Positions 1 to 44,437 of a stretch of DNA of 44,437 nt are shown here, in pieces (within the stretch, counting starts at the first letter, position 1; every line of letters begins with the position of its first letter). The notes beneath the pieces were generated by a model, which saw nothing but the letters and a program-made list of their open reading frames with translations, was not told the DNA's origin and made no database searches. The position numbers and the translations under genes were made by a program. Origin of the DNA: Candidatus Acidulidesulfobacter diazotrophicus (GTDB lineage: Bacteria > SZUA-79 > Acidulodesulfobacterales > Acidulodesulfobacteraceae); the NCBI GenBank assembly GCA_004195025.1, contig SGBB01000019.1:1-44437 (forward strand), written 5' to 3'.

Positions 1-44
1 TCATAGAAATTTTGATTAACAAGATTGCCTTGCCAGACCTTTTT

Positions 45-245
45 TTAATTTTTGCCGTTAATAATTCCTAATACCAAAAGCTTTCCGGCTGCTAATCCCA
101 ATAATTTAGGGTCTTTGTTTTTTAGCCCGTAATAACCAGCCACTAAAATACCACCGATTATAAGAAGGTTAACAATAAATGTATCCGATTTATTTATTCC
201 CTTACTCCCGCTTGCATCTGCGGGGTAGGGATTTTTTTTTTAAAG
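45..245 (-). pseudogene. Possible small membrane-protein relic, start not found
   Basis: The minus strand is open from about 245 to a TAA at 45-47, about 65 codons. It contains one clear hydrophobic helix (FIVNLLIIGGILVAGYYGL) and then a short basic, Leu-rich tail ending in INGKN. There is no ATG in frame. A run of ten T (232-241, plus strand) lies at the upstream edge, where the frame meets a TAA, so the 5' end may have been lost by slippage. The only internal candidate start is a GTG inside the hydrophobic segment, which is unlikely. I do not recognise the family. It could be a holin-like or plasmid-type single-pass protein. Low confidence that it is expressed. Confidence 0.25.
207..241 (+). 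terminator. Weak terminator-like hairpin with T10 run
   Basis: CCCGC (207-211) pairs with GCGGG (220-224) around an 8-nt loop. Seven bases later comes a run of ten T (232-241). The stem is short and the gap to the T-run is longer than usual, so this is only a possible rho-independent terminator for plus-strand transcription entering from the left edge. Confidence 0.3.
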
Positions 246-680
246 ATAAAGTCAACTATATTATTTAACTACTTTAAACCCTCTCTAATCTCTTTGAATA
301 TCCGCATTTAGGGGCTTACTGCTTTTAACGCTTTTTAAAGCTTTATGCATGTTTTAAATCTCTATTTTCCCGAAATGGAACACGGGCGTTTACGGCGCAA
401 ATCTTTCTTTCTCCCTGGATTTAAGGGGGTTGTGGTAATATTAAGAATATTTTTATTTGCGCAAAAGGGCGGTATATAAAAAATAAAATAAGAGACCGCC
501 AAAAGCAAGTAAGTAGCCAAATTAATTATTTATTACTTGAAGGATTTTAGGACAAGACTATACAAATAAGATAGGAAGCATTATTTTTAAGATATTCATA
601 ATGAATAAAATAAAAATAAGCTGAAAAGAATACTAAAATTTAAAATAGCTATTGTTGATTTTAAATAAAAATATCCTTAT

Positions 681-716
681 ATAATTAAATATACTTTTAA
701 AAATATATTTAATTAT
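681..716. repeat. 13-bp perfect AT inverted repeat
   Basis: ATAATTAAATATA (681-693) is the exact reverse complement of 704-716, with a 10-nt loop. There is no G+C in the stem. It lies downstream of the minus-strand toxin-antitoxin operon and could form a weak terminator or a cruciform. Confidence 0.5.
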
Positions 717-822
717 GCGGTCTGAACTAAATCTGTCTTTATTAATAATTTGACCGAAATTAATAATGTAACGTCGCTCAGATTTAATTTTAACAAGATT
801 GAATTTAAAGGCTGGTTTTTCA

Positions 823-854
823 AATATTATATATACTCTTGTATATATAATATT
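823..854. repeat. 14-bp perfect hairpin with TCTT loop
   Basis: AATATTATATATAC (823-836) and its exact reverse complement (841-854) enclose a TCTT tetraloop. It sits about 200 bp beyond the stop of the XRE gene. It could be a terminator of the minus-strand operon or a DNA-level structure. A perfect stem of this length is notable even in AT-rich DNA. Confidence 0.55.
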
Positions 855-1058
855 ATCGCCAGCAGTCTGTTTTTGTGTTGTAAACAACGATAGAAAAACA
901 GAAAAAAAATCTTTAATAATTATATATACCAGATTAAAATAGAATGTCAAGGGTTTTTAAGACTTTAATTCTTCCATAGAAAAATTTAATCTCTAACTAT
1001 GACTTTTTACGGTCATTTTTTTTATTTTATTTCCTTAACCTTCTAATATTTCTTAAAT

Positions 1059-1334
1059 TTACGCAATACTAATCTTTAATTTTTTCCCCAATGCCGCCGC
1101 TACCCGTTCCAGCGTAGAAACTTTAATATCTTCGGCATGGTTTTCTATTCTTGAAACAGCTGTTTTCTTGGTATTAAGCTTAACGGCAAGTTCTTCCTGC
1201 GTTAATCCTGCTGACTCCCGCATCTCGCGAATCATCGCTCCGATTTTAAATTGTTCGTAACCTTCATAGAATCCTTCGCTGAAAGAGGCGTCCGTTTTTT
1301 TTCTATTTTCTATGTATCTTTTTAAATCACTCAT
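1059..1334 (-). CDS. higA: HigA-type XRE-family antitoxin
   Basis: A 91-residue protein with a central helix-turn-helix of the XRE/Cro type: the stretch [20 protein letters not shown], then an AVSRIENH recognition-helix region. It follows a RelE-superfamily toxin gene and overlaps its stop codon by 8 bp, the toxin-first order typical of HigBA modules. I chose the start at 1334 (MSDLKRY...) because AAGGAG lies 5-6 nt upstream; a longer version from 1349 would put the start before that ribosome site. Known role of the family: it neutralises the toxin and represses its own operon. The long palindromes beyond the toxin start (1761-1933) are candidate operators. Confidence 0.85.
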
Positions 1335-1683
1335 TTTGGCTCCTTTCAATAAAATCGTTTTTATATTTTTCAGCCTTTTCTATTTCGTTTTTAGGCGTTC
1401 TTTGCGTCTTTTTTATAAATCCGTGCGTAAGGACGACGTTTGAATCCTTTAGCATAAAACAAAATATTCGATAAATATTTGAACCGTACTTTATTCTACA
1501 TTCCCATATTCCGTCAGTACCGGCAAGCTTTTTAAAATATAGAGAGGGGATATTGTCTAAATCCTCTAATAAGCTGAGTACCCAAGTAATTTTTTGAGCA
1601 ACCTTGCCGTCTAATGAATCTAAAAATTCTTTTACTGGACAACTTCCTTCAAGCGTTTTATAAAAAATTATAATCCTATGCAT
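1327..1683 (-). CDS. higB: HigB/RelE-like toxin (phage Gp49-like)
   Basis: A 118-residue protein matching the phage-derived Gp49-like/HigB branch of the RelE superfamily. It starts [10 protein letters not shown] and carries the conserved core [19 protein letters not shown], then [14 protein letters not shown] with the usual basic residues and EI..AE...N tail. Family role: a ribosome-dependent or free mRNA endoribonuclease that arrests growth when the antitoxin decays. It is first in a two-gene minus-strand operon with the XRE antitoxin, overlapping it by 8 bp. The ATG follows an A/T-rich leader without a clear ribosome site. The length is normal for the family and no damage is visible. Confidence 0.85.
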
Positions 1684-1760
1684 ATTTTATGTTAACTTGT
1701 ATGTTTACTTTTGTCAAGTTTATTTTATTTTATTTATTATTTTATATATATTATATTATT

Positions 1761-1792
1761 TATCGTTTTACCAGAATTCTGGTAAAACGATA
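1761..1792. promoter_or_regulatory. 32-bp perfect palindrome, possible HigA operator
   Basis: Positions 1761-1776 are the exact reverse complement of 1777-1792, with the centre at an EcoRI-like GAATTC and no spacer. It lies 78 bp upstream of the toxin ATG on the other strand. XRE antitoxins bind perfect palindromes of this kind, so an operator is plausible. It could equally be a cruciform element, since two further long inverted repeats follow. Confidence 0.5.
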
Positions 1793-1820
1793 AGATTTTG
1801 TTCGTTATTAGAATTATTTA

Positions 1821-1854
1821 AGCAAGTCTTCACAAACATTTGTGAAGACTTGCT
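1821..1854. repeat. 16-bp perfect hairpin with 2-nt loop
   Basis: AGCAAGTCTTCACAAA (1821-1836) and its exact reverse complement (1839-1854) are separated by CA. T-rich tracts follow on the plus strand from 1861, so it could work as a terminator for plus-strand transcription, though the first T-tract is 6 nt away. Confidence 0.6.
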
Positions 1855-1885
1855 ATCCTCTTTTTTATCTTTTTTATTGCTACAA

Positions 1886-1933
1886 GGCTCTGTTTGTATT
1901 TAAGAGCGAAGCGAATTAAATACAAACAGAGCC
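1886..1933. repeat. 18-bp perfect inverted repeat
   Basis: GGCTCTGTTTGTATTTAA (1886-1903) pairs perfectly with 1916-1933 around a 12-nt loop, GAGCGAAGCGAA. The loop contains the GCGAAGCGA motif whose complement (CGCTTCGCT) also appears beside the hairpins near 18356, hinting at a shared element type. Confidence 0.6.
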
Positions 1934-2228
1934 AGCGGTTGTGTGGCGGCCTAAAATTATTTTAATTTTTGTAATAGTGTCGGCGACAGTGTCGTTTTAG
2001 GGTAGTTTTTGCTTGCTCCGTTTTGCCTGTTTTTTTGCTTATTTGCTTTTCGTTTGGCATTAAGCCTTCGCTATCGCAAACAACGGCAAAAAAGAGCGGC
2101 AAAACTACGACGCAAAAACATTTAAGGGCATTATTCAGGGGGCTTGCTATAAAAAACCCTTTATTATTTTAATTATCAGTTGTATAATTTAAGAAAAGGA
2201 TTAATTTAACATTAAACCGGGGTTTAAA

Positions 2229-2690
2229 ATGTCTGCGGAAAGCATTAAAGAAAATGCGATAAGAAAAGTCATTCAGGAATTAATAGTCCCTGATTTAGGC
2301 AAGATTATGAATAAACAGGATATTCTTGAAGAAAGAATAAATTCCATCGATAAGAAACTTGACTACAAGATAGATTCTCTTAAAAACGAAATGGATGTTA
2401 AATTCGATGCCGTGAACGACAAGATAGATTCTCTTAAAAACGAAATGGATGTTAAATTCGATGCCGTGAACGACAAGATAGATTCTCTTAAAAACGAAAT
2501 GAACGGCAAATTTGACACTGTAAATGGAAGAATAGATGCCGTGAACGACAAGATAGATTCTCTTAAAAACGAAATGGATGTTAAATTCGATGCCGTGAAC
2601 GGCAAGATAGACTCTATTAACGACAAAATAGATTTAATGAATAAATACAACGAAAGGCTGCTTGATATCATACATCCCGTTCACAAATAA
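2229..2690 (+). CDS. Coiled-coil protein with tandem 18-residue repeats
   Basis: A 153-residue, highly charged protein without a signal peptide or membrane segment. After a ~45-residue head (MSAESIKENAIRKV..., LEERINSIDKKLD) it is a continuous heptad coiled coil made of 18-residue units of the type KIDSLKNEMDVKFDAVND. The unit recurs at 2367, 2421, 2475 and, after a 21-nt longer spacer, at 2550. The DNA repeats are nearly identical, so the unit number may vary between strains by recombination or slippage. I know no defined function; similar small repeat coiled coils are common in AT-rich genomes. Its neighbours (toxin-antitoxin pair, tRNA fragment) place it in accessory DNA. Confidence 0.7.
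   Translation: MSAESIKENAIRKVIQELIVPDLGKIMNKQDILEERINSIDKKLDYKIDSLKNEMDVKFDAVNDKIDSLKNEMDVKFDAVNDKIDSLKNEMNGKFDTVNGRIDAVNDKIDSLKNEMDVKFDAVNGKIDSINDKIDLMNKYNERLLDIIHPVHK
2367..2603. repeat. 54-bp tandem repeats inside the coiled-coil gene
   Basis: Units beginning AAGATAGATTCTCTTAAAAA start at 2367, 2421, 2475 and 2550. The first two are identical over 54 bp. The third diverges in its second half and is 75 bp long, and the fourth returns to the consensus. All are multiples of three, so copy-number change would keep the frame. Confidence 0.85.
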
Positions 2691-3288
2691 ATAACCCTTT
2701 TGTCTCAAATTTGTCCCATAGCATTTTTTACATTACAAATTCATTAATAATATTAATAAGTTATTGTATTAGACTTTACGGCTCATATCCGTAGTGTCCG
2801 TGGTTCAAGCCCCTGCACCGCCACCACTCAAAGCCGCAGTAAATAGCTATTCAAAACGAACAATCAGCAAAACCATTGCTAAATTTTATTAAATTTATAC
2901 AATTTTAATCAACCCCCGCTATTTTCATTATTAAAAATTATACCTTACTTATTTATTACATTTTATTTTTTATTTTGTTGTCCTTATAGAAATTTGTGAT
3001 GCCCAATAAGCATAGCAATATTGATATCTTGCTATTAATTATGGCAAGGTTGGGATAGCATACTTTTTATCTGAAAAAAAATATTAAAACACGAGTTTAT
3101 TTTTTTATTTTTAGTATGTTATTATTCATTCAGAAATTTTTTAAATTTTTTTTAAATAGAGTTTAGTTTATAAATAAATTGTTTAAATTATCAATATCTT
3201 TATTGTAAATATCTTTAAAATGCTTTATTAAAAATACAATCAATGTAAAATAATATCATATAATTTTTTAGATTTTTTAATTTTTTAC
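2691..3288. other. Gene-free stretch carrying a tRNA 3' fragment
   Basis: No protein gene is visible. The only recognisable item is the tRNA 3' portion at 2777-2826. The rest (2830-3288) is AT-rich with no long hairpin or open frame I can support. Confidence 0.6.
2777..2826 (+). tRNA. tRNA 3' fragment, CAT anticodon (att scar)
   Basis: The 50 bases have exact tRNA spacing: anticodon stem TACGG/CCGTA (2777-2781, 2789-2793) around the 7-nt loop CTCATAT with anticodon CAT, variable loop GTGTC, T-arm CGTGG-TTCAAGC-CCCTG with one mismatch and one G-T pair, acceptor strand CACCGCC, discriminator A and encoded CCA. No D-arm and no matching 5' acceptor strand (expected GGCGGTG) lies upstream. It is therefore the 3' part of a Met- or Ile2-type tRNA gene, the piece normally duplicated when an integrase-borne element inserts at a tRNA. 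The intact gene would be expected to the left of this window. It is not a functional tRNA as it stands. Confidence 0.7.
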
Positions 3289-3317
3289 TTGATTTTAAAA
3301 TGATGTTTTATTATAAT
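3289..3317 (+). promoter_or_regulatory. Sigma-70-like promoter of the carbonic anhydrase gene
   Basis: TTGATT (3289-3294) and TATAAT (3312-3317) are separated by 17 nt, and the -10 ends 47 nt before the ATG at 3365. It is a near-consensus housekeeping promoter by sequence only. Confidence 0.6.
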
Positions 3318-3364
3318 TAAAATAACTTAAATTTTAAGTTTTACAATAAATCAGGAGGATTTTT

Positions 3365-3997
3365 ATGAATGATCTTTTTGACGGTGTTTTTAAATTCAAA
3401 AATGAGGATTATGAAAAACATAAAAATCTTTTTGCCAAATTGGAAGTTGGGCAAAATCCTCATACATTATTTATAGGATGTTCTGACTCAAGGGTTGTGC
3501 CGAGTCTTATAACAAAAACTCTTCCGGGCGAACTTTTTATGGTAAGAAATATTGCAAACATGGTGCCTCCATACAGAGAAACTCAAGAGTATGTTTCTAC
3601 AACATCTGCCATAGAATTTGCCGTAGAAGTGCTTGATGTTAAAAACATCGTGGTGTGCGGACATTCTAATTGCGGTGGCTGTGCAGCTCTATATAAGTCA
3701 GAAGAAGAGCTTAAGAATGTTCCTCATGTTAGAAGATGGCTGGAATTAGCAAATCATGTAAAAGAATATGTTTTAAATAATATTGATATTGACGCCGAAA
3801 AATATGTTAAAAGGGAAATGATGACCGAACAATTTAATATCGTACATCAGATGAAAAATTTATTTACTTATCCATTTATAAAGGAAAAGTATTTAAATAA
3901 AGAAATAAACATATATGGCTGGTACTATATAATTGGAACAGGAGAGGTATATAATTATGATAAAGAAAACGATTGTTTTAATATAATTGCAAAATAG
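3365..3997 (+). CDS. Beta-class carbonic anhydrase
   Basis: A 210-residue cytosolic enzyme for reversible CO2 hydration to bicarbonate. The beta-class zinc site is complete: C39 and D41-R43 in IGCSDSRVVP, then H100 and C103 in CGHSNCGG. The G-E-L-F-x-V-R-N-I-A-N substrate-pocket segment follows at 55-65. Length is normal. AGGAGG lies 7 nt before the ATG and a good promoter lies upstream, so it is probably transcribed alone. Bicarbonate supply fits the acetyl-CoA carboxylase genes (accB, accC) further along, though they are not in one operon. It could be called cynT or can; the sequence does not decide between them. Confidence 0.93.
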   Translation: MNDLFDGVFKFKNEDYEKHKNLFAKLEVGQNPHTLFIGCSDSRVVPSLITKTLPGELFMVRNIANMVPPYRETQEYVSTTSAIEFAVEVLDVKNIVVCGHSNCGGCAALYKSEEELKNVPHVRRWLELANHVKEYVLNNIDIDAEKYVKREMMTEQFNIVHQMKNLFTYPFIKEKYLNKEINIYGWYYIIGTGEVYNYDKENDCFNIIAK

Positions 3998-4314
3998 AAA
4001 CAAATATATTAAAATAAAATTAATATATTGAATTACTAAATAATTACTAAATAAATAATAGTCATATTTAACAAACTGTATATATGTGTAAACTAAATTT
4101 ATTCTCAATATAATTATTGTCAATATTCTAAATTATTTTAATATTTAAGGCTGCAGTATGTGAAAACTAATTTATTGTCAATATAATATCAACGCCTAAT
4201 ATAAATAAAACATCAAACTTAAATAAATAGAATGCCGATTTAAACTAACTTTTTTTTAAAGTAAAATTTTAGATATCTAAACTAAAATTGATTTAATTTT
4301 AAAGGAGGTTGCCA
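3998..4314. other. AT-rich intergenic region with imperfect direct repeats
   Basis: No gene. Two imperfect copies of a segment of the form TATGTG-AAACTAATTTATT-TCAATATAAT occur near 4081-4114 and 4157-4190. They do not form a clear hairpin and I assign no function. A strong ribosome site (AAAGGAGG, 4301-4308) for the next gene closes the region. Confidence 0.5.
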
Positions 4315-5811
4315 ATGTTGTATAATAAACCGAAATTTAAAGACCAATATGAAAATTATATTGGCGGCAAATGGATAAAACCAATTGACGGAGAATATTT
4401 TGACGACATTTCACCTGTTGATGGCAGTATAATTGCTAGAGTACCAAGGTCTAACAATAAAGACATTGATGCTGCCGTTGCTGCAGCATGGAAAGCTGCG
4501 GCGTTATGGGCAAAAACCTCTGTTACAGAAAAGAGCAGTCTGCTTTTTAAGATTGCCGATATAATAGAAAAAAATCTGGAAGAACTTGCAATTATTGAAG
4601 CATGGGATAACGGCAAAGCTATAAGAGAAACACTTATAGCCGATATTCCGTTGGCAGCGGATCATTTTAGGTATTTTGGAAGTGTGATTAGAGCTGAGTC
4701 AGGCACAGTTGCTGATCTTGACGCCAATACGGTATCAATGGAGATACATGAGCCTTTAGGCGTTGTTGGACAAATTATACCTTGGAATTTTCCTATTCTT
4801 ATGGCAGCGTGGAAGTTGGCGCCTGCATTAGCGGCAGGTAACTGCGTTGTATTGAAACCTGCAGAACAAACACCCGTGTCCATTCTGCGTGTTATGGAAA
4901 TGATAGCCGATATTTTGCCTGAAGGGGTTATTAATGTTGTAAACGGATTTGGTCCTGAAGCAGGAAAACCGCTTGCAAAACATCCTGGTATTAAAAAGAT
5001 TGCATTTACGGGAGAAACTACGACGGGTCGTTTAATTATGCAGTATGCATCCGAAAACATCATTCCTGTTACACTGGAACTAGGCGGTAAGTCACCTAAT
5101 ATCTTTTTTGACAGCGTAATGGCAAAAAATGATAATTTTCTTAGTAAAGCGATTGAAGGTTTAGTATTATTTGCTTTTAATCAAGGCGAAGTATGCACAT
5201 GTCCATCCCGTGCTCTAATTCAAGAAAACATTTATGATGAGTTTATAGAACGGGCTTTAAAGCGTATTGATGCTATAAAAATGGGTGATCCGCTTGATTC
5301 CGCCACTATGATGGGAGCGCAAGTTTCCATTGACCAATATGAGAAAATAAAAAACTATATTGATGTCGGAAAGCAAGAGGGCGCTAAAGTTTTGACGGGC
5401 GGCGATGTTTACGCAAATAAGATATATCCCGACGGCTATTACATTAAGCCGACTGTATTTAAAGGTAACAATAAAATGCGTATTTTTCAGGAAGAAATAT
5501 TTGGTCCCGTGTTAAGCGTTGCTACCTTCAAGGATGAAGCTGAGGCAATGGATATCGCAAATGACACTCTATATGGGTTAGGTGCAGGCGTATGGTCGCG
5601 CGATGTTCATCAGGTCAATCAATTTGCGAGAGGCATTCAGGCTGGGCGCGTATGGGTAAATTGCTATCATTTATATCCCGCTCATGCTTCATTTGGCGGA
5701 TATAAAAAATCCGGTATCGGACGGGAAACCCACATGATGATGCTTAATCAATATCGTCATACTAAAAATGTATTAATGTCTTATAGTAAAGACCCTTTAG
5801 GATTTTTTTAA
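4315..5811 (+). CDS. exaC: NAD-dependent aldehyde dehydrogenase, ExaC/AldB type
   Basis: A 498-residue aldehyde dehydrogenase oxidising an aldehyde to its acid with NAD(P)+. Catalytic C294 sits in [12 protein letters not shown], a signature of the ExaC/AldB/AcoD acetaldehyde-dehydrogenase branch. The general base E255 is in LELGGKSPN, and the Rossmann motif [11 protein letters not shown] precedes it. I start at the ATG at 4315 because AAAGGAGG (4301-4308) is 6 nt upstream; a TTG at 4309 directly abuts that site and cannot be used. A DUF779 gene follows after 58 bp, an arrangement widely conserved for this branch. Likely role: acetaldehyde or short-chain aldehyde disposal. Length is normal and there is no damage. 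Confidence 0.93.
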
Positions 5812-5869
5812 TCAAAAGACGTAAAAACATAAATAACCTGATTGCCAATAAATCGGCAAATAAAATATC

Positions 5870-6244
5870 ATGTATTTTGAACGCATATCAATAACTGAAG
5901 AAGCTAAAGCAATAATTGACAGGTTAATAGAAAAAAACGGAGAATTAATATTTCATCAAAGCGGTGGCTGTTGCGACGGATCTGCTCCAATGTGTTTTGC
6001 AGTCGGTGATTTTATTTTAGGAAGCAGGGATTTAATGCTTGGTAAAATTCACGGATGTAAGTTTTATATGGCGGCCGACCAATTTGAATATTATAAGAAC
6101 ATGCATTTAACTATCGATATTGTTAAAGGCAGAGGGTCTAGTTTTTCATTAGAGATTCCTCTTGGAGTACGTTTTATAGCTAAATCAAGACTGCTTACCG
6201 ATGAAGAGTTTGAAAATATTCGACCCCCGGAAATATCGGATTAA
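5870..6244 (+). CDS. DUF779 protein, aldehyde dehydrogenase partner
   Basis: A 124-residue protein of the DUF779 family, recognised from the near-invariant HQSGGCCDGSAPMC box at about residues 31-44, the HGCKFYM segment and the LEIPLGVRF end. The paired cysteines in GGCCDGS suggest metal or redox binding, but the biochemical role is not established. The family is typically encoded beside ExaC/AldB-type aldehyde dehydrogenases, as here (58 bp downstream, same strand, probably one transcript). No Shine-Dalgarno sequence precedes the ATG. Complete and of normal length. Confidence 0.88.
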   Translation: MYFERISITEEAKAIIDRLIEKNGELIFHQSGGCCDGSAPMCFAVGDFILGSRDLMLGKIHGCKFYMAADQFEYYKNMHLTIDIVKGRGSSFSLEIPLGVRFIAKSRLLTDEEFENIRPPEISD

Positions 6245-6566
6245 AATTTAATATTTAATTATAGAAAAAATAATATATAATAAATTTCATGTAAAGTTAT
6301 AAAATTCAATGGTAAAGATAAACAATTACAGTAATTAATAAAATAAAGAATTTATTTTAAAAAATTTAAGAAAAGTTTTAACCTAATTTTACATTATTAA
6401 CAACCGTCTGTTGATATTATTATATTTACGATGCAGCACAAATTTATATCAGGACTGCAAACTAAAAAATAAAATGACATAATATCAATAAGTTATTATT
6501 TTTAATAATAACAGAAGTAGAATCGGGTTAAATTTTTTTATAGTAAGTTATTGCAAATAAAATAAT
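6245..6566. other. Intergenic region upstream of aroB
   Basis: No gene is visible in 322 AT-rich bases. One hairpin is clear: GTTATTATT (6492-6500) with AATAATAAC (6504-6512) around TTT, some 55 bp before aroB. It lacks G+C and a T-run directly after it, so I do not call a terminator. Confidence 0.5.
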
Positions 6567-7649
6567 ATGAAAATAAAAGTAGATTTGTCTCATTCGGCAA
6601 AGGATGCAAGCTATGATATATTAATTAATTCAAATATTTCTATAGGAACTATTTTAGAATCTATCGGAATTAAAAAAAGAGCATGTATCGTAACATGCAA
6701 AACCGTCAATAATTTATACGGTTTTTTAATTAGCAATTTATTAAATAGCGCAGGCATTGAACCTATTTTTATAGTTCTTCCTGATGGCGAGATTGCTAAA
6801 AGCATTAAATATTTATCATATATTTACGATGAACTAATCAAGAGCAGATTTGAAAGATCGGATTATATAATTGCTTTTGGCGGCGGAGTGATAGGGGATC
6901 TTGCGGGATATGCAGCAGCTTCTTATCTGCGCGGCGTTAATTTTGTACAAATTCCTACCACGCTTCTATCTGATGTAGATTCTTCCGTAGGAGGAAAAAC
7001 TGGCATAGACCATCCTTCGGGGAAAAATCTGATAGGAGCTTTTTATCAGCCTAAAATTGTAATCATTGATGTTGATTTTCTTAATTCTTTGGATAAGATA
7101 GAACTAATAAACGGTTTTGCAGAAGTTATAAAATACGGCGCTGTTCTTGATAAAGATTTATTCTTGTATATAGAGAAAAATCTTGATAAAATAATGTTAA
7201 AAGATAAACAATCTTTAATGCATATAATTGAAAGATCTTGTTCAATAAAAGCAGATGTCGTTAATAAAGATGAAAAGGAAAATGGATTCAGATCAGTTTT
7301 AAATTTCGGGCACAGCCTCGGGCATGCAATTGAAACTCTTTATAATTACGGCAATATAAAACATGGGGAGGCCATTTCCATAGGAATGGTGTTTGCATCT
7401 AAATTATCTAAAGAATTAAATCTTTGCGGCAATGAAACAGTTAATATGCTTGAAACGCTAATTAAAAATTCGGGACTTCCTACGGAAATTCCAAAATTTA
7501 CTCCAGAAGAATATATTAATGCGATGAAACTTGATAAAAAAGTAGAAGATAAATCAATTAAATTTGTTTTGATTAGTAGCATAGGAAGTTTTAAATTTGA
7601 AAAACTTGATTTTGCATTTATTTATAAATTTTTAGAAAATTTACTATAA
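6567..7649 (+). CDS. aroB: 3-dehydroquinate synthase
   Basis: A 360-residue enzyme of the shikimate pathway that turns DAHP into 3-dehydroquinate using NAD+ and a divalent metal. The NAD-binding GGGVIGDLAGY (105-115) and the active-site run QIPTTLLSDVDSSVGGKTGI (128-147) are present. Metal ligands fit E186 (GFAEVIKYG), H249 (FGHSLGHAIE) and H266 (KHGEA). Length matches bacterial AroB (about 360). No ribosome site precedes the ATG, a trait shared by several genes in this block. A small TPR gene follows 157 bp downstream. Confidence 0.96.
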   Translation: MKIKVDLSHSAKDASYDILINSNISIGTILESIGIKKRACIVTCKTVNNLYGFLISNLLNSAGIEPIFIVLPDGEIAKSIKYLSYIYDELIKSRFERSDYIIAFGGGVIGDLAGYAAASYLRGVNFVQIPTTLLSDVDSSVGGKTGIDHPSGKNLIGAFYQPKIVIIDVDFLNSLDKIELINGFAEVIKYGAVLDKDLFLYIEKNLDKIMLKDKQSLMHIIERSCSIKADVVNKDEKENGFRSVLNFGHSLGHAIETLYNYGNIKHGEAISIGMVFASKLSKELNLCGNETVNMLETLIKNSGLPTEIPKFTPEEYINAMKLDKKVEDKSIKFVLISSIGSFKFEKLDFAFIYKFLENLL

Positions 7650-7806
7650 TAAAATTATATTTAAAAAATAAAAATTAATTTACTTAATATTTAAATAAAT
7701 AAATTAAAAATAATTTAAATAAGCATTATATAATTTAAGCATTGTATAATTTAAATTGTGATAAACAATAAAAAACTAATTAATTTTAATAAAAACAAAT
7801 AAAATT

Positions 7807-8064
7807 ATGGAACAAAAAACTAAAACATTTGCTGAAATTTATGAATCGCAAGGACATTATGACAAGGCGCTTAATATTTATATAGAACTGCTAAAAGAAA
7901 ATCCTCTTGATGCAGACTTGATAGATAAAATTAAAGATATGCAAAACTTAATATTAAGCGAAAAAAATAAAAAGAAAGAAGCTATTGCCGCTAAAATTAG
8001 TTTGCTTAGTAATTTACTTGATAAAATTGATATTTATAAGACAAAATCAATAAAATCAGTTTAA
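7807..8064 (+). CDS. Small TPR-type protein
   Basis: An 85-residue cytosolic protein opening with one recognisable tetratricopeptide-like unit, TFAEIYESQGHYDKALNIYI, and the capping ELLKENPLDADL, then a charged helical tail. Short proteins of this type are often found among housekeeping genes of deltaproteobacteria and Aquificae. Its role is unknown; a protein-protein adaptor is the natural guess. It lies between aroB and the convergent exported TPR gene. Confidence 0.7.
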   Translation: MEQKTKTFAEIYESQGHYDKALNIYIELLKENPLDADLIDKIKDMQNLILSEKNKKKEAIAAKISLLSNLLDKIDIYKTKSIKSV

Positions 8065-8077
8065 TTTTCCAACTCAG

Positions 8078-8194
8078 CAGAAATAGAATATAGAATAATC
8101 TAGTTTTTTATGGCTTAATAAATTAAGCTATTTAAAATTAAATTGTCTCAATTTAATTTTAAGACAAACTAATTTAATTCTATTTCTATTTCTG
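8078..8194. terminator. Nested inverted repeats between convergent genes
   Basis: The outer arms CAGAAATAGAATATAGAAT (8078-8096) and the complementary arm ending at 8194 pair with one bulged base. Inside lie GCTTAAT/ATTAAGC (8113-8119, 8122-8128) and a perfect 12-bp stem AAAATTAAATTG/CAATTTAATTTT (8134-8145, 8149-8160) with a TCT loop. The site separates two convergent genes, so a bidirectional terminator is likely, although T-runs are modest. Confidence 0.55.
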
Positions 8195-8216
8195 TAATGG
8201 TTTTTTATTGCATGAG

Positions 8217-9152
8217 TTATCTGTTTTCTTTTATTTTATTTATCATCATAAGAGTATCATGCGCTCTCCCGGAACTCCCGATGACCCTATACATTTTATG
8301 AGCTTTTCTGTAATAAAATAAAGATTTTTTATTATTGCCTTCGTTTCTATAAAGTCTGCCTAAATATCTATAACCTGTCGCTATCCATTTTTTAGCACCT
8401 ATCTTTTTCACCATTGTGAGTCCTTCTGTAATATCAATGTTAGCCCTGGAATAATTTTTAGTACATATATTATCGCCGCCGAGATTTATAAGATTCACTG
8501 CAGTTACATAATAATCTCCGCCGTTTTTGTTTTTGTCCGAATTTAGCAAATTTAGCGCCTTTGTTTGATATTTTATGGCTTCTGGGCAATTTCCCATTCC
8601 ATAATAAGCTACGCCTATATTACCGTAGGTAACGGCTAAGCCGCTCGCTGTTACATGCAATGGTAAAGATTCCTCATAATAATGAAGTGACTTTGCATAT
8701 CTGCCTTCAGATAAATATATAGTTCCTATGTTATTTAAATCGTTGCTCTCAAGGCTTGTGTCGTTAGCTCTTCTTGCAAGCGCAAGCGACATAGAATCAT
8801 ACTTGAAGGCTTCCTTTTGATTTCCGATATTATGATACGCCGAGCCTAACCAGTTATAAACAAGCATCTTCCTCGTTTTATTGTTAGCAGCTGGAACAGC
8901 AAAACTAAACTCGCTTATTGCGACTTTATAGTTGCCAAGATTTTCGTTAGCTTCCCCCAGACACAAACGAGCATTGAAACTTTTATAATTGCTTTCTACT
9001 GCCATAAGTCCCAATTTTTTTGCTGACATATAAGACTGGGAGTCAATGCGGCTAAAGCATTGATTAACCAAGGAATCATAGGCATAAGCCTTAACCGTAA
9101 AGGCAAATATAAAAGCTAAAACTAATAATGAAATATACTTCATCTTAATCAT
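8217..9152 (-). CDS. Exported TPR-repeat protein
   Basis: A 311-residue protein with a Sec signal peptide (MIKMKYISLLVLAFIFAFTV, cleavage after AYA) and about six tetratricopeptide units, for example AYHNIGNQKEAFKYDSMSLA, IYLSEGRYAKSLHYYEESLP and RLYRNEGNNKKSLFYYRKAH. It is probably periplasmic and mediates protein contacts; no catalytic motif is seen. I start at 9152 because AGGAGG sits 6 nt upstream. An ATG at 9158 directly abuts the ribosome site and is rejected. It stands alone on the minus strand inside a plus-strand block, which hints at a separate origin. Confidence 0.8.
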   Translation of the reverse strand: MIKMKYISLLVLAFIFAFTVKAYAYDSLVNQCFSRIDSQSYMSAKKLGLMAVESNYKSFNARLCLGEANENLGNYKVAISEFSFAVPAANNKTRKMLVYNWLGSAYHNIGNQKEAFKYDSMSLALARRANDTSLESNDLNNIGTIYLSEGRYAKSLHYYEESLPLHVTASGLAVTYGNIGVAYYGMGNCPEAIKYQTKALNLLNSDKNKNGGDYYVTAVNLINLGGDNICTKNYSRANIDITEGLTMVKKIGAKKWIATGYRYLGRLYRNEGNNKKSLFYYRKAHKMYRVIGSSGRAHDTLMMINKIKENR

Positions 9153-9375
9153 TTTCATCCTCCTAACTAAATAAGTTTATTTTTTAATTTAATATTATTT
9201 TAATCTATCCATAAATATATTATAAGGCAACATTGTTGAAAGTCAAGTCAAGAGGAAAACCCTGTAAAAGCAAGATAAAAATTGTAATTCCATATGAACG
9301 CCGATTGACTTGAATAAAATAAGAGAGTAAAATTTAAGTTAATCGGATGGTTAAAAGGCGGTTAAAAGGTGAAAA

Positions 9376-10602
9376 ATGGATTTAAACAATAAAATCAACA
9401 TTTGTAATTTGATAAATTCAAGACATGCTGAAGGGATTATAATAAAGCATCCGTCTAATGTTTTTTATATTACAGGATATTCAGGTGAAGACTGCTATCT
9501 TTTTATGTCAAAAAATGGCGTTGCCAATTTATATGTTGACGGCAGATATTATGAAAGGGCAGTTAATGAAACGGCTAATAATATCACTGGCTATAATAAT
9601 ATAAATGATGATGATAAATATAACAGTGCCAATAATGCAGATATAAATATAAAGCATATCCAAAATTATAAAAATAAAAACACAATAAATGTAAAATGTT
9701 TTAAAGAACTTTATAAAGATATAGCCTCAAATTTAAAATCAGAGTTTAAATTAAAATCTAACAATATTATTCTTTTTGAATCTTTATATTTTACTTATGA
9801 AGAATATCTTGGATTCAAAAAAGAATTAAAAGATTTTAAACTTGTGCCTGCACACAATCTTCTGCTAAAATTAAGAAGTTTTAAAACTGAAGAAGAAATT
9901 AAAAATATAAAAAAAGCTGTATCTATCGCAGAACGATCAATGTCCTATGCGATTAAAAATATTGCCGAAAGTTTTACTTCAGGAAAAAAAATTACAGAAT
10001 TGGATGTTGCCAATAATTACAAAATCAATCTTTTAAATTTCGGCAGTTCTGAAAATGCGGCTTTTGAAACTATTATTCTTAAAGCAGAGCGTTCCGCTAT
10101 GCCTCACGGCGTACCTTTAGACGGCAATATTATAAATGACGGCAAAGACAATATACTTTTATGCGATTTTGGCGCCAAATACAATCATTATAATAGTGAT
10201 GAAACAGTTACTTTGTTTTTTGGGACTCCGGATAGAAAATTTATCGATATATATGAAACTGTTTATGCCGCACAGCAATTAGCTATATCAAGTATAAAAC
10301 CGGGACTTAAATTTTGCGAATTAGATAAGATAGCAAGGGATTATATCGGCAAAAAAGGATATGGACAATATTTTACCCATTCGCTTGGACATGGAGTAGG
10401 ACTTGATATACACGAATACCCTTATGTGTCGTTTAAAAATGAAGATATTATTCAAGAAGGGATGGTGTTTACAATTGAACCGGGTATTTATATTGAGGGT
10501 TTCGGCGGAGTAAGAATTGAAGATATGTGCTTAGTTGCTAAAGACGGTGCTGAAATTCTAACAACAATAAAAAAAGATAAAATTAGCCGATTTATTGAAT
10601 AA
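9376..10602 (+). CDS. pepP: M24 family Xaa-Pro aminopeptidase
   Basis: A 408-residue metallopeptidase removing N-terminal residues before proline. All five dinuclear metal ligands are present: D264 (CDFGAKYN), D275 (NSDETVT), H339 (HSLGHGVGLD), E368 (TIEPGIY) and E382 (VRIEDM). The N-terminal creatinase-like domain (1-165) holds an unusual Asn/Asp-rich insert at about 66-103. The start follows AAAAGGTG. In many deltaproteobacteria this peptidase gene precedes efp, as here (169 bp). It could be named pepQ or ypdF in other schemes; the M24B assignment is firm, the exact specificity is not. Confidence 0.9.
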   Translation: MDLNNKINICNLINSRHAEGIIIKHPSNVFYITGYSGEDCYLFMSKNGVANLYVDGRYYERAVNETANNITGYNNINDDDKYNSANNADINIKHIQNYKNKNTINVKCFKELYKDIASNLKSEFKLKSNNIILFESLYFTYEEYLGFKKELKDFKLVPAHNLLLKLRSFKTEEEIKNIKKAVSIAERSMSYAIKNIAESFTSGKKITELDVANNYKINLLNFGSSENAAFETIILKAERSAMPHGVPLDGNIINDGKDNILLCDFGAKYNHYNSDETVTLFFGTPDRKFIDIYETVYAAQQLAISSIKPGLKFCELDKIARDYIGKKGYGQYFTHSLGHGVGLDIHEYPYVSFKNEDIIQEGMVFTIEPGIYIEGFGGVRIEDMCLVAKDGAEILTTIKKDKISRFIE

Positions 10603-10770
10603 AATTTATTTAATAATATTTAATAATATAATATAGTCTATAAACAAATTAGATGAAAAAGTTTAAATTTTTTTAATTTTGTATTGATTTTTAATTTACT
10701 TTCATTTAAAGTATATGTTAGGTATTTATAATATCAGAATATTGTTAATTAATATCAATGGAGGATTTTT

Positions 10771-11334
10771 GTGTATTCAACAACAGATTTTAAAAAAGGA
10801 CTTCGAATAGAATTTGAAAAGGAGCCTTTTGAAATTATTGATTTTCAGCACGTAAAACCGGGTAAAGGAGGTGCATTTGTCAGAACAAAATTAAAAAATT
10901 TAATTAACGGAAGGGTTATAGACAGGACGTTAAGAGCGGGCGAAAAAGTAGAAACGCCGAATATTGAAGAAAAAAATATGCAGTATTTGTATGCAGAAGG
11001 CGATGAATATGTATTTATGGATAACGAAACGTACGACCAGATAAAATTCAGCAAAGAAACGGTAGGAGATAACGAAGGTTTTCTTCTTGAAAATATTACG
11101 GTAAATGTTTTATATTATAACAATAAGCCAATTAATATTGATGTTCCTAATTTTTTAGATTTAAAAATTGCAAGTACTGAACCTGGCATAAAGGGAGATA
11201 CCGTCTCTGGTGCTACTAAACCGGCGGTGCTTGAAACAAAACTCGTAATAAATGTTCCTTTATTTATTAATGAAGGCGATGTAATAAAAGTTGATACAAG
11301 AAATAAGTCATATATCGAAAGGGTTTCTAAATAA
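10771..11334 (+). CDS. efp: Translation elongation factor P
   Basis: A 187-residue EF-P with the usual three beta-barrel domains: the N-terminal KOW-like domain with HVKPGKGGAFVRTKL, the OB domain with FMDNETYDQI, and the C-terminal GDTVSGATKPAVLET signature. K32, at the tip of the PGKGG loop, is the position modified in species that carry EpmA, deoxyhypusine-like or 5-aminopentanol systems; no modifier gene is visible here. The protein rescues ribosomes stalled at polyproline. The start is GTG, 5 nt after GGAGGA. A 15-bp stretch at its 3' end recurs at 11396. Confidence 0.95.
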   Translation: MYSTTDFKKGLRIEFEKEPFEIIDFQHVKPGKGGAFVRTKLKNLINGRVIDRTLRAGEKVETPNIEEKNMQYLYAEGDEYVFMDNETYDQIKFSKETVGDNEGFLLENITVNVLYYNNKPINIDVPNFLDLKIASTEPGIKGDTVSGATKPAVLETKLVINVPLFINEGDVIKVDTRNKSYIERVSK

Positions 11335-11410
11335 GCGCAAATTGGTATTAAAACCAGAGATGTGATGTTTAGACAAACATTATTATCAATACAATGTTTC
11401 TAAATAAGCG
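11323..11410. repeat. 15-bp direct repeat copying the efp tail
   Basis: GTTTCTAAATAAGCG occurs at 11323-11337, covering the efp stop codon, and again at 11396-11410. The 58 bp between them include ATGTTT/AAACAT pairing. It looks like a local duplication or a small insertion scar; no function is evident. Confidence 0.5.
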
Positions 11411-11557
11411 TAATAATGTAAATATAATTAATAATCGGCATTAACTTATTTTGAAAACGGAAGTTTTTGAATAAATACTTTAAATAAATACAATGAAGTT
11501 AATCAAAAATCAATAAATTATTTAATTTATTATCAATTCAATTAATATAAAAATATT

Positions 11558-12088
11558 ATGAATATTAAAGACGTTAAAGACATTGTAAAATTCATAAAGT
11601 CAAATAAAATTGGTGAATTTTATTATAAAAAAGGCGATGAAGAAATAAAGATTAAATTAGATGAAGATTTTGATTTTAAGGACTATAAAAACATAAAAAA
11701 TAATATGCGGCAAGAAAAAAATCATGATAAGTTTGCCGACGAACAGATATCTGAGGCAGAGGCCGCCGCATTATCAAATATATCTAATCAAGCATCGCAT
11801 ACACAAGAAATTGATACAATTGTTGGAATTAAAGAAGATATTTCCAAATTCAAAGAAATAGTATCTCCTTTTGTCGGTGCATTTTATAGGTCATCCGCTC
11901 CGGATAAGCCCTCTTTTGTTGAGGTTAACTCAATAGTAGAAAAAAATAGCGCTGTGTGTATTATTGAGGCTATGAAACTTATGAATGAAATAGAAGTGGA
12001 TATAAAGTGCCGTATCGTATCAATTCTTGCAGAAAACGGTCAGGTTGTAGAATACGGACAGCCTCTTTTTATAGTCGAGCCTGTTTAG
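11558..12088 (+). CDS. accB: Biotin carboxyl carrier protein of acetyl-CoA carboxylase
   Basis: A 176-residue carrier. The C-terminal biotinyl domain (about 98-176) holds the biotinylation site K140 in EAMKLMNEI, preceded by the VSPFVGAFYRSSAPDKPSF strand-thumb region typical of bacterial AccB. An N-terminal segment (1-45) resembles the AccC-docking part, and a Gln/Glu/Ala-rich linker joins the two. With AccC, 75 bp downstream, it carries out the ATP-dependent carboxylation half of malonyl-CoA synthesis. The carboxyltransferase genes accA and accD are not in the window. No ribosome site precedes the ATG. Confidence 0.94.
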   Translation: MNIKDVKDIVKFIKSNKIGEFYYKKGDEEIKIKLDEDFDFKDYKNIKNNMRQEKNHDKFADEQISEAEAAALSNISNQASHTQEIDTIVGIKEDISKFKEIVSPFVGAFYRSSAPDKPSFVEVNSIVEKNSAVCIIEAMKLMNEIEVDIKCRIVSILAENGQVVEYGQPLFIVEPV

Positions 12089-12163
12089 TTTAGTCTGTTT
12101 TAAATAATAAAAATATAAGAATATTGAAAAACTTAAATAGAGTAATATAAAATATAATAATAT

Positions 12164-13510
12164 ATGTTTAGAAAAATTTTAATTGCCAATAGAGGCGAGA
12201 TTGCCGTTAGAATTATTAGGGCATGTAGGGAAATGGGAATTAAAACTGTGGCAGTTTATTCAACCGCCGATAAAAATAGTCTTCATGTAAAATATGCCGA
12301 TGAATCTATATGCATAGGTCCTCCGCAATCTTCCAAGAGTTACTTAAACATATCTTCAATAATATCGGCGGCCGAAGTTACCGATAGTGAAGCAATTCAT
12401 CCCGGATACGGATTTTTGTCGGAAAACCCCAATTTTTCAGAAATTAGCGAAAATTGTGGAATTAAATTTATAGGTCCTACTGCTGAAAACATGAATATGC
12501 TCGGCAATAAACGCAATGCTAGAAAACTTGTTTCAAGTCTAGGTATTCCTGTGCTTCCAGGAAGCGGCAATATAGAAGAAGATAATGAGGAAGCTTTAAA
12601 AAAAGCTGCCGATGACATAGGATATCCTTTAGTTTTGAAAGCGTCGATGGGAGGCGGAGGAAAAGGCATAAGAATGGTGCTCTCTCCTGCCCATTTAAAT
12701 CAGGCTTACCATCAAGCAAGGCAGGAAGCCCTAACTTTTTTTGGCGACAAAGATGTTTATCTTGAAAAATTTTGCGAAGATCCAAGGCATATAGAATTTC
12801 AGGTTCTTGCGGACAAATATGGAAATGCAGTATATCTTGGAGAAAGAGATTGTTCTATTCAGAGAAGACATCAAAAAATAATAGAAGAAAGTCCTTCCAT
12901 TGCCGTTAAAGCATCTATGAGAAAAAAAATGGGGGAAGCCATAACTAAGGTTTTAAAAGAAATTAAATATGTTAATGCAGCAACATTTGAGTTTCTTCTA
13001 TCTGGCGATAACGATTTTTATTTTATGGAAGTCAACACAAGGGTTCAGGTTGAACATCCAGTTACAGAATTTGTGACTGGTATTGATATCATCAAAGAAC
13101 AGATTAAAATTGCAAACGGAGATAAACTTAAAATAAAACAGGAAGATATTAAAATTAAAGGGCATAGTATAGAAGTCAGAATTAATGCCGAAAATTCTCG
13201 TGATTTTAAGCCGTCTCCTGGGCTTATAACTATGTACAATAAGCCAGGCGGAGTAAATGTTAGAGTTGATGATTTTGCATACTGCGGATATAAAGTTGAG
13301 CCCTATTACGACTCACTTCTCGGTAAGTTAATAGTCTATGATATTTCAAGAACTGCCGCAATTAATAAACTAAAAAGCGCATTAAATGAATTCTGGATTG
13401 AAGGAATTGAAACAAACATTCCATTTATCAAAAGGATTCTTAATGACGGCAATTATGTTTCCGGCAAAGTTGACATAGGCTATGTAGCAAGATTCTTGGA
13501 AGGAAAGTAA
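12164..13510 (+). CDS. accC: Biotin carboxylase subunit of acetyl-CoA carboxylase
   Basis: A 448-residue ATP-grasp enzyme that carboxylates the biotin on AccB using bicarbonate and ATP. It shows the N-terminal FRKILIANRGEIAVRIIRAC, the glycine-rich ATP loop MGGGGKGIRMV, the RDCSIQRRHQK substrate segment, and the catalytic MEVNTRVQVEHPVTE. Length is normal for AccC (about 447). It forms an operon with accB. No frame damage and no clear Shine-Dalgarno site. Confidence 0.96.
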   Translation: MFRKILIANRGEIAVRIIRACREMGIKTVAVYSTADKNSLHVKYADESICIGPPQSSKSYLNISSIISAAEVTDSEAIHPGYGFLSENPNFSEISENCGIKFIGPTAENMNMLGNKRNARKLVSSLGIPVLPGSGNIEEDNEEALKKAADDIGYPLVLKASMGGGGKGIRMVLSPAHLNQAYHQARQEALTFFGDKDVYLEKFCEDPRHIEFQVLADKYGNAVYLGERDCSIQRRHQKIIEESPSIAVKASMRKKMGEAITKVLKEIKYVNAATFEFLLSGDNDFYFMEVNTRVQVEHPVTEFVTGIDIIKEQIKIANGDKLKIKQEDIKIKGHSIEVRINAENSRDFKPSPGLITMYNKPGGVNVRVDDFAYCGYKVEPYYDSLLGKLIVYDISRTAAINKLKSALNEFWIEGIETNIPFIKRILNDGNYVSGKVDIGYVARFLEGK

Positions 13511-13882
13511 TTATTAAGTTTATAATCTAAAATTAAGTTGATATATTTCATAATAAATTTAATAATTAATAAATTACCTAAATAATAAAATTAAATAATA
13601 AAAATAAATAATAAAAATAAATAATAAAAATAAATAATAAAAATAAATAATAAAAATAATTGAAATTTTTTATTTATATTTGTATTATTTAATTATTAAG
13701 TTTTATATTTTAGATATTAATTAATATACCGTAAAAGCTATTTTAGTTAGGCGTATAATAAAAATGGCTATTATTTATTATATCTATATTTGACTATCTT
13801 TGTCAGCCGTTTCTGTATTATATTAAGAGACACTAAACAGTTATTATTTTTATATATTAATAGTATCACAATAGGGGGCATT
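13511..13882. other. Intergenic region upstream of gcvH
   Basis: Contains the 13-bp tandem repeat listed separately and otherwise only AT-rich sequence. I looked for a glycine-riboswitch-like G-rich fold and saw none. An upstream in-frame extension of gcvH from 13790 exists but bypasses the ribosome site, so I treat it as untranslated leader. Confidence 0.5.
13579..13656. repeat. 13-bp minisatellite, six copies
   Basis: The unit TAAATAATAAAAA is repeated exactly five times (13592-13656) and preceded by one copy with a single change (13579-13591). It lies between accC and gcvH. Every unit contains stops, so it is not coding. It is a good candidate for length variation. Confidence 0.85.
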
Positions 13883-14266
13883 ATGGATATTCCAAAAAAT
13901 TTTAAATATAACTCAGAGCACCTATGGGTTAAAGTTAACGGAGATAAAGCGCTTATAGGCGTTACAGATTTTGCTCAGGATCAGCTTGGGGATATAATTT
14001 ACGTTGATATTCCTGAACCAGGTTATGAACTTGAACAAAACGAATCGTTCGGCACGATAGAATCTGCTAAGTCGGTTTCCGAATTATACGCCCCTGTTAG
14101 CGGACAGGTTATCAGAATTAACGAATCTCTTAAAGATGAACCTGAGCTAATAAATGAAGAACCGTATGACGCTGGATGGATTTTGGAAGTTAAATTAAGT
14201 AATGAAAATGAAATCGGTGAGCTTCTATCCAAGGAACAATATGAAGAATTATTAAATTCTAATTGA
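13883..14266 (+). CDS. gcvH: Glycine cleavage system H protein
   Basis: A 127-residue lipoyl carrier. K63 in TIESAKSVSELYAPVSG is the lipoylation site, and the N-terminal KYNSEHLWVKV and central GVTDFAQDQLGDIIYVD boxes are canonical. I start at 13883 (MDIPKNF...), 4 nt after AGGGGG, giving the family's usual length. A frame extending to 13790 is rejected. In the glycine cleavage system it shuttles the aminomethyl group between P, T and L proteins, none of which is encoded here. The next gene is a LipM-type octanoyltransferase, so this GcvH may mainly serve as the relay for lipoyl assembly. Confidence 0.94.
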   Translation: MDIPKNFKYNSEHLWVKVNGDKALIGVTDFAQDQLGDIIYVDIPEPGYELEQNESFGTIESAKSVSELYAPVSGQVIRINESLKDEPELINEEPYDAGWILEVKLSNENEIGELLSKEQYEELLNSN

Positions 14267-14460
14267 TTTTATAATTTATTGTATTCATTATTAATTATTA
14301 ATTATTAATAATTATAAATTATATATGTTTATAAGTATTGTAAACTTCTATTATAAATTTAATGATTAAAATGGTTTGCTATAATAAAAATTATTTTAAT
14401 TTAACATATTCAGGATAGCATCATATTTTGTATATATTATATATATTATAAACGATAAAT

Positions 14461-15594
14461 ATGCAAAGTGACGAAAATTATTTTAATTTAATATATTCGG
14501 GAGGAGAGCCGGGTATAGTTAATATGGCTAAAGATTCGTATATTTTAAACAGGTACAGATGTTTAGACGATTTTACTATGCTGCCTACTTTGCATCTTTA
14601 TTTTTTTTCCCCGCCCGCTCTTTCTTTAGGTTTTTTTCAGAATAAATTAGATGATGAACTAATAAAAAAAGCTAAGAATAAAAAATATGATATTGTCCGA
14701 AGACCCACGGGAGGACGGGCGGTATTGCATTTAAACGAAATAACATATAGCGTCATAGCATCATATAAATGTGGAATTTTTGCAGGAAAACTTATAGAAA
14801 CATATAAAATTATTAGTAATTTTATTTATAATTTTTTTTTGAGAATAGGTTTAAATCCTGATGCAGTTTCAGCATTTACACAGAAAAAAACTAAAAAATA
14901 TTTCAACGGTATTGTAAATAATACCTGTGATGATATTAAGGATATTGAAGTAAGCAAAGTGAATAATACAGATATTAACAAGATAAACAAAGTGCATTCT
15001 AATATTTTCTCGGATGAAAGCGCTTATGCCATTGCAGGCGTAAATAACACAGAACAGGACAAGAATATATTTAAGTCAGCAATTCTTGTTGATACCGTTA
15101 ATAAAGAAATTATAAATAAAAATTTTAATTGTTTTTTAAAGGCTCATTCTTACGAAGTAACTTTATCAGGAAAAAAAATATGCGGGAATTCTCAAAGACG
15201 AAATGATGTTGCTTTTCTTCAGCACGGTTCTATATATATTGATTATAATCCTGAAGAGCATTATGAATTGTTTGAAAATAATTATGGCAATAAAGGAAAT
15301 AAAGGAAATAAAGGTAATGAAAAATTAGACAGTAAATTAGATATTAAAAAAGAATACAATAAAGTAAAAGATTATTTTGAAAAAATTACAGGTGTAAAGC
15401 AGGAATTAGTCAGAAACAATAGGCAAAATACAAAAGCAATTGATTATAATAAATTATTAGATAAAAATAGATTATTAAATGCTTTAAAAATATCTTTTGA
15501 AGAAACTTATAGTCTTAAAGCTAAAGATTATAAATTTAATGATGCGGAAATTTCAGAAATCGGCAGATTAGCCAAAAGCGCCTTTATTGCTTAA
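14461..15594 (+). CDS. lipM: LipM-type octanoyltransferase (LplA/LipB fold)
   Basis: A 377-residue member of the BPL/LplA/LipB family. RRPTGGRAVLH (80-90) forms the acyl/nucleotide pocket. C224, in CFLKAHSYEV, matches the catalytic cysteine motif of Bacillus LipM (CF..PS.YE), followed by SGKKICGNSQRR (K239) and FLQHGSIYID. These features favour octanoyl transfer from acyl-ACP to GcvH over ATP-dependent lipoate ligation. gcvH lies 194 bp upstream, which fits. The protein is ~100 residues longer than LipM because of Asn/Lys-rich inserts at about 143-205 and 272-310 (GNKGNKGNKG). No Shine-Dalgarno site. A lipoate-protein ligase is the alternative. Confidence 0.75.
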   Translation: MQSDENYFNLIYSGGEPGIVNMAKDSYILNRYRCLDDFTMLPTLHLYFFSPPALSLGFFQNKLDDELIKKAKNKKYDIVRRPTGGRAVLHLNEITYSVIASYKCGIFAGKLIETYKIISNFIYNFFLRIGLNPDAVSAFTQKKTKKYFNGIVNNTCDDIKDIEVSKVNNTDINKINKVHSNIFSDESAYAIAGVNNTEQDKNIFKSAILVDTVNKEIINKNFNCFLKAHSYEVTLSGKKICGNSQRRNDVAFLQHGSIYIDYNPEEHYELFENNYGNKGNKGNKGNEKLDSKLDIKKEYNKVKDYFEKITGVKQELVRNNRQNTKAIDYNKLLDKNRLLNALKISFEETYSLKAKDYKFNDAEISEIGRLAKSAFIA

Positions 15595-15750
15595 TAATAA
15601 TTGAATTAATAACGATTAAATATATGTTACAATGTGTTATAAATTATTAGTTATTATATTAGTATCAAGTATTAGTTCTAAAATTTATGCAGAATATTTA
15701 ATAATAATATATAATAACAATATATAATAATAATACAAATTTTATTCATT

Positions 15751-15826
15751 GCGGGCATAGCTCAGCTGGTAGAGCACAAGCTTCCCAAGCTTGGTGTCGC
15801 GAGTTCGAACCTCGTTGCCCGCTCCA
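15751..15826 (+). tRNA. tRNA-Gly (CCC)
   Basis: A complete 76-nt tRNA: acceptor GCGGGCA (15751-15757) with TGCCCGC (15816-15822), D-arm with AGCTCAGCTGGTAGAGC, anticodon stem CAAGC/GCTTG around TTCCCAA (anticodon CCC), T-arm with GTTCGAA, discriminator T and encoded CCA. It marks the end of the housekeeping block; accessory DNA begins directly after it. No second copy of its 3' end was found in the window. Confidence 0.96.
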
Positions 15827-15908
15827 TTCAAATCAAGTCTTTGCGGTAGTTTTTAAAATATTTAATTTTTTGATTGTAGGCTAAATTGTAGTTAAAGTTT
15901 TTTAAGCT

Positions 15909-16097
15909 TTATTTTTCGGATAGCAAGAAGTTTAAAGTCAAATACCAAAATCCGCTATTGTGATATCCTGTAATAGTCTGAATATATTTTCCATTCTTAT
16001 AAATAACTAAACTCGGTGTAGCTCTTAATCCTAATTTATATGCCCGCCTTAAATCGTTATCTACTATTTTTCTTGAATATCTGCTATTTACGCAATC
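15909..16097 (-). pseudogene. Truncated thioredoxin-fold protein
   Basis: The minus strand is open for about 62 codons ending at TAA (15909-15911). The frame gives DLRRAYKLGLRATPSLVIY then KNGKYIQTITGYH: the second half of a thioredoxin fold with the cis-proline motif (RATPS) and the following beta strand. An in-frame TAG lies immediately before residue 1 of this stretch (about 16098-16100), and no CXXC motif or start codon is found upstream. It is therefore a C-terminal relic, probably of an exported thioredoxin-like or SoxW-like protein. It abuts the tRNA-Gly gene, a common boundary for gene loss or insertion. Confidence 0.65.
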
Positions 16098-16413
16098 CTA
16101 ATTTTATTTATATTTACATAAGGTTATGATATTTTATAAATGTTCCAAATTTGTTTCTAATAACTATTATATTATATGTAAATAGTAAATATTGCATGCT
16201 GCATGCGCAAAAAAATAATACTAATATTTGACAAAATGTTTAAAAATTGTAAGATGATTATTATAATGGATTTAGGGCATTGAAGCTTTAAAATTTATTT
16301 TAACTGGTTTTTTAGAAAAATTTAAAGAAAAAGTGATGTAGCTATTCATCAATTAGTTTAATATATTTAGTATGCTTGCAATCAAAAATTCCTCATTTAA
16401 TGTTTAATTTTAG
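16098..16413. other. Gene-free stretch after the thioredoxin relic
   Basis: No gene is visible. It contains a short palindrome GCATGCTGCATGC (16194-16206) and AT-rich sequence leading into the small membrane-protein gene. No promoter is clear. Confidence 0.4.
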
Positions 16414-16782
16414 TTGACCCCCAACAATTTAATAATTGTTTTTTTAATTATATTAAGTTTTTTATTGCCGCTCATATTTTTAAAATTATTTTACGGAAAT
16501 CATTTTACTTTTGAATTCGGAAATATGTTTTCAAAGATAATTACGTTTATACAATATAAATATTACGGCTATGTTTATATATCAAAAACAAAACATTCAG
16601 GCGCAATGTTAGGAATATATTTTTATATCGTTTCGTGTTTATTTTTATTGACCCTTTCAATAATTTTAATTAAAACAATGCTGACCGATAAAGAAAAAGA
16701 AACAATAGATTATTGTGAAAATGTAAATAATAAAAAAGAAAAATTAGCGCTGCATACGCTTGACGATAAAAAAAGGCTATAA
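16414..16782 (+). CDS. Small two-pass membrane protein
   Basis: Up to 122 residues if read from the TTG at 16414; no ATG or ribosome site is obvious. Two hydrophobic helices are clear: LIIVFLIILSFLLPLIFLKL (about 6-25) and a second around 69-90 (IYFYIVSCLFLLTLSIILI). A charged cytosolic tail rich in Lys/Glu follows. I do not recognise a family. It precedes the replication-relaxation-like gene by 59 bp on the same strand, so the two may be one unit of a mobile element. The start is uncertain. Confidence 0.5.
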   Translation: MTPNNLIIVFLIILSFLLPLIFLKLFYGNHFTFEFGNMFSKIITFIQYKYYGYVYISKTKHSGAMLGIYFYIVSCLFLLTLSIILIKTMLTDKEKETIDYCENVNNKKEKLALHTLDDKKRL

Positions 16783-16841
16783 CATAGGTTAGAAAAATTC
16801 TTTATTGTTGAATATAAATAATAAAAAATAAGGATTGATAA

Positions 16842-17678
16842 ATGTCAAAAATTGATTTTTCAAATTTACAAGCTCCCTCAAAAAAAAGAGTTGACACGAC
16901 CGAAATTGATGATATTTTTTTAAATTTTTTAGCAAAACACAAGTATGCCGATGAAGTATCGGCTAATATTATTTACAATAGAACCGAAAAAAAATTATGG
17001 GAAAGAATGTATAAATTAATAAAATATAAGCTAATAAGAAAAAAACTTGCGCCTATTAACGATATAGAATTTAATGAAAAAATAAAACAGTTAAATATTC
17101 TTTCTCTTGACGATAGCGGTTGTGCTTATTGCCATACAACTAAACTAAAAAAAATAGGTCGGGCGGGAATTTCATTGAGGCATGCTCTTTATATCAGACG
17201 TTTATGCGCCGCCCTTGAAATGATAGGATTTGATAATTTTGATTATCAAACAGAATATATATTAAATAAATTTAATAATTATTTAATAAATGAATTCGGC
17301 AACAAACATAGCATAATATATCCGAGCGAAAATACAAAAATAAGTATCAGACCTGATATTTATATTAATAAATATGAGATTATTTTAGAAGTAGAATTGT
17401 CTATTAAAAATAAAAAAAGATATGCCGATAGACTTTTTTGGACACAATATATGCACGGCGTAAATAAAACTATTTGGTTTGTGGAAGACGAAAAAAAGAA
17501 AGAAACCCTGATGACAATTTTTTCAGAATTAGAAAATTATAGCTACGTTTATCAAAAAGGTTTCGGTCCTCAATTAATTTCTCCTAATGCAATTAATAAA
17601 AATCCTATATGGATTATAGATGATTTTTTGGAAAATTATAAGCAAAATTTTGTAATGCTAATAAATCTAAATATTTAA
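16842..17678 (+). CDS. Replication-relaxation-like protein
   Basis: A 278-residue protein that resembles the replication-relaxation family of plasmids and ICEs. It has an N-terminal winged helix (about 20-95; the wing region has LNILSLDDSG). A C-terminal half carries a PD-(D/E)XK-like core: RPDIYI (170-175), ILEVELSIKN (181-190) with E183, E185 and K189, then RY and a long helix. Family members assist relaxases or replication initiation. Here no relaxase is visible, and the gene is followed by a 2.1-kb non-coding, hairpin-filled tract that could hold its target. C94 and C97 in GCAYCH may bind metal. The assignment rests on motif layout only. Confidence 0.5.
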   Translation: MSKIDFSNLQAPSKKRVDTTEIDDIFLNFLAKHKYADEVSANIIYNRTEKKLWERMYKLIKYKLIRKKLAPINDIEFNEKIKQLNILSLDDSGCAYCHTTKLKKIGRAGISLRHALYIRRLCAALEMIGFDNFDYQTEYILNKFNNYLINEFGNKHSIIYPSENTKISIRPDIYINKYEIILEVELSIKNKKRYADRLFWTQYMHGVNKTIWFVEDEKKKETLMTIFSELENYSYVYQKGFGPQLISPNAINKNPIWIIDDFLENYKQNFVMLINLNI

Positions 17679-17949
17679 AAATATTAAAAATTTATTTAAA
17701 ATTTTAGTATTTTTAAACAGAGCCAATTACTTTCCGTTTAAAATATTGTTTATTTTTTTCATTAAATTTTAAAATATTTTTATATTATTCCGTTTAACAC
17801 TTTCAAAAATCTTAAATAAAATTTTCACAATTAAACCCTTTAATTTGTTTTTAAATCGGTTTTTATTTTCAGAATAATAACTTATAGCCGAATAAAAATA
17901 TTACCTTAAATGTTAAATTAAGCCCCTTAATTTGATATAAAAATGACGT

Positions 17950-17995
17950 CAAGTAGGGGGGTAATGTAGGGGGTAAAATACCATCCCCCTACTTG
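17950..17995. repeat. G-run hairpin with two competing left arms
   Basis: CCCCCTACTTG (17985-17995) is perfectly complementary to CAAGTAGGGGG (17950-17960). Its CCCCCTAC part also pairs with a second GTAGGGGG (17966-17973). The two left arms are tandem copies of GTAGGGGG(G)TAA, so only one can pair at a time, as in an attenuator or a switchable structure. Confidence 0.6.
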
Positions 17996-18303
17996 GTATA
18001 TTTAACTTATTAATATTATTGATAAATTTAGTTCGTAAAAATCCCGACTAATTGTAGAGTGGGGGCACATTTTAAAATATAAGAGAGGGGACGTAAGAAT
18101 ATTTTAAAATCTACCCCTTAACAATCAATAAACCAAAACCAAAAGAAAATTCTTAACTACATGTTTATGATTTTTGTAAATAATAAATTATTAACAAAAA
18201 TAAATAATTCTACGCTCATAAGGAAGGTCGCTTGAATTTTTAATTATTATGGGGTAGCCCGATCAGATAAGACGGCGGAATGAAGGCTGTCGGTGAGCCC
18301 CCA

Positions 18304-18342
18304 TAAAAATATAACTTTCAAAATACGAAAGTTATATTTTTA
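18304..18342. repeat. 16-bp perfect hairpin, AAAATAC loop
   Basis: TAAAAATATAACTTTC (18304-18319) and its exact reverse complement (18327-18342) flank the loop AAAATAC (18320-18326). It is the first of three hairpins in this tract with this loop sequence. Confidence 0.7.
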
Positions 18343-18369
18343 TCCAAATAAGAATCGCTTCGCTTCTCT

Positions 18370-18395
18370 TACACTTTTAAAATACAAAAAGTGTA
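18370..18395. repeat. 9-bp hairpin, AAAATACA loop
   Basis: TACACTTTT (18370-18378) pairs with AAAAGTGTA (18387-18395); the loop is AAAATACA. A CGCTTCGCTTCTCT motif lies just upstream (18354-18369). Confidence 0.6.
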
Positions 18396-18476
18396 GAGCT
18401 TCTAATTTTTCCGCCGTCTTCTTTCTTAGCATGATTTTGCCTTTTGATTACATGATGTAGTAGCTAACTGATTCGG

Positions 18477-18550
18477 TATATCCGCATTCGCTAAAATCTT
18501 TTCGGTAGTTCCCACCGAGAAAGATTTTGAAACGGGCGAATACGGATATA
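18477..18550. repeat. Long imperfect inverted repeat
   Basis: The outer arms TATATCCG and CGGATATA, then ATTCGC and GCGAAT, then AAAATCTTT and AAAGATTTT, then CGGT and ACCG enclose a short AGTTCCC loop near 18507. It is about 74 bp end to end with small internal mismatches, long enough for a cruciform or a stable RNA stem. Confidence 0.65.
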
Positions 18551-18562
18551 TTTATTCGGAAA

Positions 18563-18611
18563 TGTTTGCGATTTAAATTTTCAAGTTTTCAAATTTAAAC
18601 AAATCGCAAAC
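18563..18611. repeat. Inverted repeat with GTTTGCGATT arms
   Basis: GTTTGCGATT at the left edge and AATCGCAAAC at the right edge are perfect complements. Inner TTAAATTT and AAATTTAA arms extend the pairing with a 2-nt bulge. It lies 12 bp after the 18477-18550 inverted repeat, so the two may be one composite. Confidence 0.65.
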
Positions 18612-19224
18612 ACTATTACAAAAACAAAAACATTAAAGTAAAAACGCCCTTTGATTAAATTACAAATTTCTAATATCTTGCTTATTGAATTTTTTCTTGC
18701 GATTTAATATTTTATTTTTTATTTTACTTTTATTTTTTTTGTTAGCCGATTAATTTATTTAACTAAAAAAATTCAACAATCAATCTATAATAAATTTTGG
18801 AAATTTTCTCAATCAATTTATTTCATAAATTGCGTTAGACTAATTTATTTTAATTTTATTTTTTGCAATATTTTTTTCTTTTATTTTTTTGTCTTATTGT
18901 TTATTTCACATCTTTAATTAATTTTACTTTACAATTATACTCCGTATTTAATTTTACATTTCTATTGATAAATCCGTAAGGAACACGCGATGAATGTGAC
19001 TAAACTTATTAGTACCGTATTTAATTTTTCATTTGCTTAATTATTATTTATTAATTTTATGTTTGCATAATATTTTTATTTTAATAAGCGTAGTCTGTTC
19101 TGAAAAATTAAACACTAAATCCTATCGGATTTTACTAACAAGTTAACTCACAATCATCGCTACAGGTAAGAGTATGATTTATCAACAGAAATATAAAATC
19201 GGCTAACTACGAACGCTGCGCTTC

Positions 19225-19281
19225 GGATATTTCTTTAACGAAACCAAAATTAAAATACAAATTTTGTTTTCTATAATATCC
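19225..19281. repeat. Nested hairpin, AAAATAC loop
   Basis: GGATATT (19225-19231) pairs with AATATCC (19275-19281), and CAAAATT (19245-19251) with AATTTTG (19260-19266) around AAAATACA. CGCTTC precedes it and CTTCGCTTGC follows it, which resembles the motif next to the hairpin at 18370. Confidence 0.55.
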
Positions 19282-19458
19282 TTCGCTTGCTTATTCGGAA
19301 TAATTTAAAAGGCATTAAAGTAAAAACTATTTTTATTTTGCGCAGTCTTATAATTTATTTTAATAATTATTTTTATTTCATTTTCACTTTTATATTTATA
19401 TTTTTATTTTATAAAGTTATTAAAAAACAATTCGGATAAAAAGAATCTAAAGGCATCA

Positions 19459-19545
19459 TAATTATTTTTATTTTATTTTCATAAAGGAATAATGCCTTTA
19501 TGTCTTTTGTTTGACATAAAGCATGAAAACAAAATAAAAATAACT
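19459..19545. repeat. Large imperfect inverted repeat
   Basis: The inner perfect stem CTTTATGTC/GACATAAAG lies around TTTTGTTT near 19496-19520. The outer arms of the form TTATTTTTATTTT-ATTTTCAT and ATGAAAACAAAATAAAAATAA pair almost fully. It spans about 87 bp. Confidence 0.6.
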
Positions 19546-19547
19546 AC

Positions 19548-19619
19548 AGAATAAATAACACGGCTCACAAATAATTAAAAGACAAATTATTTGTTTCGCT
19601 TTGTGGTGTTATTTATTCT
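19548..19619. repeat. Nested perfect inverted repeats
   Basis: AGAATAAATAACAC (19548-19561) is an exact complement of 19606-19619. Inside, ACAAATAATT (about 19567-19576) pairs with AATTATTTGT. It directly follows the 19459-19545 inverted repeat. Confidence 0.65.
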
Positions 19620-19952
19620 AAAAACAATAAGGATAAAAAGAATCTAAATACTTTCAATGTTCGTTCGCAAGCTGTTCTTATTTTAGTTTTTCATTTTAAT
19701 AAGCTTTATCTTTCTATTACTTATATTATTATTTATCTATAAGCTTGCTCACTCACAATACAACACAATATAATGAACCTATTATTTAAGACAGGTTTTT
19801 TAAAATTGAACTTCCGCAATTACAATAATTGTAAAAATCTGTTAAAATTTATTATCGGCTAATAATAAAAAGATTAAAAAATTAGCAAATTAAAAATAAT
19901 AAATTTAAATATAATTAAAATAATAATTATAATTAAACATAGGAGCGTTATA

Positions 19953-21098
19953 ATGAGCATAAACCACAGAAAGTTTTCTCCTGATTTTAAGGCTAAAGTT
20001 GTCTTAGAACTATTGGAATCAGGCAAGACGACTAATGAAATAGCCACTCAATACAAAATACTGCCTAAAAGCGTTCAGGTATGGAGGAAGCAGTTTTTAG
20101 AGAATGCTTCAGCTATTTACGAAGACTCGGTGTCTTCTAAGAAATACAAAGACGAACTAAAAGAAAAAGAAAAAAAAATAGAAAACTTAGAAAAAACTTT
20201 AGGCAGAACTGTAATGGAACGAGACTGGCTGCAAAAAAAAGTAGGGAGCTTGGGCTTGATTAAAAAATTAAGCCTTGTAGAACCTGAGCTCCCGTTGTCT
20301 ATTACAAGGCAGTGCCAGCTGTTAAAATTAAATAGAACTACAATTTATTACGAACATGCTGAAAGATTCTTGGATCAAATTATATTAAACAGGTTAGATG
20401 AAATATATACGGAATTTCCGTATTACGGATATCGCCGTATGTATCATACTTTAATTCAGGAAGGCAAAGACACTAATCCTAAGCAAATATTAAATTATAT
20501 GAAAATACTGGGTATTAAAGCGCTGTATCCGGCAAAGAAGAAAAATACTTCAATACCGGACGCAAATCATGAAAAATATCCGTATCTTCTGAAAGGACTT
20601 AAAGTAACTAAGCCCAATCAGGTCTGGGCGTCGGATATAACTTATATCCGCCTTAATCACGGCTTTGTTTATTTATGCGCTATAATAGACCTTTATACAA
20701 GAAGTATTCTGTCGTGGAGCCTATCTCCTATTATGGACGAAAGACTTACTGTGAATGTATTAAATAATGCTATACATGAATACGGAACGCCCGAAATATT
20801 TAATTCTGACCAGGGTTCGCAATATACGGCTCAAAAATTTATCAATATCTTAGTGAATCATAATATATCTATTTCAATGGATTCTAAAGGCAGAGCATTA
20901 GATAATATATTTATTGAAAGATTCTGGAAAACTATAAAATACGATAATATCTATCCTTCTGGATATTTAACGATAAAAGAAGCGCATGACGGTATTGACG
21001 CTTTTATACATCAATATAACAATCACAGGCTTCATTCGTCTTTAGGGTATAAACCGCCGCTAAAATTTTATAGTGAATATTTTGAAAAAGCGGCATAA
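19953..21098 (+). CDS. IS3-family transposase, single fused ORF
   Basis: A 381-residue DDE transposase. Residues 1-60 are the OrfA helix-turn-helix (HRKFSPDFKAKVVLELLESG ... SVQVWRKQFL), followed by a leucine-zipper-like helix (about 68-95). The rve catalytic domain has the DDE residues in WASDITYI, NSDQGSQYT and NIFIERFWKTIK, and the usual NHRLHSSLGYKPP tail. In most IS3 elements OrfA and OrfB are joined by programmed -1 frameshifting; here the two parts are in one frame. AGGAG precedes the ATG. The gene looks intact and may be active. Confidence 0.93.
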   Translation: MSINHRKFSPDFKAKVVLELLESGKTTNEIATQYKILPKSVQVWRKQFLENASAIYEDSVSSKKYKDELKEKEKKIENLEKTLGRTVMERDWLQKKVGSLGLIKKLSLVEPELPLSITRQCQLLKLNRTTIYYEHAERFLDQIILNRLDEIYTEFPYYGYRRMYHTLIQEGKDTNPKQILNYMKILGIKALYPAKKKNTSIPDANHEKYPYLLKGLKVTKPNQVWASDITYIRLNHGFVYLCAIIDLYTRSILSWSLSPIMDERLTVNVLNNAIHEYGTPEIFNSDQGSQYTAQKFINILVNHNISISMDSKGRALDNIFIERFWKTIKYDNIYPSGYLTIKEAHDGIDAFIHQYNNHRLHSSLGYKPPLKFYSEYFEKAA

Positions 21099-21422
21099 AA
21101 TTTTTAAAGGGGGTACCCCTTTAAATTATACTAATAAAAATAATTAATAAACAATAAACAAAAGAATAATAAAAAAAGAATAATAAAAAAAGAATTAAAA
21201 GACGGAATTAATAAAATAAAAAATTAGTCTTGACAAATGGGTGCAGTATAGAGTTAAGATATGATTAATTGATTTAGCTTGCAAAAAATTATACTCTAAT
21301 TTATTTAATATTTTATAAATTTAATTACTAATGAGGCAGAAACTGCACCAATATTATTTTTAATAGTACCTTAAAACATGTGATTTCCATAAATGGAGGC
21401 AGAAAAGTAACCATAGTTATTA
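21099..21422. other. IS3 right end and gene-free flank
   Basis: The first part (to 21235) is the non-coding right end of the IS3 element. After it, GGTGCAGT near 21239 is complementary to ACTGCACC near 21334, an 8-bp inverted repeat with a long spacer. No gene is visible. Confidence 0.5.
21230..21235 (+). promoter_or_regulatory. Outward -35-like hexamer at the IS3 end
   Basis: A consensus TTGACA sits at the right tip of the IS3 element facing outward. IS3 elements often create hybrid promoters this way. The flank has no good -10 at 17 nt (TAAGAT lies 19 nt away), so activity at this site is doubtful. Confidence 0.3.
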
Positions 21423-21681
21423 CTAAAAAATCATATATTCCGATAAAGCCGAACAAGAAATAAAAAGGTTAAAATTCTGTAGCGAAGTGAGAATCCCATC
21501 ATCCCCGGTAAGTTTTTTGCCGGCGAGAAGGTCTTTAACGGCGGAATTGAAATCTAACGACGGTTTTTTGTCGGTTAAACCCGACCTGCTTTTTGGAAAG
21601 TTTTCCATGTGTCAGTCTCCTTAGGGGTTAGTTCAATTATACTATGCTGAAATAGACTGACGCAGAATTTTGAACAGTCTC
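21423..21681 (-). mobile_element. IS256-family relic, left end and N-terminus only
   Basis: On the minus strand the terminal inverted repeat GAGACTGTTCAAAATTCTGCG (21681-21661) is followed by a ribosome site (AAGGAGA) and an ATG at 21608. The frame begins MENFPKSRSGLTDKKPSLDF and reaches AGKKLTGDDGILTSL, which matches IS256/Mutator transposase N-termini. Homology then stops, and an unrelated 18-residue tail runs to the stop at 21423. The element has lost everything downstream of about 45 codons. Confidence 0.7.
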
Positions 21682-21788
21682 ATAAAATTAAATATTCTTT
21701 GTCATTTAAATTTTAAAACCGAACTTTTGATTAAAATTAAATTATAATAGTCGCCGCCGAAAAAGTTGTCCAAGATTTGGTTATCAGT

Positions 21789-22331
21789 TTATGGACCGTT
21801 CATAATAATTAATTTAAATCTATTATTAAAATTAGAATATTCATTTAATAGTTTTTCTCTGTGAGCAAAAGTGCTATCAACTTCAAGAATTTTTTTTTGT
21901 TGTGATAATGATAAATTTTTATATTTATGCCCGTTATATATTGTAGAATTATCCATATTATTTAGTGCTTTCACAGCTAATGACCCTGTAATATGGCGGG
22001 GTTTTTTTAAATTCTCCTTAGCTATTTTTTCTTGCTTTAATGCCTTACTATAATTTTCAAGAGCGGCAAATCCTGACTGGAAAACCTTAATATGGGCAAA
22101 GTTCTTATGCTCTTTCATTATCATTTTAAGATTATGTGCGAGCTGGGTGGTCATTCTAATTTTACCAGAATTAGCTTTTATAGATTTTAACGCATTATTA
22201 ATTTTTTGGTTATAATGTGTAGATAAATTACCTCATGAGTTAAGTCCATCATTCATTTGAATTGGAAAGGCCTTGCTTACGGTAAACCCTAAAACTGAAA
22301 CTACTATTAAAAATAAGACTATTTTTTTCAT
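21789..22331 (-). pseudogene. Secreted protein interrupted by one TGA, possibly TrbJ-like
   Basis: Reading from the ATG at 22331 (AGGTGAG ribosome site) gives a signal peptide, MKKIVLFLIVVSVLGFTVSK, then AFPIQMNDGLNS. A TGA (22235-22233) follows, and the same frame continues GNLSTHYNQKINNALKSIKA through 21789. The helical, Gln/Asn-rich mature part and its signal peptide are reminiscent of P-type TrbJ/VirB5 proteins of conjugation systems, but that is a guess. The TGA sits where Trp (TGG) would fit. Other genes in the window stop at TGA, so recoding is unlikely. The gene lies 30 bp downstream of the exported Sel1 gene, in the same direction. Confidence 0.6.
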
Positions 22332-22360
22332 TGTTCTCACCTATAATTAATGTAAACATA

Positions 22361-23086
22361 TTACATCTTTTTCTTTTTAGCTTTCGCATACGCTGCCTGG
22401 TATTTCCGTTGAACTTCCGTTCTTTTCTGTTGTACAAGTTTAGTAATATTATAATTAAAATGAAAAAATATTCTAAAATGTTTTTCTAAATCATTTGCGG
22501 GCATGTTAGCAGACATATCAAGTGCTTTATCCTCCCAATACTGATAATTTGAATAACTACTATCTTTAGGTAATCCATAATTATACAGAATGGCCAGGTC
22601 TACGGCCGCTCGGCTACTTCCTTTTTCCGCCGCTTTTTTATACCAATACACCGCTTTAGAAAAACTTATCGGTACGCCTTTTCCGATAAAATAGGCGCAT
22701 GCAAGATAATAAGCTCCGTGATAGTCCCCTGCGGTTGCCGATTTTTTAAACCAATATATTCCTTTTGATATGTTTTTATGAACACTCGCAGGGACATTCC
22801 TTAGTGCTAAACCTGAAAAATACTGCATGCCTAATTCCCCTTCCGCATGTGGATTTCCCGCAATCGCCGCTTTTTTATACCAATACGTTCCTTTGGAAGG
22901 ATTATATACGTCATCGCTGCCATATGTATAGTCATCGCCTAATTTTGCTTCCGCTTTGACATTTCCTTGTAATGCTGCTCTTTTTAATTGTTTTACTTTA
23001 TTTAAATAATATTGCTTAGTAGACATAGCATTTGCCGTTACTGGTATTAACAACAGTAATAATAATACTAAAATAATCTTTTTCAT
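22361..23086 (-). CDS. Exported Sel1-repeat protein
   Basis: A 241-residue protein with a Sec signal peptide (MKKIILVLLLLLLIPVTANA) and at least four Sel1-type repeats: AALQGNVKAEAKLGDDYTYG, AAIAGNPHAEGELGMQYFSG, SATAGDYHGAYYLACAYFIG and AAEKGSSRAAVDLAILYNYG, each ending with the typical A..WYKKAA helix. It is probably periplasmic and acts as a protein-interaction scaffold. The C-terminal tail is very basic (KAKKKKM). It is likely the first gene of a minus-strand pair with the interrupted secreted gene. Confidence 0.82.
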   Translation of the reverse strand: MKKIILVLLLLLLIPVTANAMSTKQYYLNKVKQLKRAALQGNVKAEAKLGDDYTYGSDDVYNPSKGTYWYKKAAIAGNPHAEGELGMQYFSGLALRNVPASVHKNISKGIYWFKKSATAGDYHGAYYLACAYFIGKGVPISFSKAVYWYKKAAEKGSSRAAVDLAILYNYGLPKDSSYSNYQYWEDKALDMSANMPANDLEKHFRIFFHFNYNITKLVQQKRTEVQRKYQAAYAKAKKKKM

Positions 23087-23101
23087 AATTCAATTCTCCG
23101 G

Positions 23102-23600
23102 TAGTGTATAATTAGTTGTGTAAATTTATTATGGCAAAAAAGATGCACCTCGTATAAAATATTAATTGAAACTTTCAATTTAAATTAATTATTTTAAGGA
23201 GGCACATCTAAAATGAATTTTAACATTACAACTCAAGAAATTAAAGAATTATTTTTAATAATTAAAGAAGAACCGACAAAACTTTACGAGATGATGGAAG
23301 TAAATATGCAAAAACATATCGGTAAATATTTATCAAAACTTATAGATTTAGAACTTACCGATCATTTAGGCAGAAAGCCGTATCAAAGAGCAAAATGCAG
23401 TCTGACGCCTAAGAACTACCGCAACGGTTCATATAACCGCAAGTTTTTAATTAAAAGGATAGGGGAAGTGGGCATTAAAGTTCCAAGGGATAGAAATAAC
23501 GAGTTTCATACGCAAGTGCTGCCTAAGGCAAAACGTTACGATAAAAGAATATCTAACGATCTTCACGCTATGTTTCTTCGGGTATAAGCGTACGAACCGG
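23102..23600 (+). mobile_element. IS256-family relic, N-terminal part of transposase
   Basis: An ATG at 23213 (AAGGAGG upstream) opens a 124-codon frame with typical Mutator-family landmarks: ELTDHLGRKPYQR, NYRNGSYNRKFLIKRIGEVG, KVPRDRNNEFHTQVLP and LHAMFLRV, then a stop. In another frame the DNA at 23581-23598 reads GISVRT, the expected continuation (...RGISVRT), so one base has been lost in a G-run (about 23579-23583). Homology ends after that, where an IS3 relic begins. It is clearly a dead, truncated copy, different from the IS256 relic at 21.4 kb. Confidence 0.75.
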
Positions 23601-23678
23601 ACCTGCTATAATTTAATAGACACTCGGTTAAGGGTATTATAAAATAATTACACCAATACTTAATCGGAGGTTTTTATT

Positions 23679-23753
23679 ATGGCAGAAGAAAGAAGATCAT
23701 ATTCAAAAGAATTTAAATTAGATGCAGTTGATCAGGCAATCAGTATAATTTAA
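23679..23753 (+). pseudogene. IS3-type OrfA N-terminal relic
   Basis: A ribosome site (CGGAGG) and ATG open a 24-codon frame, MAEERRSYSKEFKLDAVDQA then ISII and a stop. The first ~18 residues match IS3-family OrfA helix-turn-helix starts. The match ends at 23734-23740, exactly where the ~150-bp duplicated segment begins. The rest of the element has been replaced by that segment. Confidence 0.65.
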
Positions 23754-23883
23754 TAACATTTATTAACAAGTATATATATAATTTATACGGATATATGGAT
23801 ATTCAAAAAGTAATAGAAAAATATGTTAAAGAAGATTTAAAAAAGAAAAAAGCCAAATCATTCAAAAAAGATTTAATGCTGAT
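23734..23883. repeat. Long direct repeat, copy 1
   Basis: 150 bp starting AGGCAATC and ending CTGAT. It recurs at 29247-29394 with a 2-bp length difference and scattered changes. The segment holds a conserved leader and the first ~30 codons of a small gene. The two copies bracket the STAND-NTPase and A24-peptidase genes. Confidence 0.8.
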
Positions 23884-24409
23884 GAGCCGCTATAAGCGGA
23901 TATAAACCGTTGGGTGGGGTACCTGTATCTTTATATATCAAAAATTTTATTCTTAAAATTGATTTTATTATGTTTATGCGATATAAATTGCACGATAATA
24001 TTTATTAATAAAGACAAACTAATTTAACCTTTAGAGAGGATTAACGATAAAAAAACATAAGAGTGGCTCTCTCTAATCGCTCGTTTTAAGCAAAGCCGTC
24101 AACCCATAAGATTAATTTTAAACCAAAATAACTTAAAACTTTAAAAGATATGGAGATAATATGTTTAAAACGCTTATAGCGTAGCTTAAAATACGAATAA
24201 ATTATATATAATAGCTTAAGAAAATAAACAATAACCTGTTAATTCGGTTTCTATCGGATTTAGCAATTCAAACTTTCTGATCAATTGTTAAAATAGCGGA
24301 AAATACTTCAAAAATATAATAATATTTTAATAGTTTAAGATTAACAATATAATAACGTCATAATTAATCAATTATTTTAATTTACATTTTATTATAAAAG
24401 GAGATTGCG
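23754..24409. other. Region before the STAND gene
   Basis: Apart from the small repeat-borne gene (23795-23905) there is no protein gene. Visible features are a CCGCT/AGCGG mini-hairpin (23886-23898), a complementary TAGAGAGG/CTCTCTCTA pair around 24033-24081 and a CGCTTATAGCG palindrome near 24172. AAAGGAG (24399-24405) is the ribosome site of the next gene. Confidence 0.5.
23795..23905 (+). CDS. Small basic protein in the direct repeat, copy 1
   Basis: A 36-residue frame: MDIQKVIEKYVKEDLKKKKA, then KSFKKDLMLMSRYKRI. Its first 30 residues are nearly the same as those of the copy at 29306, including the substitutions expected under selection for a helical basic peptide (LKKKK versus LRRYK). 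No ribosome site is seen; the leader is conserved instead. The copy here may be truncated, since the other runs 12 residues longer. Function unknown. Confidence 0.4.
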   Translation: MDIQKVIEKYVKEDLKKKKAKSFKKDLMLMSRYKRI

Positions 24410-27400
24410 ATGGGCAAAAATATAGACCTTTTTGTTGATCAAGAAATACATGACCGCATAAAAAATCTAAAAATTAACTTTCCGATATTTGTTCTATATA
24501 AGAATATTCGCTCCGGCAAAACATTAACTACCGAAAGAATTTTAAAAAATATAACACCTAATGCGCAGGCATTGACAATTGAAGGCGAAATACCTGATAA
24601 ATGCCAAGTTTGCATTATAGATTACGAGCCGAAAGGCTCTTTAGATAAATTAGAAGAAATATTACAGGCTAATAAAGAAAAACTAATTATATTAATAGAC
24701 GAATATACTCTAATAAGATATAAAAAAAGGCATGATAATTCGTCAAAAAATAAATTATTTAATAAAATTTTAGATATTTTTAACGGTAAAGAAAAACTCA
24801 AAGGCGACGACATTATAGAATACGAAGTAAAATACGAAGAAGTTGAAGAAATTATTAAAGACAATATACAAATTAACAATAAAGATAAAGAAAAAGAAAA
24901 AAAAACCGTTAAAAACATATCCAAAATAATATACGATGAAAGAAAAAAAACTTATATCTTAGGCGCTATTTCAGAATTATCTGAAAAATTTAAAAATAAA
25001 GAAGTTGAAATAGAAAGCTTAGATATAGAAATAGATAAACTTAACGGTCATCTTAAGGCTTTTACCGCAGTGATGGGAGTAGGGCTTTTAGGCGAAGCTT
25101 CTCTTTATGATTTTATAGCCAATATATCCGCTACAGCCGCTTTACCGACAGGGCTTATGTTCGCTCCGCCGCTGTTAATGTCTATTCCGTTTATAATGAT
25201 AATTAAAAATAAAATTTTTCCGGATAAACTAAAAAAAGCGGAAACTCCTTTGCAGCAGCTTGCCATAGCCGTTGCCGCATGGAAAGAACTCCCGAAGTCT
25301 TCGTTAGAAGCGTTTTGCTATCAGATGGACAATGTGTTAGATCTGCCGTTATATACCACGTATAACAATTTAGACGATATGTTTAGCACACGTAATGCTG
25401 AAGATATTAAAAAAGCCATAGACGAAAAGCTTAAAGACGAAACATTTTTAAGTAAAATTAATGAAATATATTTAAATAGTGAATATAGAAATGAATTAGA
25501 CGCTAAATTATCCGACATAACCAAAAAAATAGAAGAATATGGAGAAAGAATAAACAAACTTGAAAGAGAAGTTAAAGAGATAAAAAAAACATTAGCCGCA
25601 CAGGATCAAAAGATTGAAACTCAAAAAGAAGAAAATACTACCAGCGGCTGCACAAAATTCAAATCAAAAGAAAATCCGAACGATATCTTTAAAGATAATA
25701 AAACATTAGAAGACCAGTTTACGGATACGGCTATTCCCAAATATATAGAAAAACAGCAAGAGTTAATAGACGACATTTTAAAAAAAGCTTCTTCAAAACT
25801 CGTAATTATAAACGGAGAACCTGGAGCTGGCAAATCAATCTTGCTTTATCAGATAGCTAAAGCTATTCGTAACAAATATGAAAAAGTTTTTTATATAAAC
25901 GAATTCGATAAGTTCTCTCCCCTTAATTTTTCTAAATCAAATGAAAACAATTACGCCGTTTTAGATAACATAAATATTGAAAAAATAAATCAAATTATAG
26001 ATATTGCGGGTAATCCTGGCATAAAAAGAATCATTTTAACGACAAGAAAAGAATATTTAAAAGATAAATTGAATAATCTAAATAAAGATTTCATATGTCT
26101 TTATGATTATAAACCAGAAGATACTTTCCTTAAAATACTCGCAGACACTCTCATAAAAAAAGAAAAACCCGATAACATAAAGTTATTTAACGAACAGGAA
26201 CTGATAGATAAACTCGTTGAAAATTCCAACGGCATTGCTCTTTATATTTCAGAAGCTGTTAAACTGCTCAAACAAAATGATTTCAGCACGGATGCTATTG
26301 AGAATACACCTAAGGGCATAAAAGATCTTGTGAATAAAATATTAGAAGATGAAATAAAAAGAAATCCTCATCTGATTTACATTTATTATCTCGTATCCCA
26401 TTATTCAGGATTTCCAGGAGAACTTCTTACTTCTATTAAAAATGAATTTCCTGATTTATTTAAAGAAGAACCTATTTATTTGGAAGAAAGAAAAGGGTTA
26501 TGTTATTTGCATTCCTGGTATAAAGATATAACCGATGAAATATTTAATAGCGATAAAGAACCTATAAATAGAATAAATAAAATTCATAAGGATTTATCCG
26601 AACTAAAAACACTGATAGGTGAAATCGGCAACGTTAAAATAAAAGAACCCCTATCCGAGTTTTTAGATAATATAGATAATGGAGTAGATATAAAGGATTT
26701 GTCCGATTTAATATTGCTTTACGGAATAAAAAATTATGCGTATTCCAAAAAGGATAATAAATACGGTTTTAATATAATAACAGGCAAAAATAATCCGGGT
26801 TCGGCATACAAATATGAAAATTTAATTAAATTTATTTCTGAGAGTTTTATAAACGACGATATACTTAAAGATTTAAACAATAGACCTATATATGCATTAA
26901 TTATCTTGCTTGTATGCCGATTATTAACAAGTAATAACTATATAAAGAACATTTCGGAAAATATCTTAAAGCAGGAAACTGATAATATTGATTTTGAATA
27001 CGTATTTAAAGGATTAGTTAGTGAAAATATTCATAATTATGAATTTATCCCTAATATAATTAAATCAATCATTCGCATTCACGAACAATTTGTTAATGAT
27101 ATTGATATTAACAATGCTTCAGATTACGATAAATCTATATATAGTTTTTTTACAGGAAATTTAAATTTAAAATTATTTGTATCGCTTTTTATAAATAAAG
27201 CCTTACAATGTCAGCCAAATAACGATTTTTATCATTTTACAAATGGATTCTTTAATTATATTGCGGGTAATAAAAAAAAAGCTATAGAAGAATATGATAA
27301 AGCAATTAGATTATTAAGTCAAAACGATAAAAAGGATACAACTGATAATTTATTTTATTACATTTGGAAAGGTTTTGCATTAATTGGTCTTGGTTTGTGT

Positions 27401-27991
27401 TACGAAGCTATTATACCTATAAATAAAGCAATAGAACTCGATCTTAATAATTTTAATGCATGCTTTTACAAAGGTCTTGCATTATATGGTCTTAACCAAT
27501 ACGAAGAAGCTATTGAGTTTTTTAATAAAGCAATAAAACTAGATCCAAGCAATTCATTAGTAAACATGCTTAAAGGACAAGGATTGGGTTTGCTTGATCA
27601 ATATGAAGAAGCTTTTAAGGCATTTAATAAAGCGATAGAACTCGATCCTAATAATTCAAATGCATATATGGGTAAAGGTAATGTATTAAAAGGCATAGGA
27701 AAATACGAAGATGCCATTAAAGCATATGACAAAGCGATAGAACTTAATCCAGATAATTCAAATGCATATTTTAACAAAGGTAATTTGTTAGGAATTCTTG
27801 AAGATTATAAGCATGCTATAAAATTATTTAATAAAGCGATAGAACTCGATCCTAATAATTCAGATGCATATAGTAATAAAGGATATGCATTAAATAAACT
27901 TGAACAATTTGAAGATGCTATTAAAGCATTTAATAAGGCGATAGAACTCAATCCTAATAAAACAGATTATTATATAAAGCTATTGCGTTAG
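24410..27991 (+). CDS. STAND-type NTPase with membrane segment and TPR sensor
   Basis: 1193 residues as read. Order: an N-terminal domain with a degenerate P-loop (YKNIRSGKT, 30-38) and a Walker-B-like LIILIDEYT (92-100); a hydrophobic, possibly membrane-inserting part (218-266); a coiled coil (370-405); a second NTPase with Walker A GEPGAGKS (469-476), YAVLDN (515-520) and IILTTRKEY (541-549), as in STAND proteins; an all-helical linker; and seven TPRs from about 945 (NAYMGKGNVLKGIGKYEDAI). STAND proteins with a repeat sensor and N-terminal effector are often anti-phage switches; that role is inferred. AAAGGAG precedes the ATG. The frame breaks within the TPR array; three more repeats follow in another frame. 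Confidence 0.75.
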   Translation: MGKNIDLFVDQEIHDRIKNLKINFPIFVLYKNIRSGKTLTTERILKNITPNAQALTIEGEIPDKCQVCIIDYEPKGSLDKLEEILQANKEKLIILIDEYTLIRYKKRHDNSSKNKLFNKILDIFNGKEKLKGDDIIEYEVKYEEVEEIIKDNIQINNKDKEKEKKTVKNISKIIYDERKKTYILGAISELSEKFKNKEVEIESLDIEIDKLNGHLKAFTAVMGVGLLGEASLYDFIANISATAALPTGLMFAPPLLMSIPFIMIIKNKIFPDKLKKAETPLQQLAIAVAAWKELPKSSLEAFCYQMDNVLDLPLYTTYNNLDDMFSTRNAEDIKKAIDEKLKDETFLSKINEIYLNSEYRNELDAKLSDITKKIEEYGERINKLEREVKEIKKTLAAQDQKIETQKEENTTSGCTKFKSKENPNDIFKDNKTLEDQFTDTAIPKYIEKQQELIDDILKKASSKLVIINGEPGAGKSILLYQIAKAIRNKYEKVFYINEFDKFSPLNFSKSNENNYAVLDNINIEKINQIIDIAGNPGIKRIILTTRKEYLKDKLNNLNKDFICLYDYKPEDTFLKILADTLIKKEKPDNIKLFNEQELIDKLVENSNGIALYISEAVKLLKQNDFSTDAIENTPKGIKDLVNKILEDEIKRNPHLIYIYYLVSHYSGFPGELLTSIKNEFPDLFKEEPIYLEERKGLCYLHSWYKDITDEIFNSDKEPINRINKIHKDLSELKTLIGEIGNVKIKEPLSEFLDNIDNGVDIKDLSDLILLYGIKNYAYSKKDNKYGFNIITGKNNPGSAYKYENLIKFISESFINDDILKDLNNRPIYALIILLVCRLLTSNNYIKNISENILKQETDNIDFEYVFKGLVSENIHNYEFIPNIIKSIIRIHEQFVNDIDINNASDYDKSIYSFFTGNLNLKLFVSLFINKALQCQPNNDFYHFTNGFFNYIAGNKKKAIEEYDKAIRLLSQNDKKDTTDNLFYYIWKGFALIGLGLCYEAIIPINKAIELDLNNFNACFYKGLALYGLNQYEEAIEFFNKAIKLDPSNSLVNMLKGQGLGLLDQYEEAFKAFNKAIELDPNNSNAYMGKGNVLKGIGKYEDAIKAYDKAIELNPDNSNAYFNKGNLLGILEDYKHAIKLFNKAIELDPNNSDAYSNKGYALNKLEQFEDAIKAFNKAIELNPNKTDYYIKLLR

Positions 27992-28323
27992 AAAATCTTA
28001 ATCGTTATAGAGAAGCCCTGGATATTTATAATAAAATTATTAAACTTAATCCTAATGATCCAGATGCATACTATAGTAAAAGTGCGGCATTGAATATTCT
28101 CGAAAGTTACAATGAAGCAATTAAAGCATGCGATAAAGCAACAAAACTTGATCCTAATAACTCATATGGATATCTAATTAAATGCGAGGCCTTATTACAT
28201 CTTAATCTCCTTGAAGATGCTATAGAAACAATTAATAAGGCAATAGAACTCAATCGTGAAAATGTAATTTTTCAAAATATTAAAAGAGACATTGAAAAAG
28301 AATTTCAAAAAGGTAAATCTTAA
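27978..28323 (+). pseudogene. Frameshifted C-terminal TPRs of the STAND protein
   Basis: One base appears lost in the AT-rich run GATTATTATATAAAGC (27965-27980). In the new frame the protein continues KAIALENLNRYREALDIYNK, DAYYSKSAALNILESYNEAI and YGYLIKCEALLHLNLLEDAI and ends FQKGKS at 28323, giving ten TPRs in total. The repeats stay intact after the break, so the shift is recent, phase-variable or an assembly error. A start at 28090 inside this piece is unlikely to be used. Confidence 0.75.
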
Positions 28324-28598
28324 CTATCTGTAATTATAAATATTTTTAGTTTTCTAATAAATAATAAAATCGCAATAGAAATATTTTTTAAATTTCTTTA
28401 ATTTAATAACTTTTAAATTTAATAAAAATTTTCATTTATGGTTTTTGACATTAAAAAGCTTGAAATCTTTTACTCTTTTGAAAACATGCTAATATTTCAA
28501 ACACTTTAATATATCTTAAATATAGTAATAGAGATATGGCGGAAGCGGTTGATAGAGCTAATAACGGATTAAATAACGGAGAATATTAATTTTTATTT
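28324..28598. other. Short gene-free gap before the A24 peptidase
   Basis: AT-rich sequence. A 17-codon frame at 28535-28588 (MAEAVDRANNGLNNGEY) ends 10 bp before the peptidase ATG. Its end carries the only ribosome-site-like GGAGA, so it could be a leader peptide, but I cannot support it as a gene. Confidence 0.4.
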
Positions 28599-29198
28599 AT
28601 GTTTAACAAAATAAAATCCAAACATATATTCTTCTTGCCTATAATAATAACGGCTATCGGCGTTTTTATTCTGTACGGCTTTTTATCGCAAAATTTTATT
28701 GATACTTATTATATCGTTAAAACCGCCCTTTTAACCGATAAATTTATCGTCCCTGCAAGTTTTAATCTAAAATATCTTATATTATTTTCAGGATTAATAT
28801 TAATGTCATTTACTGATATGTTGTTTGAATTAATATCAACGATAATACCGATATTATTGATAATAGCGGGCTTTCTTTTCGCGTATCTTTTACATTTGCC
28901 ATTATTAATCGTTCTTGAGTCTGCAGGTATCGGTCTTGGAATATTTATCTTTATAGATATTACAAAATTAGGCTCTTACGCTATGGGCGATATATTAACC
29001 GCCGGAGCTATAGGCGCTTATGTCGGCATAGAAAACATTATTATTATTTCAATATCCGCTATAATATTAGGTAAGATAATTACTTATGCAATGGCTAAAA
29101 TAGACGGTATTTGCGATAAAAGTAAGTTAAAAGAATTTAATATGGCTTTTGTGCCGGTATTATTTTTAGCAACGGCGGTAATTAAATCAATAAGATAA
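28599..29198 (+). CDS. A24-family (prepilin-type) aspartic peptidase
   Basis: A 199-residue integral membrane protein with about six helices. The two A24 aspartates are present: D73 in MSFTDMLFEL and D131 in YAMGDILTAGAIGAYVG, the GxGD-type motif that gives the family its name, and the protein ends with the hydrophobic FVPVLFLATAV segment. It lacks the N-terminal cysteine-rich methylase domain of PilD, as do short TadV/CpaA-like forms. Such enzymes cleave type III signal peptides of pilins at the inner face of the membrane. No pilin gene was found nearby, so its substrate is unknown. It lies between the STAND gene and repeat copy 2. Confidence 0.72.
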   Translation: MFNKIKSKHIFFLPIIITAIGVFILYGFLSQNFIDTYYIVKTALLTDKFIVPASFNLKYLILFSGLILMSFTDMLFELISTIIPILLIIAGFLFAYLLHLPLLIVLESAGIGLGIFIFIDITKLGSYAMGDILTAGAIGAYVGIENIIIISISAIILGKIITYAMAKIDGICDKSKLKEFNMAFVPVLFLATAVIKSIR

Positions 29199-29246
29199 AT
29201 TAGGCAACTAAGCAATAAGATAGAAACATCGGCATGATAGTTAATT

Positions 29247-29394
29247 AGGCAATCTGTATAATTTAACAACATTTATTAATAAGTATATATAATTTATACA
29301 GATATATGGATATTCAAAAAGTAATAGAAAAATATGTCAAAGAAGATTTAAGACGATATAAAGCAAAATCTTTTAAAAAAAATTTAATGCTGAT
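29247..29394. repeat. Long direct repeat, copy 2
   Basis: 148 bp matching 23734-23883, starting AGGCAATC and ending CTGAT. Its leader carries a perfect 10-bp inverted repeat, ATCTGTATAA (29252-29261) with TTATACAGAT (29294-29303), which has one mismatch in copy 1. The two copies are direct and 5.4 kb apart. Confidence 0.8.
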
Positions 29395-29452
29395 TCCTCA
29401 CTTTAATATTTCAAAGAAAAAATTAAATAAATCTGTTAAAATAATTAAATAA
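29306..29452 (+). CDS. Small basic protein in the direct repeat, copy 2
   Basis: A 48-residue frame: MDIQKVIEKYVKEDLRRYKA, then KSFKKNLMLIPHFNISKKKL and NKSVKIIK. It is amphipathic, helical and strongly basic, with no signal peptide. The hairpin leader upstream is conserved with copy 1. Three of the nucleotide changes between the copies are silent or conservative, so the frame may be real. I recognise no family; a DNA- or RNA-binding peptide or a toxin-antitoxin component is possible. Confidence 0.45.
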   Translation: MDIQKVIEKYVKEDLRRYKAKSFKKNLMLIPHFNISKKKLNKSVKIIK

Positions 29453-29468
29453 TTAAATAATTTAGCGG

Positions 29469-29729
29469 GTGCGGTTCGTGGACAAATTATGCCTTTCCTG
29501 TGATATTTTTAATCTTATTATCATCGTCGGCGGTATATTCGCCTTTATTGCTTCGATAATGGCGTATCTTATAACTTACGACGAATATATACATCATTAT
29601 CAAAGCGCTAAAAAACCGATAAAATATGCGCTACAGGCGGCTATATTCACATTTGTTTTATTTTGCATATTGACGGTAGGCGCGGGATATTTTCTTAGCC
29701 TCTATATTGTGACATTGCGCTGGGTTTAG
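29469..29729 (+). CDS. Small two-pass membrane protein
   Basis: Up to 86 residues from a GTG at 29469; a second GTG at 29478 (VDKLCLSC...) is an equally good start and neither has a strong ribosome site. Two hydrophobic helices are separated by a polar loop (TYDEYIHHYQSAKKPIKYAL): one at about 15-35, the other around 57-79. Two cysteines lie near the N-terminus (CLSC). No family recognised. It could be part of an envelope or conjugation-like unit with the A24 peptidase. Confidence 0.5.
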   Translation: MRFVDKLCLSCDIFNLIIIVGGIFAFIASIMAYLITYDEYIHHYQSAKKPIKYALQAAIFTFVLFCILTVGAGYFLSLYIVTLRWV

Positions 29730-29859
29730 ACAGCTATTAACTGCACTATTTTACTTTGGCGATTATTAATTATAAATTTGACTCGATATCTATTGAAAGC
29801 GTTATATGAAATTCTTGATAATAGATAATTATATGTTTTAAAAAAACTTTAAAAATATT

Positions 29860-29889
29860 TATATTTGCATTTATTTTTTTGCAAATATA
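29860..29889. repeat. 10-bp hairpin upstream of the 58-residue gene
   Basis: TATATTTGCA (29860-29869) pairs with TGCAAATATA (29880-29889) around a T-rich 10-nt loop. It lies 65 bp before the next ATG and after the small membrane-protein gene; it may end that transcript or serve as an operator. Confidence 0.45.
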
Positions 29890-29953
29890 GTTTACGATTT
29901 TAACATTTTCAATAAAACTAAAATAAATAAATAATAAACAGGAGGTTATTTAT

Positions 29954-30130
29954 ATGAAAAATATTGAAATGAACGTTAACGGCGATATTTTAACAATTAA
30001 AGTTGACATTTCTAAGACATTCGGTAAGTCCAGCAGCGGCAAGTCAACTATTATCGCTTCTACGGAAGGCAATATGTCTGTGCCGGGCAAAGAAGAAGTC
30101 AAAATAGGATTAAATGTTTACACGAAATAA
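29954..30130 (+). CDS. Conserved 58-residue protein with SSSGKSTIIASTEGN motif
   Basis: An excellent ribosome site (AGGAGG, 7 nt) precedes MKNIEMNVNGDILTIKVDIS. A central SSSGKSTIIASTEGNMSVPG stretch and a KIGLNVYTK end follow. I recall similar short proteins of this pattern in scattered bacteria and plasmids, annotated only as hypothetical. The pattern predicts a small beta-rich domain, not a true P-loop, since the GKS lacks the upstream glycines. It is transcribed alone: a hairpin lies upstream and a perfect terminator-like hairpin downstream. It was too short to be listed by a simple ORF scan. Confidence 0.75.
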   Translation: MKNIEMNVNGDILTIKVDISKTFGKSSSGKSTIIASTEGNMSVPGKEEVKIGLNVYTK

Positions 30131-30141
30131 GAATATTAATA

Positions 30142-30176
30142 GCTTTTAAACCCTTATATGATAAGGGTTTAAAAGC
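30142..30176 (+). terminator. 16-bp perfect hairpin after the small gene
   Basis: GCTTTTAAACCCTTAT (30142-30157) pairs perfectly with 30161-30176 around ATG. It begins 12 bp after the stop codon of the 58-residue gene. No T-run follows, so it may protect the mRNA end rather than terminate on its own. Confidence 0.6.
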
Positions 30177-30314
30177 AACACGCCTTAAAACGCATTATAG
30201 AGCGTTTAAACTGCATATTTGATTCTTAGGTATAAATCATTAAATATACAATTAAAACTTAATAAATCGGATAGGATTTACAAAAAATAACAAAAAACAT
30301 GAGGCAGGTTGATT

Positions 30315-31439
30315 ATGAAAAAAATATTATTATTAGCTTTAATTTTTATATGCCTATTTTCAACTAAAGCTTTTGCTTCAAGGCTTATAAATGAAGGAAC
30401 ATTTACTACTATAGGTAAAGAAACTTCAATATATTTAAACTTTATTGATTTTGATCCATCGGATATATTAATTAGTAAGAACAAAATGTGGCTTACAGGA
30501 CATAATAATTCTATAACAAAAATTAATCTAAGGGGTAGTAAAGGCGCGTTTATGTATTTAGGTAAAATGTCGCAATACTATAATAATAATAGACATTACC
30601 CGGAAAGTATCGCCATTGACAAACAAGGAAATATATATATTGTAGATGGTAAATATATTTCAAAACTAAACAAAAAAGGTAAATTTATAAAAAAATTTGA
30701 TTATAGCCAAAAAAGAAGATTTATTGTTTCTATTGCTATAGATAAAAACGGCAATATATGGGTTATAAATCATAATATCCGTTCATCTAACATAATAGAA
30801 TTAACTCCATCAGGAAAAATAATTAATAAATACCCTATAAATGTTAATATAGTTCCCAGCAATATTGTTGTAGGCAAAAATAATAATATATGGATTGAAT
30901 CTTATAAAAAAGATAATTTTAAAGATTGGAATATAATAAAAATTAATCTTATAACAAAAAAAATAAGAAACATAATATCAAAAACTAATCATTCTCTTTG
31001 GACGCCTGTAAAATTTAATTCTGTTGGTGATATATATATTGTTTACGGCAATGATATAGAAAAACTTAATCATAAAGGCAAATTGCTAATAAATAAGTCT
31101 ATAAAAAATATGGGGTTTGGTTCTTCTCTTGTCATTGATAAACATGGAAATATATGGACTTTCGGCGGTAGCACCACGAATATTAATTCTTCTGAAATTT
31201 TATATGAATTAAATCCAAACCTTAAAATAATAAAAAAATTTAATTTATTTAAGTATACTTATAATATGCTCCTTTATAATCCAAAAACCAGCAAAACAAT
31301 TATTAAAAAATTTAAATTTAATCTAAATAATGTAGCGATTGATAATATAAATATTGATAAAAAGGGAGATATATGGGTAGGTATAAACTATAGTAATGGT
31401 AGGTATATCAAGGGTTGTTTATTAGAATTAGATTATTAA
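30315..31439 (+). CDS. Exported beta-propeller protein
   Basis: A 374-residue protein with a Sec signal peptide (MKKILLLALIFICLFSTKAF, cleavage after AFA). The mature part has about five NHL/SBBP-type blades with the motif SIAIDKQGNIYIVDG, SIAIDKNGNIWVINH, LVIDKHGNIWTFGG and INIDKKGDIWVGIN. It is probably a periplasmic or surface binding protein; no enzymatic residues are recognisable. I start at the ATG at 30315, 8 nt after GGCAGG, rather than the upstream TTG at 30309. A second exported gene follows after 43 bp. Confidence 0.8.
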   Translation: MKKILLLALIFICLFSTKAFASRLINEGTFTTIGKETSIYLNFIDFDPSDILISKNKMWLTGHNNSITKINLRGSKGAFMYLGKMSQYYNNNRHYPESIAIDKQGNIYIVDGKYISKLNKKGKFIKKFDYSQKRRFIVSIAIDKNGNIWVINHNIRSSNIIELTPSGKIINKYPINVNIVPSNIVVGKNNNIWIESYKKDNFKDWNIIKINLITKKIRNIISKTNHSLWTPVKFNSVGDIYIVYGNDIEKLNHKGKLLINKSIKNMGFGSSLVIDKHGNIWTFGGSTTNINSSEILYELNPNLKIIKKFNLFKYTYNMLLYNPKTSKTIIKKFKFNLNNVAIDNINIDKKGDIWVGINYSNGRYIKGCLLELDY

Positions 31440-31482
31440 AATTATATTATATTGCATATTGAAATTAAATTTTTTAAAAATA

Positions 31483-32001
31483 ATGAAAAAATATAAAATA
31501 ACATTATTATCTTTATTTTTAATACTTTTATTTTCTGTTAAAGCCTTTTCTTTCGGCATTTTCAATATCCCTTACAATAAATCCGATTCTAACTTTAACA
31601 AACTTGCCATGCGGGTGTATAATTCAAATAGCCCTTATATCTATTCAAGCGGCGCTTATACCTATAATGCAATGCCGATAACGACGACTATGTCGGGGTG
31701 TAAAATAATAGCTGTTATTAAAACAATGCAAAACTTCGGAAATAAGAATACTGAAAACTACAAGATATGCGGCGGGAATATTTCGCGGGTTGAAAATACC
31801 AATCCTGCGGGCTGGAACAATTTGCCAAACGGCATTAAACCTGTTATAAATAATGTTATTGCAGAAACAAGACAATACGGCAAAGCAACGGCTAATTATA
31901 ACGGATATAGGGTAGTGGGAACTGCCCAGTCTTATAACAGCAATACAGTTTATGTGTATGTGCTGAATGGGATAAAGTTAGAAGCGATGATGAGGGTTTG
32001 A
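31483..32001 (+). CDS. Exported protein of unknown function
   Basis: A 172-residue protein with a clear signal peptide (MKKYKITLLSLFLILLFSVK, cleavage near AFS). The mature part is rich in Asn, Tyr and Ser and has two cysteines (SGCKIIAV and KICGGN) that could form a disulphide. No family is recognised. The G+C content of its 3' half is higher than that of its neighbours. I start at the ATG at 31483 because the signal peptide begins there; an upstream TTG at 31459 has no ribosome site. It may be co-transcribed with the beta-propeller gene. Confidence 0.65.
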   Translation: MKKYKITLLSLFLILLFSVKAFSFGIFNIPYNKSDSNFNKLAMRVYNSNSPYIYSSGAYTYNAMPITTTMSGCKIIAVIKTMQNFGNKNTENYKICGGNISRVENTNPAGWNNLPNGIKPVINNVIAETRQYGKATANYNGYRVVGTAQSYNSNTVYVYVLNGIKLEAMMRV

Positions 32002-32086
32002 AAAAGAGCCATAAATAATTAAAACATGCACTAAATAAGTCAATTATATTTAGACTAATTTATGTTTAATTTTAGGATTATCTATA

Positions 32087-33943
32087 ATGGGTAAATTTGA
32101 TAATTTCACAAAAGATGAGTTAATAGCGCTTCTTCAAAAAAAAGACGAAGAAATTAAAAATAAAGAATATGGTCTTGTCTGGGATAAAGAAAAAGAACCC
32201 GAACAAGTTGTTTTAGACTGCGAGACTAATTTGCCTGTACTTGAGAGAATAAAAGAAAAGGAAATTAAAACGGATGATAGCGACGACAATATTTTAATAG
32301 AAGGAGACAATTATCATGCTTTGTCGGTTCTTAATTATACGCACAAAGGGAAAATTGATATTATTTATATTGATCCGCCATATAACACAGGTAAAGCGAA
32401 TGAGTGGAAATATAATGATAAATATGTAGATGAAAATGATATATATAGACATAGCAAATGGCTTAATTTTATGGAAAAAAGATTAAAGCTCGCTAAAAAT
32501 GTTTTAAAAGAAAATGGTGTAATTTTTATAAGTATTGATGATAATGAATTAGCTCAATTAAAATTATTGTGTGATAAGATTTTTAAAGATAATTTTATTG
32601 CAAACATAATATGGCAGAAAAAATTTTCACCACAAAATGATGCAACTTATTTTTCCAATATGCATGATTATATTTTAGTGTTTGCAAATAGAAAAAAGAA
32701 AAATAAGAAAGATTTTTTGGGGTGGGAAAGAAACCTATTAAAAAGAAATGAAAATAGTTCTTATAAGAACATTGATAATGATGTAAGAGGATTATGGACA
32801 TCTGGAGACCTAACAGCGGAAGGTCCAACTGAAAATTGTATATATCCGATAGAAAGTCCGACAGGGAAAATTCATTATCCGCCGATAGGGAAAAGATGGG
32901 TATTTAATAAAGATAGTTATATTATTTTAAAAAATCAAAACAAAATTTGGTTTGGTAAGGATGGTAATAGTTACCCAAGGTTAAAAAGATTTTTGTCAGA
33001 AGTGCAAGATGGGTACGTTCCAAACACTATTTGGTTTTATAATGAGGTAGGTCATACTCAAGATGCTAAACAAGAGTTTAATGATTTTTTTCAAAGAGAA
33101 ATAGATTTTGAATATCCAAAACCATCAAAATTAATAAAAAGAATTATTCAAATTGGTGGAAATAAAGATTCAATAATCTTAGACTATTTCGCTGGAACTG
33201 GAACAACAGGCCAATCTGTTTTGGAGCTCAACAAAGAAGATGGCGGAAATAGAAAGTTTATATTATGTACAAATAATGAAAATAATATTTGCGAAGAAAT
33301 CACATTTCAAAGAATTTACAAGTCTATCAAAGGCTATAAGTTTAAAGGCAAGGATAAAACAACTCTTTTTGAACAAAAAATTACCTTTTCTAACTTTACA
33401 AAAAATTTTAATGAATTATTAGAAGAAATAAATACTATTATTAAAGAAAATAATGACAAATATGATAAAATTGAAAAGAAATTTGAGAATAATATTATAA
33501 AAATTGTGGGAATTAAAAATATTGATTCTTTTAAGGAAGGTTCTGGCGGTAATCTTCAATATTTTAAAACAGACCTTATCCCCGTAGAAACAATTAATAA
33601 AATAAACGACAAGCAAAGGCATGAGCTTACAAAAAAAGCGGGACAGATGATTGCAATTAAAGAGAACACCCTTAAAGAATTAGAATATAATAATTGGTAT
33701 CAGATATTTGAAAGCAGAAATAAGACAAGAAAAACAGTAATTTATTTCAGAGAAGATATGGATAAATTTGAAGAATTAGTTGAAAGTATCAAAGGCACAC
33801 AAACCGTTCTTTATGTTTTTTCATATGGAAGAATTGATAAAAAACTATTTAAATATTTAGATAAGAATATAACTATTGAGGATATCCCCGAACCTATTCT
33901 TGAAATATATAAGGAAATAAATTTAACCAATAAAAATAATTAA
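32087..33943 (+). CDS. mod: Type III restriction-modification methyltransferase (Mod)
   Basis: A 618-residue adenine-N6 methyltransferase of the beta class, with the catalytic DPPY first (IYIDPPYNTG, D96-Y99) and the AdoMet motif later (DYFAGTGTTG, F368-G372). The target-recognition region lies between them (about 150-330), and a long C-terminal helper domain follows. N-terminal residues 1-25 form a charged helix. The order and the adjoining Res gene, 2 bp after the stop, identify a type III system. Mod alone methylates one strand of an asymmetric site; with Res it forms the restriction complex. Intact; no phase-variable repeat is visible in the gene. Confidence 0.93.
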   Translation: MGKFDNFTKDELIALLQKKDEEIKNKEYGLVWDKEKEPEQVVLDCETNLPVLERIKEKEIKTDDSDDNILIEGDNYHALSVLNYTHKGKIDIIYIDPPYNTGKANEWKYNDKYVDENDIYRHSKWLNFMEKRLKLAKNVLKENGVIFISIDDNELAQLKLLCDKIFKDNFIANIIWQKKFSPQNDATYFSNMHDYILVFANRKKKNKKDFLGWERNLLKRNENSSYKNIDNDVRGLWTSGDLTAEGPTENCIYPIESPTGKIHYPPIGKRWVFNKDSYIILKNQNKIWFGKDGNSYPRLKRFLSEVQDGYVPNTIWFYNEVGHTQDAKQEFNDFFQREIDFEYPKPSKLIKRIIQIGGNKDSIILDYFAGTGTTGQSVLELNKEDGGNRKFILCTNNENNICEEITFQRIYKSIKGYKFKGKDKTTLFEQKITFSNFTKNFNELLEEINTIIKENNDKYDKIEKKFENNIIKIVGIKNIDSFKEGSGGNLQYFKTDLIPVETINKINDKQRHELTKKAGQMIAIKENTLKELEYNNWYQIFESRNKTRKTVIYFREDMDKFEELVESIKGTQTVLYVFSYGRIDKKLFKYLDKNITIEDIPEPILEIYKEINLTNKNN

Positions 33944-33945
33944 TT

Positions 33946-36285
33946 ATGATAATACTAAAAGATTTTCAAAAAACGGCAATAGACCAATTAAGTTTAACTT
34001 TTTTAGATTTATGGAAAACAGGCAAATATAAAATCCCGCTTGTTTTTAAATCTCCGACTGGATCTGGAAAAACAATTATGATGGCTGAGTTTTTAAGATG
34101 TCTTGACGATAATTATCTGTTTCACGAAGACAAAGCATATATATGGGTGTCTTTTGGCGGCGATGAATCATATTCTCAGTCAAAAGATAAACTTTACCGT
34201 TATTATAATGATGGCACGGATATGCATCTCAAAGATTATAATAATTTAAGTGAAGGAAAACTTTATAAGAACAATATTTTATTTATTAATTGGTCTAAGA
34301 TAAAAGGAACAGATAAAGAATCAAGAAAATTAAGAAAAAGTGGCGGTGTGGGTTATGGAGGCGAGGCGGTTTTTGACGAATTTATTCAAAATACAAGAAA
34401 AGAAAGAGACATTGTTTTAATTATTGACGAGGCACATACAGAAACCGATACCACACTTGCAAATGAAGTAATAGACCTTATAAATCCAAGAATTATTATA
34501 AAAATTACCGCAACTCCAAAAAATATTCCAAACGCAAGTGAAATTAATCAGAAAAAAGCAGGTTTTGTAGAAGTCCTTGAAAGTGAAGTAATAACAAGCG
34601 GACTTATTAAAGAAGAAATTATTATTCAAACAGATGAAGATATAAAAAAATTAGAGCATAAAGAATTTTCCGAAGATGAAATTATGCTTAAACTTGCTTA
34701 TGATAAAAGGCTTGAACTTAAAAAACTATATGAGAAATTAGGACTTGATATAAATCCGCTTGTTATGATTCAGCTTCCAAGCGATTTTAAAGAAAAAGAA
34801 GATGTGCAGATAAATAAAAAAGATATTGTTTTGTCATATCTTAGAGAAAAAGGAGCAAAGGAAAAGGAAATCGCAGTTTGGCTTTCGAATGAAAAGAAAA
34901 ATCTTGAGTTGATAGAAAAAAATGATAGCGAAGTTAATTTTATGATATTTAAGGTTGCTCCAGCAACAGGCTGGGATTGTCCAAGAGCTGAAATACTCGT
35001 AATGTTCAGAGAAATCACGAGCCCGACTTTTCACACTCAAATAATCGGAAGAATTAAAAGAATGCCTGAGGGTCATCGCTATAACAAAGAAGAATTAAAT
35101 AAAGCCTATATTTATACTAATTATAATAAAGACCATATTAGAAATATTAAAGATCCGGAAAATAAACATAAGATCCCTATTTACTTTACAGAACTCAAAA
35201 AAGACATTGAAATAATTACGTTGGAAACAACTTATTATCACAGAACGGATTTTAACACTCTTACTCCGCCGCCGTTATGGCAAAGACTTTTTCTTGAAAC
35301 AATGGATATAGAATTTGGAACAAGTAAAGAAATTTTTACCGAAATCGAAAACTATAATAAGGTGAAATCACTGATAAATCTTGAAAATAGAAATGTAAAT
35401 AATCGTATTATCGTAAATGCTAAAATTGAAAGTTTTGATAATTTTATTGATGAAATAAAAGAAAAAGCAACTAATATGAATTATCATTTTTCTAATTTAG
35501 ATGTTGAAAGGCTTTATAATTTGCTTTGCTTTGAAGAACTTAATAAACAAGAAGACGAAGAAGCAAAATATAATCCTTCAAGATCGTGGAGCCAACTCAA
35601 ATCAGCTTTAAATGTATGGTTTAACACTAGACTTGGGCTTGATAGAGATATATATTATCCGATCATTGTCAATGAATTATCAGGAGATAATATTAAAATT
35701 AAAACATCTATCAATAAAGCATTGAAAGATTTTAGAAAGAAGTATGAAATAGAAATAAAAGAAAAAGAAGAAAAAGAAGTTTTTGATTTAGAATTGCCGG
35801 AGCGAGAAATAGGTTTTACCGAGGATTATGAAAAAATAGAAGGTATAAATAAAAATATCTATAAAGAATTTTATAACAGAAAACAATATCTTGGAAAAGA
35901 TAACGAAGAAAGGTTTGTAAAATTTTTAGAATCGCAAGAAAATATTATCTGGTGGCATAAGCAAGATGATAGCGGTAGAAAGGTATTTGCTATTGAATAT
36001 TTTGACACGCAAGAAAAGAAGAATAGGCTTTTTTATACTGATTTTATCATTAAAACAATAAATAAAATTTATTTATTGGATACAAAAAGCGGCAATACGG
36101 CAAAATCACAAGAAACAGCGGATAAAAATAAGGCTCTTCAGAAATGGATTAAAGAAAAAAAATCAAAATATGTATTTGAGATAATCGGCGGAATCATAAT
36201 TGAAAAATATCCTCACTGGAAAATAAATAAAAAAGAAAATTATGTTTATGAAAATGAAAGCGATTGGGAAATTTTAGAATTTTAA
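33946..36285 (+). CDS. res: Type III restriction enzyme (Res), helicase-nuclease
   Basis: A 779-residue superfamily-2 ATPase. Walker A is SPTGSGKT (36-43), DEAH is IIDEAHTETD (D161-H164), motif III-like ITATPKN follows, and VAPATGWDCPRAEILVMFRE with QIIGRIKRM is motif VI. The C-terminus carries the PD-(D/E)XK nuclease: FYTDFIIK (D699) and LLDTKSGN (D712, K714). It translocates on unmodified DNA and cuts when two sites meet head to head. The gene starts 2 bp after mod and is surely co-transcribed. Slightly shorter than some Res proteins (about 900) but all motifs are present. Confidence 0.93.
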   Translation: MIILKDFQKTAIDQLSLTFLDLWKTGKYKIPLVFKSPTGSGKTIMMAEFLRCLDDNYLFHEDKAYIWVSFGGDESYSQSKDKLYRYYNDGTDMHLKDYNNLSEGKLYKNNILFINWSKIKGTDKESRKLRKSGGVGYGGEAVFDEFIQNTRKERDIVLIIDEAHTETDTTLANEVIDLINPRIIIKITATPKNIPNASEINQKKAGFVEVLESEVITSGLIKEEIIIQTDEDIKKLEHKEFSEDEIMLKLAYDKRLELKKLYEKLGLDINPLVMIQLPSDFKEKEDVQINKKDIVLSYLREKGAKEKEIAVWLSNEKKNLELIEKNDSEVNFMIFKVAPATGWDCPRAEILVMFREITSPTFHTQIIGRIKRMPEGHRYNKEELNKAYIYTNYNKDHIRNIKDPENKHKIPIYFTELKKDIEIITLETTYYHRTDFNTLTPPPLWQRLFLETMDIEFGTSKEIFTEIENYNKVKSLINLENRNVNNRIIVNAKIESFDNFIDEIKEKATNMNYHFSNLDVERLYNLLCFEELNKQEDEEAKYNPSRSWSQLKSALNVWFNTRLGLDRDIYYPIIVNELSGDNIKIKTSINKALKDFRKKYEIEIKEKEEKEVFDLELPEREIGFTEDYEKIEGINKNIYKEFYNRKQYLGKDNEERFVKFLESQENIIWWHKQDDSGRKVFAIEYFDTQEKKNRLFYTDFIIKTINKIYLLDTKSGNTAKSQETADKNKALQKWIKEKKSKYVFEIIGGIIIEKYPHWKINKKENYVYENESDWEILEF

Positions 36286-36350
36286 TACAATGTTATTATA
36301 GAATATAATTTTATAAAATTTCAATAAATAAAATATGGACACGTCAGCTA

Positions 36351-38537
36351 ATGAAAATTAATTCAATTAAACTAAAAAACTTCTTATCTTTTGGAGAGGA
36401 AGAAACATTTTTAGACAATTTAGGTAATTTAAATATTATTGTCGGTCCTAACAATTCCGGAAAGACAAATATATTTAGAACATTAAGCTTGGCAAAAAAA
36501 ATAATTAATTCTACTAATCCAATTCCAGATGAAACAATTCAATATTACTTCCATTTAAATAATAAATCTGAAAAATCCAATATTACAATAGAATTTAGCA
36601 TTTCAGATAATAAAAAGGATATAATTCTTGATATTTTCAATTTTATTTTTTCCTTAATTAAAATTCAAAATAATGATTTTAATATAAGAACATCATTTGA
36701 TCGTTCGACGACCTTTAGAAATTTCATTGAGGGTATTTTTAATAGTAATCAACAAGACAATAGTAATTTTAACAGGGTTGATATAGATAAATTTTTTAAT
36801 TATATACAAAATATTTTCATAGAATATGCCGAAGAAATAATAAAGAAAGTATCTAAAGTGATTTTATCAATAGAAATACGCGAAGATTTATTTAATTTTA
36901 AAATATATCTTAAAGATGACCTAAATAATTGCGTTTATGGTTTTGATAATAATACAGAATATATAAATTATGAAAGAGGCGACTACGACAGTTTTGATTT
37001 AAAATTCAAAGAAATGTTTCAATCTAAAATTAAATCAAAATTGCAAACTAATTTTGAAGGCAGCGAAGAGTTAGAAAAAGAAATTAAAAAATTTTTATAT
37101 GAAACTAGTCTTGAATTTGCAACTGGATTCATTGATATTAAACATGAAATGACAGGTATTGATTCAAAACAAATTTATACTCTTTATTATAAAATTAATG
37201 ATTATTTAACTAAATTAAATTTAGGATCATCGATACAAAATGTTAAAAATAGATTTTCAATTAGCCATGTGATAAGGCAAATTATAGTAAACAGTTTAAT
37301 ATTCACCGAAGAATTTTATGGATCATCTCAAGGATCGTTTGATAGTATATCTGATTTAACTAATGCAGGACATGAAGAACTTAATTTGAGGCTTTATGTG
37401 TTAAAGAATAACTATCCTGATAAATTTAATGAAATTAAAAATAAATTTGCTAAAATTTTTAATAATATTGATTTTGATATTCAATCAGCTAATAGAATTG
37501 ATAAGAGAAAAGTTTTAATAAGGGATATAAGTAATGATGCTGATAATAACTTAAATAAGTCAAATACTATCGGTTCATATACCGTTCCAGAGCATAAAGA
37601 CTATTATTATGAGGATGTAACAGTTTTAGAACCTTATATTGTTTTTTATGATAAAGACAAGGATTTAAAAATTACATTTGATTTTGCAAGTTCAGGAATG
37701 AAAGAATTATTGAATTTATTAAGTTTAACAACAATAGGCGGTATTGAGAACAATATAATATTTATGGACGAGCCGGGCGCGACGTTTCACCCGTCAATGC
37801 AGAAGAAATTTTTAGAAGAAATTATAACAAATAGTAAAAGCGCAGGTCAAGTCTTTATAATAACGCATTCCCCTTATTTTATTCCGTCAAATTTTTTAGA
37901 TTTTAACAATAATAATAGCCAGATAAAATTGTTTAGATTTTATAAAAATGTAGACGGAGTATCCACAGGATTCATAGATATAAACAAAAGTATTGATAAC
38001 AATAATGATTTGGAGGGCTTAAAAACTGTAATTAGAGCAAATATAGACAAAATTATAAGAGCCCCTTTTGCAAATCTTGTTGTTGTGGTAGAAGGCATTG
38101 AAGAACAAATGAGTTTATCGTCTTTATTGCTTAAATATTGCAATCTCAATATTGCAGATTTTGATATTGAAGTGATACATTCGCACGGTAAAAGTAATGT
38201 AGATAAATATAGCAATATTTTTAAAAATTGGAATATAAATACTTTATCAATTAAAGATTCGGATAAAAATACCAGCAGTCCTAATAATCAATACGAATAT
38301 TATTGGAACAATTATAATAATTATACAGAACTTATTTGTTCCATTCTTAAAGAATCAATTAACAATGGAATTAATTTAGACAACGAAAAAGAAATTCAAG
38401 AAGAATATAATAAAGAAAAGCCTCGAAAGTTGCATCTAAATAATTTATTATTGGATAATATAGATACAATATGTAAGGAACCAAATGCAAAAAAGGATTT
38501 AGAAGAATTGTCAAATAAAATAAGAAAATTTATTTAA
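36351..38537 (+). CDS. OLD-family ATPase with TOPRIM nuclease domain
   Basis: A 728-residue protein. The ABC-type ATPase half has Walker A GPNNSGKT (32-39), a signature-like ASSGMKELLNLLSL and Walker B NIIFMDEPGATFHP (D473, E474). A TOPRIM domain follows: the general acid E581 in VVVVEGIEEQ and the metal pair D636/D638 in IKDSDKN. Overcoming-lysogenization-defect proteins and their Gabija-like relatives use this layout to nick or cut invading DNA. No UvrD-like partner is present, so it is not a standard Gabija. It lies 65 bp after res and 52 bp before the DUF2971 gene, the likely partner. Confidence 0.85.
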   Translation: MKINSIKLKNFLSFGEEETFLDNLGNLNIIVGPNNSGKTNIFRTLSLAKKIINSTNPIPDETIQYYFHLNNKSEKSNITIEFSISDNKKDIILDIFNFIFSLIKIQNNDFNIRTSFDRSTTFRNFIEGIFNSNQQDNSNFNRVDIDKFFNYIQNIFIEYAEEIIKKVSKVILSIEIREDLFNFKIYLKDDLNNCVYGFDNNTEYINYERGDYDSFDLKFKEMFQSKIKSKLQTNFEGSEELEKEIKKFLYETSLEFATGFIDIKHEMTGIDSKQIYTLYYKINDYLTKLNLGSSIQNVKNRFSISHVIRQIIVNSLIFTEEFYGSSQGSFDSISDLTNAGHEELNLRLYVLKNNYPDKFNEIKNKFAKIFNNIDFDIQSANRIDKRKVLIRDISNDADNNLNKSNTIGSYTVPEHKDYYYEDVTVLEPYIVFYDKDKDLKITFDFASSGMKELLNLLSLTTIGGIENNIIFMDEPGATFHPSMQKKFLEEIITNSKSAGQVFIITHSPYFIPSNFLDFNNNNSQIKLFRFYKNVDGVSTGFIDINKSIDNNNDLEGLKTVIRANIDKIIRAPFANLVVVVEGIEEQMSLSSLLLKYCNLNIADFDIEVIHSHGKSNVDKYSNIFKNWNINTLSIKDSDKNTSSPNNQYEYYWNNYNNYTELICSILKESINNGINLDNEKEIQEEYNKEKPRKLHLNNLLLDNIDTICKEPNAKKDLEELSNKIRKFI

Positions 38538-38589
38538 ATATATATATTTTAAAAATACTATTCATAAGTAAACAATATAAATTAAAATT

Positions 38590-39480
38590 ATGATTTATAA
38601 ATATACAACATATAAATGGCTGCCCGATATTATATCTACAAATTCGCTTCATTTTTCTTGCCCGTTAGATTTTAACGATCCTTTTGATAGCTATATTGCA
38701 ATAAAAAAATATGAAATACCTCCGGAGAAAATAGAGGATGCAAGAATAAAAACAACAAAAAATCAATTTGTTTTATCTTTAACTCAATCAAAAGATAATA
38801 TTTTAATGTGGAGTCATTACGCAAAATCTCATAAAGGTTTTTGTATCGGATTTAAATCAAATTTTAAAGAATTCTTAGAGTCGGCAGAAATAGCAGCAGA
38901 AATAAAAAAAGATGAATCCATAAAAGATTCATTAAATTTGCTCCAGTATCAAGGTTTACTTTTCGAAAAAGATTGCTTTGATTTAAAAAGTATAAGCGAA
39001 TCCAATATTGAAGGCATGCTATTAGGATCTAAAGTAGCTTCGGAATTATTTAATGAAAATCTTTTATTTTACCCTTTATCTAAGGTAGATTATTCTGAAA
39101 ACAATGACATGCCCGGAAAATATGATACCCTTAAACACTATAAGTTCATTCAAGGGCATCATGATGGAGATGCTCGTAAGGAGGAAGCCAAGATTGGTGT
39201 ATTTTTAACGACAAAAAACAACTTATGGGGATATGAGGTAGAAAAAAGAATAATAACCCGCAGAAATTGGATATGTCAAGGGTTTATCACTAGAAAGGAT
39301 GATGCGAATATAAAGTTTAAGAAAAGCCTTCTAAAAGAAATCATTTTTGGCGTCAATACACCTGAACTACAAAAATATTGTATAAAAAATTTAATAGAAA
39401 AAAATGGCTACAAAGATGTAGAATTTTATCAGGCGGAAAGAAAAGAAGACAAGTATGAACTTAATATAAATAAAATATAA
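38590..39480 (+). CDS. DUF2971-family protein
   Basis: A 296-residue cytosolic protein matching DUF2971: the opening YKYTTYKWLPDIIST, the LHFSCPLDFNDPFDSY box (about 19-34) and the VLSLTQSKDNILMWSHYAKS and HKGFCIGF box (about 61-88), all highly conserved in this family, whose biochemical function I cannot state with confidence. The conserved Asp, Trp, His and Tyr residues suggest an enzyme. Members occur often beside defence genes. Here it follows the OLD ATPase on the same strand by 52 bp, which suggests a two-gene cassette with the OLD protein as nuclease or sensor and this one as effector. That pairing is inference. Confidence 0.75.
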   Translation: MIYKYTTYKWLPDIISTNSLHFSCPLDFNDPFDSYIAIKKYEIPPEKIEDARIKTTKNQFVLSLTQSKDNILMWSHYAKSHKGFCIGFKSNFKEFLESAEIAAEIKKDESIKDSLNLLQYQGLLFEKDCFDLKSISESNIEGMLLGSKVASELFNENLLFYPLSKVDYSENNDMPGKYDTLKHYKFIQGHHDGDARKEEAKIGVFLTTKNNLWGYEVEKRIITRRNWICQGFITRKDDANIKFKKSLLKEIIFGVNTPELQKYCIKNLIEKNGYKDVEFYQAERKEDKYELNINKI

Positions 39481-39520
39481 AATATATAAATGCTTTTGAT
39501 TTATATTACAAAATAAAAAT

Positions 39521-40134
39521 ATGAACGATGAACATATAAAAAAATATGTAGAGGCTATAAAAGAAATAAATTTTAGAATAAACTCTATAAAATTTATTTA
39601 CGAATGTCATCAAGTACCGTTGTTTATAAGGGTAGAATCGGCAATGCTTCAAATTAGAAAATCGAATCGTTAGAATTGATAGCTTTGGCTTTGCTTGTCG
39701 CTAATGAAAAAAATTATTGTAATACAAAAAATGACATAAAAAAAATTTGGCAAGCAGATAAGATATTAAATGGATTAGAAAAAATAAACCCAAATTTCTA
39801 TCCTATTCCATTAGTAGAAAAAGAAAATGCAAAAGAATTGATTATACGATTTAATAATTATTGAACAAAAGATGAATTTAAAAGTATATGTAATGGCAGA
39901 ATGTGTAATGAAATTTTGCATCGAGTTAATCCATTTAAAATATCATCAATGAGTGATAAATATTGGCAAGAACGCGCTGATTCGCTATCTGAATGGATTA
40001 CAAAAATAGCAAATTTGTTAAATATTCACAAAATTCAACTTGTTGATGAAGATATAATTTGGTTAATATATGCAAAGGGTTATAAGGACGATAAAGGAGT
40101 AGTCAATGATTATTGTACTTATAAAAAAGCGTGA
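39521..40134 (+). pseudogene. Twice-broken gene of unknown function
   Basis: Starting at the ATG at 39521, the frame reads MNDEHIKKYVEAIKEINFRI ... AMLQIRK and stops at 39671. One lost A in the AAAA run (about 39656-39660) would join it to IESLELIALALLVANEKNY in the next frame (39676 on). That frame meets a TGA at 39862-39864 (after FNNY) and then continues without break (TKDEFKSICNGRMCNEILHR) to 40134. The repaired protein would be about 204 residues, soluble, with paired Cys (ICNGRMC). No family recognised. The two lesions show it is dead or dying, in contrast to its intact neighbours. Confidence 0.7.
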
Positions 40135-40463
40135 TTTTTAAAAAAGTTAGCCAAATATTTATATAATTTCTTAAAAGGTATAATATAAACGGACTGTATA
40201 AATATCGTGCTATTTCAAAACAGCCGTTATTACCTAAATTATTTTTAAAAATAATTAATATATTTTTAAAATATAGATTTTTTTACAGGCGATATTGATA
40301 ATGTGATTAAGAATAAAGTTAAAGAAGAACTTGAGAAAATGATTATGCCAATAAGAAAAATAATTAATGCAATTTTTACTAATTAGAATTACAATTATAA
40401 TCAGTTTGTATAATGTAAATACTTTATTTTGAAATTAATTAATATATTTATTTAAATAAGCAA
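40135..40463. other. Gap upstream of the KAP gene
   Basis: AT-rich. One short plus-strand frame, 40302-40385, reads NKVKEELEKMIMPIRKIINA and resembles the tail of a helical protein; it has no credible start and is probably a relic. A CAGTTTGTATAATGTAAA segment near 40404 resembles the leader of the 150-bp repeat only weakly. Confidence 0.4.
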
Positions 40464-42878
40464 ATGAGTAACGATACTGAAGAAATTCAAATTAAACTAC
40501 TTACCGACGCTCCTTCTCACGATAACACATTAGGTCATTTCAAAAATTTAGCCGAAAATCTTAAAAAAATTATTAAAATATTGTCTGATTATAAAGAAAA
40601 CAACCAAGAAAATAATATTAATAATACTATAGGTATTTTAGGATCATGGGGTTCCGGAAAATCTACTTTGATAGAAATGCTTAAAAAAGAAAAAGATTAT
40701 GAAATTTTCATATTTGATTCTTGGTCTCATAAAGATGATTTTATAAAAAGAGCTTTTCTTATTGAATTGGTAAATTTCTTAGATGAGCGAATAAAAAAGA
40801 CTTTTAAAGGTTATAGTTTAAAATTAATATCTAATATTCCATATAAATTTTCTGAAGGCACTAAAGAAATAGATAACAAAAACGATAAGAAAATAAATAG
40901 CAAAATAACTATTGGCGAATATATAAAAAAGAGTATAAAAATAATAAAATCTAATTCAGATCCTATTTCAAATATAAAGCTATTAGACAAAATTTCAATT
41001 TTATCTTTAATATCCTTACCTTTTATTATTTCATTTATTTTCTCAATTTTTTTAAAATCTATAACATCAAACCAATCCAAAATAGAATTAACTAAGTATG
41101 GTTTACCAGCTACGATTGTAATCATTATTATTTTATCATTGGTTATCACTTTTGCCGTAATAGGTATTGCAAGATTTTTATTTAATAAAAATAGCGCCAT
41201 TTTTTTAAAAAAAGCAGAAACAGAAGAATCTACATCAAGCGCGGAAAACTTTGATTTTACGAATTACGATTTTCAAGATGTTTTTACACATATTTTAAAT
41301 AAATATAAATATACCGAATATCAAAAAGCTAATCCGGATAAAAAACTTCTCATTGTCTTTGATAATCTTGACAGAGTTGAAGATGAAGCGATTATAAGAT
41401 GTATATCTTTAATTCAAACAATAATAGAAAGCTCTAAATCGTCTAATATTGCTTCAGATTTGTTAAACAATTTATATATAGTAGTTCCGATTGACGAAGA
41501 AAGATTTAAAAACGCAGTCGGTTCCGTCTTTGGAGAATATAAAAAATATAGCAAGGAAGAATCTATAAAGACTAAAAATGATGTCATGCGACTTATTAAA
41601 GAAGTTTTGTCTCCGTCGGCTAATATCAATGCAGCTAATATTGTTAATCCTTACGCGTCAAACTATATAAATCAAAACGCCGATTTAAATTATAGTGAAT
41701 CAATATATGAGCTAGAACAGGCTTTTACAGACAGAATATTCACTTACGTTCTTAAAATTCCTGATCTTGAGAGCTGGGTAGATTTTTTTCAAGAAAAATT
41801 TAATGAAGTTTTTCAATTTGAAATTAACGAAGATAGCAATAAAAAATTAATAGAGATAAAGAAAGAAGCAAATCATGTAATATATATTTTTTGGACATGC
41901 AGAAAATCTACTGCAAAGTTAACTCCTAGAGAAATTAAAAACTTTTTGAATGAATTGGCGATAAATTATATGTATTGGGAAAATAATTCTAATGATGACA
42001 TAAATATTAGCATACAAGCTCTGTATGTAGCGCTAAGCAAATATAATGCCGAATATATGAAAAAAATTGATTTTATTTCAGAAAATGCAATTAATGATGA
42101 TAATATTAACAACTTAATAGATTTAGTCTCTAGTTTTATAAATATAGATAACAACAAAATTATTGAATTCTTGCTGATGCAGAAATACAAAACCGAAAAA
42201 GCGTCTGAAATAATGAATAAATATAAATTTTATAATATTGTGTTAAAATATATTAATTCGAACGATGATATAGATGAAGCCGTGAAATTAATAAAAGTAA
42301 ATGGAGACCAAACCAAAATACAATTTTTTATTCAGGATTTATTGGCAAAATATAAAAATGAAATTATGCAAAATCTAAGTATATTGGGAAACACATATTT
42401 AGTCCTAAATAAGTTTTTTTCTTATCAAAAAGAACAGAATGATTTTCAAAAAGAAATTAAAAGATTAATTTACTATTATTTAGAGGAAGCAATTAATAAA
42501 AGCTCCTCGCTAAATATAGTTCTTAATTTTATAATAAATGAATTTTCTGGAGAAGGGATAAGTAACTTGTTAATGATAAAACAAGATACCAAAAAATCTA
42601 ATAAAATTATGGAAAAATTCTTTGAATTAGTTTTAAGTTCACAATATAATAATTTTATAATTAATGATTTAGGCGATAATCAAGAAAAAAAAGAAATGTT
42701 TTTTAAGGGATTAAGAATAATAAGCAGTAAAATGCCTTTAATAAAATTGCTTGAAGAGGCTAAAAACGAATTACTTAAAAAAAATCCTGACGCAAGTAGT
42801 TCTGGAAAAAATATTAAGGATTGTGCCGACACAATAAAAAAAGAACTTGAAAAATCGTTAAAACGATCATTGACATAA
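40464..42878 (+). CDS. Membrane-anchored KAP-family NTPase
   Basis: An 804-residue P-loop protein of the KAP family. Walker A GSWGSGKS (60-67) sits near the N-terminus. Two membrane helices (about 176-200 and 212-240) are inserted between Walker A and Walker B, the hallmark of the family. Walker B is LLIVFDNLDRVED with D300. The C-terminal 350 residues are helical and may sense a ligand or partner. Family members include the phage-exclusion protein PifA, so a role in defence at the membrane is plausible but inferred. It lacks a ribosome site. Intact; the only large gene of the island without an obvious partner. Confidence 0.85.
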   Translation: MSNDTEEIQIKLLTDAPSHDNTLGHFKNLAENLKKIIKILSDYKENNQENNINNTIGILGSWGSGKSTLIEMLKKEKDYEIFIFDSWSHKDDFIKRAFLIELVNFLDERIKKTFKGYSLKLISNIPYKFSEGTKEIDNKNDKKINSKITIGEYIKKSIKIIKSNSDPISNIKLLDKISILSLISLPFIISFIFSIFLKSITSNQSKIELTKYGLPATIVIIIILSLVITFAVIGIARFLFNKNSAIFLKKAETEESTSSAENFDFTNYDFQDVFTHILNKYKYTEYQKANPDKKLLIVFDNLDRVEDEAIIRCISLIQTIIESSKSSNIASDLLNNLYIVVPIDEERFKNAVGSVFGEYKKYSKEESIKTKNDVMRLIKEVLSPSANINAANIVNPYASNYINQNADLNYSESIYELEQAFTDRIFTYVLKIPDLESWVDFFQEKFNEVFQFEINEDSNKKLIEIKKEANHVIYIFWTCRKSTAKLTPREIKNFLNELAINYMYWENNSNDDINISIQALYVALSKYNAEYMKKIDFISENAINDDNINNLIDLVSSFINIDNNKIIEFLLMQKYKTEKASEIMNKYKFYNIVLKYINSNDDIDEAVKLIKVNGDQTKIQFFIQDLLAKYKNEIMQNLSILGNTYLVLNKFFSYQKEQNDFQKEIKRLIYYYLEEAINKSSSLNIVLNFIINEFSGEGISNLLMIKQDTKKSNKIMEKFFELVLSSQYNNFIINDLGDNQEKKEMFFKGLRIISSKMPLIKLLEEAKNELLKKNPDASSSGKNIKDCADTIKKELEKSLKRSLT

Positions 42879-42946
42879 TATCTGCAATTAAAATAAATCC
42901 AATACGTTAAGATAAATTATATAAATAAATTAGTAGGAGAAAACAA

Positions 42947-43357
42947 TTGGAAACCGACGCTATTTCGATAAGAACTCCCGAAATAAACTGGACTCCCGCA
43001 AGCTCTATTTACGGCGAAAGCGTATTGCATGACGGCAAAGAAATAGTATTCATAAAACAATTAACTAACAGGCTTGAAAAAGGTAAAGGAGTATCTTATC
43101 TGATTAAATTTATTCCACCGGAAGCCAAAATAATCAGAACCGTCGCCGTTGCCCGTTCGGACGAGCATGTTTATATCCTTGAAGGCGGACACTGTTACAG
43201 GAACGGAGAACAAAGATTATTTCCCGGCGATTATGTATTAAACCCCGAAGGTCATCCGCATGCCAATCTAGCTAATATTGAAACCGTAGCTCTTGTAATT
43301 TGCACTGGAGCAACGGACGACGTCAAAGAAATAACGGTGATAGAGCCGAAGCCATAA
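42947..43357 (+). CDS. Small cupin-domain protein
   Basis: A 136-residue single-domain cupin. Motif 1 is SDEHVYILEGGHCYRNGEQR and motif 2 is LFPGDYVLNPEGHPHANL, with His residues (EHVYI, GHPH) placed to bind one metal. It starts at a TTG, 7 nt after TAGGAGA. The substrate is unknown; similar stand-alone cupins are sensors or dioxygenase-like enzymes. Codon choice includes more G+C than the genes on either side, hinting at a different origin. It lies 68 bp after the KAP gene. Confidence 0.8.
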   Translation: METDAISIRTPEINWTPASSIYGESVLHDGKEIVFIKQLTNRLEKGKGVSYLIKFIPPEAKIIRTVAVARSDEHVYILEGGHCYRNGEQRLFPGDYVLNPEGHPHANLANIETVALVICTGATDDVKEITVIEPKP

Positions 43358-43506
43358 TATCTTAATTGGTGCACTGACTATAAAAATAGTTCATATTTTT
43401 TTTGTGTCAGTCATGTATCCTGTAGAAACATATTAGCGACATTATACTTTAAATAAATTTTATTTTATTAATTAAATTTATAAAATATTATAATCGGAAA
43501 TAAATT

Positions 43507-44340
43507 ATGGCAAAAAAATGTCTTTATGAAGATAGCGAATGTGAAAAAAGATTTATGGAGACACTAAAAACCTATCCACAACAAATGTATTTATTGCAAC
43601 TTATGCGTAAATCTTTTAAGGATAGTTCCTTAGACTCCGATGTTATATGGATTTTATTTAATTATACATTTAATAGAAAGTTTAAAATTGATGACGAAAA
43701 TGCTAATCTAATAGACAAACCAAACATTGAAGTTGATATTATCGGAGGAAAATGCGCAAGCATTATAGTTAGCAATGCGACTCAACCCCAACATATACCA
43801 TTATTAAATTTTATTACGGCAATTGAAGTTAAATGTTCTATATTCGATAACGGAGAAGAAAATGAAGAAAAGAAATTAAAAGCAAAACAACGGGATGATG
43901 AACAAAGAGCAATTCAAAAACAACTTTATGATAGATTAAAAATGGGATTTAATAAGGTTTCTTTGTTAGAACTTTTAGTTACTAACCAAGGCAAAGGTCA
44001 AAATAGTGACGCTTGGCTCAATGCCAGCTATAATGCAACTATACCTTACGATATTATGGAAAAAGATGAAATTTTTAAAAACAGATTATCTAACGAGTCA
44101 TTAACTGCGGTAGGGCACTATGTTTTCAAAAAGGGATCAGTGAAAAAAGATGAAATTAATGAATTTTTAAGCGGTTCTGGAGAAGTTGTTGTTAAAAAAG
44201 AGACAAAACTAAATCCATTTTTAAAAGATGAATATACCATACGTAATCGTAAAATAATAGAAGAGGCTTTGAATAGAGACCTTTCTAAAGTTTATTTTTA
44301 TCGTATTAGAGGGAGTGTTCAATATTTTGTGTCAACCTGA
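43507..44340 (+). CDS. Putative PD-(D/E)XK-like nuclease protein
   Basis: A 277-residue soluble protein I do not recognise. The strands PNIEVDIIGG (E75, D77) and ITAIEVKCS (E107, K109) have the spacing and residues of a PD-(D/E)XK nuclease core, followed by a long charged helix (EEKKLKAKQRDDEQRAIQ) and a C-terminal region with a winged-helix look. If right, it would be a restriction-type nuclease of the defence island. No partner with clear specificity follows in the window. The ATG lacks a Shine-Dalgarno site. It ends 97 bp before the right edge. Confidence 0.5.
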   Translation: MAKKCLYEDSECEKRFMETLKTYPQQMYLLQLMRKSFKDSSLDSDVIWILFNYTFNRKFKIDDENANLIDKPNIEVDIIGGKCASIIVSNATQPQHIPLLNFITAIEVKCSIFDNGEENEEKKLKAKQRDDEQRAIQKQLYDRLKMGFNKVSLLELLVTNQGKGQNSDAWLNASYNATIPYDIMEKDEIFKNRLSNESLTAVGHYVFKKGSVKKDEINEFLSGSGEVVVKKETKLNPFLKDEYTIRNRKIIEEALNRDLSKVYFYRIRGSVQYFVST

Positions 44341-44437
44341 TGTGTTAAAATAATATTTTGTTATATTAGAACATAGTTTTAATGTTTTGTCAATATAAAA
44401 TTTGACCAAACTTTAAAAGTTTTTCGTATTTATATAA

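Follow-up and report, generated by a model that had tools for sequence, protein, structure and literature searches.

A MOBC-like gene and an adjoining hairpin-rich tract as the possible DNA-processing end of a decayed mobile element in Candidatus Acidulidesulfobacter diazotrophicus

We analyzed a stretch of 44,437 nucleotides of Candidatus Acidulidesulfobacter diazotrophicus DNA (referred to below as the window), in which a tRNA-Gly gene is followed on the same strand by genes for a 122-aa membrane protein and a 278-aa protein and then by a hairpin-rich tract of about 2.1 kb (17679-19770) (Table 1). The original prediction had singled out the gene for the 278-aa protein together with the gene-free tract behind it, and this layout was confirmed. 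The longest stop-to-stop frame of the tract is 69 aa long and of low complexity, and no plausible gene was found there. Perfect stems of at least 8 bp, determined by folding with G-U pairs disallowed, comprised 19.0% of the bases of the tract versus 6.8% (SD, 1.8) in dinucleotide shuffles (z 6.7).

Table 1 Features of the locus, with positions in the window
Feature	Position	Strand	Remarks
tRNA-Gly (CCC)	15751..15826	+	Adjoins lplA; probable integration site
Small membrane protein gene	16414..16782	+	122 aa; TTG start as listed
MOBC-like, most likely relaxase gene	16842..17678	+	278 aa; winged helix and PD-(D/E)XK motif
Conserved non-coding core, candidate oriT	17829..18073 (245 bp)	+	Aligns with L019, L020, and L050
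Hairpin inside core	17951..17996		G-run/C-run arms, AGTAGGGGG / CCCCCTACTT
Hairpin opening the field	18053..18121		GGGGG..ATTTTAAAATAT / ATATTTTAAAAT..CCCC
Branched hairpin	18265..18421		Outer arms AAGACGGCGGAA / TTCCGCCGTCTT; encloses a 17-bp perfect stem and a second stem-loop
Perfect 17-bp stem	18303-18319/18327-18343		Inside branched hairpin 18265..18421
Long bulged hairpin	18472..18563		TATATCCG-CATTCGC-AAAATCTTT-TCGGT / ACCGA-AAAGATTTT-GCGAATACGGATATA
Hairpin	18562..18611		TGTTTGCGATTTAAATTT / AAATTTAAACAAATCGCAAACA
Widely spaced inverted repeat	18951..19199		24-nt arms, 92% complementary
Hairpin, AT-rich right half	19217..19292		
Hairpin	19459..19546 (19459-19482/19523-19546)		24-nt arms, 92% complementary
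Hairpin	19549..19618		AGAATAAATAACAC.. / ..GTGTTATTTATTCT
IS3-family element	about 19770..21098	+	Transposase 19953-21098; ends the readable field
Short tyrosine recombinase fragment	28476..28565	+	30 aa; 77% identity to the relatives' recombinase

The gene for the 278-aa protein is intact, with an ATG start and no internal stops. Its product carries the residues P171 D172, E183, E185, and K189 of a PD-(D/E)XK motif, of which P171 D172, E183, and K189 were invariant in all 10 aligned relatives, with the spacing typical of that motif (PD...ExE...K). Pfam gave no match for the window protein on its own, and PF13814 (Replic_Relax) matched 3 of the 10 relatives (best E value, 1.1e-5), the window protein not being among them. 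The NCBIfam profile NF041423 ("MobC family replication-relaxation protein") matched the window protein with 19.8 bits (E value, 3.9e-4) and 6 of the 10 family members (best, 3.4e-9), the highest score among the relatives in genomes of the phylum being 48.4 bits. The curated subfamily cut-off of that profile (200 bits) was reached neither by the window protein nor by any relative, and by its score the protein is outside the subfamily. The region of NF041423 that recognizes the window protein family also recognized a piece of CloDF13 mobC (3.4e-4) lying downstream of a coupling-ATPase frame; the mobC region is apparently frame-broken in its record. An AlphaFold model of the 278-aa protein (pLDDT, 80.6; pTM, 0.81) matched MarR-type winged-helix structures with a probability of up to 1.00, at E values of 0.06 or worse, and matched nuclease folds weakly (1xmx, E value 0.17; PvuRTs1I, E value 0.38). 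According to a review, the MOBC relaxases CloDF13 MobC and pAD1 TraX are restriction-endonuclease-like PD-(D/E)XK enzymes for which no covalent intermediate has been seen, and for TraX, a winged helix at the N terminus and binding to direct repeats 70 to 120 bp from nic are described (PMC12857230).

Because of the motif, the profile matches, the link to CloDF13, the features described in the review, and the AlphaFold model, the 278-aa protein is most likely a MOBC-like relaxase itself and not the partner of one. Its link to the replication-relaxation/MobC group, as judged from the profiles, is real though distant. The original prediction had envisaged a winged-helix, PD-(D/E)XK protein working with a relaxase, and of this the kinship to the replication-relaxation group survives as that distant link. 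It held that a relaxase is missing, which is probably incorrect, since the protein is best read as a MOBC-type relaxase; its alternative, that a different nuclease acts here, came closer, the protein probably being a restriction-endonuclease-like relaxase.

We then compared the locus with 30 genomes of the phylum, all belonging to one family. In four relatives (L019, L020, L027, and L050), a coupling ATPase gene (PF12696, PF02534) is followed by the small membrane protein gene and then by the relaxase gene, the last of the operon; the window thus retains the last two genes. Its 122-aa membrane protein is 61% identical to the L019 copy, and its homologs in the relatives are encoded between the coupling ATPase and the relaxase. 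ParA/ParB genes lie upstream of the transfer operon in L019, L027, and L050. The same trio together with T4SS-like genes was found in a second clade (L022, L024, L026, and L046), and an ATPase gene followed by a MobC-like gene was found in two unrelated lineages (L135 and L138). With about 400 aa, the coupling ATPase of L019 (L019:10515-12108, minus strand) is a short one, and a membrane protein is encoded by the small gene adjoining it; the two could possibly form a split type IV coupling protein. The coupling-ATPase alignment used as a query of genome contigs led to MAGs (HSP2, SKS5, and LSA5 isolates), and the window protein alone used in the same way found nothing. As a guess, the isolate names and the gene content suggest that the elements come from acid mine drainage and from an Acidulodesulfobacterales-like host. 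The plasmid collection contained no relatives of the proteins, and the viral contigs contained none of the relaxase or of the coupling ATPase.

The prediction of a decayed element was supported by the missing and broken partner genes. In the relatives, a short tyrosine recombinase gene follows the ORF-less tract, and in the window a fragment of such a gene is present, with IS3-type and Mutator-type transposase genes lying between it and the relaxase region. Since the coupling ATPase was not found in the genome to which the window belongs, the recombinase is only a fragment, and transposase genes are present, we regard the window copy of the element as decayed. In L021, the orthologous tRNA-Gly gene lies beside lplA/gcvH/accC and is abutted by a tyrosine integrase gene, and for this reason the tRNA-Gly gene of the window is the probable integration site, through which the element probably entered. 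A second copy of the tRNA-Gly end (attR) was looked for in the window, and none was found. The island at 24410-44340 of the window encodes a STAND-TPR protein, a Type III restriction-modification pair, an OLD/AriA-like ATPase, a PDC-S31-like protein, and a large P-loop ATPase, and is a probable defence cluster.

Between the relaxase gene and the hairpin field lies a non-coding core, whose counterparts in L019, L020, and L050 occupy the same place, immediately before the fields of these elements. Composition-weighted comparisons of the core gave scores of 101 to 115, against best scores of 78 to 84 among 66 control stretches, and returned the same window interval each time. Plain unweighted alignment performed no better than with AT-rich controls, and since these scored as high, the unweighted similarity is unconvincing. 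L021 and L027 showed no match to the core. From the weighted comparisons and its position we infer that the core is the best oriT candidate.

The folding energy per nucleotide of the tract was also low relative to shuffles (z -8.6), and when 180-nt windows were scored separately, half of those from the tract but 9.6% of those from elsewhere had a z below -3. At least eight substantial stems were found (seven or more inverted repeats had been predicted), the strongest pieces being 18265-18421, 18472-18563, and 18562-18611. The structure is uneven, the part at roughly 18640-18940 being AT-rich and weak. The predicted short direct repeats held up in part: a 29-bp repeat (93%) is present at 19423 and 19620, but most of the others are AT-rich and near chance. 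Six of the seven intergenic controls from the window were far weaker than the tract and the seventh, 1684-2228, was as strong, so that it is not strong hairpins as such that are unique to the tract but their clustering. This seventh stretch (dG z -10) contains a long bulged hairpin in a style like that of the field hairpins and is flanked by a pair of toxin-antitoxin-like genes on one side and a coiled-coil-like ORF on the other. A dispersed MITE-like repeat family of the same genome (GGATTCC(C/T)GC..GCGGGAATGAC / GTCATTCC..GCGGGAATCC) has copies at L113:4760-4960, L114:15080-15320, L123:15960-16200, and L118:1800-2000.

Near 19770, at the right edge of the tract, the sequence begins to resemble a second copy of the IS3-element leader found elsewhere in the genome. 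A dispersed MITE was rejected as the source of the tract, no repeated copies of it being found in the genome except for the IS leader and AT-rich matches. A decayed ordinary gene, which the original prediction had named as the finding that would speak against it, was likewise rejected: no frame exceeds 69 aa, and in the relatives the corresponding position is occupied by structured DNA without ORFs.

The layout of relaxase gene and hairpin tract was indeed found to recur in other genomes. Several relatives have an ORF-less hairpin field of 1.2 to 2.4 kb directly downstream of the relaxase gene, consisting of packed branched hairpins over about 2.4 kb in L019, 2 kb in L027, and 1.2 kb in L050, with stem z values of 11.7, 17.0, and 15.8, respectively, versus 6.7 in the window. 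L024 and L026 lack a field, that of L021 is weak, and no hairpin field accompanies the MobC-like genes of the other lineages (L135 and L138); since the field is missing in these cases, it is not a universal part of MOBC systems. The fields turned out to be modular, L019 and L027 having the second half in common and L019, L050, and L081 the first half. L027 contains two copies of a 295-bp module (98.6% identity), the second of them upstream of a retron-type reverse transcriptase (RT) gene. The window field has only the core in common with the relatives, not the hairpin sequences, and the plasmid collection contained no direct DNA relatives of the window field or the L019 field. A third clade (L023, L025, L047, and L048) has instead one very long conserved hairpin between the relaxase and integrase genes (L025:9251-9866, L023:8964-9578, L047:8826-9427, and L048:4748-5418, minus strand); it is about 95 nt long and nearly perfect, has a bulge (AAGCGT) on one side, and differs among the four genomes in a compensatory manner. 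The retron-type RT (about 250 aa) is encoded on the minus strand at L019:916-1680, L027:1986-2696, and L050:4030-4800, and matches PF00078 (4e-24) and retron RT models of PADLOC (down to 1e-60). In these field-bearing elements, parts of the hairpin field are found again 0.5 to 1.5 kb upstream of the RT gene.

To assess covariation, we aligned a module represented by seven sequences from the relatives, the window field not being part of it. In this alignment 98.0% of the cells pair, and changes on both sides were found at 12 pairs. Double-change cells numbered 26, against 10.0 in shuffles (0/500), and dropped to 0 to 4 in controls with slid arms. In two pairwise tests at about 80% identity, the compensatory changes numbered 9 and 7, where 1.2 and 1.3, respectively, would have been expected, and broken pairs were far below expectation. 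Hairpin tips could differ entirely while the hairpin bases were nearly identical. These comparisons indicate that the fields of the relatives are conserved by structure while their sequence changes. One-sided stem changes were about equally of the G.T (33) and A.C (41) type, as summed over overlapping comparisons. Since an RNA should favor G-U on its own strand, this equality fits folding at the DNA level, or templated repair of palindromes, better.

Our preferred reading, to which we assign a probability of about 50%, is that the locus is the end at which a conjugative or mobilizable element, now decayed, processed its DNA, comprising a MOBC-type relaxase, a core serving as candidate oriT, and a hairpin field acting as a single strand. 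The winged helix of the 278-aa protein would bind the core downstream of its gene, and the PD-(D/E)XK domain would nick one strand near it; the DNA past the core would then be unwound and passed on as a single strand. The hairpin field would be the first DNA exposed in single-stranded form and would fold there, its foldability being kept by selection at the DNA level. The most likely role of such structures would be in transfer or entry, where they could engage the relaxosome or the coupling protein, prime synthesis of the complementary strand, or act as single-strand promoters from which early genes are expressed. The origin or leading-region function of the tract is one that we infer. Against the reading weigh the weak profile and nuclease-fold matches of the window protein, the restriction of the similarity with the relatives' fields to the core, and the lack of a field in some relatives; moreover, the field pieces found upstream of the RT gene are unexplained by a pure leading-region role, and equal numbers of G.T and A.C changes would also be expected from templated palindrome repair without selection.

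The latter point leads to the alternative that the hairpins are functionless by-products of hairpin or template-switch mutation and of gene conversion, through which palindromes spread in the AT-rich, weakly selected DNA of mobile elements. Templated correction of quasi-palindromes would produce apparent compensatory changes and strand symmetry alike, and the wholesale exchange of tips on persisting hairpin bases, the nearly identical module copies within one element, and the other strong hairpins of this genome, some of them repeat families, agree with such an origin. We nevertheless consider it unlikely, as in several elements the fields immediately follow the relaxase gene instead of being scattered all over the element, the stem bases are conserved between elements, and the stem density is far above that of other intergenic DNA.

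Rather unlikely, too, is that the element produces a large structured non-coding RNA from the field, comparable to the sgm-sRNA of SGI1. An RNA of this kind would account for the dense, branched, covarying stems across 1.2 to 2.4 kb and has a precedent in an RNA located by oriT and needed for mobilization (PMC9299015). However, Rfam 15 gave no match above the gathering score for the window or for the L019 field, and A.C changes were about as frequent as G.T changes where an excess of G-U is expected. The fold energy showed no consistent strand preference, being lower for the antisense strand in the window, L019, and L050 and for the sense strand in L027, and promoter-like sites were not enriched in the window field (10 sites in a consensus scan versus 15.7 expected).

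Known single-strand origins are single sites far shorter than the tract, and the position on the relaxase side and the conserved core fit transfer at least equally well. It is therefore improbable that the tract served a plasmid form as its origin of vegetative or single-strand replication instead of belonging to the transfer machinery, even though ParA/ParB genes adjoin the transfer operon in the relatives, no replication initiator was recognized elsewhere, and ICEBs1 has a single-strand origin (PMC4595007). The remaining suggestion of the original prediction, integron-like attC sites or a cassette array, which long folded sites with one-sided bulges and the tyrosine recombinases nearby in the relatives might bring to mind, is already largely refuted and highly improbable, since there are no cassettes between the hairpins and the window, L019, L027, and L050 fields contained no complementary RYYYAAC/GTTRRRY box pairs 40 to 150 bp apart.

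Extended from the window to the phylum, the reading of the tract as the processing end of a transferable element becomes tentative: it is possible, though somewhat doubtful, that the MOBC-type conjugative elements of the phylum carry a new kind of transfer-linked DNA, a folded hairpin array of 1 to 2.4 kb next to oriT that is maintained through its structure and not its sequence and whose tips can be exchanged, and that this array acts in priming, early expression, protection, or coupling once the single strand is transferred. To our knowledge, few oriTs of MOBC relaxases have been mapped, and these relaxases are poorly understood. The elements described here would be small conjugative elements of one family, in which the relaxase is compact, the membrane partner of the coupling ATPase is a separate protein, and a conserved core is combined with a covarying hairpin field, and they provide defined sequences for mapping nicking and for testing long single-strand structures at the leading end of transferred DNA.

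Of the known systems with folded non-coding sites, integron attC arrays resemble the field in their varied sequence and one-sided bulges but have R boxes and cassettes, both of which the field lacks. In Salmonella Genomic Island 1, an essential sgm-sRNA is encoded between mpsA and oriT (PMC9299015), and thus a functional non-coding tract also lies beside an atypical relaxase and oriT; the sgm-sRNA is a small processed RNA, whereas for the field no strand preference was seen. The Frpo sequences of the F plasmid (PMC9849209) and the single-strand origin of ICEBs1 (PMC4595007) are precedents for single-strand promoters or priming. Like the field, Frpo is non-coding, lies near the transfer origin, and folds as a single strand, but it consists of single stem-loops ahead of genes, while the field has eight or more hairpins in tandem; the ICEBs1 origin likewise is folded non-coding DNA of an integrative conjugative element, but it is one short site as opposed to 1.2 to 2.4 kb of hairpins. 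CloDF13 MobC and pAD1 TraX share the winged helix and PD-(D/E)XK motif with the window protein, and CloDF13 also shares with the relatives the relaxase gene directly downstream of the coupling ATPase gene and the region recognized by NF041423. The window family is very distant from both proteins in sequence and differs from both systems in having a separate small membrane protein encoded between the ATPase and the relaxase, and among the MOBC-like genes of the lineages examined, it is only here that a kilobase-scale hairpin field adjoins the gene.
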